From positions 1 to 64,000 of IMG/VR virus record IMGVR_UViG_3300042465_004839: a DNA stretch of 64,000 nt. One strand, given 5' to 3'. The DNA comes from a virus. Every line of letters begins with the position of its first letter. Positions within the stretch are counted from its first letter, which is position 1. Made by a program: the position numbers and the translations under genes. Under the pieces are notes generated by a model. That model was given only the letters and a program-made list of their open reading frames with translations. It was not told where the DNA came from and did no database searches. Positions 1 to 64,000 of the stretch are shown here, piece by piece.

Positions 1-2
1 CT

Positions 3-1817
3 CATTGGATTGGTTATAAATTAGGTTCAGGAACAGGCGCAACAGCAGGACAAGCAGCAGCGAAATTGTATAGTCTTAAAAGTACCGAAAATTTATTACT
101 TCAATCTGAAGTTTTTGATAATGCTTCTTGGACTAAAAATAGTTCTACAATTACTCAAAATGCAACTATTGCACCAAACGGAACTTTAACTGCTGATAAA
201 TTAGTTGATACGGCAACATCTGCTCAACATTGGGTATTTCAATCAAATACAAACACACTTTCTTCTGCAACTATAAGTTGTTATATGAAGAAAGGCGAAA
301 GGAGTTGGGGTATAATTAGAACAAGAACAACAATCAACGATTTATTTGCTTGGTTTAATTTAGATAATGGCACACTTGGAACAGTAGAAAGTGGAATAAC
401 GGCATCAATTACAGATGCAGGAAATGGCTGGTATAGGTGTGTAGTCGTAAACCCAAACCCTACAACATCAGCAAATCCTTCAGTTATCGGTTTATCAAAT
501 GCAAACAATGTTTCAACTTATACAGGAGATGGAACTTCGGGAATATTTATTTGGGGTGCTCAATTTAACACAGGTTCAGTAGCATTACCTTACACACAAA
601 CAACAACTACTGCAGAAACTTTAGCAGACGCAGTACAAGCAACGGCAGCAAGTCAGCCATTGTTATTAGCGCATAATGGAGCAAGTAGTGATAATTATTG
701 GTGGGGAAGTGGTGTAGAACGTAATTTTGTAAGCACACCTGATGCAGCAGCAAATAGAATTACAGGTGATATTGAAATAATAGCTAATTTTAAATTAGAC
801 TCTTTAGCTTCAGACCAAACAATAATTGCAAAAGATAATATTAGTTCAAGATTTTACAATTTACTCTATGCAGGAACTGATAGTGGTAAGATTTATTTTG
901 GTAGAAATATTGGAGGTACTTGGGGGTATTCAGTAAGTAGTGTTACAAGTGGATTTACAACAAGTACTATTTATTGGTTAAAAGTAAATAGAAGTGCAAG
1001 TACAGGCGATGTTAAATTTTTTATTTCAACTGATGGAATTAATTATACACAATTAGGAGCAACAGTTACAAGTACAGCAGGCGCATTAACAACAGGAAAT
1101 TTAAAAGTAAATGTTGGTGTATTATCAAGTGATACTGGTGTTATGTTTCAAGGAAAAATCTATCGTGCAACAATAGCAAACTCAATCGGTGGCACACCTG
1201 TAGTTGATTTCAATCCTGCAACATACAACGCAAGTACAAGTCAAACACAATGGACAAGTGCAACAGGTGAAGTTTGGACAATTAACACAGGAAGTGCAAC
1301 AACAGGTTATAAAGGTGTATTGGTTGATAGAACGATAGTGCAAAGTGATGGAGTGGATGATTATTTGGATAATCCAACATTTTTAAGAAATTCATTGATG
1401 ACGCAATATTTAGGATATAGCGCACAAGCAGTTTCATCAGGAGCACAAGCACAAATTATTGATTCAAGTTTAACTAATTACAATAATTCAATATGTCAAA
1501 CTGCGTCAAATATGTTTTCTTGGTTAAACAGTTCTTTATCAAATGTGTCAGGTTCTGCATCTATAATAAATAGAAGAAATATTTTAGCAGTTAATTACAA
1601 TGCAGGAGTTAATAATAATATAAAAACAAACAATATAATTGGAACAATAAATACATATTCACCAACACCAAGTGGAGTTGGAATTAGGCTATTTTCAAAA
1701 GGTGGAACTGTTAGTAGTCATAATGCTACAATAACAACTTATGTATATTGTGCGAATAACGATACTGCAAATAATACTACTATGTTTAACTTCCTTAAAA
1801 CTTTAAATAATTTATAA
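3..1817 (+). CDS. Tail-fibre / LamG-like receptor-binding protein, 5' partial
   Basis: The reading frame is open from the left window edge, so the first visible TTG is not the start and the N-terminus is missing. About 604 codons are visible. Near the start is a phage tail module with the pattern NLLLQSEVFDNASWTK followed by a TADKL segment, common in tail fibres. A later part (about 700-1250) reads like a concanavalin/LamG-type jelly roll that could bind host glycans. Ser, Thr, Asn and Gly are abundant and charged residues few, as in fibre proteins. The stop overlaps the next ATG as TAATG, so the two are translationally coupled. Role in adsorption is inferred from family pattern and position; the exact receptor is unknown. 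Confidence 0.75.
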   Translation, partial: HWIGYKLGSGTGATAGQAAAKLYSLKSTENLLLQSEVFDNASWTKNSSTITQNATIAPNGTLTADKLVDTATSAQHWVFQSNTNTLSSATISCYMKKGERSWGIIRTRTTINDLFAWFNLDNGTLGTVESGITASITDAGNGWYRCVVVNPNPTTSANPSVIGLSNANNVSTYTGDGTSGIFIWGAQFNTGSVALPYTQTTTTAETLADAVQATAASQPLLLAHNGASSDNYWWGSGVERNFVSTPDAAANRITGDIEIIANFKLDSLASDQTIIAKDNISSRFYNLLYAGTDSGKIYFGRNIGGTWGYSVSSVTSGFTTSTIYWLKVNRSASTGDVKFFISTDGINYTQLGATVTSTAGALTTGNLKVNVGVLSSDTGVMFQGKIYRATIANSIGGTPVVDFNPATYNASTSQTQWTSATGEVWTINTGSATTGYKGVLVDRTIVQSDGVDDYLDNPTFLRNSLMTQYLGYSAQAVSSGAQAQIIDSSLTNYNNSICQTASNMFSWLNSSLSNVSGSASIINRRNILAVNYNAGVNNNIKTNNIIGTINTYSPTPSGVGIRLFSKGGTVSSHNATITTYVYCANNDTANNTTMFNFLKTLNNL

Positions 1818-2089
1818 TGGAAGATTCAATTCAATACCCACGATTTTATAAGTGCATTACACTTGCTAAATTCAAAGAATTAGATACAAAATGTTGTGTT
1901 CTTTTAGGCTTACCTAATGATGAAGATACAATTGATTACGCAAATCCAATTGTAGACTCTGATGGTAACAACTGGCTGATAGTAAATCAAGATACGAGTA
2001 GCTTGTTTAGTAAAGAAGAAATAGCTGAAATGATTCAGTATGATGAAATAATACAAAATAAAAATAAAACTAATTTAATATACGCATAA
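1817..2089 (+). CDS. Small hypothetical protein in tail-fibre operon
   Basis: A 90-aa acidic protein with no recognised domain. Its ATG shares one base with the stop of the upstream fibre gene, and the next fibre gene starts two bases after its stop, so it is almost certainly co-translated. The size and place suggest a small fibre accessory or assembly protein, but no motif shows this. Confidence 0.6.
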   Translation: MEDSIQYPRFYKCITLAKFKELDTKCCVLLGLPNDEDTIDYANPIVDSDGNNWLIVNQDTSSLFSKEEIAEMIQYDEIIQNKNKTNLIYA

Positions 2090-2091
2090 AT

Positions 2092-3420
2092 ATGAACATT
2101 TATAATCAAAACGTGGCATTTAATTATCGTGGGATACTTAACCTTGACGCTACTACAATAAATACTCCTTTAGATGCTACACTTCGTGCAGTAACTGACG
2201 GAACAGGAACTTCTTCTGTACTAAATTTGAGTACTACTCAAGTAAATGTGGGAGGGGGTTCTGCATTAGGTAGATTAGTAGTTAGAGGAGATGGAACAAA
2301 TCCTATTGCTAGGTTTGAAAATAGTGGAGGTACAGCTTTAGTTACTATTAATCAAAGTATATTAGGAGCAAATGTAGCATTTACAAATGCTTTTACACTA
2401 TTAGGAAATACAGGAACTACTGTATTTAATAGTACCATAAATGCAAATGTTACTGGAAGTGTTGGGGCATTAGCAGTATTTGATTATACAATGTCTAATG
2501 ATATATCGACATCATCAACATCGAATTATTTTAGAGTTTTTAAAACAATATCTCCTGCTGCTGGTAGTGCAAATTTTAGAAATTTAATAGTTGATTATAC
2601 TATTAATGCAAGTGGCGTTCAAACAGGCAATGCAACAGGTATATTCTTAAATGCTACAGAAACTTTGTTAAATGGGATGACTCATAATTTGATGGATTTG
2701 CAAGTTGGTGGGGTTAGTAAATTTTTAGTTAGTAGGGCGGGAACGTTAACATTGTTAGGTAATATAAATGCTTCGGGGGGGGGGATAAGTGGCAATTTAT
2801 TGTCTTTTAGTGGATTGGGTGAATTTTTAGCGCAATCTGACGGGGTTTTTACTGTTAGGAATAATGCTGGCACAAGTTTTAACCGTTTACAATTAGGCGG
2901 CACAACGTCAAGTTTTCCATCTATAAAACGCAACGGAGCGGCTATTGATTTTAGGTTGGCTGATGATTCGGCTAATTGCAATATAAATACGGGTCATATT
3001 TTTGGTGGTACGGGTGCGACTTTTGACATAGGTTCTGCTTCACAATCATATGCAAATTTATTTGTTAATTTAAGTCAAAAAGTTGGCTCTCCTTTTAAAT
3101 TAATATGGTATTCAAACAATTTAGCAGTTGGCTCACCCGATACAAGTATTAGCCGCTATTCTGCAAATGTTGTAAGAATTGGAAATGAAACAACGGGAGC
3201 GGGGAATTTATTTGTAGGTGGTTCAACGGGTTACGATTCAACCGCAATTTTACAAGCAGATAGCACAACAAAAGGCTTTTTAATGCCACGTCAAACTCAA
3301 GCGCAAATTTTAGCAATAGTAACACCCGCAAACGGTTTGCAAGTATATAACACCGATTTAAACCAGCCTTGTTTTTATGACGGTACGGGCTGGAAAAAAA
3401 TTAATCATTCACCAATGTAA
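2092..3420 (+). CDS. Tail-fibre protein
   Basis: A 442-aa protein rich in Gly, Thr, Asn and Ser. The C-terminus holds a module common in tail fibres of Bacteroidota phages: STAILQADSTTKGF, LMPRQT, then NGLQVYNTD and FYDGTGWK. This module usually ends fibres that assemble as trimers. The gene carries a run of ten G at 2775-2784, encoding part of SGGG, which stands out in AT-rich DNA. From about 2700 the codon use is richer in G and C than in the first half, suggesting mosaic origin. Role in host recognition is inferred. Confidence 0.75.
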   Translation: MNIYNQNVAFNYRGILNLDATTINTPLDATLRAVTDGTGTSSVLNLSTTQVNVGGGSALGRLVVRGDGTNPIARFENSGGTALVTINQSILGANVAFTNAFTLLGNTGTTVFNSTINANVTGSVGALAVFDYTMSNDISTSSTSNYFRVFKTISPAAGSANFRNLIVDYTINASGVQTGNATGIFLNATETLLNGMTHNLMDLQVGGVSKFLVSRAGTLTLLGNINASGGGISGNLLSFSGLGEFLAQSDGVFTVRNNAGTSFNRLQLGGTTSSFPSIKRNGAAIDFRLADDSANCNINTGHIFGGTGATFDIGSASQSYANLFVNLSQKVGSPFKLIWYSNNLAVGSPDTSISRYSANVVRIGNETTGAGNLFVGGSTGYDSTAILQADSTTKGFLMPRQTQAQILAIVTPANGLQVYNTDLNQPCFYDGTGWKKINHSPM

Positions 3421-3452
3421 TTTAATAAATAATAACAAATAAATAATTGTAA

Positions 3453-4013
3453 ATGATAGGCATATATAAATTTACATTTTCTAACGGGCATTATTATATT
3501 GGTCAGGGGATTAATTTAAAAAGACGTGAGTTGCAGCATATTCGTGAAATGAATAAGCAAAGACATACAAATAAAAGAGTGCAAAACTGTTTTAATAAAT
3601 ATGGATTACCTTCATTTGAGGTTCTTGAAGAATGCGATAGAGAAGATTTAAATAGTATAGAAACAAAATATATTTCAGATAATATTTTAAATGATAATTT
3701 TTGTAATATATGTACAGAAGGAAAAAGTAGAAAAGGAGTAAAATCAAGCGAAGAAACAAAATGTTTAATTAAAAACTATCAATATGCTTCAGGTAAAAAT
3801 AAACCTGTTTATATATATAGTAGAGATGAGATGTTTTTGCTTGGTAAATTTAGGTCTATAAGGGAAGCAGAGCAATATATTGGATGTAGTCCAAAAAGTG
3901 TACAAACATCTTGTAAATCTAATGGTCATTATAATGTTGGTAAGTATAAATTTAAGTATGCATCACACGCAGATATATTATTAAATAGCGTAAAACAAAT
4001 AGTAAAACTTTAA
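3453..4013 (+). CDS. GIY-YIG homing endonuclease
   Basis: A 186-aa protein starting with the GIY-YIG nuclease core: GIY at residues 3-5 and YIG at 15-17. A C-terminal segment (VYIYSRDEMFLLGKF, then SIREAEQYIG) resembles a NUMOD1 DNA-binding repeat. Such proteins cut a cognate site and spread their own gene by repair. It stands between tail and lysis genes, with AT-rich spacers on both sides, as expected for a free-standing mobile endonuclease. The target site is not known. Confidence 0.9.
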   Translation: MIGIYKFTFSNGHYYIGQGINLKRRELQHIREMNKQRHTNKRVQNCFNKYGLPSFEVLEECDREDLNSIETKYISDNILNDNFCNICTEGKSRKGVKSSEETKCLIKNYQYASGKNKPVYIYSRDEMFLLGKFRSIREAEQYIGCSPKSVQTSCKSNGHYNVGKYKFKYASHADILLNSVKQIVKL

Positions 4014-4032
4014 ATAAATAAATAAAAATAAA

Positions 4033-4332
4033 ATGATAAAATTAAATCAAGCAAGTTTCATAGCTACGAGCGCAGAAACACAAACAAGTACAAAAGTAGG
4101 TTTACTAACAGTAAACTATAACTCTTTTTTAGGAAGTAAATTAGTAGACGGAGAAAATGTTCCTCAAGGTTACATCCAATCTTTTGTTTACAATGAAACA
4201 ATGAATTCTATTATGAATGATGTTCAGGAAGATACATTATTTACTGGAAATATTTTAGCAGAATTAACAGATATGTATATCAGTAAGTTGGAATTGTTAA
4301 ATCCAAGTATTATTTTTACAAGCACATTATAA
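4033..4332 (+). CDS. Hypothetical protein
   Basis: A 99-aa protein with no recognised domain, between the GIY-YIG gene and the lysis cassette. It is mixed alpha/beta in character and has no signal peptide or membrane segment. Position suggests a tail or lysis-module accessory; function unknown. Confidence 0.6.
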   Translation: MIKLNQASFIATSAETQTSTKVGLLTVNYNSFLGSKLVDGENVPQGYIQSFVYNETMNSIMNDVQEDTLFTGNILAELTDMYISKLELLNPSIIFTSTL

Positions 4333-4348
4333 TAAAAGAAAAAATAAC

Positions 4349-4495
4349 ATGATAACATTAAGCGAAGAAAAACTGAAAGAATTGGATATGTTTATCCAAG
4401 AGATGCCAACTAAATTTGGTTTACCGTTAATTCAATTTATTAACAAGATAATTGAAGAGCAAAAAGAAGTAGAAGAGGCGGAAGTAGTAAACTAA
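4349..4495 (+). CDS. Small acidic hypothetical protein
   Basis: A 48-aa reading frame starting with ATG, 16 bases after the previous gene. It begins MITLSEEKLKELDMF and ends in a Glu-rich tail. Most of it should be helical. An A-rich stretch precedes the ATG. It fills the only gap in the operon, which supports it being real. Confidence 0.55.
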   Translation: MITLSEEKLKELDMFIQEMPTKFGLPLIQFINKIIEEQKEVEEAEVVN

Positions 4496-4518
4496 TTAAT
4501 AATAGATAAATAAAAATA

Positions 4519-4776
4519 ATGGCTGTAGGCTTACCAATCTCTTTTTCTGACTTTTTAAAAGACCCTTTCAAGGCAACAATGTTTCTAATTATTATCTCAG
4601 TAGGTTACCTATATGTAGATAATAAACTAATGTACCAAAAACAGATTGAGAAATCTGATGCAAAGATTGAGATAATGGACTATAAGATAGACCAATTATC
4701 TATTGCATTAAAAAGGTCAGACTCTGCATTAGCAGTAGCAGTTACGAAGTTGGACATTTTAACCCAAATGAAATGA
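4519..4776 (+). CDS. Membrane-anchored coiled-coil protein, holin/spanin-like
   Basis: An 85-aa protein with one hydrophobic segment at about residues 16-32 followed by a long charged helix that looks like a coiled coil. Its stop overlaps the next ATG as ATGA. In a lysis cassette this shape fits a BhlA-like holin accessory or an inner-membrane anchor. The assignment rests on topology and neighbours only. Confidence 0.6.
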   Translation: MAVGLPISFSDFLKDPFKATMFLIIISVGYLYVDNKLMYQKQIEKSDAKIEIMDYKIDQLSIALKRSDSALAVAVTKLDILTQMK

Positions 4777-5093
4777 TGAAAAGCGTACTATTCATAGCCA
4801 CAACTTTAGTCATTGCGGTATCTACATTAACTCACGAGCCAGAGCCAAAGAATACAACTCCAGACTCTATAGACTCTTTATTAGCTAAAAGTAAGAGTAA
4901 CTTTGTCAAGGCTAACAGCAGTATCAAAGTGGCAGAGAAAGTACAAAAGGAAAGCTTTGAAACCATCAAGACTAAGATTGCAGCACTTGAAGCAGAAAAT
5001 AAATCTTTAACCTTTAAATTAGAACATTATGAGGACACTATCCTTACTGTTGTTGACTCTGTTGAGCCTTTCAACTTATTCCCAAATAATTAA
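4773..5093 (+). CDS. Spanin-like inner component, first overlapping pair
   Basis: A 106-aa protein with an N-terminal hydrophobic segment (residues 4-20) and a long helical, charged part rich in Lys and Glu. The last 65 bases overlap the start of the next gene in the +1 frame, the same arrangement as the Rz/Rz1 spanin pair of other phages. Spanins join inner and outer membranes in the last step of lysis of Gram-negative cells. Identity is inferred from topology, overlap and the nearby lysozyme. Confidence 0.55.
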   Translation: MMKSVLFIATTLVIAVSTLTHEPEPKNTTPDSIDSLLAKSKSNFVKANSSIKVAEKVQKESFETIKTKIAALEAENKSLTFKLEHYEDTILTVVDSVEPFNLFPNN

Positions 5094-5337
5094 AAAAGTA
5101 GACGGAGAAAAAGTAGTAGTGTTTACCCTCGTTCAAGCTAAGCAGGTAAATGATACCTTCGTGTATCAAAGAGCTGAAATTGAGCGACTAAAAAATATAA
5201 AGCCAATAGTAAGGGTAGACACAGTTCAAGTAGTTCAAGTAGTAGAGAAACAAAAAGACCAATTATTTACAATAGAAGGTCTTGTGTTTATAGTAGTACA
5301 AGGAATAATAATGTTCCCACTAATATTTATGAAATAG
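5029..5337 (+). CDS. Spanin-like partner with signal peptide and C-terminal membrane segment
   Basis: A 102-aa protein that starts inside the previous gene in the +1 frame. Residues 1-19 form a signal peptide ending near TYSQ. There is no Cys there, so it is not an obvious lipoprotein. A second hydrophobic segment lies at about 82-101. A classical outer spanin would carry a lipobox, so the topology is unusual. The overlap and neighbours suggest a lysis role. Confidence 0.5.
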   Translation: MRTLSLLLLTLLSLSTYSQIIKKVDGEKVVVFTLVQAKQVNDTFVYQRAEIERLKNIKPIVRVDTVQVVQVVEKQKDQLFTIEGLVFIVVQGIIMFPLIFMK

Positions 5338-5338
5338 T

Positions 5339-5563
5339 ATGAAATTCTTAGAAATAATTAAAGACGAAAAAGGGCAATTTTCAAGCAAGAGATTTGCTGG
5401 GATTTTATGCACATTAACATTGTGCATCACTATGTACCACAACTCATTCTCATTAGTAGAGGTTGCGCCATCAACAATTTTAGTTGAGTCAGTAGCCTTA
5501 TTAGCATTTGGTGCTTTAGGACTAAGCTCAGTAGAGAAGTTTAAGAAAACAGTAGCAGAATAA
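5339..5563 (+). CDS. Putative holin
   Basis: A 74-aa protein with two hydrophobic segments at about residues 19-36 and 43-61, flanked by charged ends. This fits a small two-segment holin that makes the membrane lesion through which lysozyme passes. It starts one base after the spanin-like gene and lies just upstream of the lysozyme gene. No specific holin family was recognised. Confidence 0.6.
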   Translation: MKFLEIIKDEKGQFSSKRFAGILCTLTLCITMYHNSFSLVEVAPSTILVESVALLAFGALGLSSVEKFKKTVAE

Positions 5564-5566
5564 CAA

Positions 5567-5671
5567 TTGGAATCGCCTACAACAAATAGGGAAGTAGTCA
5601 AGGTAGTACTAATCCTTACAGCGTTGTGGTCTATCTTTTTTTACATAATATACATATATGAAAGTAAATAA
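5567..5671 (+). CDS. Tiny membrane protein with TTG start, possible
   Basis: A 34-codon frame opening with TTG three bases after the holin-like stop and overlapping the start of the lysozyme gene. It has a polar, Lys/Arg-containing start and one strong hydrophobic segment. It fills the spacer between holin and lysozyme and could be a holin accessory. The TTG start makes the call uncertain. Confidence 0.35.
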   Translation: MESPTTNREVVKVVLILTALWSIFFYIIYIYESK

Positions 5672-6125
5672 AATAAATAAGGCAGGATTAGACTTAATTA
5701 AATCTTTTGAAGGATTTAGTGCAAAGGCTTATGTAGACCCAGCAACAGGTGGACTACCAATAACTATAGGCTACGGTTCAACAAGATACAGCGATGGTAG
5801 TAAGGTAAAGATGACTGACCCTGTTTTGTCAATGGAGGCAGCAGAGAAGTTATTAGCCGATACTATGGGGCAGTACGAGTTAGCAGTTGATGCTATGGCA
5901 GTTGATACACTTAATGCTAATCAATTTTCAGCATTGGTATCTTTCTGTTATAATTGTGGAGCAGGTAACTTAAAGAGTTCTACACTATTAAAGAAGGTGA
6001 ATATTAACCCTAACGACCCTACCATTGCAGCAGAATTTGCTAAATGGAATAAAGGTGCAGGAAAGGTTTTGGCAGGTTTGACAAGACGCAGATTGGCGGA
6101 GAGCGAACTTTATAATAAAAAATAA
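5658..6125 (+). CDS. Endolysin, T4-type lysozyme (GH24)
   Basis: A 155-aa glycoside hydrolase of family 24 that cuts the sugar backbone of peptidoglycan. The catalytic Glu is at residue 18 in SFEG, followed by Asp27 and the TIGYG motif with Thr36. The NANQFSALVSFCYNCG segment and the C-terminal GLTRRRLAE motif are typical of phage lysozymes. There is no signal peptide, so export depends on a holin. Length is normal for the family. It is the centre of the lysis cassette. Confidence 0.95.
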   Translation: MKVNKINKAGLDLIKSFEGFSAKAYVDPATGGLPITIGYGSTRYSDGSKVKMTDPVLSMEAAEKLLADTMGQYELAVDAMAVDTLNANQFSALVSFCYNCGAGNLKSSTLLKKVNINPNDPTIAAEFAKWNKGAGKVLAGLTRRRLAESELYNKK

Positions 6126-6143
6126 ACAAAAAACAATAAAACT

Positions 6144-6443
6144 ATGATAGTATTCGCAATCTTATTACTACTACAGACCTGCTTAAATGCAATGTCGGAC
6201 TCAATAGTGCATCATGATGCTTACAAGAACTACGGATACTTCTTCTCAAAGGAGGCAGCAGAAGCACCTAAGTTTGATTGGTTTCATAGATACTTTCCAA
6301 TGTTCCATGATTTTTGGCATTTATCAAAAGTAGGTCAAACCTTATGTACCGTAGGAGTGATTTATATTGCTACAGGTTCATTTATATTCGTTATTGCTAT
6401 ACTTGTGGCAAGAGGCTTACTATTTAATATCGTATACAAATGA
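6144..6443 (+). CDS. Membrane protein in lysis cassette
   Basis: A 99-aa protein with an N-terminal hydrophobic segment (residues 1-17) and one or two C-terminal ones (about 66-96). The polar middle is rich in His, Phe and Tyr. Its stop overlaps the next ATG. It takes the place before the second overlapping pair that 4519-4776 takes before the first, so it may be a second holin-like protein. Function not shown. Confidence 0.6.
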   Translation: MIVFAILLLLQTCLNAMSDSIVHHDAYKNYGYFFSKEAAEAPKFDWFHRYFPMFHDFWHLSKVGQTLCTVGVIYIATGSFIFVIAILVARGLLFNIVYK

Positions 6444-6745
6444 AAATTAAAGAATTTATATTATCAACATTAGTAGTAATTACGTTAGCATTTATTGGAG
6501 GATTTTTTACTTGTAAAAGTTTTCATGAAGAGCCTAAAGAGGTAGTATATGATATTACTCATATAGCAGACAGTATAATATCTGCTAATAAACATTCAGA
6601 CACAGTAATTATAAAATTAGAAGGAAAAATTAAACATGAAAAAGGTAAACTTATTGAAACATTTATTGCTATTGACTCTCTTAGTTTTGACAGCGCATAC
6701 AAGTTATGGACAATTGAGTCAAGACTCTACGAGCCTATCTATTAA
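6440..6745 (+). CDS. Spanin-like inner component, second overlapping pair
   Basis: A 101-aa protein with one N-terminal membrane segment (residues 7-25) and a charged helical remainder. It starts in an ATGA overlap with the gene before it. Its last 110 bases are shared with the following gene in the +1 frame. The design repeats that of 4773-5093, so the cassette has two such pairs. Confidence 0.5.
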   Translation: MKIKEFILSTLVVITLAFIGGFFTCKSFHEEPKEVVYDITHIADSIISANKHSDTVIIKLEGKIKHEKGKLIETFIAIDSLSFDSAYKLWTIESRLYEPIY

Positions 6746-6995
6746 AAACTCTATTAAGTGCTTTGCTGAACAAAAGGCATTAAAGGTAATTATAGGATCA
6801 AAAGATAGTATCAATTCAGAGTTAATATCAAAATTTAATAGAACTATGTTCTTGGCTGATACTTGTATTAAGGCTAATGCTGTACTTAACAAAGAGAATA
6901 AATCCCTTAAAAGCAAGAATACTACACTAAAATCATACATAAAGATTCTGGGTGGAATCATATTAGTTGAGGTAGTGCGTTTACTTATTAGTTAA
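6636..6995 (+). CDS. Spanin-like partner, second overlapping pair
   Basis: A 119-aa protein nested out of frame in the previous gene. Residues 1-26 form a signal peptide ending near TSYGQ, with no lipobox Cys. A helical middle follows, then a C-terminal hydrophobic segment at about 101-118. The layout matches 5029-5337. The stop overlaps the stop of a convergent small gene. Confidence 0.5.
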   Translation: MKKVNLLKHLLLLTLLVLTAHTSYGQLSQDSTSLSIKNSIKCFAEQKALKVIIGSKDSINSELISKFNRTMFLADTCIKANAVLNKENKSLKSKNTTLKSYIKILGGIILVEVVRLLIS

Positions 6996-7150
6996 GGTTT
7001 AACTTTAGGCACAAAGCTTTCACACTTATCTTTTAAAGCAAATACTGTATGTGGATAGTGCTTACAGTATTTCGCACATTCAAACCTTTGACCACACAAT
7101 ACTTTTGTGCCAAAATGTTCCCCACTACACTTTTGTTTTATCTGTTCCAT
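6992..7150 (-). CDS. Small Cys-rich protein, antisense to operon
   Basis: A 52-aa frame with ATG start that converges on the lysis operon, sharing three bases at the stops. It holds five Cys and several His, which suggests metal binding. It is the only minus-strand gene among plus-strand genes here and has no clear promoter. It may be real, or it may be chance coding in a region that also contains DnaA-box-like sites. Confidence 0.35.
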   Translation of the reverse strand: MEQIKQKCSGEHFGTKVLCGQRFECAKYCKHYPHTVFALKDKCESFVPKVKP

Positions 7151-7227
7151 AATTGTCCACAAAAGTAATCGAAAATGCCTTATTTGACAATTAAAATAAT
7201 TTAATTAGGAACTAAATGTGGAAAACA

Positions 7228-7235
7228 TATCTTTG
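7228..7235 (+). promoter_or_regulatory. Promoter -7 element for replication operon
   Basis: TATCTTTG fits the Bacteroidota -7 consensus TAnnTTTG. It ends four bases before the ATG at 7240, so the mRNA would have little or no leader. It precedes the replication genes. Confidence 0.6.
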
Positions 7236-7239
7236 TGGT

Positions 7240-7344
7240 ATGGAAACAAATGAAATAATATCAACAATTATAGTGGTAACAATATTAGCAGTAGGATGGA
7301 TTATTGTCATAAAAGAAATAATGGAAATAAAATCTGATGACTAA
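7240..7344 (+). CDS. Tiny single-pass membrane protein
   Basis: A 34-aa frame with ATG directly behind a TATCTTTG promoter element. Residues 6-24 are strongly hydrophobic. It overlaps the next ATG by eight bases in another frame. The promoter position supports translation; function unknown. Confidence 0.55.
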   Translation: METNEIISTIIVVTILAVGWIIVIKEIMEIKSDD

Positions 7345-7768
7345 AAAGTGGACAATGGATGACTTAAAAGCTAAAGGTGTTCATGTAGGAGAGGATGGAA
7401 TAGCCAAGAAATTAGTAAAGCCTAAAGCTAACAAGTATGGTGTAAACCCTAAAGAGAAGAGAACCTACAATGGAACTGTTTACGCATCTACTGCCGAAAT
7501 GAAGTATAGGATTAAGTTAGACACAATAGTTAAGTACAACAACGAAGAGAATCCTATAAGTAAGATTGAGGAGCAGATAAAGTATCCGATTGAAATAAAA
7601 GGGTTCAAGTGCTTTACTTACATATTGGACTTTAGAGTTACATACTCAAGTGGTGCTACACAGCATATAGATGTAAAAGGAAGTAAGTTAGGAGCAGCAT
7701 ACGCAATGTTTAGGCTCAAAAAGAAGTGTGTGGAAGCATACTACGGAATAGAAATCTTAGAAAGATAA
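7337..7768 (+). CDS. DUF1064 family nuclease-like protein
   Basis: A 143-aa protein with the DUF1064 pattern: NKYGV at the start, a TYNGTVYASTAEMKYR segment, a YILDFRVTY strand, HIDVKG, and a closing YGIEIL. The family resembles PD-(D/E)XK enzymes and Holliday junction resolvases and is common in phage replication modules. The D and K of the DFR and DVKG segments are candidate catalytic residues. It is first in the run of DNA-handling genes. Activity is inferred from the family. Confidence 0.8.
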   Translation: MTKKWTMDDLKAKGVHVGEDGIAKKLVKPKANKYGVNPKEKRTYNGTVYASTAEMKYRIKLDTIVKYNNEENPISKIEEQIKYPIEIKGFKCFTYILDFRVTYSSGATQHIDVKGSKLGAAYAMFRLKKKCVEAYYGIEILER

Positions 7769-7807
7769 ATTAAACAATAAAAACCAAGTAAATTAAATTA
7801 AGTAAAA

Positions 7808-8701
7808 ATGAGTAGAAGTAATCAAGAAGAAACATCGGTAAATCCAGCTAAGCGTTGGTTCAGATGGTCAGGTAAGAATGGTAGTATCACATACTACGAC
7901 AAAGAGAAGAAAGAAAACGTGCCTGTAAAGATGCCGTTCACATTCCTATTGTTAGATGAGTTAACCACAATCTCAGGATACAGCGAGTCCGAAGACAAGG
8001 GTATCTATTCTAATGAAGTAAAGTTTACCAACAGCGAAAAGTTAAATGTTCGTTGCGGTAAGAACACAATTGAAGTTGGCTTGTACAACGACATTAAAGA
8101 TGCTGTAAAAGCTAAAGGTGGTAAGTACTCAAGAAGTTGTTACATAGCCTTTAAAGATGACAATGGAAGTTTAGAAATAGGTAACATCCTTATGACTGGC
8201 TCATCATTAAGTGGCGGTGACCATAAACCTGAAGGTTCAAAAGACAAAATTAAGTTAGATGGTTGGATGGACTTTATGAATGCTAACAAAAAAGCAATTT
8301 ATAATAGTGCTATTAAAATGGAACTTGAACCAAGACTATGTAAGAAAGGTTCTAACCCTTATCGTATTCCTAAATTCTCATTAGTAGAAATTGGTGAAGA
8401 GTCTAACACTTTAGCAACTGCCTTAGACAATGACTTACAAGCATTTTTAACGGTGTACTTGATAGAAAGTTCTAGAAAGATTAATAAGGTAGATACAGTA
8501 TATGATTTTGATTCGGATGAAAGTCAAGAAATTAAAGAAATTAAAGAGCAAATGAAAAAAGAAAGAGAATCTAATAAATTAGCTACAACTGAAGCTGTTT
8601 ATGGTTCACCAAGAACAAGAGAGCAATTTACTGCTGATAAAGATGAAGATTTCATAACAAGCTTTACTGCTGTTAGTGAAGACAATGATCTTCCTTTCTG
8701 A
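7808..8701 (+). CDS. Single-stranded DNA-binding protein-like
   Basis: A 297-aa protein. The N-terminal part (NPAKRWFRWSG, then YYDKEKKENV and PFTFLLLDEL) matches a type found in Bacteroidota phages next to recombination nucleases. The C-terminus is acidic and ends DNDLPF, like the tip with which SSB recruits partner enzymes. A charged, Lys/Glu-rich linker at about residues 238-260 separates core and tail. It should coat single-stranded DNA during replication or recombination. Confidence 0.7.
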   Translation: MSRSNQEETSVNPAKRWFRWSGKNGSITYYDKEKKENVPVKMPFTFLLLDELTTISGYSESEDKGIYSNEVKFTNSEKLNVRCGKNTIEVGLYNDIKDAVKAKGGKYSRSCYIAFKDDNGSLEIGNILMTGSSLSGGDHKPEGSKDKIKLDGWMDFMNANKKAIYNSAIKMELEPRLCKKGSNPYRIPKFSLVEIGEESNTLATALDNDLQAFLTVYLIESSRKINKVDTVYDFDSDESQEIKEIKEQMKKERESNKLATTEAVYGSPRTREQFTADKDEDFITSFTAVSEDNDLPF

Positions 8702-8719
8702 TAATTAACTGATTATCAA

Positions 8720-8887
8720 ATGAGTAAACAATTATTTTTTGAGTTAAGAGAGTTAGAAATGGCTCTCTTAACAAGAGAACAAGTCGCACAACAAAAACAA
8801 ATAGAGGAGAAACAATATGAAAGTTCAGAGAGTAATAATAAACGAGTTCAAGAAGTTAAAGGACATAGACGTAAATTTAGATGGTAA
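8720..8887 (+). CDS. Small hypothetical protein overlapping the next gene
   Basis: A 55-aa frame with ATG 18 bases after the SSB-like gene. It is helical, rich in Gln, Glu and Lys, with a basic C-terminus. The last 71 bases overlap the ATPase gene in another frame. Filling the gap supports it, but the long overlap lowers confidence. Confidence 0.4.
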   Translation: MSKQLFFELRELEMALLTREQVAQQKQIEEKQYESSESNNKRVQEVKGHRRKFRW

Positions 8888-10055
8888 AAACGTATTTGTC
8901 AAAGCAGAAAATGGTGTAGGTAAGTCTACCTTTATGCAGTTCATAGAGATTGCATTAGGAAGTAAAGCTGCTGTGCCACCTGATGCTAAAGGAGAAGGTG
9001 TGGTTTTGGTTGACAAAAACGGTGTTGACTACGAACTTAAAGTTAAGTTTAAGGATGGCAAGAGTGTTGTAACTGTTAGTGGAGAGGGGTTAAAAGACAA
9101 TTCTAAGTCAGCCATTGCCCAGTTAGTAGGTAAGATAGACTTTGATGTGGATGAGTTTGTAAAGATGTCTGACACAAAGAAAGGTCAGAAGGAGCAAGTA
9201 GAGGCATACAGAGATATGTTAGACGAGGAAACTAAAATATTTTTACGCAAGATTGAGAATACTATTAAGGCATCATTTGATGATAGAACTGAACTAACAA
9301 GTAAGGTTAAACAACACAAAGCGTGGATACAAGAAAGCCCATTGTTTGGCAAGGACTTGGATATAGAGCCTTTAGATGCTGCTGAAATTCAGATGGAGTT
9401 AGAGGCGGCTAACAAGAAAAATATTCAAGTAGACAAGGTTTTAGAGAACCTTGAAATAAGGTCTAAAGACATTGCTGTTTGGGACGAGGAAATTAAACAC
9501 TTACAAGCTAAAATATTTGCTGCTAAACAGTCGGATGAGTTGGCTGCTAAGTGGATTCCTGCTAACCCTAAGGTAGATGTAACAACTATTACTGCTAAGT
9601 TTAACACAATAAGTGAACACAACAAGAGGGCTGAACAAGCTGCTGAACAGAAACGTAAAATAGTAAAGTTAGAGAAGTTAGAGGAAGAGGTTGGAGATTT
9701 AACTGTTATAATTGAAACAGGAAGACAGTCACTTCAAGATGCTATTAGAGACATGAACCCAATTGTAGAGGGTCTATACTTTGATGATGACCAACTACTT
9801 TACAATGGTATTCCTGTAAGTACAACAACATTGGCTACATCTGAAATTATTGAGTTAGGGTTTAAACTCAAGATGGCACAGAATCCAGAGTTAGGGTTAG
9901 TATGTTTAGAGCATGGAGAATCGCTTGGAAACGAAAGACTTAAACATATACTTGCCATTGCCAAGAAAAACAATTGGCAGTTGATAATTGAGGAGGTTAA
10001 ACGTGGTCAAGAAAACTTAACCTTTGAGTTTATAGCCGATGCTGAAGATAAGTAA
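8817..10055 (+). CDS. SMC/Rad50-like AAA ATPase
   Basis: A 412-aa protein with an N-terminal ABC-type ATPase lobe whose Walker A is ENGVGKST at residues 31-38. A coiled-coil middle (about 140-310) follows, then a C-terminal lobe with a Walker B-like segment near GLVCLEHGE. It is much shorter than Rad50 or SbcC. Proteins of this type act on DNA ends or in recombination. In a replication operon it probably works with the DUF1064 nuclease and the SSB-like protein. An AGENGxGKS variant in place of the more common GxNGxGKS is normal for the group. Confidence 0.8.
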   Translation: MKVQRVIINEFKKLKDIDVNLDGKNVFVKAENGVGKSTFMQFIEIALGSKAAVPPDAKGEGVVLVDKNGVDYELKVKFKDGKSVVTVSGEGLKDNSKSAIAQLVGKIDFDVDEFVKMSDTKKGQKEQVEAYRDMLDEETKIFLRKIENTIKASFDDRTELTSKVKQHKAWIQESPLFGKDLDIEPLDAAEIQMELEAANKKNIQVDKVLENLEIRSKDIAVWDEEIKHLQAKIFAAKQSDELAAKWIPANPKVDVTTITAKFNTISEHNKRAEQAAEQKRKIVKLEKLEEEVGDLTVIIETGRQSLQDAIRDMNPIVEGLYFDDDQLLYNGIPVSTTTLATSEIIELGFKLKMAQNPELGLVCLEHGESLGNERLKHILAIAKKNNWQLIIEEVKRGQENLTFEFIADAEDK

Positions 10056-10263
10056 TGAAGACTTATTTAATAGTCTAATTGCTTTAACATCAAAAGGGAA
10101 TAGTTTAGAACATAGCTGCGAGATAATTAGTGTTTCTCGTGGCTATGTTTATCAAAAGCTGTCCGTAGAACAGTTGAAAGCAATTAAAGAATCTAAAATT
10201 AAGAAACCTAAAAAACAATACAAACACGTTAATCACAAAAAAGAATTTAATGGATATTACTAA
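10039..10263 (+). CDS. Small basic HTH-like protein
   Basis: A 74-aa protein starting 17 bases inside the ATPase gene. Residues 25-40 (CEIISVSRGYVYQKLS) look like a helix-turn-helix, and the tail is very Lys-rich. DNA binding is likely, but no family was recognised. It overlaps the next gene by 14 bases. Confidence 0.55.
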   Translation: MLKISNEDLFNSLIALTSKGNSLEHSCEIISVSRGYVYQKLSVEQLKAIKESKIKKPKKQYKHVNHKKEFNGYY

Positions 10264-10510
10264 GAAGAAGATGACAACAGAGGAGATATTAGCAGTACTT
10301 CATTACCGTAAAGACAAAGTACACGTTGGGAAGTCAATATACAAGCACGTTAGTATGTTTGAGTATGAAAAGATAGTATACTACAAGGCACAGATTGCCA
10401 AGTTTAAGTGGCATAAATTTTTTACCACAGAGAAACAAGCTGCAAAGGCAGTAGACATTAAACTAATAGAAAAAGGGTTAAGCCCACTAAACATTTTAAA
10501 AGCAAATTAA
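10250..10510 (+). CDS. AP2-like DNA-binding protein
   Basis: An 86-aa protein in which residues 28-76 follow the AP2 pattern: YKHVS, then YYKAQIAKFKWHKFF, then TTEKQAAKAVD. In phages AP2 domains usually sit on HNH endonucleases. Here the domain stands alone without a nuclease part, so it may be a domesticated homing-enzyme remnant or a DNA-binding regulator. Confidence 0.6.
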   Translation: MDITKKKMTTEEILAVLHYRKDKVHVGKSIYKHVSMFEYEKIVYYKAQIAKFKWHKFFTTEKQAAKAVDIKLIEKGLSPLNILKAN

Positions 10511-10512
10511 TA

Positions 10513-11052
10513 ATGAACGCAAAAGAATATTACTGTAAACAATTTACTATAAACAAAGAGAAACAAGAAAAAGATGTTCTTTACACTAAGAACGATATGA
10601 TAAAATTTGCTGCTAATTATCATCTTTACAAAAAGATATCAACAGAAGATTTTGAGGATGAGGAAGATAAAATAGAAACAATAGATCAGGTTATAACGAG
10701 GGCAAAGAATGCTGTTGAATTAATAACAGGAGTAACATTTAATATGATGAATGATAAAACAAGACAAAGAAACATAGTGTACCCAAAGTATATGTTTTAT
10801 GCTCTCTTAAAAAGGTATTCTAATTTAAAACTTACTGGTATAGCTAAATTGTTTTTCAGAAAATCATGGAATCCAGTACTTAAAAAGACAGTACTATGCC
10901 ACCCACACCATTCAAGTATTATAAGTGGTCTTAAAAATATAGAGGACATAGAATATATGGGCAAGATAGATGAGTGGTATCTAACTTGGGATTCAGTACA
11001 TAGAACATTTTTAACAACTAATTTAAAAGAAAAAACTACTCCACAAGGGTAG
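10513..11052 (+). CDS. DnaA domain IV-like DNA-binding protein
   Basis: A 179-aa protein. Residues 83-140 resemble the DNA-binding domain IV of the initiator DnaA: an RQRNIVYPKYMFYALLKRY helix, a LTGIAKLFFRK turn, and HSSIISGLK in place of the HSTV signature. The AAA ATPase domain of DnaA is missing. It may bind DnaA-box-like sites and act as an origin-binding or anti-initiator protein. The stop lies inside a terminator hairpin. Confidence 0.65.
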   Translation: MNAKEYYCKQFTINKEKQEKDVLYTKNDMIKFAANYHLYKKISTEDFEDEEDKIETIDQVITRAKNAVELITGVTFNMMNDKTRQRNIVYPKYMFYALLKRYSNLKLTGIAKLFFRKSWNPVLKKTVLCHPHHSSIISGLKNIEDIEYMGKIDEWYLTWDSVHRTFLTTNLKEKTTPQG

Positions 11053-11059
11053 TTTTTTT
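11030..11059 (+). terminator. Intrinsic terminator overlapping a stop codon
   Basis: A ten-base-pair stem (11030-11039 with 11049-11058) with a nine-base loop runs into seven T. It includes the last codons and the TAG of the DnaA-like gene, so it would end or reduce transcription before the NinG-like gene. Confidence 0.75.
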
Positions 11060-11067
11060 ATATCTAT

Positions 11068-11541
11068 ATGAAAATAAAAAATTGTAGCAAATGTCAAAAC
11101 GATTTTACACCACATTTAAGCAGTAAAACTTGTGATGTGTGTAAACGTACCGAATATTACCTTAAAACTCAAGAGAGGGCTAAAAACAAGCCAAAAAAGG
11201 CTATTAAAAAAGTAAGTGATAAACAAAAGAGTAGAATAGTGGCTAACAAAGATTATTATGTCCAGCAAATTGCTCGGCATATGGATGAGAATAAAGGTTT
11301 ATGCCCATGTGAAAACTGTGGTGTTGAAATTGTTAATCCATCAGGAAGGAATGTGAGTCATATTATAGCAGGATCAGCTAATAGTGCTTTGTACCATCAT
11401 CCATTGAATAGATTTATTCTTTGCCACGACTGTGAGAGAGTATGGACTAACGAGGACAAGACTAAACTAAAAATCTACCAAACCTCCGAAGAGAGAATGA
11501 TAGACTTAAAGAATTTTTATTATACTACTACTGTGGTATAA
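11068..11541 (+). CDS. ninG: NinG-like HNH protein
   Basis: A 157-aa protein with an N-terminal zinc-knuckle (CSKC at about 6-9, CDVC at 22-25), a basic linker, then CENCG and a ShIIAGSANSALYHHPLNRFILCHDCE segment. This arrangement matches lambda NinG (Rap), which acts on recombination intermediates and crossover junctions. Three CxxC pairs are present. It follows a terminator, so expression may depend on readthrough or its own promoter. It converges on the minus-strand gene array. Confidence 0.7.
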   Translation: MKIKNCSKCQNDFTPHLSSKTCDVCKRTEYYLKTQERAKNKPKKAIKKVSDKQKSRIVANKDYYVQQIARHMDENKGLCPCENCGVEIVNPSGRNVSHIIAGSANSALYHHPLNRFILCHDCERVWTNEDKTKLKIYQTSEERMIDLKNFYYTTTVV

Positions 11542-11568
11542 TATTTTGTTGTGTTTTTAAATAGTTAA

Positions 11569-11751
11569 TCATTTCTTTAACTGTTTGCTAAAGAATGATT
11601 CTATCTGGTCCTTGTTTACGACAGTAAAGTCTTGTTCGTTGCAATAGTTTACAGCATTTTGTAAGTCTTTGCATAAAGTACTTTCACTTCCATCAGTTCT
11701 CTTTACTTTTACTTTACTTGATCCGATAATTACTTCTATTTTTGCATTCAT
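11569..11751 (-). CDS. Small-array hypothetical protein, last gene
   Basis: A 60-aa protein with a beta-rich start and a helical, basic end. It is the last gene of the minus-strand array and converges on the NinG-like gene. No domain recognised. Confidence 0.6.
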   Translation of the reverse strand: MNAKIEVIIGSSKVKVKRTDGSESTLCKDLQNAVNYCNEQDFTVVNKDQIESFFSKQLKK

Positions 11752-11770
11752 TTTAGTATTTGTTGTGTCT

Positions 11771-11968
11771 TTAATCAGCCAATTGATTTATAAACAAGTG
11801 TTCTATTTCTTTTATGTTATCTCTACGTTCCTGCAAATGTATAGGTTTTAGTCTTGGATTCTTACTTTGCTCTAACTTCTTTAGTTGTGCCTTGCAATTG
11901 TTAATGTATTTCAAGCTCATCCCACACAGTAACTGCCTTTGTTTTTCGGTTATGATTAGTTGTTTCAT
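11771..11968 (-). CDS. Small-array hypothetical protein, basic
   Basis: A 65-aa helical, Lys- and Gln-rich protein. It shares one base with the stop of the gene before it. No domain recognised; a nucleic-acid or protein contact role is possible from its charge. Confidence 0.6.
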   Translation of the reverse strand: MKQLIITEKQRQLLCGMSLKYINNCKAQLKKLEQSKNPRLKPIHLQERRDNIKEIEHLFINQLAD

Positions 11969-12231
11969 TATTTATCTTTATTAAATCTTTTGTGGAAATA
12001 TCTTTCAGAATTATCTATTAAGTCTATTAAATCGTATAGATTATTATAGTCTAACGTAATATAAGTTAAATTTTCAGTATCTATCTTTACTGACTTGCTG
12101 TAATCAAATGTTAAATCTAATTCATCTAATTCAGCATCTAAAATTTTTGCTGTTACTGACTCCTTTTTCTTAATTAACTTGCCAACTTTTGGGCATAAAA
12201 ATTTCTCTAAATCTTTTTCTTTGTTTTTCAT
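11968..12231 (-). CDS. Small-array hypothetical protein
   Basis: An 87-aa protein with a basic N-terminal third and an acidic C-terminal part rich in Asp, Leu and Tyr. It overlaps its neighbours by one base at both ends, which marks it as translated. Function unknown. Confidence 0.65.
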   Translation of the reverse strand: MKNKEKDLEKFLCPKVGKLIKKKESVTAKILDAELDELDLTFDYSKSVKIDTENLTYITLDYNNLYDLIDLIDNSERYFHKRFNKDK

Positions 12232-12749
12232 TATGATTTATTTTTTTTAATTATTTGTTTTAGTTTACTGATATATTTCTCATCCTGTGCATAGATACTT
12301 GATAGTAGTTTAAAGTACTCAGCATCGGTTGTAATGAATAGGGCATTTTGTATCTGGAATGCTTTATAGTCAAGGATACAATCTTCTACTGACTCATACT
12401 TTGCATAAGCTCCATAGTCGTGGCTGTTGATAGCAAAGGTAAATCTTTGCGCTGCGACTCGCATACCAAAGCAATTCAAATTGTTTTTAAACACTTGTGA
12501 CTTAAAGTTACTGCTTTCTAATATTGCCTGTGCCATTACAATGTGGCTAAACTTTATTTTGTGCTTTTCAATACTTGACTTAAAACAATCAATGTCTATT
12601 TTGTTTTCAAGGCAGTTGGCAATAGATAATTCCTTTTCAAGTGTAGTCACTTTCTTATTAGGTAGCAGTTGAATTACTGCTACACCTGTTACTGCACCAA
12701 TAATAAATATTATTAGTACTATGGCTATATCTCTTTTAAATTCTTTCAT
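12231..12749 (-). CDS. Membrane-anchored glucosaminidase-like peptidoglycan hydrolase (GH73)
   Basis: A 172-aa protein with an N-terminal membrane segment (residues 8-29) and a FlgJ-type glucosaminidase domain from about 65 to 165. The HIVMAQAILESSNFKS segment carries the catalytic Glu at residue 78, followed by NNLNCFGM and a YAKYESVEDCILDY stretch typical of the family. It would cut peptidoglycan in the periplasm while tethered to the inner membrane. It is far from the lysis cassette, in a probable early operon, so a role in wall remodelling or superinfection exclusion is possible. Confidence 0.75.
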   Translation of the reverse strand: MKEFKRDIAIVLIIFIIGAVTGVAVIQLLPNKKVTTLEKELSIANCLENKIDIDCFKSSIEKHKIKFSHIVMAQAILESSNFKSQVFKNNLNCFGMRVAAQRFTFAINSHDYGAYAKYESVEDCILDYKAFQIQNALFITTDAEYFKLLSSIYAQDEKYISKLKQIIKKNKS

Positions 12750-13330
12750 GTGTTTTTATTTATAGTAGCAAAATTATTAAAGTCACTATTGCTGATTACA
12801 TCTCCATAAAAATCAATTTCATTTACTTCCTCATTTACCAAAGCAAAGTCTAATAAAGCTCCGAGTACATGGCTATCTTTATCTAATACAGTAAAGTCAG
12901 ATGTGTCTTCAGCCCATTCTACTGCACTATTAAATCTAAATGATGTAAAGCCATCGTATGAAGTGTATCTTTCTTTTAAATAGGTATCAAAAGCATCGTA
13001 ATTACTTTGTATGTACTTTGCAATGTTACTTACTACAGGAATAACATCTACGTCTACTGCATCATTAGTGTAGTTATAGTACTTAGGGGATACAATTTTT
13101 TGATATTTCATTGACTCAATTAGTCCTAATTCAATTAGTTTAATTTCAATTTCATCAGTTAACAAATCAGCTATTTGTTCATTGTAACCTTTCCAGTCTA
13201 CTTCCACGTCATCTAAATCATCTACTTCATTGTACTCACGATATTCATCTAATTCACTATCTCCATCCCATATTGTATTGTAAAAGCCATTGAATAATGG
13301 TAACCACGTTTCTATTGTTTTATTTTCCAT
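12746..13330 (-). CDS. Acidic hypothetical protein
   Basis: A 194-aa, strongly acidic protein, with a dense run of Asp and Glu at about residues 22-50. It overlaps the next gene as ATGA. The charge pattern resembles DNA-mimic proteins such as antirestriction factors, but no such family is recognised, so this is a guess from composition only. Confidence 0.6.
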   Translation of the reverse strand: MENKTIETWLPLFNGFYNTIWDGDSELDEYREYNEVDDLDDVEVDWKGYNEQIADLLTDEIEIKLIELGLIESMKYQKIVSPKYYNYTNDAVDVDVIPVVSNIAKYIQSNYDAFDTYLKERYTSYDGFTSFRFNSAVEWAEDTSDFTVLDKDSHVLGALLDFALVNEEVNEIDFYGDVISNSDFNNFATINKNT

Positions 13331-13346
13331 AATTTTTATTGTGTTT

Positions 13347-13586
13347 TTAAATTGTTTGGTATTGTATGTTTAAAGGATTAATTAACTTGCCATCCATCAC
13401 GATTTCAACTACTGTATACGTTTCTTTTGGGGAAATTCGTAGCATCTTGCTGATACTTTCAGCAGCTTTGATCCTTTCATTCTGATGGAATTCTAATATT
13501 TTAATAATTGTTCTTCTTAACTGTGGCGTTAGTTTTGTTACCCTGTTGTTTAGCTCTGTGGCTATTTGTCCATTAGTTAAATTCAT
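13347..13586 (-). CDS. Small-array hypothetical protein
   Basis: A 79-aa helical, basic protein with a short beta-like end. Its ATG overlaps the stop of the gene before it. A weak helix-turn-helix-like feel in the first 35 residues does not allow a firm call. Confidence 0.6.
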   Translation of the reverse strand: MNLTNGQIATELNNRVTKLTPQLRRTIIKILEFHQNERIKAAESISKMLRISPKETYTVVEIVMDGKLINPLNIQYQTI

Positions 13587-13750
13587 AATTTTTGTACTAT
13601 TTTTATGTGATTAATAATTACATCTTGTTTAATTGCTGTCAGTTTACTTAATAGTTTTATTGTTTTAATGGTTGGATCTTCTAAATCTTGTTTTAACTGC
13701 TTATTGTATTTAAAACAATCTACTATGTTTGCCTTTTGATGACTGTTCAT
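13583..13750 (-). CDS. Small-array hypothetical protein, 55 aa
   Basis: A 55-aa Lys-rich helical protein. Both ends overlap neighbours as ATGA (13583-13586 and 13747-13750), which strongly supports translation despite the small size. Function unknown. Confidence 0.6.
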   Translation of the reverse strand: MNSHQKANIVDCFKYNKQLKQDLEDPTIKTIKLLSKLTAIKQDVIINHIKIVQKL

Positions 13751-13941
13751 ATCTTTCTTAAATTAAAAGGTATAGCATCTAATCCCCAGTTAAACTTGTA
13801 ACCTACTGCTAACAGCTCTAATTCCATATTTACAAGTGTAGTAAATTCAGCATCTTCATTGCTGTAAAAGTTTACAATATCTTTTGCTTCTTGTGGTAAT
13901 TGGTCAATGTTTTCAAACAAGTCTACATATTCTACTTTCAT
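13747..13941 (-). CDS. Small-array hypothetical protein
   Basis: A 64-aa acidic protein preceded by a variant of the shared leader (TGTGTATTTAAATT on the plus strand). The stop overlaps the next start. No domain recognised. Confidence 0.6.
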   Translation of the reverse strand: MKVEYVDLFENIDQLPQEAKDIVNFYSNEDAEFTTLVNMELELLAVGYKFNWGLDAIPFNLRKI

Positions 13942-13943
13942 AT

Positions 13944-14144
13944 TTATTGTGTATTTAAATTGTTATCAATAAATTCTATGTCTACACATTTGCACATCAA
14001 TTCCTCAGGAAATGCTCCACAATTAAAGTATGCACCAATGAAGTATGCCTTTGCTTCGGATTCAGTTACACTACTACTTATATTCGTAGTGTAATTGTTT
14101 TCAGCATCATCAAATTTTACGTTTACTGTATTTAGTTTGCCCAT
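13944..14144 (-). CDS. Small-array hypothetical protein
   Basis: A 66-aa acidic protein with three Cys in its second half and the shared leader before its ATG. No domain recognised. Confidence 0.6.
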   Translation of the reverse strand: MGKLNTVNVKFDDAENNYTTNISSSVTESEAKAYFIGAYFNCGAFPEELMCKCVDIEFIDNNLNTQ

Positions 14145-14188
14145 TTTTATGTGTTTTTTAATTTTTAAATTTGTTTGTGTTTGTATGT

Positions 14189-14365
14189 TTAAAATCTTTC
14201 GTTAAATTGTTGTAATCGTTTGACAAGCATTCTATCTGATTCAAAAAGTATTTGTCTTTCAATAGGCTGTAAATCTTTGTATACATCAGTTGTTTTACTG
14301 ATTAATGGATGGGGATATTGTGCTTTTAAAATATCACTTGCTAATTTTAATTGTTCGCTGTTCAT
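14189..14365 (-). CDS. Small-array hypothetical protein
   Basis: A 58-aa helical protein. The ATG at 14365 is preferred over an upstream TTG at 14407, which would overlap the previous gene. It begins MNSEQLKLASDILKAQ. No domain recognised. Confidence 0.55.
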   Translation of the reverse strand: MNSEQLKLASDILKAQYPHPLISKTTDVYKDLQPIERQILFESDRMLVKRLQQFNERF

Positions 14366-14369
14366 AATT

Positions 14370-14573
14370 CTAAATATAATTTTCGTAGTAAAATGATTGT
14401 TCAACAACAGGTAATTGTGTTTTTAAAACAATATGGTTATTGTTAATTGGCGCAATTCCATAACCAAAATGTATTGATAGTCTTTCTATCACTTGCTTTT
14501 TGGATGTTGCTTGTATTTGTATTTTGTGCTTTTTGTTTAAAGCTTTCGTTATTGTTACAATATAATTTTTCAT
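14370..14573 (-). CDS. Small-array hypothetical protein
   Basis: A 67-aa basic protein with a beta strand start (NYIVTITKAL) and a KKQVIERL helix, a pattern seen in small adaptor-like proteins. No family recognised. Confidence 0.55.
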   Translation of the reverse strand: MKNYIVTITKALNKKHKIQIQATSKKQVIERLSIHFGYGIAPINNNHIVLKTQLPVVEQSFYYENYI

Positions 14574-14577
14574 AATT

Positions 14578-14784
14578 TTATGTGGTTTTACAAAGTTTTT
14601 TTAATTCATTTAAATCTTTAATTCTAACACTATCCCAATTGCCTTTAGTCAAATCTATTAAAGGCATATTGTTAGTTATAGTTGTATACTTATTGTATGT
14701 AACTGGGCTTGTATAGGTTACTTCGTAGTGACCATAGCCATTGAATCTAAATGTAAAATCGTTTAGTCTAATCTTATTTTTCAT
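14578..14784 (-). CDS. Small-array hypothetical protein with triple leader
   Basis: A 68-aa beta-rich, Tyr- and Thr-rich protein. The shared leader core is present three times in tandem upstream of its ATG (14786-14815), the only such case in the array. No domain recognised. Confidence 0.6.
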   Translation of the reverse strand: MKNKIRLNDFTFRFNGYGHYEVTYTSPVTYNKYTTITNNMPLIDLTKGNWDSVRIKDLNELKKLCKTT

Positions 14785-14813
14785 TGTGTTTTTTATGTGT
14801 TTTTTATGTGTTT

Positions 14814-15158
14814 TTAAATTGTCATTCGTGTAATTTCTGATATTATTAATTGAAAACTGTTAGATTGTAATTGTAAGTTACCCCTTTTCCACAATTCAAT
14901 ATCTTCAATACTTGCTACATAACCATCAATTTTTTGCAAAAAAGAAGATTCAAAACAATTGTTTTCTAAATTTAATTCTAAATCATAGAAGTTTAATTTT
15001 GTATACAAATGTTTTTCTAAATAAATGTCAATTGCTTCTTCCCAATCAATTGCATAAATGCTTTGAATTGAATCGTAACTGCTAACCTGATCACTTTCTC
15101 CTTTTTCAAAATCATCATCACATACATGATGGAATGATTCTATTTCGTATTTTCTCAT
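14814..15158 (-). CDS. Small-array hypothetical protein, acidic
   Basis: A 114-aa acidic protein with an IDWEEAIDIYLEKHL helix near the middle and a beta-rich end. The shared leader precedes it. No domain recognised. Confidence 0.6.
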   Translation of the reverse strand: MRKYEIESFHHVCDDDFEKGESDQVSSYDSIQSIYAIDWEEAIDIYLEKHLYTKLNFYDLELNLENNCFESSFLQKIDGYVASIEDIELWKRGNLQLQSNSFQLIISEITRMTI

Positions 15159-15176
15159 AATAGTTTTTATGTGTTT

Positions 15177-15416
15177 TTAAATTGATATGTAATCTAAACT
15201 TTCGTATGTATAGAATTCTATGTAGTTATTTGGATAGGCATTTTCTAATGCAGTCATTAAATCATCATTGGAATATTCTATACCATTGTTTCTTTCTGAT
15301 AAAACGATAGGCTGTATCACATCCATAATTTCATCTTGTTTTAAATCAGTCAATAGTAAGAAATCTTCCTCCTGAAATGCTGTAGTATTGATGTTTATAA
15401 TGTTTAACTTTTTCAT
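15177..15416 (-). CDS. Small-array hypothetical protein, acidic
   Basis: A 79-aa acidic protein, mostly helical, ending in a Tyr-rich segment. Shared leader present. No domain recognised. Confidence 0.6.
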   Translation of the reverse strand: MKKLNIININTTAFQEEDFLLLTDLKQDEIMDVIQPIVLSERNNGIEYSNDDLMTALENAYPNNYIEFYTYESLDYISI

Positions 15417-15452
15417 AATTTTTTGTTGTGTTTTTTAATTGTTGATTGTTTT

Positions 15453-15695
15453 TTAAAATTTTGATAGATAAATATTTAAAGGTATAAGGTCAAATTCTTC
15501 TTCGGTTTCTTCTACAAAATCATCATCATTAATATAATCTATTTTTCTGTTATCGTTATGTTGTTGTAACCATTCTGAAAAATGATTTTTATTTTCAATT
15601 ATCACTTCTAATTTTTGGTTATCCCCATTTCCATAGATATCATTATATCTTACTATGTACATTTCTTTTGCTGATTTTTCTTTACTTGTTTTCAT
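15453..15695 (-). CDS. Small-array hypothetical protein, acidic
   Basis: An 80-aa protein with a basic start and a middle very rich in Asp and Glu. Shared leader present. No domain recognised. Confidence 0.6.
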   Translation of the reverse strand: MKTSKEKSAKEMYIVRYNDIYGNGDNQKLEVIIENKNHFSEWLQQHNDNRKIDYINDDDFVEETEEEFDLIPLNIYLSKF

Positions 15696-15726
15696 AATTT
15701 TTTGTTGTGTTTTTTAATTTTTAGGT

Positions 15727-15921
15727 TTATAATATTTGATTTAAATAAATTGGTTTTAAGGTATAATTATTTTTCAATTTGTATGTTTGACCAGTGCAAA
15801 TGAGATCCATGTAATCAGATAACTGTAATGATTCAATACAATGCTGTTTTATAAGTTTTTTAGTGTTTTTATCAGCAGTAGAAACTGCTATAATATTACC
15901 TTTAAAATATATTGCTTTCAT
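15727..15921 (-). CDS. Small-array hypothetical protein
   Basis: A 64-aa protein that opens with two beta strands (KAIYFKGNIIAVSTA). The leader abuts the ATG more closely than in other copies. No domain recognised. Confidence 0.55.
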   Translation of the reverse strand: MKAIYFKGNIIAVSTADKNTKKLIKQHCIESLQLSDYMDLICTGQTYKLKNNYTLKPIYLNQIL

Positions 15922-15935
15922 GTGTTTTTAAATTG

Positions 15936-16142
15936 TTAGTCTTTTAAAAGCTCTACTGTTAGGTTATAAAATTTGATGTAAAAATCAATTGGAATTAATG
16001 TGTTATATTTATCAGCTTGTCGCATAATTTCAGCCTTAATAATACTAAATTCGTTTTCGCAATTGTTTTTTTTGCAGTAATTTGTAATGTTTTCAATTCC
16101 AGCGTTTCTTAAATTGAAAGATGTTTGTTGTAATGTTTGCAT
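15936..16142 (-). CDS. Small-array hypothetical protein
   Basis: A 68-aa helical protein with an adjacent KKNNCE segment. Shared leader present. No domain recognised. Confidence 0.55.
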   Translation of the reverse strand: MQTLQQTSFNLRNAGIENITNYCKKNNCENEFSIIKAEIMRQADKYNTLIPIDFYIKFYNLTVELLKD

Positions 16143-16166
16143 AATTTTTTATGTGTTTTTAAATTA

Positions 16167-16358
16167 TTAATTTATAAAGTCAGATAGTTTTGTATCTATT
16201 GGAAATTGCATATTACCTATCCAAATATTACCATCCTCAGATATAGACAAATCTTTTGTTTTTACATTATCGTAATCAGTATAGAATTGTCTAAATTCCT
16301 TTATTGCCTGTTTTTCAAATTTTTTATAATTTGTTTTGAATTGTTTTGAAGTATTCAT
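16167..16358 (-). CDS. Small-array hypothetical protein
   Basis: A 63-aa protein with a basic helical start and an acidic end with a DGNIWIGNMQFP strand pair. Shared leader present. No domain recognised. Confidence 0.55.
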   Translation of the reverse strand: MNTSKQFKTNYKKFEKQAIKEFRQFYTDYDNVKTKDLSISEDGNIWIGNMQFPIDTKLSDFIN

Positions 16359-16430
16359 AATTTTTTTATGTGTTTTTTATATGTTTTGTTTAAGTTGAAA
16401 GCAGTTTTATAACTTGCTTAGGTTAATGTA

Positions 16431-16601
16431 TTATTGAATTACTATAGTTGAATCTAACGGATATATATTTAATTTGAGATCCATAATCATTTTGTTAAAA
16501 TCAAATGACCAAAATTGCCTATCCAATTGAATCAAATTACTTTTTTCATTATAGTAATATGGAATTGAATTGCTTTTTAAATACTTAATAATTTTTTTCA
16601 T
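16431..16601 (-). CDS. Small-array hypothetical protein, 56 aa
   Basis: A 56-aa frame starting MKKIIKYLKSNSIPYYYNEK. It fills the gap between two array genes and has the shared leader before its ATG, which supports it. No domain recognised. Confidence 0.5.
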   Translation of the reverse strand: MKKIIKYLKSNSIPYYYNEKSNLIQLDRQFWSFDFNKMIMDLKLNIYPLDSTIVIQ

Positions 16602-16626
16602 AATTGTTTTATGTGTTTTTAAGTTG

Positions 16627-16950
16627 TTAGTTATTAATTAATTCTTTTAGCATTTTAGAATTGAAACAAATTGTTTCAAATTGACTTAAATATTCATCGT
16701 TATTTTGTATTTCGTGCAATTCGCATCCAATATAATCGCAAACTGATTCATTGAATTCATTTACTGATACAATTTTGGCATAACTACAGGCATTCATAAC
16801 ATCCGTAACCATCAATATTGGATCACAGCCTAAAGTATATTTATAGTATACGTTTAACGATTTTAAGTAAGGCTGTAAGCTCTCATAATTAATACTTGTG
16901 GTTTTATCATTATTTAGTTTAATGATATCGTTTAAATTTAAATTTTTCAT
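16627..16950 (-). CDS. Small-array hypothetical protein
   Basis: A 107-aa protein with four Cys spread through its second half and an acidic C-terminus. Shared leader present. No domain recognised. Confidence 0.6.
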   Translation of the reverse strand: MKNLNLNDIIKLNNDKTTSINYESLQPYLKSLNVYYKYTLGCDPILMVTDVMNACSYAKIVSVNEFNESVCDYIGCELHEIQNNDEYLSQFETICFNSKMLKELINN

Positions 16951-16987
16951 AATTGTTTTTTGTGTTTTTAAATTTTTAAAATTTGTT

Positions 16988-17338
16988 TTATTTGGTCATT
17001 AAATTGATTGTATCTAAAATTTGATTTGCAGTAAAATAATCATTTATGCTATCAGTTAATTTTGTAATTTCTATTTTTTGGTTTAATTCATAATGATAGC
17101 ATTTATCGTAAAAGGCAGTTTTTACCTTTCCTGAAATATGATATCGTTTATTTGAATGCTTTAAATTATAAGGCTGTATTGTAATGATATCAACAAAACA
17201 AGTTTTATTATTAATATCTATAACTTTTTTTTGTAATGATGCGCCAACATTTACCAACTTTCCATTGGAATAATAATTGATAGGAATAAAGCCTAAATTT
17301 TTTAAGGTATCCCAACTTTTTAATTTTGTTATGTTCAT
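16988..17338 (-). CDS. Small-array hypothetical protein
   Basis: A 116-aa basic, beta-rich protein with a KRYHISGKVKTAFYDKCYHYEL segment split over two strands. Shared leader present. No domain recognised. Confidence 0.6.
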   Translation of the reverse strand: MNITKLKSWDTLKNLGFIPINYYSNGKLVNVGASLQKKVIDINNKTCFVDIITIQPYNLKHSNKRYHISGKVKTAFYDKCYHYELNQKIEITKLTDSINDYFTANQILDTINLMTK

Positions 17339-17383
17339 AATTTTAAATGTGTTTTTTAATTGTTTTTAGATAAATTCCAGTGT

Positions 17384-17479
17384 TTAAAGTAATTCTACTA
17401 AAATGATTAGTAGAATTACTGCAATTGCCAAACCGATAATTTCTGATAAAAATAAAATTGTTTTTATAATTGTTTTCAT
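17384..17479 (-). CDS. Tiny membrane protein, 31 aa
   Basis: A 31-aa frame with ATG, a basic start (MKTIIKTI) and one long hydrophobic segment to the end. Its 3' part contains a 14-base-pair perfect hairpin (17388-17420). It lacks a clear shared leader and starts five bases after the upstream gene. Confidence 0.4.
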   Translation of the reverse strand: MKTIIKTILFLSEIIGLAIAVILLIILVELL

Positions 17480-17483
17480 AGTA

Positions 17484-17843
17484 CTAATAATTTAATTCAT
17501 TAAAAAAACTACTAATCTCATTTTCGTAAGAGTAAAATTTATCCCTTTCAACTTGTGATGAAAGTAAACTTGCTAATAATTCGCTATTGATATTTTTTAA
17601 TTCATAGCCATATTCTAACGCTAATTGAATGCTAATATTTAAACTACTATCATAATCTTTTAAATATTGAATAGCAGTAGAATAATAAATTATTTCAACA
17701 TCAAAACCATTGTCGTTTTCTATGGCATCCCTTAATTCATCATAACTTGTGATTTCGTCAGTCATGTAGTATGCCAAATCAATTTGGCTGTCTAAATCTG
17801 ATAAAAATGATTTTGCTTTTTTTGTGTTTTCAGAGTAATTCAT
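17484..17843 (-). CDS. Small-array hypothetical protein
   Basis: A 119-aa acidic protein, helical throughout. A segment running YYSTAIQYLKDYDSSL, then SIQLALEYGY and NSELLASLL, has a regular helical-hairpin look that recurs in Bacteroidota accessory genes. Function unknown. Shared leader present. Confidence 0.65.
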   Translation of the reverse strand: MNYSENTKKAKSFLSDLDSQIDLAYYMTDEITSYDELRDAIENDNGFDVEIIYYSTAIQYLKDYDSSLNISIQLALEYGYELKNINSELLASLLSSQVERDKFYSYENEISSFFNELNY

Positions 17844-17882
17844 AATTTGTTTTTTGTGTTTTTAAATTGTTAGGAATTTATG

Positions 17883-18416
17883 TTAGTTAATTTTTTGTAT
17901 TTTTGGATTTTCTAAAAACATTTTTTGAATTTCATCTAAAAAATTTGAACATTCTAAAACATTTGAATAATTAATTTTTTTATTATTAAAACTGATATCA
18001 AATTTTACAGTTTTATTAACTTGTTTACTTTTAGAATCAAATTGAGAATTAACATAATATGTACTCATATGTAAATAACCATTATGCCCATAACTTTCTT
18101 CTAATTTAATGCGACAATGTTTACTTCCATCTAATTCAAAATGAAAATTATAATTTTTAAAAATTTCTTTTAAACTATCAATAAACTGCAAAAATGTAGC
18201 ATTACACAAATTATCAAATATTTTATTTTCATTTTCAACATTTGTGTAAAAATCATTTTTTTCAATATTGTATTCATTTGCCTTGCTAAATAATGAATCA
18301 ATAACATTGTTTTGAGATTCATTTTTTTGTTTAATAGAATTCATTTGTTGGAATTCTAACACTAAATTGCTGACCAAATTGTTTTGGCTTTCGGTTAAAT
18401 TTTTAATTGTTTTCAT
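17883..18416 (-). CDS. Small-array hypothetical protein
   Basis: A 177-aa protein, the second longest of the array. It is rich in Asn, Lys and Ser, with a beta-rich middle (CRIKLEESYGHNGYLHMST) between helical ends. No domain recognised. Shared leader present. Confidence 0.65.
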   Translation of the reverse strand: MKTIKNLTESQNNLVSNLVLEFQQMNSIKQKNESQNNVIDSLFSKANEYNIEKNDFYTNVENENKIFDNLCNATFLQFIDSLKEIFKNYNFHFELDGSKHCRIKLEESYGHNGYLHMSTYYVNSQFDSKSKQVNKTVKFDISFNNKKINYSNVLECSNFLDEIQKMFLENPKIQKIN

Positions 18417-18438
18417 AATTGTTTTTTGTGTTTTTAAA

Positions 18439-18624
18439 TTATTGATTGTTATAATTGAATTCTAATATTTCGGATAAACTAAAATCAATTTGAATGATTC
18501 TATTTTCAATTTCGCATATACAAGTTACTCTTTTACCTTTCATTTGTGTAACTTGTAACCATCTATCATTTAAATTTTGATAGTTACTTTTGGTGAAAAT
18601 TTTTGCTGATAATAAATTTTTCAT
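18439..18624 (-). CDS. Small-array hypothetical protein
   Basis: A 61-aa beta-rich protein with RWLQVTQMKGKRVTCICE near its centre, which could form a small barrel. No family recognised. It follows a variant leader. Confidence 0.55.
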   Translation of the reverse strand: MKNLLSAKIFTKSNYQNLNDRWLQVTQMKGKRVTCICEIENRIIQIDFSLSEILEFNYNNQ

Positions 18625-18630
18625 AATTGT

Positions 18631-18786
18631 TTAGTTTTGTTTTTTGAAATTTAAAATAAATAATTTAATTGCTGATGGAATTACTAATAATTCCGATAAA
18701 CCTAACATATATATGTTAGTTGTGATAATTGAAATTAAGGCTAAAATAAAGCCTAAATAAAGAAATGTAAATAATAAGTTTTTCAT
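18631..18786 (-). CDS. Small two-pass membrane protein, first gene of array
   Basis: A 51-aa frame with two hydrophobic segments (about residues 3-25 and 29-46) and a basic tail. It is the first gene of the array and its upstream DNA carries the leader in a shortened form. Its coding DNA contains a perfect 18-base palindrome at 18702-18719. Confidence 0.5.
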   Translation of the reverse strand: MKNLLFTFLYLGFILALISIITTNIYMLGLSELLVIPSAIKLFILNFKKQN

Positions 18787-19221
18787 AATGTGTTTTTTTG
18801 TTTCGTTTTGATATGCAAAGAATCATTTAATCGTTTAAAACTGAAATAAAAATAGAATTAAAACATTTTAATTTGTAAAATGCATCTATAAATCAGACAA
18901 TTAAAATTTAAAATACTTAAAAATAAATATTATTTAGAATGATTCTAAAAGAAATAAGGCTAAAAATAGCAGTTTTTAACAATCAAAAAACTTTAAAGCT
19001 CTTATTTTTTATGCATAAAAAAATTGATACAAAAAACCTTGTGAAGATCAGGAAATACAAGGCTTTACAAGGTATTTTGTCAAAATATGCTTAAACACTG
19101 GTCAAACATATAATTTGAGTAAAATATGTGTTTATTTGAATTATTTTTGATAAAAAATAAGGCAATATAAACCATCAAATAAAAAGAAGTTATAATAATA
19201 TAGTAAGGTAAAAACAAAAAA
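18787..19221 (-). promoter_or_regulatory. AT-rich control region upstream of the small-gene array
   Basis: About 435 bases with no convincing gene. On the minus strand a TGATTCTTTGC stretch about 45 bases upstream of the first array gene is a weak -7 candidate. At 19036-19042 ACCTTGT faces two direct ACAAGG copies (19057-19062 and 19067-19073), an operator-like layout next to the HTH gene at 19222. The rest is very AT-rich without other clear signals. Confidence 0.45.
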
Positions 19222-19473
19222 CTATTTTGATTCAAGTTGATTAATATATTTAAGTAAGTCAAAAGTAAAGTTATATTGTTTGCAAATAATGTACAAGGTA
19301 TTTAAAGATACATATTGAATAGAATTATTTTTAAGTTTATTGTAAAAAAAGTATTTACTGATATTTGTATCTTTCGCAAGTCTATAGATAGTTATTCCCT
19401 TATTACTTATTAAGTCAGTTATGAATAACTTAAATATTTCGTTTGTTGTATTCGTTAATTGTATTTTGTCCAA
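19222..19473 (-). CDS. XRE-like HTH regulator
   Basis: An 83-aa protein. Residues 27-75 fit a Cro/C1-type helix-turn-helix: ITIYRLAKDTNISKYFFYNKL, then a LNTLYIICKQYNFTFDLL pair of helices, in line with the family. It opens with TTG, because no ATG is available. It lies just upstream of the control region of the small-gene array and is the best candidate for its regulator. Confidence 0.7.
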   Translation of the reverse strand: MDKIQLTNTTNEIFKLFITDLISNKGITIYRLAKDTNISKYFFYNKLKNNSIQYVSLNTLYIICKQYNFTFDLLKYINQLESK

Positions 19474-19659
19474 TGTAATAATGTAAGTTAGTTATTGTCT
19501 TAAATAGGTTTAAAAGCAGTAAATTTGATTTGATATATAATAGCACCACAAAAAATTGAATGTAAAAAGTTTAAGTTATAGATGTGATTCTTTATTTATA
19601 TGTAAATAATGGATCAAAAAACTTATATTTTATACTCAAATTTATTTTTAAATAATTAT

Positions 19660-19992
19660 TTACAATGGTTTATTATTTATAGTGCGAATGGAATCAATTA
19701 AACTTTCTTTATTGAACATATCACATCCTTTAAAATGAATCAGCAAAGTTTTAAATTTTATTTTTAATAATTTTATTTGCTGTTTAATTGTAATCAAATA
19801 ATATAAAAAACTGATAGCCAATGGTTTAACTGGGATGGGGCTGTTTTTTTCTGAACTTTTTTTTACTTTGAATTGAGTAGTTACCTCACTCATTTCCATA
19901 CATACATTAGTAATGGAGGGGGGTGATACTTTGGGGGTGGGCTTTTTTCTTTTCGCCTTAGGTTTATCTTGTAAAGGTTTGTTTTCTTCCAT
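19660..19992 (-). CDS. Basic hypothetical protein
   Basis: A 110-aa protein. The ATG at 19992 is chosen because a promoter element (TACCTTTG on the minus strand, 20014-20021) lies just upstream and would exclude a longer start. The first 25 residues are a low-complexity Lys/Pro segment. A hydrophobic stretch LAISFLYYLITI near residue 63 may touch the membrane. Function unknown. It is divergent from the GIY-YIG gene at 20153. Confidence 0.5.
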   Translation of the reverse strand: MEENKPLQDKPKAKRKKPTPKVSPPSITNVCMEMSEVTTQFKVKKSSEKNSPIPVKPLAISFLYYLITIKQQIKLLKIKFKTLLIHFKGCDMFNKESLIDSIRTINNKPL

Positions 19993-20013
19993 TATGTTTA
20001 TATTTTCTTTAGG

Positions 20014-20021
20014 CAAAGGTA
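20014..20021 (-). promoter_or_regulatory. Promoter -7 element, minus strand
   Basis: TACCTTTG on the minus strand fits TAnnTTTG and ends 21 bases before the ATG at 19992. Confidence 0.5.
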
Positions 20022-20117
20022 GTATAAAACCGTATTAAAACAAAACTCTAATAAAATCACTCCTTACTTTGTCTAAACTCGGTAAATACGAAGACAGGCT
20101 AAATAGTATCAAAACAC

Positions 20118-20148
20118 TTGTAAAACTCGAACCGACCGCATATATTTG
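20118..20148 (+). promoter_or_regulatory. Promoter for GIY-YIG gene, leaderless
   Basis: TTG at 20118-20120 and TATATTTG at 20141-20148 are 20 bases apart, close to the Bacteroidota consensus. The ATG at 20153 follows after four bases, so the transcript would be leaderless. Confidence 0.7.
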
Positions 20149-20152
20149 CAGT

Positions 20153-20563
20153 ATGGAAAAGCAAAAAGAATACCCTAATTTAATCAGATTACCACAGAAA
20201 CCTGAAGTTGCTCATATCGAAAAGAAGCAAGGAATCTATCGAATTATATACAATGATGGCACTTACTATGTAGGTTCATCTAGTAATTTAAACAGCCGAG
20301 CATCAAATTATATGTGCGTTAGGCAATCTAAACACGCTTCTGGAGGATTAAAGAAGTTATTACAAGTTGGTGGTGTATTCGGTGTTATTGAGTACACGCC
20401 TTACCTTAACAAGGTGGATTTACTATTGTTGGAAAGAGAGGAAGTAATTAAAGATGGCAATAAGACTATAAATAGGAGCTGCCCTGCTTGTAGAAGAAAG
20501 ATTGCAACTTGTAATTGTTGTGATAATCATGAAGGGATTACTAAGATGACTGTCTTTTTATAG
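20153..20563 (+). CDS. GIY-YIG endonuclease
   Basis: A 136-aa protein with GIY at residues 27-29 and YVG at 39-41, followed by Arg49 in SNLNSRA, the usual catalytic Arg position. The C-terminal part has a CPACRRKIATCNCC cluster that may bind zinc. The start at 20153 is set by the promoter directly before it, although the frame is open further upstream. It is a free-standing, probably mobile endonuclease between two minus-strand blocks. Confidence 0.85.
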   Translation: MEKQKEYPNLIRLPQKPEVAHIEKKQGIYRIIYNDGTYYVGSSSNLNSRASNYMCVRQSKHASGGLKKLLQVGGVFGVIEYTPYLNKVDLLLLEREEVIKDGNKTINRSCPACRRKIATCNCCDNHEGITKMTVFL

Positions 20564-20576
20564 GGTTTGGTTAAGC

Positions 20577-20610
20577 AAAAAAAAGGGGAGTAAGTTGTTA
20601 GCTTCTCCCC
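20577..20610 (-). terminator. Intrinsic terminator for the 20670-22857 operon
   Basis: GGGGAG pairs with CTCCCC, extended by AAG/CTT with one bulged base and a seven-base loop. On the minus strand eight T follow the stem, so it ends minus-strand transcription. Confidence 0.85.
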
Positions 20611-20669
20611 AGAGTTTGGAATTAGTGTTAGTATTATTTCTTTTAACTTCTAAAAATTCTTTTCATAAT

Positions 20670-20879
20670 TTATTGTATAAAGTTTTCGTTAAAAAAATTC
20701 TCACAGTCCTCTTCTGTGTTTAATCCTCCCTCATCGTAAGTTCCCTGTGCGTATGAGTTTATTAAGCATTGCTTCTCTAATATCAAGAATCTCTGGAACT
20801 CTGTGTTTAAGTCATTACCTATAAAGTATTGATTAGTTTTCATGTAGTCTATTAGCTGTGATACTGCTGTCTTTACCAT
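20670..20879 (-). CDS. Hypothetical protein
   Basis: A 69-aa acidic protein. The pattern QLIDYMKTN..FIGNDL...FQRFLILEKQCLINSYAQG recurs in Bacteroidota phages in genes that sit among DNA-metabolism genes. The protein at 32695-32904 has a similar EKQQIIDAC segment, so the two may be distant relatives. Function unknown. Confidence 0.65.
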   Translation of the reverse strand: MVKTAVSQLIDYMKTNQYFIGNDLNTEFQRFLILEKQCLINSYAQGTYDEGGLNTEEDCENFFNENFIQ

Positions 20880-20887
20880 TACATTTA

Positions 20888-21031
20888 TTATTTATTTAAT
20901 TTCTTAAAATACCTTCTTGCTGATAGTAGGCATAATAATTTTTCAACATTTGGTTTTATTCCTATTTCTGGAAAAACTTCCATTATTACCTTAATTGCTT
21001 TTGTTGTTTCTTTTCTTGTGTATGTTGTCAT
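20888..21031 (-). CDS. Small hypothetical protein, 47 aa
   Basis: A 47-aa basic helical protein. Its ATG overlaps the stop of the gene before it as ATGA, which supports translation. No domain recognised. Confidence 0.55.
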   Translation of the reverse strand: MTTYTRKETTKAIKVIMEVFPEIGIKPNVEKLLCLLSARRYFKKLNK

Positions 21032-21240
21032 TTTGTTTCTATGCTCTCTGCTAATTCTAATATATAATTGTTTATTGTTTCTTGCTCAAATGTCAAGCCA
21101 ATAAGCATTGACTTAAATGCTGTAAAAAGTTCTTCAAGTCCTGCAAATTCATTGAGTTCAACTGTGTGCTTAACATATTTGTTGTTTACTGTAAACACTA
21201 TTTTATCTGTCATATCTTTTGATTGTTTTTGTTCTAACAT
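21028..21240 (-). CDS. Hypothetical protein
   Basis: A 70-aa acidic protein. The ATG at 21240 is preferred, since an upstream GTG would run into the previous gene. The sequence alternates strand and helix (IVFTVNNKYVKHTVEL, then LEELFTAFKSMLIGL). Function unknown. Confidence 0.6.
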   Translation of the reverse strand: MLEQKQSKDMTDKIVFTVNNKYVKHTVELNEFAGLEELFTAFKSMLIGLTFEQETINNYILELAESIETK

Positions 21241-21251
21241 ATTTTTATTTG

Positions 21252-21647
21252 TTATAACTTTAATTTTATTACTTCCTTTATAAACTCTGGTGAGATCCAC
21301 TTGTTAGTTGCTACATAGTACCTGTCTCCATCTTTGTAGGCTTGTACGGTTTCTTCTTTACCCTCAAATTCAGTTCTTACCTCGTACTGATTATCAGGGT
21401 CATATCTTAAGTTGAACTCAATAGCATCCTCGTTATCATGTTCTAAAGCGTGTTGCATAGATGGATTCCTGTTTACCCATTCGTATAGCTTTGCTCTTTC
21501 TTCTGGCGTAAGCTCGTGGTAGTACTCGTTTATCGCCTTATCCCAAAACATTGCTCTTGCTATAGGTCTTGGTGGTATGCAGGCTTCCACGAGGAAGCTA
21601 AACTCAAAGAAGTCAATCTTAAACCTTTGTTTTTCTGCCTTTGCCAC
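21252..21647 (-). CDS. Hypothetical protein, conserved in Bacteroidota phages
   Basis: A 131-aa protein with the pattern FFEFSFLVEACIPPRPIARAMFWD followed by YHELTPEERAKLYEWV in a later segment. This combination is familiar from phages of Bacteroidota, but its role is not known. The second half is charged and beta-rich (YEVRTEFEGKEETVQAYKDG). It lies in a tight operon. Confidence 0.7.
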   Translation of the reverse strand: MAKAEKQRFKIDFFEFSFLVEACIPPRPIARAMFWDKAINEYYHELTPEERAKLYEWVNRNPSMQHALEHDNEDAIEFNLRYDPDNQYEVRTEFEGKEETVQAYKDGDRYYVATNKWISPEFIKEVIKLKL

Positions 21648-21648
21648 T

Positions 21649-21834
21649 TTAAAATAATTCTTTTAAAACGCATTCATACACAAACTCTGAATTACAATTA
21701 AGTTCATCTAATTCGCCATCAGTTAATTCAACTCCATCTATTTCTGCATAAAAAATATAAGCATCAACGAAGTCGGGGTAATCGCTTGTATCAATATTTG
21801 CCAATTCAATATTTGTTATTTTATCTAATTCCAT
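21649..21834 (-). CDS. Small acidic hypothetical protein
   Basis: A 61-aa strongly acidic protein. Its first base overlaps the last base of the gene before it, and the next gene starts one base after its stop. No domain recognised. Confidence 0.6.
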   Translation of the reverse strand: MELDKITNIELANIDTSDYPDFVDAYIFYAEIDGVELTDGELDELNCNSEFVYECVLKELF

Positions 21835-22169
21835 TACGACATATCTCCCTCAGCTTCTGGGTTAACAGTTATTTTATTTGCTACGTTCTTTTCGTACCAT
21901 ATTTTGTTTGCCTCTACTACGCTATCAAATTCTTTTTGAGGAATAATTCTTTTTAAGGCTTCCTCTCTTGTTGTTATTGGATGCGGAATGTCTTTTTCTA
22001 AAGGTGCTACTGCATTTACTAATTCCTTAGCTAAATTAGTAGCAGCAATGTACTTGTTAATTCCACCTAAACCACTTTGGCTATTTGCTAATAAGCATAC
22101 TGGGCAGTAGTACTGGAACAAATATTCTCTGTACTCTTCTTGTGTGTTAAAGTCTTGTCTTGATTTCAT
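21834..22169 (-). CDS. Hypothetical protein
   Basis: A 111-aa helical protein with one CPVC pair near residue 22. It follows the tRNA-like segment directly and overlaps the next gene by one base. Function unknown. Confidence 0.6.
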   Translation of the reverse strand: MKSRQDFNTQEEYREYLFQYYCPVCLLANSQSGLGGINKYIAATNLAKELVNAVAPLEKDIPHPITTREEALKRIIPQKEFDSVVEANKIWYEKNVANKITVNPEAEGDMS

Positions 22170-22197
22170 ATGTTTTATAATTTATTTATTTTAATTT

Positions 22198-22270
22198 GTC
22201 GGGAGCAAGGAATTGAACCTCATTTTCTACCTCTCGTAGGTAGTGTAATTGCCATTATACGACATCCCAA
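22198..22270 (-). tRNA. tRNA-like gene with Gln-type D arm, aberrant anticodon loop
   Basis: On the minus strand a D arm GTA-TAATGGCAAT-TAC, an anticodon stem CTACC/GGTAG, and a T arm with loop TTCAATT give a near-complete cloverleaf, most like tRNA-Gln of phages. The seven-base anticodon loop reads TACGAGA, with A where U33 should be, so the anticodon (CGA by position) is doubtful. The acceptor stem pairs only in part (TTGGGA with TCCCGA). No CCA is encoded. It could be a decaying tRNA or a tRNA mimic. Confidence 0.55.
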
Positions 22271-22350
22271 TGTTGATGTCTTTCCATCAGTCAGGTAAGT
22301 TCTCCAGATTAATGGACTGGATGCCATGTAGGAAGATTACCGTTTCTTCG
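22271..22350 (-). other. Hairpin-rich spacer between two tRNA-like genes
   Basis: The spacer has several short stems (GAAGA/TCTTC, TCCAG/CTGGA, TGATG/CATCA, GGTAA/TTACC). It lacks a T-loop signature, so no third tRNA is called. It is probably part of the tRNA precursor. Confidence 0.4.
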
Positions 22351-22484
22351 TAGTCGAGGGTCAGACTCGAACTGACATGATTTAGTTTCTCTATCTGTAA
22401 TGTGTTAAGAGTACACAAAACATCTTAGCGTCTACCATCAGGAATCAACTTTATCAGTGTTGCCCTTGTTCCGCCACCTGACTA
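22351..22484 (-). tRNA. tRNA-Leu-like gene with inserted D loop
   Basis: On the minus strand GGTGGCGGAA and TGGTAGACGC are the two halves of a tRNA-Leu D arm, but about 31 extra bases lie between them and can fold on their own (CAAC/GTTG). A perfect T arm follows (GTCAG, loop TTCGAGT, CTGAC). The acceptor stem AGTCAGG pairs with CCTCGACT with one bulged C. The best anticodon stem (TGTGT/ACACA) has the loop ACTCTTA without U33. The total of 134 bases is far more than the usual 85. It may be degenerate or need processing. Confidence 0.5.
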
Positions 22485-22491
22485 TTTTTTA

Positions 22492-22857
22492 TTATCTACT
22501 TACTACTACTCCATTATGCATTAGCGTTACCTGACAAGGTACTTCCACGTTCTCTACTTGCTTGTGCCTCTTTCTTAACCTTTTGCAATACTGTTCGTAA
22601 CTCCACTGGCAATCTTCTTTTTTATTGTAGGACTGCCACTTATAAATTAAACCTTTAGAACAATTATTAGTTAAGTCGTACACTATATCTCTGATATTAA
22701 AGTAGTAATGCTCAAAATATTTAACTATATCGCCTGATTCTTGTGCCATATTATAATCAAAACTAATCTTTTGCTTTTTTATAAATTCGTCAATATATCC
22801 TGTGCAGATACGCTCGTATTCAATGTTTAAAGTAGATACAATTTCTTTTCGTGTCAT
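22492..22857 (-). CDS. Hypothetical protein
   Basis: A 121-aa helical protein rich in Tyr, Lys and Cys. The ATG at 22857 follows a minus-strand promoter element at 22879-22886. The tRNA-like genes begin within ten bases of its stop, so they share its transcript. Function unknown. Confidence 0.6.
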   Translation of the reverse strand: MTRKEIVSTLNIEYERICTGYIDEFIKKQKISFDYNMAQESGDIVKYFEHYYFNIRDIVYDLTNNCSKGLIYKWQSYNKKEDCQWSYEQYCKRLRKRHKQVENVEVPCQVTLMHNGVVVSR

Positions 22858-22878
22858 GATTTTTGATATTTCATTTCA

Positions 22879-22886
22879 CAAAAGTA
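22879..22886 (-). promoter_or_regulatory. Promoter -7 element, minus strand
   Basis: TACTTTTG on the minus strand fits TAnnTTTG, 21 bases upstream of the ATG at 22857. It would drive the operon with the tRNA-like genes. Confidence 0.55.
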
Positions 22887-22955
22887 TCAATATAATTTAC
22901 AATTACTAATTAAATTATATTAATCTTTATAATAATATATTTTTATAATCTATAC

Positions 22956-22993
22956 CTCGCCAAATGTACCTAAAAAAACATAGTTTTGGCGAG
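22956..22993. repeat. Inverted repeat CTCGCCAAA / TTTGGCGAG
   Basis: A nine-base perfect inverted repeat with a 20-base spacer stands out as GC-rich in an AT-rich gap. On the minus strand its loop holds seven T. It could be an operator or an RNA hairpin. Confidence 0.6.
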
Positions 22994-23054
22994 TTATGTT
23001 CTATATATTAGATGTCAGTTTAAAACTGATACCCTTACTAAAATACCTAAATAT

Positions 23055-23108
23055 ACATTTTAAGTACTCATTTTGTGTAATATCATACAAATACGGTACT
23101 TAAAATGT
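23055..23108. repeat. 13-base inverted repeat, terminator-like
   Basis: ACATTTTAAGTAC (23055-23067) and GTACTTAAAATGT (23096-23108) are perfectly complementary, with a 28-base spacer that can fold further. Six T follow on the plus strand at 23111-23116, so it could end plus-strand transcription. A smaller hairpin AAATGTGA/TCACATTT overlaps its right arm. Confidence 0.6.
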
Positions 23109-23115
23109 GATTTTT

Positions 23116-23313
23116 TCACATTTGCCTGTCTAAAGATATATTCTTACAGAATCTAATTTCACGATTGCTAAGAGTCCAAATCTGACCGTCATCCATAGCA
23201 CATGTAAATAGTAAATCGTGTTCTTGTGAGTAGTCAATTAAAATAAAAGCATAACCCTCCATATTATCTGATACTCTAAATATCGGTATCATTGGATTTA
23301 ATTGTAGTATCAT
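23116..23313 (-). CDS. Small hypothetical protein
   Basis: A 65-aa beta-rich protein (YAFILIDYSQEHDLLFTCAM, DDGQIWTLSNREIRF in separate strands) that may form a small barrel. Function unknown. Confidence 0.55.
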   Translation of the reverse strand: MILQLNPMIPIFRVSDNMEGYAFILIDYSQEHDLLFTCAMDDGQIWTLSNREIRFCKNISLDRQM

Positions 23314-23441
23314 CTGTTTGTTATTTTGTACAATTTACTTGGTTTTGTCTGACATATCATACACGTTACTACTGTAACTACTAGTTATTGAATGATTTAT
23401 CATACATTTTGGTCACATCTCTATCCCAGATTTGTGACGAA

Positions 23442-23621
23442 CTATCTCAAGAATATTTTAATAGTTCTACCACCATCCTGATACTGAACCTCGACTTCCT
23501 GAAAATCTCCCATTTCTTTATACATGGTTAGTAGTCTACCTATAGGTCTATCATTGCCTGCGTGGTTAATAACCTCAAAACGAGTAACCTCTACTTTATC
23601 TTTTTCTTTATTGTTTTCCAT
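23442..23621 (-). CDS. Small hypothetical protein, 59 aa
   Basis: A 59-aa protein with ATG start and TAG stop. The pattern NDRPIGRLLTMYKEMGDF followed by a beta strand pair (VEVQYQDGGRTIKIFLR) is well formed and typical of a folded domain. It follows the metallopeptidase gene by nine bases. Function unknown. Confidence 0.6.
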   Translation of the reverse strand: MENNKEKDKVEVTRFEVINHAGNDRPIGRLLTMYKEMGDFQEVEVQYQDGGRTIKIFLR

Positions 23622-23630
23622 TATTTTTTA

Positions 23631-23936
23631 TTATTTATTTGTTGTTAGGTATTGATGTAATAATCCTGCTATAGACTCCACTAATTGTTCATTCATCCAA
23701 TCTGGGTTTCCACTATGGTAAAGTATGCAATGTGCAAGCTCATGGCAAAAAGTGGATTCAACTATGCTCTGCTTGTACTTTCTCCAGCCTTTCTCTGCCT
23801 TGTACTTGCTTGCTATTATGATTATGTTGTCATAAGATATAAATCTTCCGAAGCATTCGTTTTCAGCACAGTACTTATTATCGTACTTTACTAGTATTGT
23901 TTGCCCAAGCATATTGAAGGAGGATGGTATAATCAT
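23631..23936 (-). CDS. Small HExxH metallopeptidase-like protein
   Basis: A 101-aa protein with the zinc motif HELAH at residues 65-69 (FCHELAHCILYHSG) and a later Glu in QLVESIAG as third ligand. Size and motif recall the ImmA/IrrE or SprT-like groups. In phages such genes may cleave a repressor or host factor. No partner HTH gene lies next to it. It starts two bases after the phosphoesterase gene. Confidence 0.75.
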   Translation of the reverse strand: MIIPSSFNMLGQTILVKYDNKYCAENECFGRFISYDNIIIIASKYKAEKGWRKYKQSIVESTFCHELAHCILYHSGNPDWMNEQLVESIAGLLHQYLTTNK

Positions 23937-23938
23937 GG

Positions 23939-25096
23939 TTAAAAAATGTGTGAAATTCGTGCAATTTGACCATTTTCCTTACAATGCAAAAATGCTTCAC
24001 AACATTTTGGTGCGTGTTGATATCCGTTTCTGTGATGCCAACTGTCTGTACCTGAAGGACTTCTTAGACTTTCAATAGTTATACCTGCATAATCCTTGCT
24101 TGTCTTATGGTGGACGTGGTGTGTATAGATGTAACGATGTTTTGTTGCAGCCCACTCTCTACTAAACTCTACTGCCATTAATAGAGGCAAATCTTGTTGT
24201 TTCGCACCATCTCCATGAGTTGTGCCTATTAAATTTTTGTAATATTGAAAACCTTTTCTATGCGCTATTGAACAATCGAATGTTATGTTTTTACAGTCTT
24301 TAAAATATGTTTCAATTACCTGAGCAAGAAAAAATCCGTTAGTATAATCGTGATTACTTGGGTTAAATGTAAAGTGTACGTCTGCTATACTAATTAATAT
24401 TTCTAATACTTCAATGTATAATTGTTTTGCAATTAAAAAGTTGCTGTGCCACATTCCATCAGTATCTTGTGGAGTTCCGCTTGTAGTAGTTCTATTCGGA
24501 TTATCTATGTGGAGGATATCGTTACCGCCAATAAATAAAATTTTGTCTATATTAAAACTTGAAACCTTTTGTAATATACCTTTTACTCCATCTAAAACTC
24601 TTTGAACTGCTATTTGATTATTGTATGACTCTCCACTTTCAAAAGATGTACATAGTTTCCCAATATGTATATCTGCAGGATCTAAAACTAATAAGTAAGA
24701 ATCTTTGTTTTCTATTCTTTTTAATTTAGGGAATTTAGGAATATAAGCTTGAATATCTTTTATTAGTTCTGCTCTAAAATCTAATTCTAATAGTTCCTCT
24801 GGGGCTACAAAATTAGGATTCTTAATAAACAAACTTGCGGTTTTGTTTTTAAGCCACAAGTGTTTAACATTTCCAAAGTCTACATCTAACCCTTCAGTTG
24901 CTTCGTAAATTCCTTCGTGTTTATCTAAAATTCTATTACGATTTCTTCTTACATAAGTTCTTAGTAAGTCTACTTGGTATTTATCATCTCCTAAAATCGA
25001 TTTTGCTACCTGTTGGTCTGTAAATGATTCATTTTTTAATAAACACTCCTTAATTTTATTATCGTAAATAGTCCATTGTGATGTTTTGTTTCCCAT
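23939..25096 (-). CDS. Calcineurin-like metallophosphoesterase
   Basis: A 385-aa protein. The metal-binding motifs are present in order: DPADIHIGK (DxH), GGNDIL (GDxx-like with GGND), NPSNHDY (NHD), THGDG, and THHVHH. The first 100 residues form a separate, helical N-terminal part. The enzyme class hydrolyses phosphoesters and includes DNA-end nucleases of the Mre11 type and phage-encoded relatives. The substrate here is unknown. Confidence 0.85.
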   Translation of the reverse strand: MGNKTSQWTIYDNKIKECLLKNESFTDQQVAKSILGDDKYQVDLLRTYVRRNRNRILDKHEGIYEATEGLDVDFGNVKHLWLKNKTASLFIKNPNFVAPEELLELDFRAELIKDIQAYIPKFPKLKRIENKDSYLLVLDPADIHIGKLCTSFESGESYNNQIAVQRVLDGVKGILQKVSSFNIDKILFIGGNDILHIDNPNRTTTSGTPQDTDGMWHSNFLIAKQLYIEVLEILISIADVHFTFNPSNHDYTNGFFLAQVIETYFKDCKNITFDCSIAHRKGFQYYKNLIGTTHGDGAKQQDLPLLMAVEFSREWAATKHRYIYTHHVHHKTSKDYAGITIESLRSPSGTDSWHHRNGYQHAPKCCEAFLHCKENGQIARISHIF

Positions 25097-25102
25097 ATAT
25101 GT

Positions 25103-25297
25103 TTATTTAAACCCAAATAAATTTTTAATATTGTCTAATACATCATCTTCAAAAATATTAGATTTAGTAATGTCTTCTACACTAATATAGTTTAGTCTGT
25201 CATTTACTTGTTTCTTGGCATCTTCTATATTATAAGCTCTAACCTTAGTACTCATCTTTCTACCGTAGAATTCAAAACGTAGTATGTAATCTTTCAT
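25103..25297 (-). CDS. Small hypothetical protein, first gene of operon
   Basis: A 64-aa protein with a beta-strand start (YILRFEFYGRKMSTKVRA) and a helical, acidic end. The ATG lies four bases after a minus-strand promoter element, so the mRNA would be leaderless. Function unknown. Confidence 0.6.
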   Translation of the reverse strand: MKDYILRFEFYGRKMSTKVRAYNIEDAKKQVNDRLNYISVEDITKSNIFEDDVLDNIKNLFGFK

Positions 25298-25301
25298 ATT
25301 G

Positions 25302-25309
25302 CAAAAGTA
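25302..25309 (-). promoter_or_regulatory. Promoter -7 element, leaderless minus-strand operon
   Basis: TACTTTTG on the minus strand, four bases before the ATG at 25297. It would drive the phosphoesterase operon. Confidence 0.6.
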
Positions 25310-25386
25310 GTGATGTTTAGCTAAATAACTAATTAAATTAATTTAATCGAATTATATTCTTGGGTACTATACCTTTGTTAGATAAT

Positions 25387-25428
25387 ATTTTAGCTAAAAT
25401 TAATATTAAAAGAGTAAATAGCTAAAAT
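25387..25428. repeat. Inverted repeat in divergent intergenic region
   Basis: ATTTTAGCTA and TAGCTAAAAT are perfect complements with a 22-base spacer. A TATACCTTTG stretch just upstream may be a promoter, so this could be a short RNA or an operator. Confidence 0.4.
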
Positions 25429-25448
25429 GTTAGATTAAAAAAATATAA

Positions 25449-25479
25449 TTTGTTTTATTGAATGTAGTTATTATATTTG
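25449..25479 (+). promoter_or_regulatory. Near-consensus promoter for small RNA
   Basis: TTTG at 25449-25452 and TATATTTG at 25472-25479 have a 19-base spacer, an excellent Bacteroidota promoter. It lies just upstream of the structured RNA at 25485. Confidence 0.8.
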
Positions 25480-25484
25480 CAGCG

Positions 25485-25593
25485 TACTAATTGGTATTAT
25501 TGAAGTAGAGAGCAGTAATACCTATTAACTAGGATTAATTAAACAATTAATCAAGCCCTGAACAATTCTCTACTTGTTTGGGGCTTTTATTTT
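25485..25593 (+). ncRNA. Structured small RNA with complementary hairpin loops, copy 1
   Basis: A promoter at 25449-25479 and a terminator at 25553-25593 bound a transcript of about 109 bases. Three hairpins are visible: P1 GGTATTA/TAATACC (25493-25522), P2 GATTAATT/AATTAATC (25533-25552), and P3, a 13-pair terminator stem with two G-U pairs. The P1 loop contains GTAGAGA (25505-25511), the exact complement of TCTCTAC (25567-25573) in the P3 loop. A kissing contact could therefore control termination just upstream of the HNH gene. The RNA at 33672 has the same plan. Confidence 0.75.
25553..25593 (+). terminator. Intrinsic terminator just before HNH gene
   Basis: A 13-base-pair stem (25553-25565 with 25574-25586), eight-base loop, then TTTTATTTT. 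It ends three bases before the HNH start codon, so HNH expression may need readthrough or antitermination. Confidence 0.85.
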
Positions 25594-25595
25594 AT

Positions 25596-26057
25596 ATGAA
25601 AAACTTTGATAGTTTTAAAAACGCAATTTCGGTATACCTAAAGTTTAACGATAGATATTGCCTTCAATATTTAGAGCCAATAGGTCATAAAAAAATTTCT
25701 ATTATTTTATCTTTAATTAGAAAAGACAATGAAATTACACAGGAACAATATTATACAGTATGTTCAATGTATAGTCATTTCTATAGTAATTATTTTAAAA
25801 TAAAAAATTTAAATAGTTTAGAACCAAGAAAAATTGCACAGCAGTTTATTAGTAGAAAAAAAATAAGACATTTTATTTTTAAAAGAGATGGTTTTAAGTG
25901 CTTAAAGTGTGGTTCTGAAAATAAATTACAGATTGACCATATATTACCAATAGCAAAAAAAGGAGAAAATAAAATATCAAATTTACAAACACTTTGTATT
26001 TTTTGTAACAGTAAAAAAAGAGATAATTATAAAGACTATAGAAATGGCGGAAAATAA
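25596..26057 (+). CDS. HNH endonuclease
   Basis: A 153-aa protein with a classic HNH domain: CLKC at residues 102-105, IDHILPIA with Asp114-His115, Asn129, and CIFC at 134-137. The first 90 residues are helical. The ATG at 25596 follows the terminator of the small RNA; an upstream in-frame TTG lies inside the terminator and is not used. It overlaps the next gene by 14 bases. It may be a homing enzyme or a packaging-related HNH; the former is favoured away from terminase. Confidence 0.85.
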   Translation: MKNFDSFKNAISVYLKFNDRYCLQYLEPIGHKKISIILSLIRKDNEITQEQYYTVCSMYSHFYSNYFKIKNLNSLEPRKIAQQFISRKKIRHFIFKRDGFKCLKCGSENKLQIDHILPIAKKGENKISNLQTLCIFCNSKKRDNYKDYRNGGK

Positions 26058-26679
26058 AAAATCATTTATTGCATATTCTGATTGGCATGGAATGTTCCAC
26101 GCACTTCCAGATGAAGTTGCAGGCAAATTAATTAAACATATATTCTCTTATGTAAATGACGAGAATCCTTCAAGCGAAGATTTTATTATAAATGCTTTAT
26201 TTGAGCAGATAAAAGCAACTCTTAAAAGGGATTTAATTAAATGGGATAAAGAGCGTATTCAAAGAAGTGACGCAGGTAAAAAAAGTGCTGAATTAAGGTC
26301 AATCAAATTCAACGAGCGTTCAACGGAAGTTAACGAGCTTCAACGAAAAGCAACTGTAAGTGTAAGTGATAGTGTAAATGAAAATGAAATAAATAAGGAT
26401 ATAGATTTTAAAAAACCAAGTTTAGAAAATTGCATTGAAATTTTTAAAACTAAAACTGCTTTTAATTGGACAGAAAATTATGCATTAAAATCAGCAAACA
26501 CATTTTATTATTTTTATGAATCTAAAAATTGGATGGTTGGTAAAAATAAAATGAAAAGTTTAAATGGTGCTATTGGTGGTTGGATTTCAAGGGATCAAAA
26601 CCCTGAATTATCTACAACTAAATCTAAAGAACAAATAATTAACGAAAAAAAAGCATATTATAAAAATTTAGGATTCTAA
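26044..26679 (+). CDS. DUF6291 / replisome-organiser-like protein
   Basis: A 211-aa protein. The N-terminal 85 residues follow the DUF6291 pattern (KSFIAYSDWHGMF, then LPDEVAGKLIKHIFSYVNDENP). The C-terminal part (WTENYALKSANTFYYFYESKNW, then GAIGGWISRD) resembles replisome organisers that load the helicase. It lies directly before the RecA/DnaB-like ATPase, as such proteins often do. Role in replication initiation is inferred. Confidence 0.75.
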   Translation: MAENKKSFIAYSDWHGMFHALPDEVAGKLIKHIFSYVNDENPSSEDFIINALFEQIKATLKRDLIKWDKERIQRSDAGKKSAELRSIKFNERSTEVNELQRKATVSVSDSVNENEINKDIDFKKPSLENCIEIFKTKTAFNWTENYALKSANTFYYFYESKNWMVGKNKMKSLNGAIGGWISRDQNPELSTTKSKEQIINEKKAYYKNLGF

Positions 26680-26681
26680 TT

Positions 26682-27689
26682 ATGAACGTAAAAATAATTG
26701 ATTATTACAAAAAAAGTGATGAATTTGAAAACTATCATACAACTGGCGGTGCAGGAATGAACTACGCAGGTTTTGAATGTTTAAACGGAGTGTTTCAGTT
26801 TGCTCAAGATGGTATTACAGATATAACAGGAACACCGGGAAGTGGTAAAACTGAATTTGGATTAGAACTTTTGTTTTATCAGTCAGAGGTTTTTGGGTTA
26901 CGACACTTGATTTATGCTCCTGACATCGGTAGTTACAACGAAATAAGAAGAAAACTACTTGTAAAGTACTACAGAAGAAGCTTTAGAGGATATGCGAACT
27001 CAATAACAAAAACAGAGTTAGTCACTTGTATAGCTTTTATTGATACACACTTTCTTATAGCTGCAAAGTCTGACATAAAAAAACCTTTAACACCAATGGA
27101 CTTATGGAACTTTACCGTTGATTACAAGGATAATAGTGGTGGTATTGACACTTGCTTTATTGATAGTTGGAAAAACTTATACCACGACTATACAGGCAGA
27201 GAGGATCAGTACTTAGACTATATTTTATGTTATAGAAACGAGTTAGCAGAAGCAACAAAAAAGCATTTTATGACTATATCCCATCCTAAATCTACTGAGT
27301 TTGACAAAGATACCAAGAAGCCAAGAATACCAACAGCGCACGATATAAGTGGTGGAGCTTCTTGGTTTAGAAATGGTAAAACCATTGTAACTATTGACTG
27401 GGCAGATAGAGAAAATGGAAACATTGATGCATACTTTTGGAAGGTAAAGCCTGACACAATTGGTAGAGCAAAGTTAATATTTCAAGAGCTTGAGTTTGAT
27501 TGGAAGAAGTCAAGGTATAGGGAAACGATTGAGGGGCGAATATGTTACGCAGGACAAGGCAAGGAGTTAAGAGAAAAAGGTGAATTTATCGGATTTGGTA
27601 GCGTAGATAAAAGCATTAGGGCAGGAGAACAGATAGCAACTCAAGCAAGTTTTGATTTACCATCACAAGATAATGATATCCCATTTTAA
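26682..27689 (+). CDS. RecA/DnaB-like ATPase, putative replicative helicase
   Basis: A 335-aa P-loop ATPase with Walker A GTPGSGKT at residues 50-57 and Walker B IDTCFIDS near 155-162. The TISHPKSTEF segment fits a sensor motif of the DnaB/RecA superfamily. It lacks the N-terminal domain of DnaB. The C-terminus ends DNDIPF, an SSB-type acidic tip like that of the SSB-like protein at 7808. It probably unwinds DNA with the preceding replisome-organiser-like protein. Confidence 0.8.
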   Translation: MNVKIIDYYKKSDEFENYHTTGGAGMNYAGFECLNGVFQFAQDGITDITGTPGSGKTEFGLELLFYQSEVFGLRHLIYAPDIGSYNEIRRKLLVKYYRRSFRGYANSITKTELVTCIAFIDTHFLIAAKSDIKKPLTPMDLWNFTVDYKDNSGGIDTCFIDSWKNLYHDYTGREDQYLDYILCYRNELAEATKKHFMTISHPKSTEFDKDTKKPRIPTAHDISGGASWFRNGKTIVTIDWADRENGNIDAYFWKVKPDTIGRAKLIFQELEFDWKKSRYRETIEGRICYAGQGKELREKGEFIGFGSVDKSIRAGEQIATQASFDLPSQDNDIPF

Positions 27690-27692
27690 ATT

Positions 27693-28094
27693 ATGACAGA
27701 AGAATTAAAACAATTTTTAGATGAGGAGAGGAAGATAAACGAAATTAGAACTGCTGACTATAAAAAATTAAAGGTAATAATGGAGGAATATTGTGGATTT
27801 ACAAATCTTACTACACAGAATGAGCCTTGCTACATTAATCTTTGGGCAATAAATTCGTTTGTAGAGAGTTTTGAGAGTAAAGCCATACTATCGGAGGGTA
27901 AGTCTAAAGATAATGCCTTAAAACATCTTAAAACACTTTATGAAATTCAGCAGCAGTATGGTAAGTTTTACTTTGAGTCAATAATATATCGTGAAAAGGT
28001 AGCCAAACTTGAAAGAAATCAATTTAAATTTATAGATAAAATAAAAGAACTTCAAAAAGAAGTTGCACTTTTGCAAAAACAAATAGAATTTTAA
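27693..28094 (+). CDS. Coiled-coil hypothetical protein
   Basis: A 133-aa charged protein with a coiled-coil C-terminal third (about residues 98-133). It starts three bases after the ATPase gene and is probably in the same operon. Function unknown. Confidence 0.6.
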   Translation: MTEELKQFLDEERKINEIRTADYKKLKVIMEEYCGFTNLTTQNEPCYINLWAINSFVESFESKAILSEGKSKDNALKHLKTLYEIQQQYGKFYFESIIYREKVAKLERNQFKFIDKIKELQKEVALLQKQIEF

Positions 28095-28108
28095 AAACAA
28101 ACAAAAAC

Positions 28109-28234
28109 ATGGAAAAAAAAGAATTATTATTAGAAATTGAGTGTAAGTATGGGTTCTATACCTGCGCAAACAAAGTTGAATCATTTTGTGAAACTTGTAA
28201 TGAAGGAGATAATTATGAAGACAATGGGGAATAA
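28109..28234 (+). CDS. Small Cys-containing hypothetical protein
   Basis: A 41-aa acidic frame with ATG. Four Cys (CKYGFYTC and CETC) suggest a small zinc site. It fills the gap before the HNH gene. Function unknown. Confidence 0.5.
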   Translation: MEKKELLLEIECKYGFYTCANKVESFCETCNEGDNYEDNGE

Positions 28235-28279
28235 AATGAATTTTTTTGATGGTTTATTTTATTATGTGGACAAATTTAT

Positions 28280-28287
28280 TATATTTG
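28280..28287 (+). promoter_or_regulatory. Promoter -7 element for HNH gene, leaderless
   Basis: TATATTTG ends three bases before the ATG at 28291. It decides the start of the HNH gene and implies a leaderless mRNA. Confidence 0.65.
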
Positions 28288-28290
28288 CAT

Positions 28291-28746
28291 ATGGAAAAAA
28301 TATTAGAACAATATGATAACAAATATTCAGTTACAACTGAAGGAAAAGTTTTTAGTTTAAAAGGAAACAAAAAAGAATTATTAGGGAAAATATGTAAATC
28401 AGGTTATAGACAAATTCTTATTAACCACAAAGGAATTAGAAAGTATTTTTTAGTTCATAGATTAATATTATCATCTTTTGTTCTTAATCCTTTTAATAAA
28501 AGAACAGTTAATCATAAAGATGGAAATAAATTAAATAATAATGTATCTAATTTAGAATGGAATACAGATTCTGAAAATCAAATTCACGCTATTGAAAAAA
28601 AACTTATTATACATAAAATTGATTACGAAATTGCTGAAAAAATAAGAAATGATGTAGGAAGTCATAGAGAATTAGCAATAAAATACAAATTAGGTAAAAC
28701 ACAAATTGGATATATTAAACAAAATAAAAGATGGAAAATAAAATAA
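28291..28746 (+). CDS. HNH homing endonuclease with NUMOD-type motifs
   Basis: A 151-aa protein. The core runs from a NUMOD4-like start (YSVTTEGKVFSLKG) to an HNH_3 motif: VHRLILSSFV, TVNHKDGNKLNN, then NLEWNTDSENQIHA. A C-terminal HTH-like part (HRELAIKYKLGKTQIGYIKQ) should bind DNA. It starts behind its own promoter and overlaps the methyltransferase gene by 16 bases. Confidence 0.85.
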   Translation: MEKILEQYDNKYSVTTEGKVFSLKGNKKELLGKICKSGYRQILINHKGIRKYFLVHRLILSSFVLNPFNKRTVNHKDGNKLNNNVSNLEWNTDSENQIHAIEKKLIIHKIDYEIAEKIRNDVGSHRELAIKYKLGKTQIGYIKQNKRWKIK

Positions 28747-30479
28747 ATGTATTGTCTTTGTTCGATGGTTGTTCGTGCGGAAGACAAGCTCTTGAGAGAG
28801 CAGGAATAGAAGTAAATCAGTACTTTGCATCTGAAATTGATAAGTACGCTATTCAAGTTACAATGGCTAACTATCCAGACACAATTCAGTTAGGTAGTGT
28901 AGTAAATGTTGATGGAAAGTCATTACCAAAGATAGAATTGCTACTTGGAGGATCCCCATGCACCAATTTTTCATTTGCAGGTAAACGTAAGGGTATGTCT
29001 ACTAAAGATGAGCAAGAAATATTAACTTTAGAGCATTACTTACAGTTAAAAACTGAAGGATTTGAGTTTGAGGGTCAGTCTTACCTATTTTGGGAGTATA
29101 TGAGGCTACTAAATGAGGTAAAACCTACATACTTTCTTCTTGAAAACGTAGAAATGGGTGAAAAATGGGAAAAAGTACTAAGTAAAGCCATTGGGTACAA
29201 CGGAATTCATATAAATTCTGCATTAGTGTCAGCTCAGAACCGTAAAAGAATCTACTGGACAAATATTGGTATGCAACCTGCTGGATTATTTGGTGATTTA
29301 GAGTCTATTATTCAGCAACCTAAAGATAGGGGTATACTTTTAAAGGATATTTTACAAGATAATCCAAATGCTAAGTACTATATTTCCTCAAAAATGGAGG
29401 AGCATTTAAACTCAAGAGATTCTGTTAAAATAAAAAATGGTGAAGATAAAAGTGGTACAATTACTACAAATGGTGAGGGCAAACAAGGCAATAACTCTAC
29501 ATTTATTTGTCAAGAAGTTGATGAAAAGTATTTTTTAAGTGAAAGTCTAATAAGTAAGCTTCATGTATACAACCAAAGACAGATTGATAACGGCAATGGG
29601 TTTATGGCTAAATTTAGAGATACAAATGTAGTTGAAAAGATGGACTGTATAAAAATTGGTGGTGGGATGAAGGATGACTTAATAGTTCACAACACAATGC
29701 CACGCTCATCAACTACAGGAAAGGGTGGTACTGGTCCGTTAAGTAGAAATGATGGTAAAACATACTGCTTAGACACAAAGAATACCAATGCATTAGAGAT
29801 TGTATGTGGTCAGTTAGGCTACGATAAGCCATTTGAAGAAAACGATAAGGCTCAAGCACTACTACAAAGAGATTACAAGGGTATGAGTAACTACGGAATT
29901 AATGTAGTGGTAAATGCAAATGGGGCTAAAGAACAGGTAGTAGGTAGGAAAGCTCAAGAAGATGGAACTTACAAAAGAGAGTACGAGGTTTCAAATGATG
30001 AAAAGGCTAAAACATTGGAAACAAACAAACAAAAAAACAATGTTGTGATTAGAGAAATAAAACAAATAAGCCAAAACAACAAGTCAAATGGTGGCACTCA
30101 GCCTTACCAACAGGATAGAGTATACGATGTTGATGGCATAAGTCCTGCACTAACAAGTCAACTGCCTAAAGGAAGTTCTATGATTTATTTAAATGAAAAT
30201 CAACAAAAAAAATTTAACCCAAACATAGATTCAGATAAAGCCAATACACTTACACTTGCTATAGGAAGAGCAGGTAGCAGTAGTGAGTATATGGACTCTG
30301 TTTCTAAAATAGCTAATATCACATCAAGAATTAGAAGACTTACCCCAGTAGAGTGTGAAAGATTACAGACAGTTGCAGACAATTATACTGCACACGTTTC
30401 AGATTCTCAGAGGTACAAGATGCTTGGAAATGGTTGGACGATTTCAGTTATAGCCCACATATTTAGTTACATAAAATAA
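28731..30479 (+). CDS. DNA (cytosine-5) methyltransferase
   Basis: A 582-aa enzyme that methylates cytosine in DNA. Motif I is LFDGCSCGRQAL, motif IV GGSPCTNFS with catalytic Cys77, motif VI LLENV at 137-140, motif VIII QNRKRIYW. Motifs IX and X (RIRRLTPVECERLQT, YKMLGNGW) are at the end. About 300 residues between VIII and IX hold the target-recognition region, which is longer than usual and rich in Asn, Gly and Lys. No cognate restriction gene is next to it, so protection from host restriction is the likely role. Confidence 0.95.
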   Translation: MENKINVLSLFDGCSCGRQALERAGIEVNQYFASEIDKYAIQVTMANYPDTIQLGSVVNVDGKSLPKIELLLGGSPCTNFSFAGKRKGMSTKDEQEILTLEHYLQLKTEGFEFEGQSYLFWEYMRLLNEVKPTYFLLENVEMGEKWEKVLSKAIGYNGIHINSALVSAQNRKRIYWTNIGMQPAGLFGDLESIIQQPKDRGILLKDILQDNPNAKYYISSKMEEHLNSRDSVKIKNGEDKSGTITTNGEGKQGNNSTFICQEVDEKYFLSESLISKLHVYNQRQIDNGNGFMAKFRDTNVVEKMDCIKIGGGMKDDLIVHNTMPRSSTTGKGGTGPLSRNDGKTYCLDTKNTNALEIVCGQLGYDKPFEENDKAQALLQRDYKGMSNYGINVVVNANGAKEQVVGRKAQEDGTYKREYEVSNDEKAKTLETNKQKNNVVIREIKQISQNNKSNGGTQPYQQDRVYDVDGISPALTSQLPKGSSMIYLNENQQKKFNPNIDSDKANTLTLAIGRAGSSSEYMDSVSKIANITSRIRRLTPVECERLQTVADNYTAHVSDSQRYKMLGNGWTISVIAHIFSYIK

Positions 30480-30487
30480 AAAATACT

Positions 30488-30886
30488 ATGAAAAATAAAG
30501 TAAAGAGAGAAGCTCCAATGACAAAATTGGAAATTAGAAGTTTAAGTGAAGAAGAAAAAGAAAAAATGTTAATGAATGTACGAATAGCCTTAGTAGGCTT
30601 TCACGCAACCTTAAAAGCATCAAAACATTTAGCAGACTTCATTCAGTACCATAAACTTATGCTTAATCATAAAACAGTAAAGCTGATTAAAGATGCATTT
30701 GTAGAGCAAGACTACCTATGCACAATATTAGACAAGGCATTTGACGAAAGTAAGGACTTAGACGCTCAACACATAGCAAATCAGAAAGAAGCAAGCTATG
30801 AAATACTAGAAGCTATTGAAGAAAAGTGTAAGGAGTACCTTGAAACGGAAATGGGATTTAAAATAGTACAAGAAACAATTGGATAA
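30488..30886 (+). CDS. Hypothetical protein
   Basis: A 132-aa helical, charged protein eight bases after the methyltransferase gene. No domain recognised. Confidence 0.6.
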   Translation: MKNKVKREAPMTKLEIRSLSEEEKEKMLMNVRIALVGFHATLKASKHLADFIQYHKLMLNHKTVKLIKDAFVEQDYLCTILDKAFDESKDLDAQHIANQKEASYEILEAIEEKCKEYLETEMGFKIVQETIG

Positions 30887-30890
30887 AAAT

Positions 30891-31115
30891 ATGAACATTA
30901 GACACGCAGTAATAAAAACCTACGACAATAGGTACGAGTACTTCCTTGAAAAACATGAGGATAACTACGAGTTCAGAGAAGAAACTAACGGAAAAGTAAC
31001 CCATCAAGAGTACAGAAGTAGTAACTCCGATGCAGTAGAACTCTTTGATGAGTACATTCTTGCTGTAAAAGGTGCTTTAGTAAGTATGGAAATAAACTTT
31101 AGACAGACAGATTAA
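30891..31115 (+). CDS. Small hypothetical protein
   Basis: A 74-aa acidic protein. The ATG at 30891 is preferred over an overlapping upstream TTG. It opens with beta strands (RHAVIKTYDNRYEYFLEKHED) and ends helical. Function unknown. Confidence 0.6.
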   Translation: MNIRHAVIKTYDNRYEYFLEKHEDNYEFREETNGKVTHQEYRSSNSDAVELFDEYILAVKGALVSMEINFRQTD

Positions 31116-31117
31116 TT

Positions 31118-31306
31118 ATGATAGTAACCATACACCAGCAAGGAAACTACGAAACAAGTGATGGCTACGAACTAATTATAAAAGATATTTGGTACGGATC
31201 ATCACCAAGAGTAGAGTTTGTAGTAAAAGGAAAACTATTCTCAAGGACTCGTGAACAGTTTGAACAGGCTATCAGAGAAGGAAAAGTAATAAAACTGATA
31301 AATTAA
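31118..31306 (+). CDS. Small hypothetical protein
   Basis: A 62-aa protein, two bases after the previous gene, with beta strands followed by a basic helix (TREQFEQAIREGKVIKLI). Function unknown. Confidence 0.6.
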   Translation: MIVTIHQQGNYETSDGYELIIKDIWYGSSPRVEFVVKGKLFSRTREQFEQAIREGKVIKLIN

Positions 31307-31339
31307 AAAAATTTAATTAGTTACTGTCCAACCAATTTT

Positions 31340-31347
31340 TAACTTTG
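31340..31347 (+). promoter_or_regulatory. Promoter -7 element for recombinase
   Basis: TAACTTTG fits TAnnTTTG, 22 bases before the recombinase ATG. Confidence 0.55.
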
Positions 31348-31369
31348 TGAAATCAAAACAAACATAATT

Positions 31370-32041
31370 ATGAATAAATACATCACATACTTCAGAGTAA
31401 GTACAAAAGAGCAAGGACAGAGTGGCTTAGGATTAGCTGCCCAAGAACAAATGGTTCTACCCATCACCAACAACGGAATAGTAGTGGCATCATTTACAGA
31501 AGTAGAGTCAGGAAACAAGTCTAACCGTAAAGAGTTAGAAAAGGCTATCAATACCTGTAAACAACATAACGCCATACTCCTCGTAGCAAAACTTGATAGA
31601 CTATCTCGTAACGTACACTTCATTAGTACACTTATGGAAAGTAAAGTACAGTTCAAGTGTGCCGATGCCCCAGAGATGGACTCATTCACCGTACACATAT
31701 TCTCAGCTCTCGCAGAAAGAGAACGTAAAATGATTTCCGACAGAACCAAAGGCGCACTACAAAGCATCAAAAGAATCATTGACAGAGATGGTGAGTACAC
31801 CACTAAAGCAGGTAGAGTAATATCTACTCTCGGTAACGGTCTACTACAAAACAAAGAAACTGCCAAAAAACAAATGGCGTACGTTGCATCCCACAGAGTA
31901 TACCAAAAAAAGTCTAACATAGGTCTTGCCCTCGTACAGTCACTATCACAAAATGGTGTTCCCAAGAAAGATATTAAACAAAAACTTGCCGATAACGGTA
32001 TTAACGTGTCACTACAAACAATATATAAATATGCAAAATAA
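31370..32041 (+). CDS. Serine recombinase (resolvase/invertase type)
   Basis: A 223-aa small serine recombinase. The nucleophile Ser11 lies in YFRVSTKEQ, followed by KLDRLSRN and the ERERKMISDRTKGAL helix. A C-terminal HTH (NGVPKKDIKQKLADNGINVS) binds DNA. It could resolve genome multimers, invert a segment or integrate the phage. No inverted-repeat-bounded segment or att site was seen next to it. Codon use is a little richer in C than in its neighbours, hinting at separate origin. Confidence 0.9.
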   Translation: MNKYITYFRVSTKEQGQSGLGLAAQEQMVLPITNNGIVVASFTEVESGNKSNRKELEKAINTCKQHNAILLVAKLDRLSRNVHFISTLMESKVQFKCADAPEMDSFTVHIFSALAERERKMISDRTKGALQSIKRIIDRDGEYTTKAGRVISTLGNGLLQNKETAKKQMAYVASHRVYQKKSNIGLALVQSLSQNGVPKKDIKQKLADNGINVSLQTIYKYAK

Positions 32042-32042
32042 A

Positions 32043-32219
32043 ATGAGCAAACAAACAGCAGTTAAATTCTCAATGTACCAATGGTTAATTGGAAACAAAA
32101 GAAAGTATTGCAATTCGTGTAATCAAATACAATATCATTCTTGCGACCAATTAAGAGGCTACACTTGCAAATGTGGCGCTAATAAAATAATGGATTACTT
32201 TTTAGAAAAATATAAATAA
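32043..32219 (+). CDS. Small zinc-ribbon-like protein
   Basis: A 58-aa protein with two Cys pairs (CNSC and CKCG) that fit a zinc ribbon. The ATG at 32043 is one base after the recombinase stop. Its first 18 coding bases (MSKQTA) are identical to those of the HNH gene that follows. Confidence 0.6.
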   Translation: MSKQTAVKFSMYQWLIGNKRKYCNSCNQIQYHSCDQLRGYTCKCGANKIMDYFLEKYK

Positions 32220-32222
32220 ATT

Positions 32223-32705
32223 ATGAGCAAACAAACAGCAAAATATATAATACCGCACATGACATTATCCATTGATGGTAGTTTATATAACCACAAAACA
32301 AAAAAATTTAAAAAGTGGACAAAAGATACTAATGGTTATATGAAAACACAAATTTGGGTTGGCGGAAAACCAAAAAACGTACATCAACATAGATTACTTG
32401 CTCAAGAATTTATTAATAACTCAAAAAATAAAAAGCAAGTAAATCATATTAATGGTATTAAGCATGATAATAGAATAGAAAATCTTGAATGGGTTACTCA
32501 ATCTGAAAATGGGTTACATTCATTTGCTAATGGATTGCAAAAAGTTACAAAACCTTGTAAAAAAGTAATTGATACTAGTAATAATAAAATTTATGATAGT
32601 GTAACAGAAGCAGCTAAACATAATGGAATATCAAGAAGTCATTTATCTAATATGCTTACAGGTAAATTTAATAATAAAACAACACTTAAATTATATGGAA
32701 AATAA
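32223..32705 (+). CDS. HNH homing endonuclease with NUMOD1-like tail
   Basis: A 160-aa protein. The HNH_3 motif runs VHQHRLLAQEF, QVNHINGIKHDN, then NLEWVTQSENGLHS. A C-terminal NUMOD1-like part (KKVIDTSNNKIYDSVTEAAKHN) should bind DNA. It shares its first 18 bases with the preceding gene, as if start signals were copied during insertion. Its end overlaps the next gene by 11 bases. Confidence 0.85.
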   Translation: MSKQTAKYIIPHMTLSIDGSLYNHKTKKFKKWTKDTNGYMKTQIWVGGKPKNVHQHRLLAQEFINNSKNKKQVNHINGIKHDNRIENLEWVTQSENGLHSFANGLQKVTKPCKKVIDTSNNKIYDSVTEAAKHNGISRSHLSNMLTGKFNNKTTLKLYGK

Positions 32706-32904
32706 ATCTATGACAGCAGTTGAATGGTTAGAGCAAGAATTTATTGCCCTACAAAATTATGGAGTAAATGAACTTGGATTATTTGCAAAAGCCAAAGAAA
32801 TGGAAAAGCAACAAATTATTGATGCTTGTAATCAAATAGAAGTAATTGGATTAGACTATGAATTGCCTGGAAAAAAATACTATAACCAAAATTTTAACAA
32901 ATAA
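32695..32904 (+). CDS. Small hypothetical protein
   Basis: A 69-aa protein starting inside the end of the HNH gene. The AVEWLEQEF start and the AKEMEKQQIIDAC segment resemble the gene at 20670. Function unknown. Confidence 0.6.
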   Translation: MENKSMTAVEWLEQEFIALQNYGVNELGLFAKAKEMEKQQIIDACNQIEVIGLDYELPGKKYYNQNFNK

Positions 32905-32907
32905 ATT

Positions 32908-33141
32908 ATGACACCAAAAGAAAAAGCAGAAGAGTTAGTCAGAACGTATTATACTTGGGGAATTAATAAGGAAGGACAAACATTAAGTTGGTTAGAGGCT
33001 AAACAATGTGCATTAATTGCAGTAGAGGAGATATCAAAAGTGGTAAATGATATTTGGATGGATTCTTTTACAACAGGAGAATCTGATAATAAGTTTTATA
33101 ATTATTGGCAAGAAGTTAAAAAAGAAATAGAAAAAATATGA
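32908..33141 (+). CDS. Small hypothetical protein
   Basis: A 77-aa protein that begins PKEKAEELVRTYYTW and has a later KQCALIAVEEISK helix, a pattern common in small proteins of Bacteroidota phages. The stop overlaps the next ATG. Function unknown. Confidence 0.65.
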   Translation: MTPKEKAEELVRTYYTWGINKEGQTLSWLEAKQCALIAVEEISKVVNDIWMDSFTTGESDNKFYNYWQEVKKEIEKI

Positions 33142-33512
33142 AAGTAGAAGTATTCAAAGACATCCTTAGCAGGATAAGAAAGGCAGACGCAGTTGTTAAC
33201 GTGCTGTACCCAATGGTAGATTTAACTAATGTAACGGACGATTATGTTAGCGTCATAGAGATGATGATGAAGTGTTATTACGGAGAAGACGCAGCAGAAT
33301 GGATTTCTTCTTACCTATACGATTTGAGAAACCATGATAATGCGTGGGCTTGGGATAAGGATGGTAAGGCTATATTAAACAATGAGGATGAGTTGTGGGC
33401 TTATTGCGAAGAACTGAAAATGAGCAAAAAGGATTATGAGCCAGCAGCTCCAATGACAGACGAACAGAGGGCAGAACTAATGGAGGAGATGAAGAAAGCA
33501 TTTTTAAATTAA
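33138..33512 (+). CDS. Hypothetical protein
   Basis: A 124-aa acidic protein, last of its operon, with Trp-rich middle (AEWISSYLYD, AWAWDKDG) and a helical end. Function unknown. A 628-base gene-free stretch follows. Confidence 0.65.
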   Translation: MKVEVFKDILSRIRKADAVVNVLYPMVDLTNVTDDYVSVIEMMMKCYYGEDAAEWISSYLYDLRNHDNAWAWDKDGKAILNNEDELWAYCEELKMSKKDYEPAAPMTDEQRAELMEEMKKAFLN

Positions 33513-33545
33513 AAATATTTAATTAGGAAATTAATTTAGAATACC

Positions 33546-33553
33546 TAATTTTG
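33546..33553 (+). promoter_or_regulatory. Promoter -7 element for small RNA
   Basis: TAATTTTG fits TAnnTTTG and stands upstream of a short hairpin and terminator. Confidence 0.55.
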
Positions 33554-33557
33554 CTCT

Positions 33558-33644
33558 TGTGTTTAGGAAATAGTTCTCATAATGCTATTCCTGATTAATT
33601 TGTTTTGTAATAAAATCCTTCAATTAATTTTGAGGGATTTTTTT
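33558..33644 (+). ncRNA. Small RNA, first of tandem pair
   Basis: A promoter element at 33546-33553 and a terminator at 33612-33644 bound about 87 bases. One hairpin (AGGAAATAG/CTATTCCT, one bulge, 33565-33592) precedes the terminator. Unlike its neighbour and the RNA at 25485, its first loop is not complementary to the terminator loop. A copy of ATTAATT lies both between the hairpins and in the terminator loop and could pair. Confidence 0.55.
33612..33644 (+). terminator. Intrinsic terminator
   Basis: A stem of AAAATCCTTCA-type pairs with TGAGGGATTTT (one G-U pair), with an eight-base loop and seven T. Confidence 0.85.
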
Positions 33645-33660
33645 ATTTGAAATAAAGTAT

Positions 33661-33668
33661 TATATTTG
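33661..33668 (+). promoter_or_regulatory. Promoter -7 element for second small RNA
   Basis: TATATTTG, followed after five bases by the first hairpin of the RNA. The -33 element is not clear. Confidence 0.6.
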
Positions 33669-33673
33669 CCCTG

Positions 33674-33771
33674 TTATAATGCGTGCGGCATAATAAAGAT
33701 ATTGAAAAATTCTCGTACACTTAGAGAAAATTTCAACTAAGCCTGATAGCCGCACGCTGTTGGGTTTTTTT
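33674..33771 (+). ncRNA. Structured small RNA with complementary hairpin loops, copy 2
   Basis: About 98 bases with three hairpins: P1 TTATAATGC/GCATAATAA with one A-A mismatch (33674-33696), P2 TTGAAA..TTCTC/GAGAA..TTTCAA, and P3, an 11-pair terminator stem with four G-U pairs (33739-33767) and seven T. The whole P3 loop CCGCACG (33750-33756) is the complement of CGTGCGG (33682-33688) at the tip of P1. The sequence differs from copy 1 at 25485 but the plan is the same, which points to conserved loop-loop pairing. Confidence 0.75.
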
Positions 33772-33784
33772 ATGCCCAAAAATT

Positions 33785-34065
33785 AAGGTAATAATGGTCG
33801 GCACGAAAAAATGACAGCATTATTATTTAAAGCGATACTGTGAGGTATGTATAAATCGCAATCCCAGCTATAAAAGTAAAGGGAATACATTGGAGAATGG
33901 ACACTTCAAAAGTTGTACTTAAATTTGCAAACCCCATTTGTTTGTGATGCACCAAAGAGGGTTGCGGCTCGGGAAAATAGTCGTAATTTGAATAGTGAGT
34001 AGCCAAAGAGTTTAACACCTCTAAGGCTACCGCTATGCACATGGTAAGGATTGCTCTCAAAAAAA
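33785..34065. ncRNA. GC-richer, hairpin-rich segment, possible structured RNA
   Basis: The segment has clearly more G and C than the DNA around it. Clear stems include TAATAATG/CATTATTA (33789-33825), GCGAT/ATCGC, and GTAGCC-AA-AGAG with CTCT-AA-GGCTAC around position 34000. A TTAAATTTGC stretch near 33920 may be a plus-strand promoter. A 77-codon minus-strand frame also spans it but begins with TTG and has codon use unlike the phage. A structured RNA is favoured; strand is not certain. Confidence 0.4.
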
Positions 34066-34127
34066 TAGTTAGTTATAGTATAGTTTAAGTTAAAAAAAAT
34101 TAATTAGAATCCTTTTAAACAATACTT

Positions 34128-34135
34128 TACCTTTG
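34128..34135 (+). promoter_or_regulatory. Promoter -7 element, leaderless
   Basis: TACCTTTG ends five bases before the ATG at 34141. Confidence 0.65.
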
Positions 34136-34140
34136 AACTT

Positions 34141-34323
34141 ATGGAAAACATAGAAGAATTAAAAAGAACAGCATTAGAAGTAGCTTTAAGAAGCAGAGAG
34201 TTTACTCAATTAGCACTGGAAACAAAAGATGCAATAGAAGAAGCAGACTCATTAGAAACTCTAAAAACTTGGTTTAAAGGTACGGTAAACGAATTAGGAT
34301 TAGACAAATATTTTGGATTTTAG
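34141..34323 (+). CDS. Small helical hypothetical protein
   Basis: A 60-aa helical, acidic protein with its own promoter directly before the ATG. It is the first gene of the virion block and may be a regulator or small structural protein. No domain recognised. Confidence 0.65.
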   Translation: MENIEELKRTALEVALRSREFTQLALETKDAIEEADSLETLKTWFKGTVNELGLDKYFGF

Positions 34324-34367
34324 GTTAACTAATTAACTAATATTAATGAATATTGAATCTAATATGT

Positions 34368-34375
34368 TATATTTG
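34368..34375 (+). promoter_or_regulatory. Promoter -7 element for virion operon
   Basis: TATATTTG, 22 bases before the ATG at 34398. It would drive the internal virion protein operon. Confidence 0.65.
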
Positions 34376-34397
34376 CAAATAAATTATATTTAATATT

Positions 34398-35012
34398 ATG
34401 GCTATACCATTAATTATACCGATAGTAGGAGCAGCAATGCAAGGTTTGGGTATGTTGGACTCTTATCAAAAAGCACAGGCACTTAGAGGCAAGGCTTCAC
34501 AATTAGCAAATCAACCACTTCCAGAGATAACTCCAACAGAGCAAACTAATGAGCAATTTAGAATGGCAACTGCTGGGGTAGCTAATCCACAAGGATATAG
34601 TGGAGCAGAAACTTCTAAATTTCAAAACAGAATGGCACAAATACTTGCTACACAACAATATAATGCTCAAAATATGGGCGGTGGAGGTAGAGCAATTGGG
34701 GCAATTGGTAATGCTAATGCTTTTAATGCAAATGCTGACTTTGCTGCTTCTGATGCAAATTTAAATAGAAGTCAAAAAAATATGGCTCAAAGCAGATTAG
34801 GTAGAGTAGTAGAGGATATTCAAAGAATGAAAAATCAACAAACTGCTTACTTACAAAATAGAAGACAGCAAACTGAACAAGCATTAGGAGCAGGTATAAG
34901 AAGTCAAGAAGATTACTTAAAAGGCACATTAATGAATATGGGTTCAGATATGCTATCGGCAGGATTGTATCCTAAATTAGGAACTACAACTACAACTACA
35001 ACAAAATTATAA
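34398..35012 (+). CDS. Internal virion / ejection protein-like
   Basis: A 204-aa protein. A hydrophobic N-terminus (AIPLIIPIVGAAMQGLGML) is followed by a Gln-, Asn- and Ala-rich helical body and a Thr-rich tail. This resembles small internal core proteins of podoviruses (like T7 gp14) that are ejected into the host envelope. The next two genes encode larger proteins of the same kind. Confidence 0.6.
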   Translation: MAIPLIIPIVGAAMQGLGMLDSYQKAQALRGKASQLANQPLPEITPTEQTNEQFRMATAGVANPQGYSGAETSKFQNRMAQILATQQYNAQNMGGGGRAIGAIGNANAFNANADFAASDANLNRSQKNMAQSRLGRVVEDIQRMKNQQTAYLQNRRQQTEQALGAGIRSQEDYLKGTLMNMGSDMLSAGLYPKLGTTTTTTTKL

Positions 35013-35015
35013 ATT

Positions 35016-36506
35016 ATGGCAGAAGATGTAACTTTAGGGTTAGGAGGTATATTAGGCGAAAGCACTAATTTAAAACCACTAAATGATAGACCTTTTACAA
35101 AGGCAGCACAGGCAGAATTAACTTTAGGGTTAAAAGCAAAAGCTGATGAGGCTAAATTAGCTGCTGAAAAGGCTAAAATGGAAAAAGAATATGCAAATAT
35201 TATTAAACCTCCTGCAAATGTAGATAAAATTGGAGCAGATAGAATTAAGCAATTAACTATTAATGGATTAATGTCAGGAGCATTTAAAACTCAAATGGGT
35301 GCAATGTTAGGGCAACAAGAAATGAATAGAGAGCAAGAATATAGTGACCAATACCGAGAAATAAAAAAAAGTGCTGATGATATACTTTTAACGCCAGATG
35401 AAAGAACTGCTTTAAAAAATGATGATTATACTGCTATGAAGAAATTTTCAGAAAATCCTAATAGTAATATAGGATGGGATAAAGAATCTGGCAGACCATT
35501 TGTTAAAAAAATATTACCAGATGTTGATTTAAATGCCGAATACAAGAAATACTTGACATTTGGAAATGATGTTAAATTAGATGATACAAAAACAAAAATT
35601 GTTTATGATGTAAATGGACACGCAAGTACTGTAAAAAAAATAGCACCAGAAGTTGTTGACATGAAAATTGACGCACTTTTCAGTAATCCAAATTTTGCTC
35701 CGAACTATTTACATAAAAATAGAGAAAAAGTAGCTGTTGAATTACCTGCTGAACTTGCAAAAGTAGATGCAAGTAACCCTGAAGCAGTTGCCAAAGCAAC
35801 AAGCCTTGCAATTAAATCCGCAGTTAGAAAAGAATTAGACCCTATGTTTTATAAACAGGTAGATATTAAGGATAAACCTAAAAAAAGTGGTGGGTTAAAT
35901 TTTAATTTTGGTAGTGGAGGTACAATTGGAAGTAATGGTATTGAAATGAAACCTGACCCTAATGATAGTGGACTTATAAATATTAAAAAAACAGTTCAGC
36001 CGGGAAAAGACCCTGAAGTATTAAGTGCAATATTACTTGATAAAAATGGACAACCACATAATTTTGGTAAGATAGAAGCATACAGAAAAATAGGAAAAGA
36101 TAATTATAGGGTAATAGGATCAACTACAGAAAGTGGTACTGCTATTGCTAAGTCTATTGCAAATATTAGTGGAGAACAATTATCTAAATCAGTTGGAATG
36201 AGTAAAGATGCATTAGAACAATTTCCAGTTTCTTTTGAATATGATAAAGAAGTAGAGGCAAGAAATAAAAAGTTTGAAATATACTTTAAAAAACATCCAA
36301 CAACAAAAGGTAAACCTACTACTCAAGAATCATTATATGGAGATATAGATGTAACAAGATATATAGCATATAGCCCAACTACAGCAGCAAAAGCAACTAC
36401 AACAGCAAAGCCAACAGGTAAAACAATGACAAGTGCTGAATACAGAAAATTAACACCAACAGAAAGATCCGCATTTAAAACAAGCGGAGGTAAAGTAGAA
36501 GGATAA
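35016..36506 (+). CDS. Putative virion protein
   Basis: A 496-aa Lys-, Ala- and Thr-rich protein, four bases after the previous gene. The first 110 residues are helical; a Gly/Asn-rich stretch (GGLNFNFGSGGTIGS) lies near residue 295. It ends in a Thr/Ala-rich low-complexity tail (TTAAKATTTAKPTGK). It is probably a core or ejection protein, by position and composition. Confidence 0.6.
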   Translation: MAEDVTLGLGGILGESTNLKPLNDRPFTKAAQAELTLGLKAKADEAKLAAEKAKMEKEYANIIKPPANVDKIGADRIKQLTINGLMSGAFKTQMGAMLGQQEMNREQEYSDQYREIKKSADDILLTPDERTALKNDDYTAMKKFSENPNSNIGWDKESGRPFVKKILPDVDLNAEYKKYLTFGNDVKLDDTKTKIVYDVNGHASTVKKIAPEVVDMKIDALFSNPNFAPNYLHKNREKVAVELPAELAKVDASNPEAVAKATSLAIKSAVRKELDPMFYKQVDIKDKPKKSGGLNFNFGSGGTIGSNGIEMKPDPNDSGLINIKKTVQPGKDPEVLSAILLDKNGQPHNFGKIEAYRKIGKDNYRVIGSTTESGTAIAKSIANISGEQLSKSVGMSKDALEQFPVSFEYDKEVEARNKKFEIYFKKHPTTKGKPTTQESLYGDIDVTRYIAYSPTTAAKATTTAKPTGKTMTSAEYRKLTPTERSAFKTSGGKVEG

Positions 36507-36510
36507 AAAT

Positions 36511-39500
36511 ATGCCAGATAAAATAAAAGAAGCATTTACTGCTATAAACGACAAAGAATTATTTTTAGACGAACAAGACTTTAGGGATAATGTAATGAAA
36601 GACCCAAAAGGAACATTTGAAGCATTAAATAATTATGGTAAAACTAAAGGATTTTTTTTAGATTATGGAGATTTTGAAAGTGCTTTAGATTTAAAAAAAA
36701 AAGAGCCTACAGCACCATCTATACCAAATTTTTCAACAAGTTTGGGAGGGGATATGCAACCTTTGCCAAGTGGTGCAAAAAATATTTCCCAATCACCATT
36801 ACAATCGAATATAAAAACAGAGTTTCCGACATACATTGACCCTACAAAACCTTTAAAAACAAAAGAGGTTATAGATGTAAATGCGGAGAAGAAACCTTTT
36901 GATAGTGAAGTAATAAGAAAAGAAAGAGAGGTAAGATTAGGTACACATAGAGAAAAGATAATGTCTTCTATTGTTAAAGAACCTGACTTATATACTAAAA
37001 AAGCATCTAAGTCACATTATGGAACTATAGCAGTACCAGAAATGCCTAACATTGATAACATATCAAAGGCAATAGATTACTATGCAACAAAATTAGTTAA
37101 ACAAGGTGAATACCTTAGCCCACTTGATAAACAATATTTAGTAAATAGTGTTGCTCAACAAGTAAAACAAAGGAAAAATATTGCAGATGCAGCAGCAAAT
37201 GCAAGTCTTAGAGCAATAAACAGAAAAGAATTACCTGAATACGCTTACACAGGCGTAACTAATGCTAAAGGAGAAGTGTTAGTAAAAGGACTTTTTCAAG
37301 AAGCAAACGAAAAAATAATCAACGAACAAAATAAGGAAGTTGACAATTACAAAATAAATTCTGAAAATTTAACAAAAACAGTAGCAACAGAAGTTGCCCC
37401 AGAAGTAAATGCTTTAAAACTTGATGTTAAAGCCAAAGCAGAAATATTAAATCAAGAGGTAGAAACTGCTTTTAATAAATCATTTAACGAAAAAGACAAA
37501 GCTATGTATGACCAATACAATCAATTGGTTCAAAGTGGGCAAATGACTCCTGATGTAGCAAATAATGCTTTAAAAATAAAAAGAGAAGAATTACAAAAGC
37601 AGACACAAGCAGAGATAAGTGCTGCCTATGCTCCTAAGTTTGATGCATTAAATAAAGAATCTAACTTAAAATCAAAAGACATACAAAGTACATATAACAG
37701 AAACTACTTAGCAAAAGCAAACTTACTAAAAGAAACTACTAACAAAAAACTTCAAGAAATAGCCCAAAAAAATATGGTAAATATGCCTAAAGGGTATATG
37801 GAAAGATGGGCAAAGGATTTTCAAGAAAGTTTAGCTGAAATAGAAAAGAAAAACGTAAATCAAGCTTATTTAGATGCTAAAAGAATGCCAGCAGAGGCAA
37901 GATTAGCAAAAGCAGTTTCTTTTGGGTTTGGTAATGTATTAGGCTCAATAGGAGGGGCTATGTCATTTGCAGGATTAGATGCAAGTGCAGTAAACGATGT
38001 AGTTATTAAAACTACAATGCAAAATGAACTTACAAGTAGTGCGTATTACCGAATTAAAGATGAAGAAGCAAAAGCAAATGGAACTCCACACGCTAATTTT
38101 GTAGAGAAACTTTCTGATCCTTCTTGGTGGTATGATAATATGGGAAGTACCGCACCATTTATGTTAGTAACTATGCCAGTAGGTATAGCATCAGGTTATG
38201 GGGCAGGCTCTATAGCAAAATTATTAGGAGCGAGTAAAAGAGCAACAGCTATTGCAAGTGCAGTAGGTGGTGGTGCAGTAAGTTGGTATGGAGAAAACAC
38301 ATTAGAGGCAGGAAGTGCATTTAACGATGCTATTAATCAAGGGTACTCAGAAAACGATGCATCAGAAATAGCAGCAAGAACATTTAGAAATAACATAATA
38401 ACATTACCTCTAAGTGTATTCCAGCTAATGCCAGTATTTAGTAAATCATTTAAATTTACTAAAGCATTACCGTTAGAAATAATTTCTGGAGGTGTTGAAG
38501 AAGTGTTTCAAGGTTGGTCACAAGCTGAAGCAAATGCAGCAGCAAATGGGTATGATGTAAGTTTATTTGAGTATGCTAAAACCCCACAAGCATTAGAGGA
38601 GGGAACTATTGGAGGTGCGATGCAAGCAGGTATGGCAATGTTTGCATTAAATGAAACTCCAAATATTGACAAACAAATATCTGCATTAATGAGTTCTATA
38701 AGTGTAGGTGGCGAACAGTATGCAAGAGCAGTATTGGATGTAATGAACAAGAATCAAGCCATTACAGATGCTGAATTTAAAGAAGCTAACCTACAAATAG
38801 ACTACATCTTAAATGGTATTGAAAGTGTTCAAAACTTTAATGTAGACGACAATTTAAAGGCAGGATTAGTAGGTAAATTTGCTAAAATAGGCAGAGCAAA
38901 GGCATTAATTACAGATGATGAGAATGACTTGGCAAGTCAAGCTGCAAAAGAAATGATTGCAGAGCAAGAGAAGGATATAAAAGAAATTTTAAAAGGTAAT
39001 ACACCTTTATATTTAGTATTCCAAAAAGGGAATCCAATACCAACTTTAGCAAGTGAAGAGCAGTTTAACACAATACTAAAAGACCCAAAACTAAGAGAGG
39101 AATTTACATTACAAGCAATAAATGATGATGCATTGCAAAGTAAAATAGATGAAACATATAAAACAGGAGTAGTAACAGAAGAAGAAACAATAAATGCAGA
39201 ACAAGAAATTATACCAGCAACTGAAACCCCTGCTGCACCACCTAGCGGTGTTAGTGGTGAGGTACAGGCATCTGGTGATGTAGAAGCAAATATAGCCAAC
39301 AGAAAAAGAAAAGATTTATTCCCTGACAAATCAAGATTTGCTAATGACGTAGGTCAAAGTGGAGAAAACTCTCAAATATCATCATACAAAGAAGTAAATG
39401 GAATTGGATTATCAGAATATTCTAATCCTAAAAATGGTTTAGTAGATGTTATAATGACAGGAACTTCTGATAATGATTATGTTGGATACATAAGAATATA

Positions 39501-42500
39501 CGAAAACGGCAAGCCAACAAATAGATGGACATCTAAAATGTCAAACAAATCTGGCAATAAAGGCAACTTTAAAACCATGATAACAGAAGCTCAAAAATTA
39601 CTTCCAGAGGGTCACGAATATACTGAAACTACAAATATATCTTTAGATGGTTTAAGGGTTTATGCTAACAGTTTAAGCAGAGATTATGAAATAGCTACTG
39701 ATGAAGATGGAAAACCTATAACAAATAATGTTGAATTAAATAATGCAACATTAGCAGCACTACAAGGCGCAAAAAATCAACAAGAAACTGAAGATTTGTT
39801 TGACACTAAACGAGGAATTACAAGAGATGAATTTAATCAAATAAAAGAGCAAGTAAATAAATTATTGCCAAATACAAGATTATTATTTGACACGGCAAAT
39901 GGAATTGTAACAATACAATTACCTGTACTAAAATCAACTAAAAAACAATTAACAACTAACGAACAACAAAAAGCATCTAAAAAAGTTGCTGAAGTAACTC
40001 CTAAAGAAGGCGACAGCGTTATTATAAAATCACGTTTTGGTCGTGATGAAAAGTTGGTATTTAATAAAGGAGAGTGGAGAGTACAATTTGGTAAAGATGA
40101 ATTTAGTGATATTGGTAAGGCTGCTCAACAAGAAGCTCAAGATGCATTTAATAAAAAGAATGAACCTGTTGCTGAGGTTAAGGAACAAGCACCTGTAGTT
40201 AAGGAACAAGCTCCTAATAGGGCAGAAGGAAATGTTAAAGTAAAATCTTTTAAACAAGGAGATGGCGGAACAAAAGGAGTTTTTGAAGGAGAAGATGGTA
40301 AACTTTATAAATCTATTGAGCCACAAGAATCAGTTCAAGACAAAGAAGGAAACTTTAAGCGTCAAACCATTAAAGATACACTAACAGACGAGCATAAAAT
40401 ATTGTCTGAACTTCAAGATAACCCTCATGTACCTAAAGTAGGTAAAATTGTAGATACTACGGAAGGCAAAGCTTTTGAAATAGAAAAATTAGATGAAGTT
40501 GATACTTTTACTAAAGATGAGTATAGGGAAATTCAAAAAATACTAAATGACTTAAACGACAAAGGTTATCATGTAGGAGATAGAGTTACTGTTATGAAAC
40601 GCCCAAAAACAGGCGAACTTGTTATTATTGATTTTTCTGCTGGGTACAAAGGAAGTAGAATGTCAAGAGATGCCGATGAATATATGGGTGACGTAGCAAA
40701 GAAACTAAGTAAATCTGATGCTATAAATATTAAATTAGAAGACTTGTCAGAAATAAATAGAGAACAAGCAGATGCTTTTTTTGACAAAGAATCAACTACT
40801 GAATACTACTTAACACAAAGACCTCCAAGCATAGGAACACACCCAACAGAAGGATTATTATCGGTTAACGAAGCAGAATATAGAAACAGAAAAAATGTTT
40901 ATATACTTAAATATGATAGAAAACTTACACCAAACGAAATAGCTAACTTTGAACTAACTCCTAAAGTAACAAATAAAGAATTTTTAGGTCAAAAAATATT
41001 AGGTGTATATGGTAAAGTTCCATTTTATGTAACTAAAATAGATTACAAAAATGGAACTGTAAAAATGGCTGCGGAGGTAGTTGGAAAAGAAGTAGAAAAA
41101 GAAATTTCTTTTAGGGAGTTTAGTAAAAATATAGACGAAGGTAAATATAAAGTAGAAACACCCAAAGAAGAAAAACCTGTTAAGGAACAAAAAGAGCCTG
41201 TTAAGGAACAAACTGAAAAAGAAAAGGCTAAAGAAAAGGCTAAGGAAGAATTAAGAGCAAGAGCAGCAAAAGCTAAAGCTGAGGCTATTAGTGCTGCACA
41301 AAAAGTTCAACAAGCATTAGAGGCAACAGGAATAACTGTTGAAGTAGTTGATAGTGAGCAAGAGTTCCAAGATAAATTAGATGCTGAGGGTGTTAATAGA
41401 GCAAGTTCAGCAGGTAAAAGCGGTGTATTTATATCTAAGTCAGGTAAAATATTTATTAACGGTAGCAAGGTTGATGCTAACTGGGGTAGTGTAGATGTAT
41501 GGCACGAAGGAACTCACCCTATTATTAACATAATAAGGAACACAAACCCTAAACTATACAATTCAATAATAGATGGACTAAATAAATTAGTTACAAGTAA
41601 TCCAGAGATTGCTGATGTTTTAAAGTGGGCGCAAAAAAATTATAAAGGCAAAAACACTTTAGAGGATGAAACTATAACTGAAACCATAGCAAGAATAGCA
41701 AATGGCAATATAGATATATCAAAGATACCTACATCATTAAGAGATAAGATAATAGATTTCATTAATGAGATTGCTAAGTCATTAGGAATAAAACCTATGT
41801 TCAAAAGTTCTAATGTTGCAACATTTAAAAAGATAGCAGGCGAAATATCTGCTGCACTTAAAGAAGGTAAAGATATTAGTAGTATAGTAGGTGCAGAAAA
41901 TGTTAAGAATTATGAGTCAAAAATAACAATAGAAGACTCAGAGTCTTATGTTAAAAAAGCAAATGAATCAGAAACATCAGAAGGTATTAATAATGAAAAT
42001 ATATCTATTAGCGATATAAGCGGTAACTCTAGAAAAGGCATTCAGTTTTCAAAAGGCAAGGAAAGAACCGAAGAGAAAGCTAAAGAAACAGTTGAAGATA
42101 AAATCAAGGCAGAAACAATAAAAGCAGTAAAAAAATCTATATTAGACTACAAAAGTTTAAAAGGTAAAATATCAAGAACACTATTTTATGATAACACAAG
42201 GGTTGGTTCTTTAGAAATAAAAAACAGAATTACAGGATACACTCCACCTGTTATGGGTAAGGGTGGCTTCTTTTATTCTTATATGCCTAGTTCTTTAAAA
42301 AATAAAGCAGTATTAGCATTTACAAGTATTAACCAAGCCATACAAACCTTAAAGAGGCAAATGCTATACCCTGATGGGTTACAGGCTATTGCTGCTCAAA
42401 ATTTTCAAACTGCACATCTTGGGAATAAGTCTACCTTAGAAGCATTGTTTGGGAAAAGTGGTTCTGAAAATTTAGGCATATTTCAAGACTCTGTAAAAGA

Positions 42501-45500
42501 TGTAAAAAACAATCCGAATGGGGAAGCTGAGTTGCTAGAAACATTGAAAAAAGCAACAATAGATATTGCCAATCAAAAAGTGCAGTCAGGAGTTAATGAA
42601 GGCAAGCCAACGGCATCAGCAGAAGAGATAAAAAAAATAATAGAAAGAAATGGAGGAAATTTAGATGGTATAAAATCACTTGATGATTATAGGGATAAAG
42701 TTTTGACATTTACAGGAGGTGACTCATTTGGAGCAAGAAATATATTATTTACTGAAGTACTTCAAGAAAAACCAACAAAAATAACTAAATCCACAAGGGA
42801 ATCTCACCAAATAATACATTATAAGTATGGCATTCCTACCTTATCTGAAATAGCCGAAGGTAATAATCAAAGTGAACTAAATAATGCCGAAACAGGAGAT
42901 GTTGTTAAATTTGTAAAGCCATACACAGACCCTGTTGTATACACTACTGACAAAAAAATATATAAACAATACTCTGAAAATCCAACGCCTGAAATGGTTG
43001 AGAATGGCATTAAAATAAAGTTATTGCCTAAAGATGCTGCACACGAATCTTATGCTTTTGTTTTAAAAGGTGAAAACGTAGGTTTGTTAGACAACTACAT
43101 TTCAGCCACTCAGTTATATGAAAAAAATGAAAAAATAGCCAACACCCCTAAAAAGCAAAGTTTTTATAAAGTGGGAAGGATGCCTGCAAATGCAGAGGCT
43201 GGAGTGTATCCAGAAAACCCCATTGCTCAGGGAAAGGCTCAATACTCACAAGGGAACAGAGATGCTGTTGCAAATAAGAATACAGAAAAAAATAATATTA
43301 TAATAAAAGATAATAACATAGAGGGCAAACTTCTTAACAATCAAGAGTCACAAAAATTACAAAAAGAAATTGAATCTAAATATAATGACTCAGGAATACA
43401 AAAATTTGGACAAGAAAATGAAGATATACGTCAGAATTTATATAACTATGATAACCCATTAGCAGAAAAAGATGTAAATGGGATTAATATAAGAATTGCA
43501 GAGGGATTATTAGAGGGAGATAAATATTCTGGAAACAGGAAAAAAACTTATTTGTTATATGCAGATGGTAAGATAGCAGGTAAATTCTATTCTGTAGCAG
43601 ATGCAAAAAAAGTTGTAAGTTTTATTGAGCAAAACTTAATAAAACCAAAATCATTAGCACCAAGTAATCCTCAATACTCTCAAGGTAACAGAGATGCTGT
43701 TGCTAATGAAAACTTAATAAATGGATTCTATTCACCATTAGAGAAAACAATTAACGATTCTAAGCAAGATAAGATGCCTGCTAAACAATGGATAGAAAAG
43801 TTTGCTAAAGGTGAAGAAGCTAAATGGACAGGACTAACTGATTGGTTAAGCTCTCAAACAGGCTCGGTATCTAAAGCAGATATTCAGCAATACTTAAAGG
43901 ACAATAGAATAGAAATTGAGGAAAAAGTTAAAGGAAGTTCTGATTGGATTAAAGAAGGTAAATCATATTTTTCACAAAATAAAAAATATGAAATAAGAGA
44001 TTTAGGTGATAATGAATATACAGTAATTAAAGATGGCAGATATAATTTAGGTAGTCGTGATGGTCTTGAAAGGGCTAAAGAACTTGCATTTGAAGATGGA
44101 TATTCAAATGAAGAAGATATAAATAATGACACTAACTTTGGCAACCGACCTGATTTACAATTAGAAGGAGAGAAAGAAAATTACAAAGAGATATTGGTGA
44201 CGTTGCCAAATAAAGAAGCAATAAAAGAATCTGAAATTGAAGAAAAAAGACGAAAAGCTGGAATTATGGATAATTTTAACTTTGAAACAATGGGTTATAA
44301 TGATACTCGAAATGTTCCAAAGTTTGTATCATCTCACTTTGATGAACCCAACATACTCGTTCATTTAAGGATGAATACTCGTATAGATTCAAATGGTAAT
44401 AAAGTATTGTTAATTGAAGAAGCACAAAGCGATTGGGGTCAAACAGGGAAAAAGAAAGGGTTTAAACCAACTTTTGAAATTAGAAACGAAAAAGGTATGT
44501 TCAATGTTTATTCTTCTGTAAACAATATGAAAGAACCTGCATTTTCTTTTGATACAAAGGAAGATGCAAATAAAATGCTTGAAACTTTAAATAAAACAAA
44601 TGAAAGTAAAGTTCCAACTGCACCATTTGTAATGGACACAAATGCATGGGCTAAACTTGGTTTAAAGGTAGCATTAAAAGAAGCAGTTGCACAAGGAGTT
44701 GATAAGATTGCTTGGACTACTGGAGAGCAACAAAATGATAGGTATGATTTAAGCAAACAAGTTGATGAAATCAATTACAGTAAAAATTCAGATGGAACTT
44801 ATGATGTATCCGCCAACAAAAATGACAACCAAGTATTTGACAAGTCTTACATAAAAGAAAATGAATTAGAGGGAATAGTAGGCAAAGAAGTTGCTCAAAG
44901 AATAATAAACAATGAGGGTAAAGAACCGGTAAGGGGTAGTGGTAATTATAAAAAATCATTAAGTGGTGATGGATTAAAAGTTGGCGGTAAAGGAATGAAA
45001 GGCTTTTACGGATCACCAACAGAAGGTAAATTAGGTATAGTAGGTGAGGTTGCTAAGAGTTTGTTTAAGCAAGAACCGAAAACGGTAAGTATAGAAGGAA
45101 TATTAAGTTTTAATGTTTACGATAATAAAGATGGGAATTTGCAAGGTAATTTTGCCGACTTTAATTCTGCAAAAGAATTTGCAAAAAAAATAGATGGTAG
45201 TGTTCAAAAAACAAATATTTCAACTCAAAATTCAATAGACATAACACCAGAGTTAAAAGCACAAGTTGAAGAAGGTCTGCCTCAATTCTCGCAAGGGAGT
45301 AGAGATATACAATCTCTTGTAGATATAATTACAGAAACTCAAGAAAAAGGACAATTAGATGATAATGAAATAGCAGAAACTTTAGAAGCTTCTTACTCTA
45401 AAGAAGAAATTCAAGAAGCATTTGATTATATCAATAACCCACCTATAAATGAGCCTACTGCAACAGAAACTGTAGAACCATCTAAAGTTGAATCTGAAAA

Positions 45501-45750
45501 AGTAGTTAATTCATTAAACACAGCAGAAGTAGAGGCGGTAGCAAAAGCTTTAGCAAAGGAAGAAAAGAAAGGATTTGATAAAACCAATAATACCGAAAGG
45601 AATAATGCAAGGAATAAAGAAGCAGAAAAGGAATTAAAGGATTTGGAAAATGCTGCTACCGTACTTGCTATAACTCAAAATATAAATGAGATTAGAGCAA
45701 AATTACTCGAAAATGGTAACATAAAAACTATTGACTGTAAATGGGGATAA
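36511..45750 (+). CDS. Giant polyvalent virion protein, 3079 aa
   Basis: The longest gene here. In order: an N-terminal packaging-type segment (residues 1-60, IKEAFTAINDKELFLDEQDF); a long helical part; a hydrophobic region at about 530-645; a kinase-like domain at about 1245-1400 with GYHVGDRV and VIIDFSAG; a metallopeptidase-like domain with HEGTH near 1665; and a polyvalent domain at about 2410-2750 (MPAKQWIEKF, HLRMNTRID, EEAQSDWGQ, WTTGEQQNDRYDL). Four F/YSxG boundary motifs occur near 1844, 2244, 2388 and 2925. Such proteins are thought to be carried in the capsid and ejected into the host. Domain activities are inferred. Confidence 0.8.
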   Translation: MPDKIKEAFTAINDKELFLDEQDFRDNVMKDPKGTFEALNNYGKTKGFFLDYGDFESALDLKKKEPTAPSIPNFSTSLGGDMQPLPSGAKNISQSPLQSNIKTEFPTYIDPTKPLKTKEVIDVNAEKKPFDSEVIRKEREVRLGTHREKIMSSIVKEPDLYTKKASKSHYGTIAVPEMPNIDNISKAIDYYATKLVKQGEYLSPLDKQYLVNSVAQQVKQRKNIADAAANASLRAINRKELPEYAYTGVTNAKGEVLVKGLFQEANEKIINEQNKEVDNYKINSENLTKTVATEVAPEVNALKLDVKAKAEILNQEVETAFNKSFNEKDKAMYDQYNQLVQSGQMTPDVANNALKIKREELQKQTQAEISAAYAPKFDALNKESNLKSKDIQSTYNRNYLAKANLLKETTNKKLQEIAQKNMVNMPKGYMERWAKDFQESLAEIEKKNVNQAYLDAKRMPAEARLAKAVSFGFGNVLGSIGGAMSFAGLDASAVNDVVIKTTMQNELTSSAYYRIKDEEAKANGTPHANFVEKLSDPSWWYDNMGSTAPFMLVTMPVGIASGYGAGSIAKLLGASKRATAIASAVGGGAVSWYGENTLEAGSAFNDAINQGYSENDASEIAARTFRNNIITLPLSVFQLMPVFSKSFKFTKALPLEIISGGVEEVFQGWSQAEANAAANGYDVSLFEYAKTPQALEEGTIGGAMQAGMAMFALNETPNIDKQISALMSSISVGGEQYARAVLDVMNKNQAITDAEFKEANLQIDYILNGIESVQNFNVDDNLKAGLVGKFAKIGRAKALITDDENDLASQAAKEMIAEQEKDIKEILKGNTPLYLVFQKGNPIPTLASEEQFNTILKDPKLREEFTLQAINDDALQSKIDETYKTGVVTEEETINAEQEIIPATETPAAPPSGVSGEVQASGDVEANIANRKRKDLFPDKSRFANDVGQSGENSQISSYKEVNGIGLSEYSNPKNGLVDVIMTGTSDNDYVGYIRIYENGKPTNRWTSKMSNKSGNKGNFKTMITEAQKLLPEGHEYTETTNISLDGLRVYANSLSRDYEIATDEDGKPITNNVELNNATLAALQGAKNQQETEDLFDTKRGITRDEFNQIKEQVNKLLPNTRLLFDTANGIVTIQLPVLKSTKKQLTTNEQQKASKKVAEVTPKEGDSVIIKSRFGRDEKLVFNKGEWRVQFGKDEFSDIGKAAQQEAQDAFNKKNEPVAEVKEQAPVVKEQAPNRAEGNVKVKSFKQGDGGTKGVFEGEDGKLYKSIEPQESVQDKEGNFKRQTIKDTLTDEHKILSELQDNPHVPKVGKIVDTTEGKAFEIEKLDEVDTFTKDEYREIQKILNDLNDKGYHVGDRVTVMKRPKTGELVIIDFSAGYKGSRMSRDADEYMGDVAKKLSKSDAINIKLEDLSEINREQADAFFDKESTTEYYLTQRPPSIGTHPTEGLLSVNEAEYRNRKNVYILKYDRKLTPNEIANFELTPKVTNKEFLGQKILGVYGKVPFYVTKIDYKNGTVKMAAEVVGKEVEKEISFREFSKNIDEGKYKVETPKEEKPVKEQKEPVKEQTEKEKAKEKAKEELRARAAKAKAEAISAAQKVQQALEATGITVEVVDSEQEFQDKLDAEGVNRASSAGKSGVFISKSGKIFINGSKVDANWGSVDVWHEGTHPIINIIRNTNPKLYNSIIDGLNKLVTSNPEIADVLKWAQKNYKGKNTLEDETITETIARIANGNIDISKIPTSLRDKIIDFINEIAKSLGIKPMFKSSNVATFKKIAGEISAALKEGKDISSIVGAENVKNYESKITIEDSESYVKKANESETSEGINNENISISDISGNSRKGIQFSKGKERTEEKAKETVEDKIKAETIKAVKKSILDYKSLKGKISRTLFYDNTRVGSLEIKNRITGYTPPVMGKGGFFYSYMPSSLKNKAVLAFTSINQAIQTLKRQMLYPDGLQAIAAQNFQTAHLGNKSTLEALFGKSGSENLGIFQDSVKDVKNNPNGEAELLETLKKATIDIANQKVQSGVNEGKPTASAEEIKKIIERNGGNLDGIKSLDDYRDKVLTFTGGDSFGARNILFTEVLQEKPTKITKSTRESHQIIHYKYGIPTLSEIAEGNNQSELNNAETGDVVKFVKPYTDPVVYTTDKKIYKQYSENPTPEMVENGIKIKLLPKDAAHESYAFVLKGENVGLLDNYISATQLYEKNEKIANTPKKQSFYKVGRMPANAEAGVYPENPIAQGKAQYSQGNRDAVANKNTEKNNIIIKDNNIEGKLLNNQESQKLQKEIESKYNDSGIQKFGQENEDIRQNLYNYDNPLAEKDVNGINIRIAEGLLEGDKYSGNRKKTYLLYADGKIAGKFYSVADAKKVVSFIEQNLIKPKSLAPSNPQYSQGNRDAVANENLINGFYSPLEKTINDSKQDKMPAKQWIEKFAKGEEAKWTGLTDWLSSQTGSVSKADIQQYLKDNRIEIEEKVKGSSDWIKEGKSYFSQNKKYEIRDLGDNEYTVIKDGRYNLGSRDGLERAKELAFEDGYSNEEDINNDTNFGNRPDLQLEGEKENYKEILVTLPNKEAIKESEIEEKRRKAGIMDNFNFETMGYNDTRNVPKFVSSHFDEPNILVHLRMNTRIDSNGNKVLLIEEAQSDWGQTGKKKGFKPTFEIRNEKGMFNVYSSVNNMKEPAFSFDTKEDANKMLETLNKTNESKVPTAPFVMDTNAWAKLGLKVALKEAVAQGVDKIAWTTGEQQNDRYDLSKQVDEINYSKNSDGTYDVSANKNDNQVFDKSYIKENELEGIVGKEVAQRIINNEGKEPVRGSGNYKKSLSGDGLKVGGKGMKGFYGSPTEGKLGIVGEVAKSLFKQEPKTVSIEGILSFNVYDNKDGNLQGNFADFNSAKEFAKKIDGSVQKTNISTQNSIDITPELKAQVEEGLPQFSQGSRDIQSLVDIITETQEKGQLDDNEIAETLEASYSKEEIQEAFDYINNPPINEPTATETVEPSKVESEKVVNSLNTAEVEAVAKALAKEEKKGFDKTNNTERNNARNKEAEKELKDLENAATVLAITQNINEIRAKLLENGNIKTIDCKWG

Positions 45751-45784
45751 AAATGAAAATTAGGAATTTATTGTTAAAAATAGG

Positions 45785-45792
45785 TATATTTG
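45785..45792 (+). promoter_or_regulatory. Promoter -7 element for ferritin-like gene, leaderless
   Basis: TATATTTG ends four bases before the ATG at 45797, giving this gene its own promoter inside the virion block. Confidence 0.65.
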
Positions 45793-45796
45793 CAAT

Positions 45797-46285
45797 ATGA
45801 AATACGAAATACCAAAGAAGGCAATGGCAATTGTAGATAGTTTAGCAAAATTAGAGTTAGGGCAAACCTCTTTCTATAAAAGACTTGCTCAACAAGCTAA
45901 CAAAACAGGCTTTCTGTTAGCAGAAAAATACTTTGTAGCAGAAAGTATAGAAGAGAATGAACACTTTTTAGGATGGCAAAACTATGTTAATGGTAGAGGA
46001 AATGACTTTTCCATACCAAGTATTGAAGAGTATGATATAGAGGCTAAAGACTTAACTGAACTAATAAACCTAAGTTTAGAGAAAGAGATAGATGTTAGTA
46101 TGGCTTACAACGAAGCGTACAGCGAACTGTTATCATTAGATGTACCAACTGCTATAAAAGTAACAAAATACATTAAAATTCAAACATTAGCAGTAGCAAT
46201 ATACAAAGACTACGCAGCAACATTTAGTGGATTAGACAAAAGTGGACAGTTAGTAGCTGAACACACTATTTTTGAGGAAAACTAA
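45797..46285 (+). CDS. Ferritin-like protein
   Basis: A 162-aa four-helix protein with the ferritin pattern: Glu20 in helix A, EENEH at 52-56 (Glu53 and His56 fit the ferroxidase pair), YVNGRGNDFSIPSIEEY in the B-C loop, Glu95/Glu97, and Gln129. Ferritins oxidise and store iron. It lies between the two giant virion genes with its own promoter and a terminator behind it. A role in protecting DNA or managing iron during infection is possible. The ferroxidase set looks intact, but this is by eye. Confidence 0.75.
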   Translation: MKYEIPKKAMAIVDSLAKLELGQTSFYKRLAQQANKTGFLLAEKYFVAESIEENEHFLGWQNYVNGRGNDFSIPSIEEYDIEAKDLTELINLSLEKEIDVSMAYNEAYSELLSLDVPTAIKVTKYIKIQTLAVAIYKDYAATFSGLDKSGQLVAEHTIFEEN

Positions 46286-46309
46286 TAACACATTACAATT
46301 TTTAATAAT

Positions 46310-46356
46310 GCTCACCATGCCTCTCAACGATGCACACTTTGGTGGGCTTTTTTTTT
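46310..46356 (+). terminator. Intrinsic terminator after ferritin-like gene
   Basis: GCTCACCA pairs with TGGTGGGC (one G-U pair) across a 22-base loop that can pair further, followed by nine T. Confidence 0.85.
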
Positions 46357-46370
46357 GTTATAAAAAAGAC

Positions 46371-46378
46371 TAAATTTG
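46371..46378 (+). promoter_or_regulatory. Promoter -7 element for 1373-aa gene
   Basis: TAAATTTG, 25 bases before the ATG at 46404, directly after the previous terminator. Confidence 0.6.
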
Positions 46379-46403
46379 TTACTTTAAATAAACATAATAA
46401 TCA

Positions 46404-49400
46404 ATGGCTTGTAATATAAATTATACCCCTATTGGGAAGACAGAACCTATAAAACTTACTGAAGCAGAGTTTATTGTATACCTTGCAACGCCAGATGAGA
46501 ATGGAGAAACAGAGTATCAACGACTACTTGATGCAGGAATAGATTTACCTAAAATAACCCAACCAAAAGCAACTAAAAAAGAAGCTGAACCTGTTCAAGA
46601 AGGCGAGAAGAGAGAAAAGTCTGTACTAAATAAATTTATGAATAGTACAGCAGGATCTAAGTTTAAGAAAGACATAGAAACTTTAGGTTTAGAGTATGTA
46701 ATAAAAGACCAAGCAGCAGCAAACGAGTACGCCCAGTACCTTTATAATAACTTAGGTTTTGCAGAAGCATTAAGAGAGGCTACTTACAATGATGTTAAAA
46801 CATTAGTATTTGGGGCAGCAATAGATGACTTATCAAAGAAAATAGAAACAGCAACAGGAAAAGAGTTAGCAGACTTAGAGGCAGAACGCAAGAAGGTAGT
46901 AAATGAGTTTGATGAGTTTGCAAGAGATTTAGGTAGAGGAGTAGCAGCAATAGGCTACTGGTATCTAAACAATGCATCGGCAATTGAGTTTATGCTAAAA
47001 AGACAGATAGAGAATCAAGCTAAAGAAATACTATCACCAAAAGGACAAAAAGCAAACGAAACATTACAACACAAGTTAGACCAAGTAAGTAAAGAGTTAG
47101 CAGATTTAAAAGCAAGTGCAAGTAGTGAGGCAGCAGCAAGGGCAGCAGCAAAAGCAGAGAAAGAGGCAGGTATAAGTATAGAGAAAGAGTTAGCTAAAAA
47201 GGATGGTATTGGTAAAAATGCTACTGAGGCTAAGAAAAAGCAAGTAAGAGATTTTATGAGTAAGTTTTTGGTTGATGAATCAAAACCTTTAAGTAATAAA
47301 ACCTTTTCAACAATACTTCCTGTCAATGTTATAATTGACCCTAAAAAGTATAATAAGTTTATAGAGTTTCTTACAAAGCGACTTGAGGATGGAGTTGATA
47401 TTCAAATGGCAATATCACAAGCATCAACAGATATGTTACTCTTTGCAAAAAGTAAGGAAATAAAAGATATTGTAAATCTTTTTAATAAAAAAAGAAAAGA
47501 GTCAACTAACGAAAAACCTAAATCAGAACTACAGGAACAAAGAGAAGCTGCTAAAAAAGCATTTTACGATATAGCTAATATGGGCAAGAAAGCTATGCGT
47601 GGAGAGATGACTCCTAAAGAATACAAACAATTTATAGAGGAGTTACTACTATCATCTGATGAGATACAGGCAAAAAGCAAGCAAGACTTTATAGATAAAC
47701 TAACAGCAAAATTAAAGGAGTACGGAATAGAAAATGCAAGTGAGTATGTAAAAATATTTGTTGCTGAAAGAGAGGCTATTATTAATCAGAAAGCACAACA
47801 AATATTAGACAGAACTTTTAAGGGAATAAAAGATAAGTTAAGTGGAACATTTTTCCCAAGCAGAAAGAAAATAGAAACTCAAAGAATAATGGAGGCTATT
47901 ATGTATGGCGCATTACAAAATGAGGACTATGCTAAATTATTCTACGAAAAGTACGGTATAGTAGATGCAAACGACCCACAAGTAGCAGAAAAATTAAAGG
48001 AACTTACAGAAATGTATAAAAATGCTACTACACCATTCTACAAAGAAATGGTATTAGCAAGGGCTGCTGGATACATTGGGTACATAAAAGCTAAAAATAA
48101 AACTTTAGGAGCTTGGTTAAACTATTTCTACAATAATATTTTACTTCATTACGATACTATTTTCAAAATGATAAAGTTTAACGTAACTGCAAAGTTAGGA
48201 GGTACAGCGATGTTAATGGCAAAGAATCCTTACAATGCTATGTATTTTGCAAAAAAGATGTTTACAAGGAGTGGACTAAACTTTAGTAGGTCTTTGGCAA
48301 TGGCAGAAGCAGCTTTTAGAGATAAGGTAAACATGAAGTTTGACTTAAAGGATAACGATGCAATATTAAACTTAAAAGACTATATAGGTAATAAGTTTAA
48401 AAGATTTGTTCAATCTTTTAATAGAATGGCATCAAGAAGTTTAGGAGGCGGTGATGCTTTGTTTAGTTCAGTTGCAGCAGAAGCAAAATTAACTGAACTG
48501 TTATTTAACGAGTTTAGTAAAGAATTAAAGGCTAAAGGTATAAAGTTAAGCAAAAAAGAAACACAGGCTCTTATAAACGATATAATGGGTCACGATGCAG
48601 TAATTATAGATGCTATAAACGAGCAGTCAATAAAAGATGCATTAGCATATTATAATAAGAATAGTTATGAGGAATTAACTGCTGATGAAAAGCATGATGT
48701 AAAATTAAATACATTGTACACCTTGAATAAAAGAATGATTACAAGGGGTGCTGAGTTAGCAACAGAATTTGATTTAGCAAATATTAATGCACAAAGCATA
48801 ATGATGGATAAGGAAAGAGCTGACAAGTGGGCTAAGACATCAGTAATGTACGGTAGACCAGAAGGAACAGTTGGACTTATTGCCGATGTAATAGGAACAG
48901 TAGGGGAAGGATTACAATGGTCAAAACCATTCTTTGCAACTATTATAAATGCACCATTGAATATGCTAAACTTATATATTAACGGATCACCTTTAGGTAT
49001 TGCAAGGTTAGCACTTAACTTATCAAGAAGTAAGAGAGGATTATTCTTGAGTGATGCATACATTAAAAAGCATGGGTTAGAGGCAGGAGTAAACATTACA
49101 CCTGACCAAAAGAAGGAAATGATTATAAGAGTTGCTGCTGCACAGTTGTTAACAATTGGTATTTGTGCTTTACAGGGAGCTTTTGATGATGATGATGATT
49201 TAGAAGAAGAATGGAAAAAAGGTACATGGAGAGATAGAAAATTATATATAACAGCCGACTTGACAGGTGACTACAAAAAGAATGAAACATTAAAGAAGAC
49301 AGCAGGCGGTGCAGGATTAGAGGAGTACTCTGTGTATGCATATGGTCGAAAGGTTTGGGATTATAAAGATGATTTTAGTGGAATATTCTTTTTACAGTCA

Positions 49401-50525
49401 GGTATTTATATGGATGCAAGAAGAAGTGGCAGAATAAATAAAGATAGAACTTGGGCTGATAAGTTACTTGCAGCACAAATGTTAGAAATAGAAGCACTAA
49501 AGGATATATCTTCATTAAAATCTGTAGCAGAAACTATAGATGTAGTTTTAGGTGGTGGAAAGTATAAAGGGGAAGAGTTAAATATTACACAAAGAATGAA
49601 AGACCATTGGGAAACATCAATGGCTAAAACTATAACAGCAGGAGGATTCCCAGCAGGTAGGATGTGGCAATCAGCAATTGAAGACTACAGAGGTTTAACA
49701 TCTCAAGATAAAAAAGAACCTTACGGAGTTTTAGATAAATTAAAAGGAATGGTAGCCTTACAAGAAGATTTAAGAACTAAAACAGACTTCTTTGGTAGAC
49801 CAATAAAAGAAAGATTTAAAGTAGCATCACCTTTAGCAACTAACTTTGTAAGGCAAACTCCTACAAACGAATGGTTGATATTATGGCAAAAGGCAAAACT
49901 GTCAGACCCTTTATTTACGTTATTGGCTGAACATGATTTTAATGAAATAAAACATAAGCTTAGAACAAATCAAGCTATGACAGACTTAGGTAAGTACGGA
50001 ATAGGTAAGATAGACCTTACACAAAGACAGATAGATGAGATAAATGAGGCAAGGGGTAAAGCACTTTTAACATTCCTATCAGACCCAACTAATTTTGAGG
50101 CAATGGATATGCTTGACGACAAAGAATTTGCAACAGTAGCAACACTTGTACTAAATACTGCAAATAGAAATGCATTCCAAAAAGTAGTAGAAGGCAAAAC
50201 AACAAACACGCTATCAACAGGATACATAGAGGCACAAGAGCAGGCGGACTTGAAAGAAATTGATGCTAAAATGAAGAAGGCTAAGGAAGAAGTTATTGCT
50301 GAAGAAAAACGTATACAAAGAAATCGTATCACTCAAGAAGAGTTAGACTTTAGTAAAAAAGTAGGAAAGGGTGACTGGGATAGAAGAAAAGATTATTTCA
50401 TACTTGACTTACAAAACAGCAATTCTCCAGAAAGCCAAATAAGAAGGTGGACAAAAGGATTTGGCGGTACAGATGATATTACAGTAACCGAAGCAGAAGA
50501 TTTAAGAAAACAATTAAAAAAATAA
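46404..50525 (+). CDS. Large polyvalent virion protein with LPD38-like region
   Basis: A 1373-aa protein. The N-terminal third is helical and charged, with an Ala-rich coiled coil at about 225-265. The middle (about 590-940) carries segments such as GGGDALFSSV, KPFFATIINAPLNM and GIARLALNLSRSKRG, typical of the LPD38-type domain of large polyvalent phage proteins. A short acidic run (FDDDDDLEEE) follows near 930. The end is again helical. Such proteins are ejected with DNA in podovirus-like phages. Specific activity is unknown. Confidence 0.7.
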   Translation: MACNINYTPIGKTEPIKLTEAEFIVYLATPDENGETEYQRLLDAGIDLPKITQPKATKKEAEPVQEGEKREKSVLNKFMNSTAGSKFKKDIETLGLEYVIKDQAAANEYAQYLYNNLGFAEALREATYNDVKTLVFGAAIDDLSKKIETATGKELADLEAERKKVVNEFDEFARDLGRGVAAIGYWYLNNASAIEFMLKRQIENQAKEILSPKGQKANETLQHKLDQVSKELADLKASASSEAAARAAAKAEKEAGISIEKELAKKDGIGKNATEAKKKQVRDFMSKFLVDESKPLSNKTFSTILPVNVIIDPKKYNKFIEFLTKRLEDGVDIQMAISQASTDMLLFAKSKEIKDIVNLFNKKRKESTNEKPKSELQEQREAAKKAFYDIANMGKKAMRGEMTPKEYKQFIEELLLSSDEIQAKSKQDFIDKLTAKLKEYGIENASEYVKIFVAEREAIINQKAQQILDRTFKGIKDKLSGTFFPSRKKIETQRIMEAIMYGALQNEDYAKLFYEKYGIVDANDPQVAEKLKELTEMYKNATTPFYKEMVLARAAGYIGYIKAKNKTLGAWLNYFYNNILLHYDTIFKMIKFNVTAKLGGTAMLMAKNPYNAMYFAKKMFTRSGLNFSRSLAMAEAAFRDKVNMKFDLKDNDAILNLKDYIGNKFKRFVQSFNRMASRSLGGGDALFSSVAAEAKLTELLFNEFSKELKAKGIKLSKKETQALINDIMGHDAVIIDAINEQSIKDALAYYNKNSYEELTADEKHDVKLNTLYTLNKRMITRGAELATEFDLANINAQSIMMDKERADKWAKTSVMYGRPEGTVGLIADVIGTVGEGLQWSKPFFATIINAPLNMLNLYINGSPLGIARLALNLSRSKRGLFLSDAYIKKHGLEAGVNITPDQKKEMIIRVAAAQLLTIGICALQGAFDDDDDLEEEWKKGTWRDRKLYITADLTGDYKKNETLKKTAGGAGLEEYSVYAYGRKVWDYKDDFSGIFFLQSGIYMDARRSGRINKDRTWADKLLAAQMLEIEALKDISSLKSVAETIDVVLGGGKYKGEELNITQRMKDHWETSMAKTITAGGFPAGRMWQSAIEDYRGLTSQDKKEPYGVLDKLKGMVALQEDLRTKTDFFGRPIKERFKVASPLATNFVRQTPTNEWLILWQKAKLSDPLFTLLAEHDFNEIKHKLRTNQAMTDLGKYGIGKIDLTQRQIDEINEARGKALLTFLSDPTNFEAMDMLDDKEFATVATLVLNTANRNAFQKVVEGKTTNTLSTGYIEAQEQADLKEIDAKMKKAKEEVIAEEKRIQRNRITQEELDFSKKVGKGDWDRRKDYFILDLQNSNSPESQIRRWTKGFGGTDDITVTEAEDLRKQLKK

Positions 50526-50526
50526 C

Positions 50527-50534
50527 TATCTTTG
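50527..50534 (+). promoter_or_regulatory. Promoter -7 element, leaderless
   Basis: TATCTTTG ends four bases before the ATG at 50539 and overlaps the end of the gene before it. Confidence 0.6.
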
Positions 50535-50538
50535 TAAC

Positions 50539-51162
50539 ATGACAGGAGCAGAAATATACGGAATATTAGGAGCATTATATGACTTTCCTATGAACGGGAT
50601 TATACCAAAGGCAAAGGTAAATCAACAGTTAGTAATGATTCAAGCAGAGTACTTTAAACCTATGTTTAAATTATTTGGTGAGAATGGTGAAATAAATGGT
50701 GAGTTAGAGCCACTAATGAAAACATTTTCTGTTGCAACACCTACTAATAATAAGGTATCTAAAACAGCAAGTATGGTAGACTACTTTGCTTTAATAGGTA
50801 TTGATGCAACATTTGCTGTAAACGGTAACAACTACACAAATACTGCTGCTCCTTTACCACCAAACTCAATGACCAATAGTTTCAGCAATGGAACATTTTT
50901 GTACCCTAAGTACTATATAGTAAATGATGACATAATAATATACCCTAAAAACATTCAATGCACATTAGCAGAGGGCAACTATTTTAGAACACCATTTACC
51001 ATAGATGTAACAAATAGTGGTACACAGATACTTTATAACATTAACACAGTAACAGGAATAGTAAGACAGTTACTTTCAAGTTACGGATTAAGTTTATCAG
51101 ACCCACGTTATCAACAATGGGAACGTGAAATTATGCAAACAAATAACACCGTAATTAAATAA
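50539..51162 (+). CDS. Structural protein, neck or tail
   Basis: A 207-aa protein, beta-rich from residue 90 on, rich in Asn, Thr and Tyr. It shares one base with the next gene. It lies in a four-gene operon that ends next to the connector and portal genes, so it is probably part of the neck or tail. No family recognised. Confidence 0.6.
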   Translation: MTGAEIYGILGALYDFPMNGIIPKAKVNQQLVMIQAEYFKPMFKLFGENGEINGELEPLMKTFSVATPTNNKVSKTASMVDYFALIGIDATFAVNGNNYTNTAAPLPPNSMTNSFSNGTFLYPKYYIVNDDIIIYPKNIQCTLAEGNYFRTPFTIDVTNSGTQILYNINTVTGIVRQLLSSYGLSLSDPRYQQWEREIMQTNNTVIK

Positions 51163-52037
51163 TGGCACTACTACCAAAAATAAACCTATACCAAAACAGC
51201 GAAGATAATTCAGTTGTAGAAATACTTGATACAACAGGTCTATACGCAACAAATAATATTGGAGGATACAATTCACCTAATTTATCTATATCAAGTGCTT
51301 ACGGAGTATTAAGAGTAGGAAACTACCTAAGCTTACAGAACCTTAATATTTTAAGTAGTGGTAACTTAACTCAATACAAAGAGTACATTAAAACAGCAGG
51401 CACTAATAAAACATACGATAACAAAGTATTAGTAGTAGGAAGTGTGTTCACACCATTTATAAGTGTAGCAGTACAAAGTGGCGATACATTTGAAGAAACT
51501 GGGTATTACTACTCACCACTTGGAACATGGCTACCAAGTGTAACTACTCCAATATACTTGACAAGTCAGAATTTAGGTTTAGGTGCAAGTGATGTAATAA
51601 CCGATACGATATTCCCAATAGAATATAAGGTGTACGGTGCAATACTAACTAACCCTACAACAACAGTAGGAACAGAGTACTTAGTACAAAGTAACTCAAC
51701 AACGTGGGGTGGAAACACATACCGCAAAGGAGAACTATTTATAGCAAGTGCAGCAAGTGCAGTTGTAGGAACAGTAAGTCCTTACGCAGGAGGTTACTAC
51801 AATACTTTCCAGACATCGTTCAATATTAGTCAGCAATTGAAGGATTTAATTGTGAGTAATATTAACAATCCTAAACCCAAAAACGAACAGTTCCAAATGG
51901 AGATAGCAAGACTATACTCAAGAATAGAGGCAATGAACTGGAACAACGGATTAGGTAATGTAAGTCAAACAAATGCTTACGATAACATACAAGACATAGC
52001 AAACACTTGTACAGCATTAGCAACTAATAATTACTAA
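51162..52037 (+). CDS. Tail structural protein with repeated beta module
   Basis: A 291-aa, Thr/Ser/Asn/Gly-rich protein. The segment TEYLVQSNSTTWGGNTYRKG is a small beta module also seen, in variant form, in the minus-strand gene at 60752-61618 (EYTVVSGSFALNGHTYVANN). The two may be paralogous tail proteins. The C-terminal 60 residues are helical. Confidence 0.65.
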   Translation: MALLPKINLYQNSEDNSVVEILDTTGLYATNNIGGYNSPNLSISSAYGVLRVGNYLSLQNLNILSSGNLTQYKEYIKTAGTNKTYDNKVLVVGSVFTPFISVAVQSGDTFEETGYYYSPLGTWLPSVTTPIYLTSQNLGLGASDVITDTIFPIEYKVYGAILTNPTTTVGTEYLVQSNSTTWGGNTYRKGELFIASAASAVVGTVSPYAGGYYNTFQTSFNISQQLKDLIVSNINNPKPKNEQFQMEIARLYSRIEAMNWNNGLGNVSQTNAYDNIQDIANTCTALATNNY

Positions 52038-52038
52038 A

Positions 52039-52293
52039 GTGAACGAACATAAACTATACGAAATAATGCTATCACAGATAACCTTAGAACAACAAGGGTT
52101 ACCAAACAATAGTTATTTGAATAAAATAATAATGGAAACTACAAACTTACTACAAGCATTAAAATTTGTAGGATGTACTGCAACTGATACGTTACAGATA
52201 GAGAATAGATTAGATGCAATGTTAGGATTTTGGAGGGCAACAACACGCTACACACAAAATATATTTAACGGATATTTCCAAACAATAGCTTAA
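52039..52293 (+). CDS. Small structural-operon protein, GTG start
   Basis: An 84-aa helical protein that opens with GTG one base after the previous stop. It is conserved in spacing with its neighbours. Function unknown. Confidence 0.55.
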   Translation: MNEHKLYEIMLSQITLEQQGLPNNSYLNKIIMETTNLLQALKFVGCTATDTLQIENRLDAMLGFWRATTRYTQNIFNGYFQTIA

Positions 52294-52298
52294 ATTTG
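52291..52298 (+). promoter_or_regulatory. Promoter -7 element, leaderless
   Basis: TAAATTTG includes the stop of the gene before it and ends four bases before the ATG at 52303. Confidence 0.65.
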
Positions 52299-52302
52299 TA
52301 GT

Positions 52303-52989
52303 ATGAATACCTTAAAAATAGTAGATGAATTAGTAAGAGCCGTAAATAGCGGTTATAATAGTAGTGACAAGAAAGTTGATGACAATTATATATTTGAAAT
52401 GCTACCACAATGGAGAGCGCAGATGATGATACTTGCCTACAACGGAGGTAAAGTACCAAACAGCAATACTATTATAAAAGGGAATAGATTAATTCCAAGT
52501 GATTGGAAGCAAGAAATAACCTATACTATAAACCCATCACAACAAGACCCAACAGCAGAATATTTAACAGTAACAGGAACACAGTTAGTGAGCTTAAATG
52601 AATTCAATGATGGTATGCAATATTTCGGAACTAAAAGCATTGCTAACAGTTTCTTTTATGCAAGGAGTCTAAATGAAATACAACAGTTAAGAGATTTAAA
52701 ATTATTAACTAAAAAACCTGCTGTACTAATAGTAGGAAACGAAAGAAGAATTTACGGTAATAAACTATTAAAAGAAATATTAGAGGTAGGTATATATCAA
52801 GATCCATACGCTGCTAATACAGTATTTAATTACAATACAGATAAGTTCCCAATAGCAGAGGATAATATTTACCTAATGAAAGAAATAGCAATTGCTGCAT
52901 TAAGGACAGAGTTCAAGGCAATAAAAGATGTAACTGCCGATGGCGGTCAGATTGAACAAGCAACTTTGAAAAACAATATTTTAGGATAG
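52303..52989 (+). CDS. Putative head-tail connector protein
   Basis: A 228-aa protein. The start (KIVDELVRAVNSGYNSSD, then FEMLPQWRAQMM) resembles neck or ring proteins that contact the portal in podovirus-like phages of Bacteroidota, which read as a helical start plus a beta domain. It ends at the bidirectional terminator facing the connector gene on the other strand. Confidence 0.6.
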   Translation: MNTLKIVDELVRAVNSGYNSSDKKVDDNYIFEMLPQWRAQMMILAYNGGKVPNSNTIIKGNRLIPSDWKQEITYTINPSQQDPTAEYLTVTGTQLVSLNEFNDGMQYFGTKSIANSFFYARSLNEIQQLRDLKLLTKKPAVLIVGNERRIYGNKLLKEILEVGIYQDPYAANTVFNYNTDKFPIAEDNIYLMKEIAIAALRTEFKAIKDVTADGGQIEQATLKNNILG

Positions 52990-52994
52990 AAATA

Positions 52995-53025
52995 AAAAAG
53001 CCCTAACTAAAAATTAGGGCTTTTC
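52995..53025. terminator. Bidirectional terminator between converging operons
   Basis: An 11-base-pair perfect stem, AAAAGCCCTAA (52996-53006) with TTAGGGCTTTT (53014-53024), and a seven-base loop. A and T runs flank it on both strands, so it ends transcription from both sides. Confidence 0.95.
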
Positions 53026-53027
53026 TT

Positions 53028-53693
53028 TTAGTAAGTCTTGAATGCAAATTTGTTGTTAATATCAGCCACTCGTTTGGTATCCTGTGAGTCATTCTCCGCA
53101 GCAAGACCTCTGATGTATCTTTTCTCTACCTTGTACTCGTGAACATAAGTAGCGTACTTAGCCATTTGAGATGGGTCACCACGTTCTAAACAGAAGTCAG
53201 CGCATACTCCGAAGGTCAAACATAAATCAGCTACACGAGGTAAAACTAAATCTCCGTTCTCATCGGTATTAATTCCTATGTAAGAAATTTCACACCACAA
53301 GTCCTCTATGGCACTTCCGAACCAAATGTAATTATCCTTAACTCTTGCTGAAGTATTGTTATTAAAGTCACCCTTATAGAATCCAGTTGTAGGTGCATAA
53401 GGTGCAGTAGAGTTAATGTCATTTAAGGCTTTAAAAGTTCTAATAGGATTATGACCCTCAAGAATAATAAAACCTTTCGGCAACGGTGCTGTAAACGTAG
53501 TCAAATCAATTGGTATTTGAGCAATTTGAGTAGGAAACACAAAGAAATTCCTTAACTTCCTTACGTTATCGTTTATACTGTTATAAAGATAAGCATCGTG
53601 CAGGGGAGTATCACTAATCCCAAGTTTTAACTTAACCCTTTGTAGAATCTCATTTTCAGAAACTACATCAAAAATACCATTGTCGTTAGTCAT
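53028..53693 (-). CDS. Putative neck / head-tail connector protein
   Basis: A 221-aa protein. Its pattern (ENEILQRVKLKLGI, then LYNSINDNVRKLRNFFVFPTQ and LPKGFIILEGHNPI) resembles ring proteins below the portal. A late segment (LCLTFGVCADFCLERGDPSQM) is helical. It is last in the portal operon and faces the plus-strand connector gene across a terminator. Confidence 0.65.
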   Translation of the reverse strand: MTNDNGIFDVVSENEILQRVKLKLGISDTPLHDAYLYNSINDNVRKLRNFFVFPTQIAQIPIDLTTFTAPLPKGFIILEGHNPIRTFKALNDINSTAPYAPTTGFYKGDFNNNTSARVKDNYIWFGSAIEDLWCEISYIGINTDENGDLVLPRVADLCLTFGVCADFCLERGDPSQMAKYATYVHEYKVEKRYIRGLAAENDSQDTKRVADINNKFAFKTY

Positions 53694-53695
53694 TA

Positions 53696-54922
53696 TTATT
53701 TAGTTTTAATTATATAAGGAGTTTTTTCAACTCTTACTCTTTCTATTTCAGATGAATACCATTCTTGCAACTCAACACTTGAAATTCTAGGGTCTTGTGC
53801 TAATTCAGATATACACTTAGCTTCACTTTTACCTGTATCGGCTAAGAACTGGTATCTATTTTTAACCATATCGGCAGTCACATCTTGACCTTTAAATATG
53901 ATTTGCATCAACTTATTACTTATTTTAAGTTTACTGCTTTCAGTTTCCTTGAAATCTCTATCCTTTTCCATACGTTCAAATACAGCAGGTTTAGTTTTTA
54001 ATCCATCACCAACAGGCTCAACAGTAGTTTCTGCTAATTGGATGTCAGCACTTGGCTCAGAAATTCCTAACTCAAACTTCAATAAGTTATATTGTTGCTT
54101 GTTCTTTTTAAAGTATGCTACAGCCTCGTTTACATCAGTACCTACATTCTCTTCGTTAAACATAAAGTATGCACCAACCTTTTCAATAATGAATTTATCA
54201 TTCTTAATTAGAACAGTACCTTTAGTAATAGCAACTTGCATTGAGTCCTCTAATTTCTTAGATACAATAGTATACTTTTCAATATCAGAATTAACTAATG
54301 AAACACAATGATTGAATAGACTTCTTTCTTCGTACCCACTAATATTTTTAACACCCCAGATGTAAGCAAAATCAATCAACTTTTGTTTATCATTCTCAAA
54401 CCAAGACTTTAATTGAGATGTAGCATCAATAACTAAGAAATTAGTTTCAGTTGCTTTTTCAATTTTAGCCACGTTGTCAATGTAGTCAAATTTAACCAAG
54501 TTAAAGTTTACGTTAGGGTTTAACTCTGCACCTGCTTCGTTTTTAACAGACACTTCGTTATGAAGTTTAAGGAACGCTAACAATACTTTAATATTGTCGT
54601 TATCTTCTGGTGACAAACCATTTTCTACTGCTTCTGAATTTGTATCAAAATAAGTAAAGGAAGTAAAGAATATTTTCTTTTCTCCTTCTGTCATAAACCC
54701 ATTCAATTCAATTGAGTGAATCTTATTTCTTTCGGCAGCTTGTGTCGAATGCTCATCTAACCCACTTGGTAGATAATCTAACTTACGCAATACATTACCT
54801 TCAGAAATAAGGCAAGCCCAATCTCCTTTGTTTACGTTGGTGGTTCTCGCTTTCGTTTCAAACCTAATCTTTGGAGCAGCACTTAGGGCTTGCTTCGTTT
54901 TAATTGTTACTTCTCTTTTCAT
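53696..54922 (-). CDS. Hypothetical protein in portal operon
   Basis: A 408-aa, Lys/Glu-rich mixed protein between portal and neck genes. The segment FNLVKFDYIDNVAKIEKATETN and a later VYFKKNK-like helix give no family match. It may be a head-associated or ejected protein. Spacing of two to seventeen bases to its neighbours puts it in the operon. Confidence 0.6.
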   Translation of the reverse strand: MKREVTIKTKQALSAAPKIRFETKARTTNVNKGDWACLISEGNVLRKLDYLPSGLDEHSTQAAERNKIHSIELNGFMTEGEKKIFFTSFTYFDTNSEAVENGLSPEDNDNIKVLLAFLKLHNEVSVKNEAGAELNPNVNFNLVKFDYIDNVAKIEKATETNFLVIDATSQLKSWFENDKQKLIDFAYIWGVKNISGYEERSLFNHCVSLVNSDIEKYTIVSKKLEDSMQVAITKGTVLIKNDKFIIEKVGAYFMFNEENVGTDVNEAVAYFKKNKQQYNLLKFELGISEPSADIQLAETTVEPVGDGLKTKPAVFERMEKDRDFKETESSKLKISNKLMQIIFKGQDVTADMVKNRYQFLADTGKSEAKCISELAQDPRISSVELQEWYSSEIERVRVEKTPYIIKTK

Positions 54923-54939
54923 TGTTTGTTTGTTTTCTT

Positions 54940-57084
54940 TTATTGTATATTATTTTGATTTTCTTGTTCAAGCATTTGTTGCATTAATTTACTGTCAAGT
55001 TCTGCATCTTTATTTTCCATACTTGCAGCAGCACCTGTAGCAGCTATATTTTGTTGTGCTTGTGCCTGCATTGCTGAATTAGCAGCAGCAGCATCTTGTT
55101 GTTGTTTAACAGCAGCCTGTTCAGCTTGCATACGAAGTAGTGCCATATTATCAAGTATTTCCTCTACTGCATCAAGAGTTTCTGCTCTCATTATCTTAAT
55201 AAACTCACGTTTAGCGTCAGGATTAACACCTGCCTCTTGAACAGTAATTTGAGATAATGTAGCCTTAACTTGTTCTGTTAACTGACTATCAAAATCAAAT
55301 CTAATTTCAAAGTCATCATTAAGCATTTCTTGTACTGAATCCATTTTAAGTAATGTAGCAGCAGTATCACCTATTTGTAAACTGAATGCTCCCTCATCTT
55401 GGTCAGCAAGTACTAACCTTGTCTTGTCAACCCCTAAAGATATTACATCTTGAAAGAAGGTAGTTAATCCACCGTATAGCCATTGTGTACCTGTTTCGGC
55501 ACTAAGTATATTATTCTGTAATTGAGCCTCACCAACGTAAGTAGAAGAACCTAATCTTGACTGTACAGGCATATTAAGTACATCAGCAAGTACATTATCC
55601 CAATACTGTAGTTGTCCTAAGTATAATTGAACATTAGGGTCAACAGTCATATCAAGAATTTCAATCATCTTGTTAGTCTTTTCTTGTCCTGCCTCTACCT
55701 CTGTTCTGTTACCTACTAGTATACCTTGCTGTTTCATCATAGCAAGCATATCGGGAGTTTTCATAAAGTCAGGCAACTGAGATGTATCTACGAAAGGAAT
55801 CTTACCCATTGCCCTTGCAAGCATACCTTGCATAGTAGTAGTTAAGGCATCTTTCATATCTTGAATCTTGTGTACAAGCATTACAACGCCCATATTACTA
55901 CCAAGTAACGTGAAAGGAGTAAAGGCACAAAAATCTAATCTACGTCTTGACTTATCTCTCTTATCAGAAACACTATTAGCTTTAATACCACAGTTTCTTA
56001 AATATTTATTTCCAATTAATTGTCCTTGTCTAATACACTCTACAGGTACACCATCAATATAAGTAAGAGAACGCCACTCAACATCTGCTACCCATACTTT
56101 AGGCACAGTAGTCATGTTAGAGTACCAATTAATAAAATTCCATCCTTGAACGTAAGGAGCTTGTGCATTACCAGTATTCATAGCAATTGCCTCTAAGTCC
56201 TTTACTTCTTCTGATGTAAAATCAAATCTTGCAACAATATCAGCAACTGAGTAAGGTTTAAACTCACCTGCTAAAGCATCATTAATGTGATGGTCTTCGT
56301 TACGAGTCATATCAATAATAGCGTATTCAGGTTCTACAACCCTCATATAAACTCTACCTTTACTTTCGTAAATTCTAATTAAAGAACGACCTCCGATAAA
56401 ACAATACTGAGCAGCTTTCAAGAATAAATCAAAGTAACGATTACGATACAAGAAGTCTTTACCTAAGTTTCTATAAGCAAACTCCATTTCATCCATAAAA
56501 GTTTTAAAGTACTTTTGGATACTCATCTCATCGTTAATGTTTAAACCTTGAGGTATTTCTAACTCAATATTACCTAACTCTTTTTCGTATAATAAAAACT
56601 CTTTAGCATCTACAACTGACTTTAATACATTTAATTTTAAAGCTTTCCTACTTAATATTCCTTCGCTAATACCATTAGCTTGAAGTATTTTAGGTAGTGG
56701 CTTAAATTGTTGGCGGCACTTACCATCAAAGTAACGGAACATAGCAGATATTTCAAGTCCACGCCACATTGGTATTTGAGTGGCAGCATTTGTCGCATCC
56801 TTAGAAGCCCATTCGTATTCAGTATTGTACTGCAATCCGTAAATGTAACGAGCAGCAAATACATATTGGTCTATAAATCTTGTGTTTATTCTATCGTAAG
56901 GGTCACCAATAGCACCTCTCATTTGAGTAGAAACAATTGGCTGATTGTAAGAAGTACCTACAATCCATCTAATATTTTTAGCATAATCAGAGCCTTCCCA
57001 CTCTCTTCCATCGTTAGATTGATTGGGCTGTATTGAAGGAGAAGCCCCTCCTGATATAACTGAATTTATTAGTTTCATTTTCAT
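54940..57084 (-). CDS. Portal protein
   Basis: A 714-aa protein with the character of a podovirus-type portal: helical wing and clip segments, MRVVEPEYAIIDMTRNEDHH in the middle, HKIQDMKDALTTTMQGMLARAMG as a stem-like helix, then TQWLYGGLTTFFQDV. The last 60 residues are Gln- and Ala-rich. The portal forms the dodecameric ring through which DNA enters and leaves the head. It lies directly behind terminase, and its own promoter element is just before the ATG. Confidence 0.85.
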   Translation of the reverse strand: MKMKLINSVISGGASPSIQPNQSNDGREWEGSDYAKNIRWIVGTSYNQPIVSTQMRGAIGDPYDRINTRFIDQYVFAARYIYGLQYNTEYEWASKDATNAATQIPMWRGLEISAMFRYFDGKCRQQFKPLPKILQANGISEGILSRKALKLNVLKSVVDAKEFLLYEKELGNIELEIPQGLNINDEMSIQKYFKTFMDEMEFAYRNLGKDFLYRNRYFDLFLKAAQYCFIGGRSLIRIYESKGRVYMRVVEPEYAIIDMTRNEDHHINDALAGEFKPYSVADIVARFDFTSEEVKDLEAIAMNTGNAQAPYVQGWNFINWYSNMTTVPKVWVADVEWRSLTYIDGVPVECIRQGQLIGNKYLRNCGIKANSVSDKRDKSRRRLDFCAFTPFTLLGSNMGVVMLVHKIQDMKDALTTTMQGMLARAMGKIPFVDTSQLPDFMKTPDMLAMMKQQGILVGNRTEVEAGQEKTNKMIEILDMTVDPNVQLYLGQLQYWDNVLADVLNMPVQSRLGSSTYVGEAQLQNNILSAETGTQWLYGGLTTFFQDVISLGVDKTRLVLADQDEGAFSLQIGDTAATLLKMDSVQEMLNDDFEIRFDFDSQLTEQVKATLSQITVQEAGVNPDAKREFIKIMRAETLDAVEEILDNMALLRMQAEQAAVKQQQDAAAANSAMQAQAQQNIAATGAAASMENKDAELDSKLMQQMLEQENQNNIQ

Positions 57085-57091
57085 TTGAATG

Positions 57092-57099
57092 CAAATTTA
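57092..57099 (-). promoter_or_regulatory. Promoter -7 element for portal gene
   Basis: TAAATTTG on the minus strand, seven bases before the ATG at 57084, giving an extremely short leader. Confidence 0.6.
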
Positions 57100-57123
57100 C
57101 GTTAAAACATTATAATTACAAAA

Positions 57124-59124
57124 TTATCCTTCCTTTAGTTCCCATTTAAACTCACCATTCACATATTTGCTTGTCCACATCTGTGATTTTACTTTTTCTT
57201 TAGCAGAACTTTGAGTTTCTGGATCAAAGTTTCCACAAGCCATACAGCCTACACCATAAGCATCGGACAAATCGGAGTTCTCACTACCATATATTAATAA
57301 ATCTTGTACAATTCGTAAAGAATTTATTTGATGTCCATACAATCGTAAATATTTATTCATAACAGAGGTCCGGTAATCTTTGTTGTTTGCATCTAAATAT
57401 ATTCCGTACGCATTACCACTCTTCTCAAGTAACTTATCTGTATTATGTTTAGTTAACTGTCTTATTAGTAACTTCTGTTGACCTTCTGCCTCAAATAAAT
57501 CGGTAATAGTACTTCCTGCACTTGCATTCCTCTCAGGGTAAGTTCTTAGCCCACCAAACTTATTGTAGTACATACATAGCCATAAAGCAGCCTTTTCTAC
57601 CATAGTTCTTTTATCTGGTCTAATACATATATTAGCCACATCAACATATTGGTTATCTCCTGTTATTCTATGAACTACTAATGCATACTTAGATTTAGTT
57701 TTACCTTTTTCAGAACCATCAGCATTTTTATTTGTACTGCTAATATCCGTACTTGTAGCATCTAAACCTACACGATACAAATGATGTTCTTGTGGTTGTT
57801 CAAATACTTCACACGAAAATTCATTAGCCTCCTCACCTTTAGCCATAGGGTTTAAAGATATTTCTTTAGTAGTTGGGTTCTTATGAATTTTATACATAGG
57901 TGAGGGTGTACCCCTTAATTGTTTTTCTCTTAACCTTAAAGTTTCAATCACGTCAACTTCTAATCCTCCACTTCTATTTATATCAAAAATATCTTCTACT
58001 CTTTCAGGGAACTGTCTTTTAAGTAAAGCTCTTTTAGAGTCAGTAAGACCTTCGCACATATTAGCAAAGTAAGCTTTTGCTTCTTCAACTTTTGGGTTGC
58101 CATACTCATCAATAAACGAAGGGTCTGATAGGTAGTAAGGTATAAGCATACGATACAAACCACTTTGAGTTCTACCATTAGCATTTCTTTTATTAATATC
58201 ACTAGCATACCAAAGTTCTTTACTAAAAGGAACTGCTTTAGCCTTACCATTCTCAACAGTAGATACCATCCATAGTTTACCTATAATATCTTTTGTCCCT
58301 TCTGTACACTGGGCAATTAAAGTTTGAAACAATTGCTCCATATCCATAAGTTCTTGACTCGCAAACTCATCTAAAAAATATTCGGTTACTCTTTCCCCTT
58401 GAATAGAGGTTATTTTACTTGGCAATGCTTCAATACGAGTATAGTTGCCATCTTTAAAAGTTACCTTATCCGAACTTCTCTTAATAGTTTGATTCTGACG
58501 AAAGAATATACTATCATTTTTGTATGTATGTTGATAAATATAAGGTAATGAATTGTTCAAAGAAAGGAATGCATTTAATGTTCTTTGGAATAAAGCTTGA
58601 GCCTTATCATCTTTTGTAGCTTGCAAGAAATAACTTGCTTTAGGTTTCAATAAACTATCAAAAAGCATACGAGATGGTATCATTTCTGACTTACCCCAAC
58701 GCTTTTGTGTATAGGCTACTAAACCATAACAGTTTGAATCCTTTTTACAAATGTCTTGTAAGTAAGCTAACTGAGCATGACTCCATCTATATTTAGGATA
58801 AACACCACCTCCTAAGTCCCAGTGTTTTAAAAATCCATAGTGTGCGCCTGTAAGATAAACTAACTCACCATTGTTATAAAAATGAAATCCATTCTCTAAT
58901 CTAAATAGTTCCTTTAGCTGATAGTTTTGTTTTTCCTCAACAGTCATGTGACTAAAGTTAGGGTCTTTAGGTCTTTCCCACTTTTGTTGCTTCTTTGGTA
59001 AGTCTTTATTATATACGGGTTCAAAAGGCTCTGGGCATTCGTAGAACATATTTTTAGGTTCTACATCACTTTCACCTTTTTCTCCTTGCGTTCCAAATAA
59101 TTCTACACTATGCTTTTTCGCCAT
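57124..59124 (-). CDS. terL: Terminase large subunit
   Basis: A 666-aa DNA-packaging motor. A Walker A-like KRWGKSE lies at residues 141-147, Walker B EYFLDE at 248-253, and the nuclease begins with VGLDATSTD at 452-460. The ATPase pumps DNA into the head and the nuclease cuts the concatemer. Length is normal. The start overlaps the putative small subunit by 17 bases. Confidence 0.9.
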   Translation of the reverse strand: MAKKHSVELFGTQGEKGESDVEPKNMFYECPEPFEPVYNKDLPKKQQKWERPKDPNFSHMTVEEKQNYQLKELFRLENGFHFYNNGELVYLTGAHYGFLKHWDLGGGVYPKYRWSHAQLAYLQDICKKDSNCYGLVAYTQKRWGKSEMIPSRMLFDSLLKPKASYFLQATKDDKAQALFQRTLNAFLSLNNSLPYIYQHTYKNDSIFFRQNQTIKRSSDKVTFKDGNYTRIEALPSKITSIQGERVTEYFLDEFASQELMDMEQLFQTLIAQCTEGTKDIIGKLWMVSTVENGKAKAVPFSKELWYASDINKRNANGRTQSGLYRMLIPYYLSDPSFIDEYGNPKVEEAKAYFANMCEGLTDSKRALLKRQFPERVEDIFDINRSGGLEVDVIETLRLREKQLRGTPSPMYKIHKNPTTKEISLNPMAKGEEANEFSCEVFEQPQEHHLYRVGLDATSTDISSTNKNADGSEKGKTKSKYALVVHRITGDNQYVDVANICIRPDKRTMVEKAALWLCMYYNKFGGLRTYPERNASAGSTITDLFEAEGQQKLLIRQLTKHNTDKLLEKSGNAYGIYLDANNKDYRTSVMNKYLRLYGHQINSLRIVQDLLIYGSENSDLSDAYGVGCMACGNFDPETQSSAKEKVKSQMWTSKYVNGEFKWELKEG

Positions 59125-59497
59125 TTGCTTTTAAATGTAATGCTAAAATGTTTTCTGCTTCTCCTGCCTTTACTCTTTCTACTTCTGACTTCTCATCAGT
59201 AGTCATCTTAATATAAAGCTTTTCTAAATCAGTATCAAGATCAGGCAGTAGTTTGATTATTTTTAAACTTGTTTCAGATTGCGCTCTTGCATCTTCGTCT
59301 TCGTGCTGACTACGAATAGTAAAAGGAGATTTATCTATCTCATCTTGCCAAGATTTTTTCTGTTTATAAATAGTCATATAAGTAGAAAGAGAATGACTTT
59401 TTTTGACAATTGAAAATAATCTGCTCCACTCTTTAATTTTAATTTGAAAGTCTAAATTTAATTTAACTAATTCTTTCTTTTCTATTTCTGTAAGCAT
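59108..59497 (-). CDS. Putative terminase small subunit
   Basis: A 129-aa helical, charged protein that overlaps the large subunit gene by 17 bases. Position and size fit a small terminase subunit, which chooses the packaging site. No HTH is clear, so the call is from context. Confidence 0.55.
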   Translation of the reverse strand: MLTEIEKKELVKLNLDFQIKIKEWSRLFSIVKKSHSLSTYMTIYKQKKSWQDEIDKSPFTIRSQHEDEDARAQSETSLKIIKLLPDLDTDLEKLYIKMTTDEKSEVERVKAGEAENILALHLKANGEKA

Positions 59498-59498
59498 A

Positions 59499-59993
59499 TT
59501 ATAATACGTTTAAATTAACAAATTCTTGACGATTTATTATAGCAGCAACATCGTAAGCAACTGCTGCATCTAATTCTTTTGCAAAAAATCCCAAATGCTT
59601 TACATTTCCATTTATTCTTATTTGAGAATGCCATTTATTACCTGCTCTATACCAAGAAACTCCCAAATATTTGCTACTACTATTTTTAGCACTTGTTGCG
59701 TTCCAATTATTTTGAAGTGATGTGCATACTCTTAAATTTGATTTTTGATTATCTAATCCATTGTGGTTTATGTGGTCAACAACTAATTTATTGCCTTCTT
59801 TCAGCTTCATTATAAATCGGTGCATTTTAACTGATGTTCTTTTGTTGCCAATCCACACCATTCGTTTTACATAAAAAGTATTTTTTTCTTTTTGTACGCC
59901 CCACTTGAATTGATTCAATTCCTCAAAATCTTCATCATCTACTAGTACTTTAAAAGTCCCGTATTTCGGTGACTCAATTATTATTTTTTCCAT
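59499..59993 (-). CDS. HNH-AP2 homing endonuclease
   Basis: A 164-aa protein with an HNH core (MHRFIMKLKEGNKLVVDHIN, DNQKSNLRVCT in order) and a C-terminal AP2 domain (SSKYLGVSWYRAGNKWHSQI, then LGFFAKELDAAVAYD). This is a common phage homing enzyme. It is inserted between the tail genes and the terminase genes and has a strong inverted repeat upstream of its start. It ends one base before the small terminase gene. Confidence 0.9.
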   Translation of the reverse strand: MEKIIIESPKYGTFKVLVDDEDFEELNQFKWGVQKEKNTFYVKRMVWIGNKRTSVKMHRFIMKLKEGNKLVVDHINHNGLDNQKSNLRVCTSLQNNWNATSAKNSSSKYLGVSWYRAGNKWHSQIRINGNVKHLGFFAKELDAAVAYDVAAIINRQEFVNLNVL

Positions 59994-60008
59994 AATGTTT
60001 GTTTTTTA

Positions 60009-60040
60009 AGCAAGTACTAACTTCCAAATTAGTACTTGCT
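60009..60040 (-). repeat. 12-base inverted repeat upstream of the HNH gene
   Basis: AGCAAGTACTAA (60009-60020) and TTAGTACTTGCT (60029-60040) are perfect complements around an eight-base loop. On the minus strand A-rich DNA, not T, follows, so it is not a standard terminator for the tail genes. It may dampen transcription or translation of the homing gene. Confidence 0.75.
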
Positions 60041-60059
60041 GTTATTGTAATGTTTATTA

Positions 60060-60527
60060 TTATACGCAAATATAAGTTCCTGAAACATACCAATCATCAG
60101 CTACTGAAAGTGGATTTACAGGAGTGTTATATTTAAATGCTAAATCATTAGTAGTTCCACCGTACCATAATAGCATATTAGTACTTGAAGGAATGCCTTC
60201 CCCAAGTATTCTATAATGCTGAACAGCAGAATCGTCATAAACTTGTCCATCTCTAAACACATACTGAACAGATGGGGCAAAAGGTAATGTTACCGAGTAT
60301 TGACCAGTTCCAAAGTTAGTAACAGTAGCACAATTGATATTTATAGTAAAATGTACAAGCCTTCCTATTTTAATATAAGAACCCGTAGCAGGGTTAGAAG
60401 AATAAGTAAGCCCTGTTCCAGACCAAATTGGTGTATATGATACAACATCAGAGTTTGCTCTGTTATCTATATAATCATTTAAAGAATCCATTACGGATTG
60501 AGGTATTGGTGTTTTTAGTATTGTCAT
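60060..60527 (-). CDS. Tail-tip or fibre-associated protein
   Basis: A 155-aa beta-rich protein. The segments VSYTPIWSGTGLTYSSNPA and YIKIGRLVHFTINI, then TNFGTGQYSVTLPF, follow a jelly-roll pattern found in tail and decoration proteins. The start is helical and may attach to the fibre. Last tail gene before the HNH insertion. Confidence 0.65.
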   Translation of the reverse strand: MTILKTPIPQSVMDSLNDYIDNRANSDVVSYTPIWSGTGLTYSSNPATGSYIKIGRLVHFTININCATVTNFGTGQYSVTLPFAPSVQYVFRDGQVYDDSAVQHYRILGEGIPSSTNMLLWYGGTTNDLAFKYNTPVNPLSVADDWYVSGTYICV

Positions 60528-60528
60528 A

Positions 60529-60759
60529 TTAGTATTGCCATTGAGTTAGTAAAAAGTCTAAATTATTATTCATTGAAACTGTGTCGGTATCGTTTGACTG
60601 TAAAGAATCTACAATAGACAAGCTTATAAAAGGATAAAAAGAAATAAGATTGTTAGGATAGTTACTTCCTTTTGTGTACTCATTTGTTACCAATCCTTCA
60701 CTTAAAAGTATTTTATTAATAGCAGTCTTAAAAGTAGTTGCGTATCTTGGTCTAAGCAT
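60529..60759 (-). CDS. Small tail-operon protein
   Basis: A 76-aa protein that overlaps its upstream neighbour by eight bases and lies one base before the jelly-roll gene. No domain recognised. Confidence 0.6.
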   Translation of the reverse strand: MLRPRYATTFKTAINKILLSEGLVTNEYTKGSNYPNNLISFYPFISLSIVDSLQSNDTDTVSMNNNLDFLLTQWQY

Positions 60760-61618
60760 TTCTTACATTTTTATTAGTGTCAAACAGTACTGAATTTATG
60801 TAGTCAAGATTATTTTGAATGTCACTTGCGCTATAAGTAGCATCTGTAAAAGATTGTATGTAAGGCATAGACAAACAAGTAACTGCTTTAATATAATTTG
60901 CTCTAAAATCTTCGCTCACATTATAAGTTCCATTAGCTAATGAATCGTTATATCCTTTAATGACATCGGTAGCATTAGCGTCTGTCCAAAATGCAGAAGT
61001 AGAAGTATCTAAAAATGCTACTACATAAGCAGTACCACTTACTGTAAAATCATCGTTTGCAACTCCTGTAAAAGTTTGCCCAACATAATAGGTAGAAACA
61101 GAATTAACTACTATAGAACTTCCTAAAGTACCTTGAACTAAATAAACACCATCTGAAAGTAAATCACCGCTATTATATCTTGTATTAAAAATATCGTAAC
61201 GGACATACCTAAAGTTATCTTGAAAGTAAGTATCAGCCTCACCAATTGTACTTGGGGTATAAACACTTGTAATTTTAGAGCTTGGAATAGTTAAGTTAGG
61301 CAAACAGTAGTATCCTGTAGTTTTAACTACAACACCACTTGTAGGTAATATAAAGTCATCGTGTGCTACAAATACATTATTAGCAACATAAGTATGCCCA
61401 TTAAGAGCAAAAGAACCACTAACAACAGTATACTCAGTATTGGCTAATAAAGAAGAAACCGTTGTAGCATTGAGAATGCTATTGTAAGTAGCAAATAAGT
61501 ACCTAATACCATTAATAGAGGAAATACTAACACCAAGTGTAGTATAGTCTGTACTATCAGCCACACTAATTGTTTCATTTGTATTCTTGTCATAAGAAAT
61601 TATTATATCTGTTGCCAT
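60752..61618 (-). CDS. Tail protein with repeated beta module
   Basis: A 288-aa Thr/Ser/Asn-rich protein. The beta module EYTVVSGSFALNGHTYVANN recurs in part later (YLVQGTLGSSIVVNSVSTYY), and a similar module is found in the plus-strand gene 51162-52037. The C-terminal 50 residues are helical. It shares one base with the fibre gene. Confidence 0.65.
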   Translation of the reverse strand: MATDIIISYDKNTNETISVADSTDYTTLGVSISSINGIRYLFATYNSILNATTVSSLLANTEYTVVSGSFALNGHTYVANNVFVAHDDFILPTSGVVVKTTGYYCLPNLTIPSSKITSVYTPSTIGEADTYFQDNFRYVRYDIFNTRYNSGDLLSDGVYLVQGTLGSSIVVNSVSTYYVGQTFTGVANDDFTVSGTAYVVAFLDTSTSAFWTDANATDVIKGYNDSLANGTYNVSEDFRANYIKAVTCLSMPYIQSFTDATYSASDIQNNLDYINSVLFDTNKNVRNA

Positions 61619-62922
61619 TATGGAGTACCTGCTATTTGTGAAACTATGTAGAAATTGTCTAATTTATTATAAACTATTTCTATTGAACTGTTGTTATATA
61701 AAAGTGATATATCCGAACTTGAACCATCAATAAGTTTAGGAGAAACTTGAATTTTTACTGTATTAGCACCTCCTGCTATTCTTTTGTAGAAAAATCTTTC
61801 CCCACCAACAAATGATGTTACATCTGGAGGAGTAAGTACTACTATATTGGTAGATGTAGGGTCTAAAAATAAATTCCTATCTGTAACAGCAGTAGTATAA
61901 GAAGCAGTTGTAATAGTTTTTATGGCAGTATTGTTAATAGTAGAAACTAAAACCTTTTTTAAGTTTCCGCTATCACTATTATCAGAAACAAGTATTGAAT
62001 CATTTTGAGCAGCACTTACAATTGTTTTTCCTGTAATTGCTGTTTTATCTATAGTTAAAGCACCGCTGCCTAGAACATCACCTGTATGAGTAGCGTTAGT
62101 AACCTTTGCTGTGTTAGCAGCCATCTCTGCTATTTCAGTTGCAGTGTACCACTTATTAGTAGCTCCTGCTACAATATTATCAGCACCAAGTGTTACTGTA
62201 GCTCCTGTTAGTCCGTTTAATGTTACAATTCCAACTGAAGGTGATGCCCAAACCGCATTATCAGAACCGTCTACTGTTAAAACTTTAGTCCTGTTTGTCA
62301 CAGTTCCTACTGCTGCTAAAGCATTTATTGCTGTTTGTGCTGTTGATGCACCTGTTCCTCCTTTAGCAATACTTAATTTAGTAGTTGCTGCAAGAGTATC
62401 TATCTCTATTTTAGTCGGATCAACATCTATTGTAAGTTTATTTGGTGTGCCACTACTTGGAGTTAAAGTAATTTTATCTCCACTTGCAGCAACCATTGTG
62501 AACCATTCATTTGCATTACCTGCACTATTTACTCTAAGCATTTGATATGCTCCTCCTATTGTAGTAAGTCCATTACCACCTTTACCGTAAGGTACTGTTG
62601 GTAAGTCTGCTGCTACCATTGCTCTCATTGTAGGTTTAGCAGAACCCACAGATACTGCACTTGCATAAATAAGATTAGCAGCAGTAGCTACTTTAGTAAA
62701 AGTAATTACAGGAGCTGTAGTAGGATTAGTTATATTAACATTAAGAAAATCAGCGTTAGTATCGGAGTCGACTTCAGCAACAGAAGTTACACTTCCGCTA
62801 CTTGGAGAAGCATCTTGTAAGGCTCTGATTGCTGCTTGTATTTGTGCTTGGCTTGTGGCAAAGTCTATAATTGTTAGTTCCTTCCCTGCTTCTGGTGTAG
62901 GGAGTGTAAATGTGCTTGGCAT
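61618..62922 (-). CDS. Tail-fibre protein
   Basis: A 434-aa Thr/Ala/Val-rich protein. A segment reading YGKGGNGLTTIGGAYQMLR, then later SIAKGGTGASTAQTAINAL, is a repeat type common in tail fibres, where GGxG knobs precede a helix. A C-terminal beta part follows (TTASYTTAVTDRNLFLDPT). It begins behind a leaderless promoter and heads the tail and packaging operon. Confidence 0.8.
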   Translation of the reverse strand: MPSTFTLPTPEAGKELTIIDFATSQAQIQAAIRALQDASPSSGSVTSVAEVDSDTNADFLNVNITNPTTAPVITFTKVATAANLIYASAVSVGSAKPTMRAMVAADLPTVPYGKGGNGLTTIGGAYQMLRVNSAGNANEWFTMVAASGDKITLTPSSGTPNKLTIDVDPTKIEIDTLAATTKLSIAKGGTGASTAQTAINALAAVGTVTNRTKVLTVDGSDNAVWASPSVGIVTLNGLTGATVTLGADNIVAGATNKWYTATEIAEMAANTAKVTNATHTGDVLGSGALTIDKTAITGKTIVSAAQNDSILVSDNSDSGNLKKVLVSTINNTAIKTITTASYTTAVTDRNLFLDPTSTNIVVLTPPDVTSFVGGERFFYKRIAGGANTVKIQVSPKLIDGSSSDISLLYNNSSIEIVYNKLDNFYIVSQIAGTP

Positions 62923-62926
62923 GGTA

Positions 62927-62934
62927 CAAATATA
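62927..62934 (-). promoter_or_regulatory. Promoter -7 element for tail/packaging operon, leaderless
   Basis: TATATTTG on the minus strand, four bases before the ATG at 62922. Confidence 0.65.
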
Positions 62935-62937
62935 ATA

Positions 62938-63180
62938 TTATTTTGATAAACTCTTATGTTTTTTAATATATTCTGTTAGCGCAGCACAAATAATTGCACT
63001 TTCACCTTTTAGACCATTTTGGTCTATAATCTCATACATATCAATAAGCTGATTAACACTAACCCTTGTTTGAATAATAGAACTAACGTACATTCCTATG
63101 CCTATTTTCTTAACACATTTAAGCCTAATATCCTCTGGCAATGCATCAATTCTCATCTTTTGATTATTACTTAATTCCAT
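62938..63180 (-). CDS. Small helical hypothetical protein
   Basis: An 80-aa helical protein with a basic C-terminus. A minus-strand element TACCTTTG at 63203-63210 is its promoter candidate. It is divergent from the scaffold-like gene. Function unknown. Confidence 0.6.
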   Translation of the reverse strand: MELSNNQKMRIDALPEDIRLKCVKKIGIGMYVSSIIQTRVSVNQLIDMYEIIDQNGLKGESAIICAALTEYIKKHKSLSK

Positions 63181-63202
63181 ATATGTATGACAATAACATA
63201 CG

Positions 63203-63210
63203 CAAAGGTA
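63203..63210 (-). promoter_or_regulatory. Promoter -7 element, minus strand
   Basis: TACCTTTG on the minus strand, 22 bases before the ATG at 63180. A weaker plus-strand GACATTTG at 63242-63249 precedes the scaffold-like gene. Confidence 0.5.
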
Positions 63211-63268
63211 TGAAAATAGTATTAATAAACAATATTAATATGACATTTGTAGCGAAAACAACCATATA

Positions 63269-64000
63269 ATGAGTACAGAAGCAGAAAGACTTGCAGCAGA
63301 GTACATGGAGGAAAACTCCAAAAATGCTGACCCAATTGTAGTAGAAACGCCAGTTGAGGTAGAAAAACCAGTAGCAGTAGAACCTACAACAGTAGTAGCA
63401 GATGAGGTGGTAACACTAAAAACTGAAACAGAAGAAGTAGAAAAAATATCGCTCTTTGACAACATTGATAACATAGACAAAACTGAAACTGCAACGAAAG
63501 AAGTAACATCAGAATTGCCTGAAAGTATTAAAGCACAGTTAGCCGAATACGAAGCCTTAAAGGCTGAACGTGAAGCAGAAGCTAATTCAGATATGTACAA
63601 ACTACTTAAAAGTGGTTTAACATTAGAACAAATAGCTAATGGAATTACCAAAGTAGACTACTCAAGCTTTACTACATCTGACTTAATTAAGTTAGAGTTA
63701 GAGAAGGCAGGCTTAACAGGTGAAGAGTTAGAAGAAGCGTTAGAGGAAGAGGTAAGTGGATTTAATTCCCTAACACCTTTAGCTAAAGCAAAGTACGAAA
63801 ACGAATTAAAGTCTAACTATAAGACAGAGATTAAGTACGATGAGGCTACTAAACTTTTAGAAGATGCTTTAAAGGCAAATGCTAAGAACCCTGTAAGTCA
63901 AGAAGAGTATATTAAACAGCAAGAGGAACAGACTGCTGCTAATATTAAGGCTGACACAGAAAGCATAGATAAGTACTTAGGTATTTTGAAAGGCAAAGGA
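63269..64000 (+). CDS. Scaffold-like virion protein, 3' partial
   Basis: The frame starts with ATG at 63269 and runs off the right edge after 244 codons. The protein is very acidic, with many Glu, Ala, Thr and Val, then helical (ELEKAGLTGEELEEALEE). This is typical of capsid scaffolding proteins, which lie directly before the major capsid gene. The capsid gene would then be just outside the window. Confidence 0.6.
   Translation, partial: MSTEAERLAAEYMEENSKNADPIVVETPVEVEKPVAVEPTTVVADEVVTLKTETEEVEKISLFDNIDNIDKTETATKEVTSELPESIKAQLAEYEALKAEREAEANSDMYKLLKSGLTLEQIANGITKVDYSSFTTSDLIKLELEKAGLTGEELEEALEEEVSGFNSLTPLAKAKYENELKSNYKTEIKYDEATKLLEDALKANAKNPVSQEEYIKQQEEQTAANIKADTESIDKYLGILKGKG

Follow-up and report, generated by a model that had tools for sequence, protein, structure and literature searches.

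The virus analysed here is a virus of Bacteroidota, and a near-identical leader stands ahead of about two-thirds of the 26 tiny genes in one array of its genome. We consider this leader to be, most probably, a phage-adapted, Shine-Dalgarno (SD)-independent translation-initiation site for a Bacteroidota host. The reading draws on the sequence of the leader, its recurrence, its fixed spacing to ATG, its predicted lack of structure, its presence in both related and apparently unrelated contigs and, in some of these, its position downstream of a promoter.

The small-gene array and its leader

Within the window (the whole 64,000-nt stretch analysed), the array occupies positions 11569-18786 on the minus strand, transcribed leftward, and holds about 26 genes: 25 ORFs of 51-194 aa and one 31-aa ORF (about 17384-17479). 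The encoded proteins are mostly without a known family, though one (12231-12749) is glucosaminidase/endolysin-like. No paralogy is detectable among array proteins at E 1e-3, so the leaders are common to genes that are themselves unrelated.

All copies lie on the minus strand. The first gene (18631-18786) has a weak form, AACAAAAAAACACA-TT-ATG, at 18789-18802. The form AATTTAAAAACACA is found at 18427-18440 (gene 17883-18416, with 10 nt from CACA to ATG), 17855-17868 (gene 17484-17843, 11 nt), 16961-16974 (gene 16627-16950, 10 nt) and 16152-16165 (gene 15936-16142, 9 nt); at 15921-15934 it overlaps the start codon of its own gene, 15727-15921 (AATTTAAAAACAC-ATG), and twice it runs across an upstream stop, at 15170-15183 (gene 14814-15158, 11 nt, across the TAA of 15177-15416) and at 13340-13353 (gene 12746-13330, 9 nt, across the stop of 13347-13586). 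Variants are AATTAAAAAACACA at 17348-17361 (gene 16988-17338, 9 nt), 15706-15719 (gene 15453-15695, 10 nt) and 15427-15440 (gene 15177-15416, 10 nt), AACTTAAAAACACA at 16612-16625 (gene 16431-16601, 10 nt) and ATATAAAAAACACA at 16369-16382 (gene 16167-16358, 10 nt). Gene 14578-14784 is preceded by three tandem 11-nt copies of a CACATAAAAAA unit (14785-14820), the first running across the TAA that ends gene 14814-15158, while an extended leader, TAA-ACATACAAACACAAACAAATTTAAAAATTAAAAAACACATAAAA-ATG, fills the entire stop-to-start spacer of gene 13944-14144 (14145-14191); this long form also follows the orthologous upstream gene in contigs L142 and L144. Two copies sit within upstream coding sequence: AATTTAAATACACA at 13948-13961, in the last codons of 13944-14144 and ahead of gene 13747-13941, and a shortened ATAAAAACAC-ATG at 12749-12762, inside 12746-13330 and ahead of gene 12231-12749. 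Past the last array gene lies an orphan leader, TATTTAAAAACACA (11550-11563), with ATA in the expected place of the ATG.

The sequence-only reading placed such a leader before nearly all of the 26 genes. The recurrence is real, but the claim was too broad: a recognisable form (at least 11 of 14 letters) precedes about 17 genes, and about eight lack it, mostly genes in overlap or direct contact with their upstream neighbour (genes 11771, 11968, 13347, 13583, 14189 and the 31-aa ORF; the last, which has no motif, is excluded from the 25-gene leader statistics and the three-array comparison below). Likewise, the leader is only partly intergenic, since at tight junctions it spans the upstream stop or sits in the last codons of the upstream gene. 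An exact AAAAACACA core occurs within 45 nt upstream of 14 of the 26 genes, and AATT immediately precedes ATG in 14 of 26 as against 7 of 77 other genes.

Because the region is AT-rich (GC 0.22-0.29) and the array spacers are A-rich, one might ask whether the repeat reflects chance, background composition or simple duplication of neighbouring genes. This we find scarcely credible. There are 20 copies of AAAAACACA on the coding strand of 11543-18800 and none on the opposite strand, while dinucleotide shuffles of the region give a mean of 0.87 and at most 4; shuffles and strand bias together refute a background origin. Matches to AATTTAAAAACACA of at least 13 of 14 letters precede 13 of the 26 genes (shuffles: mean 0.1, maximum 2). 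Equal frequency outside the array, raised beforehand as a possible objection along with AT-rich background, is not seen either: the remaining 56.7 kb of the window contain no AAAAACACA on either strand, and none of the 77 other genes has a AATTTAAAAACACA match at this threshold. The lack of paralogy argues against simple duplication, and two diverged relatives carry the same leader.

The position of the leader is tied to the start codon and not to the upstream stop. In 11 of the strong leaders CACA ends 9-11 nt ahead of ATG, whereas its placement with respect to the upstream stop is variable (after it, spanning it or inside coding sequence). No SD site had been noticed in the sequence, and this is borne out, with GGAG, AGGA or GAGG in 0 of 25 array leaders versus 7 of 77 elsewhere. 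G makes up 2.7% of array leaders versus 9.9% elsewhere and is absent from 15 of 25; predicted unpaired probability is 0.71 versus 0.57 (p=2e-5). A stands at -3 in 88% of array leaders and at -6 in 88%, and the A/CACA block falls at about -19 to -11, with A at 56-64% and C at 20-36% over -14 to -11. Starts of the form ATGAA are found in 21 of 25 array genes versus 19 of 77 others, and an ATG within 30 nt upstream of the start in 1 of 25 versus 14 of 77. Array leaders thus fit a Bacteroidota-type SD-independent initiation region: SD-free, with A at -3 and -6, low structure and AUG depletion.

Related phages, other viruses and hosts

The leader is present in the same array of two relatives, and its core is kept across the three related phages despite gene turnover. 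A search with the conserved gene 13347-13586 recovered, as further array phages, only these two already-known relatives. Turnover is extensive, with 39 of 73 genes in the three arrays lacking a counterpart in the other two, and gains and losses often coincide with leaders. In all three phages the ortholog of 14189-14365 is followed by a long spacer, TTTTAAACATAC...AAATTTAAAAA..., and then by three different genes. Orthologous genes may nonetheless bear different leaders, as in the 15727-15921 family. That the leader marks orphan genes was suggested by the window alone (10 of 11 versus 5 of 14, p=0.012), but pooling the three arrays gave no significant association (Fisher p=0.16). Other related arrays have other A/C leaders, AACTAAA in G011 and AATAAATAA in G005. 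An apparent loss of the leader in relative G001 proved wrong: G001 derives from a phage very similar to G006, and its fragment stops short of the array.

Viral contigs with no apparent relationship to this phage (L018, L044/L056 and L043/L054), and with hardly any proteins in common with it, also carry the motif ahead of starts. In several of these it lies just downstream of a TATATTTG promoter element, so that in those contigs it is predicted to be transcribed leader and not promoter. Across the viral collection, the pattern TATATTTG-n-TAAAAACACA-n-ATGAA was found in 98 stretches (52 distinct) versus 19 (12 distinct) with the core reversed, counts that include related contigs; 24 of the 52 distinct stretches have in common the AATT extension, which is outside the search pattern. 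With no promoter requirement the enrichment is modest (114 versus 44, again including related contigs). Array-type multi-copy use was not seen in the 98 promoter-linked loci, each having at most one further copy.

In host genomes the picture is different. In ten genomes, most of them from Bacteroidota, the core shows no enrichment before ATGAA (37 occurrences, against 32 with the pattern reversed), and it is therefore not a general host signal. The promoter-linked form is absent from 296 genomes of the phylum, and use by host genomes or prophages was rejected as well, since 27 GTDB matches were all isolated, with no genome contig carrying more than one copy. A literature search for the string ATTAAAAACACA returned no relevant paper.

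A candidate translation-initiation leader and its rivals

The closest known parallel is the SAS/ESAS system of cluster K mycobacteriophages, a short asymmetric repeat upstream of many non-structural genes for which a role in translation initiation has been proposed, its function being unproven (PMC3203893; PMC12699233). Like SAS, the leader occurs immediately upstream of gene starts in one orientation, is tied to ATG and precedes non-homologous genes; the upstream stop codon is sometimes included and some copies have an upstream extension. SAS is, however, a 13-bp sequence, GGGATAGGAGCCC, with an SD core 3-7 bp from ATG, and this consensus is not found in the array leaders, where AATTTAAAAACACA is SD-free, nearly G-free, 9-11 nt from ATG and in a phylum without SD use. 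The ESAS extension consists of 17-bp imperfect inverted repeats, whereas the extended form seen here, TAA-ACATACAAnnnnnAAACAAATTTAAAAACACA, beginning TAA-ACATACAA..., is not obviously of that kind. By analogy, the leader may work like SAS with a different sequence.

From the sequence alone, three options had been offered: a special ribosome landing site, a target of a phage protein switching the array, or a recombination cassette boundary. The landing site fits best, with its start-anchored spacing and its G-free, unstructured composition. Ribosome profiling of the Kozak-like, A-rich, SD-free initiation regions of Flavobacterium johnsoniae points to A at -3, -6, -12 and -13, low structure and AUG depletion, and places domain 4 of bS1 near -12 to -15 (PMC6847099, PMC9976891); the leader matches these determinants (PMC6847099). 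Host genes differ in showing a loose statistical preference, where the array has a near-fixed, repeated CACA-core sequence, a core that is not enriched in sampled hosts.

In the mechanism we propose, the repeated block would be the 5' translation-initiation leader of each array cistron. On one long leftward mRNA, every unit would bring a G-free, unstructured, A/C-only stretch, with the A-run and CACA at about -19 to -11 occupying the part that faces protein bS1 in other ribosomes, then A at both -3 and -6, and finally ATG followed by a second codon rich in A. This combination would let 30S subunits start independently on each small gene. The leader would be expected to raise initiation, bS1 may read it, and recombination during the gain and loss of accessory genes may have spread the copies. 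Pairing of the leader with 16S rRNA was rejected, as the longest exact complement in Bacteroidota (Maribacter) 16S rRNA is 8 nt, contains only A/T and lies outside the CACA core. Against the mechanism, about one-third of array genes manage without the leader, related arrays make do with different A/C leaders, and the AAAAACACA core has a specificity beyond what generic A-richness would require.

That specificity could be expected of an RNA operator, with a phage-encoded regulator, either a small RNA or an RNA-binding protein, recognising the CACA core and switching the whole array on or off. Retention of the core in the three related phages despite gene turnover would fit, as would the other recurrent leaders in other phages of the group, expected of differing regulator specificities. 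We think this unlikely: the scanned subset of array proteins includes no RNA-binding Pfam family, no phage bS21 was found, and nothing else points to a switching protein. The motif also recurs in contigs that have next to no proteins in common with this phage, and this speaks for a reader supplied by the host, the ribosome for instance. Quite unlikely, too, is a phage-specific promoter for each gene, with a phage sigma factor or RNA polymerase reading TTTAAAAACACA and transcription starting a few nucleotides before ATG. The tight ATG spacing puts the motif where a short-leader promoter could be, and the intergenic repeats of halovirus HF2, likewise AT-rich spacer repeats between viral genes, have been shown to carry promoters (PMC8707807). 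HF2 is, however, an archaeal virus, and here the motif comes without a promoter element and, in apparently unrelated contigs, lies downstream of TATATTTG within the predicted transcript; several copies are also inside the coding sequence of the previous gene. The host primary-sigma -7 element TAHHTTTG occurs four times on the coding strand of 11401-19300, and array leaders lack it except at 12769-12776, the only one within 60 nt of an array start, where a -7-like TAATTTTG stands 19 nt ahead of the start of 12231-12749. No RNA polymerase was seen among the large proteins examined: the giant proteins tested show no polymerase family or DxDxD motif in a 73-kb record that may be incomplete, and a virion RNA polymerase was rejected as reader, the 3079-aa and 1373-aa proteins having only DarA_C and no polymerase signature.

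The remaining option, a cassette boundary whose short homology serves to swap accessory genes between phages, translation being incidental, draws on the turnover described above, on the long spacer followed by three different genes and on the orphan leader at 11550-11563. As the primary function we judge it very unlikely. The motif is anchored to neither stop nor spacer, orthologous genes change leaders, orphan genes are not significantly marked in the pooled arrays, and lone copies in other viral contigs would be useless for shuffling. What survives of the proposal is a secondary, evolutionary role, in that breakpoints in gene order among the three arrays often fall at leaders.

Returning to translation initiation, a broader form is conceivable, though we hold it only tentatively and think it rather doubtful: a phage-specific leader, common to apparently unrelated Bacteroidota phages and not general in hosts, may give phage mRNAs privileged access to SD-blind ribosomes, via bS1 or a phage factor, with lineage "dialects" such as AAAAACACA, AACTAAA and possibly AATCAATCA.

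Start-codon choice by Bacteroidota ribosomes in the absence of SD pairing is an open question, the host signals known so far being weak statistical preferences. A single strong leader ahead of many unrelated genes would offer a natural, testable optimum for SD-free initiation, and possibly a useful part for gene expression in Bacteroidota. It would also be a second, sequence-unrelated case of start-associated repeats in phages over fast-changing small accessory genes.

Anatomy and recurrence of the array leader

The repeated unit upstream of genes in the small-gene array (about 26 genes on the minus strand, 11569-18786) reads in full (TAA-ACATACAAnnnnnAAACA)AATTTAAAAACACA-n9-11-ATG, where the bracketed extension is optional. 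The extension, TAA-ACATACAAnnnnnAAACA, is found before 13944-14144 and in partial form before 12746-13330, and is present in both of the related phages G006 and G008. The position of the core is fixed with respect to the start codon and variable with respect to the upstream stop. It may follow the stop, as between 17883 and 17843, span the stop codon (15170-15183, 14807-14820 and 13340-13353, all on the minus strand), or lie inside the final codons of the preceding gene, in which case it dictates the C-terminus of that gene (13948-13961, minus strand). In two genes CACA directly abuts the start codon (AAAAACAC-ATG), there is one case of the leader as a triple tandem repeat (14785-14820, minus strand), and one leader is an orphan with no gene behind it (11550-11563, minus strand).

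The coding strand of 11543-18800 carries 20 copies of AAAAACACA, with none on the opposite strand of this interval and none in the remainder of the window; dinucleotide-preserving shuffles yield a mean of 0.87 and a maximum of 4. Likewise, 13 of the 26 array leaders match at least 13 of the 14 letters of AATTTAAAAACACA, a level reached by none of the 77 genes outside the array and by no more than 2 leaders in any of 1000 shuffles. Neither an equal frequency of the motif outside the array nor an AT-rich background reproduced in shuffled sequence, the two observations that the sequence-only reading had named as speaking against a shared leader, is thus what we find. The recurrence reported in that reading is borne out; however, the motif is recognisable in about 17 leaders, so the claim that it precedes nearly all of the 26 genes is overstated.

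Promoter or translation signal

Could the motif simply be a promoter? This is hard to reconcile with the placement of TAHHTTTG, the -7 element of the Bacteroidota primary-sigma promoter: the coding strand has only one such element at a distance of 60 nt or less from an array start, and the motif is found downstream of an element of this type in viral contigs that appear to be unrelated, for example as TATATTTG-CAGAAACAATTTAAAAACACAAAAATT-ATG in contig L054 and as TATATTTG-TAAAAAAACACA-ATG in contig L044. Because the counts include copies from related contigs, excesses in the viral collection are indications rather than clean statistics: the pattern TATATTTG-n3-20-TAAAAACACA-n2-12-ATGAA occurs in 98 stretches (52 distinct) and the same promoter-linked pattern with the core reversed in 19 (12 distinct), the AATT extension, which is not part of the pattern definition, accompanies 24 of the 52 distinct promoter-linked stretches, and when the promoter is dropped from the pattern the excess becomes 114 versus 44. 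None of 296 genomes from the phylum contains the promoter-linked pattern (TATATTTG with TAAAAACACA and ATGAA), and in ten genomes the core by itself precedes ATGAA only at background level. Separately, in L279, a contig with a distantly related terminase, CCCTAAATTTATT recurs upstream of genes together with TATATTTG and is perhaps a promoter -33 element.

From the anatomy of the leader and from comparisons, among them one with initiation in Flavobacterium johnsoniae, we infer a role in translation. The G content of array leaders is 2.7%, versus 9.9% elsewhere, with 15 of 25 leaders having no G at all, and the region around the start is predicted to be more often unpaired (0.71 versus 0.57 elsewhere, p=2e-5). 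A is found at -3 in 88% of array leaders and at -6 in 88%, AA directly follows the start codon in 21 of 25 array genes versus 19 of 77 others, and ATGs upstream of array starts are rare. SD sequences are absent from the array leaders, in agreement with the sequence-only reading. In F. johnsoniae, ribosome profiling has identified A at -3, -6, -12 and -13 together with low structure as positive determinants, as well as AUG depletion near the start, and a bS1 contact at -12 to -15 has been suggested (PMC6847099, PMC9976891); in the array, A-run and CACA together occupy approximately -19 to -11.

The array in its phage

The full virus record is 73,169 bp, of which the window covers 64 kb. Its large terminase is distantly related (~29%) to those of Flavobacterium 'elemo' and Cellulophaga phages, while the nearest relatives are IMG/VR contigs with terminases 94-47% identical; on the basis of this kinship, the host is probably a member of the Flavobacteriia. 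Reading leftward, the array begins at ~18.79 kb and stops at ~11.57 kb, up against a convergent HNH endonuclease gene (11068-11541). At this junction (11518-11563), the orphan leader is followed by ATA where ATG would be due and then by a palindrome, which looks like a terminator common to the array and the HNH gene. At the other end, a conserved ATTCATTCTAAATAATATTTATTTTTA-like sequence lies upstream of the array (18790-18960), as it does in the contig of G008 (L144) upstream of 11479, with a CTTTGC element just before the first array gene; this is probably the array promoter region.

Among the small genes is an endolysin-like one (12231-12749, minus strand) of glucosaminidase type (PF01832, 7e-16) with an N-terminal hydrophobic segment. 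A hydrophobic 31-aa ORF without a CACA leader (17384-17479, minus strand) lies between genes 17484-17843 and 16988-17338. Elsewhere, 36511-45750 (plus strand) codes for a protein of 3079 aa that contains a DarA_C domain (PF18789) and may be a virion protein or an injected antirestriction protein, and 22198-22270 (minus strand) for a tRNA-Ser (cga).

Leaders in related phages

Syntenic arrays with the same leader are present in G006 (L142) and G008, and of the 73 genes in the three arrays combined, 39 lack a counterpart in the other two. Downstream of the 14189-14365 ortholog, the long leader is the same in all three and the gene behind it is a different one in each; two of these genes may be distantly homologous. 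Leaders can also differ between orthologous genes. Three genes of the array (11569, 14189 and 12746) have orthologs in phage G005, where the leaders are of the AATAATAAA kind. A neighbouring run of eight small genes in G005 (L148:7197-9441) includes several with AATCAATCA leaders; this may represent a further leader dialect, at a frequency that, with eight genes only, is not above shuffles. Phage G011 has its own small-gene array (L153:12205-18547), in which another leader, AACTAAA(A/C), recurs; AACTAAA is found in 11 of 22 leaders and shuffles give at most 10. A/C-rich, G-poor leaders are therefore recurrent in this phage group, with the repeated sequence varying by lineage, and the evidence is strongest for the CACA form.

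The array element is not a member of the start-associated sequence (SAS) family of cluster K mycobacteriophages, since its consensus differs and it has no SD. Taken together, its anatomy and the comparisons suggest that it acts as start-associated sequences do, in a form adapted to SD-blind ribosomes.
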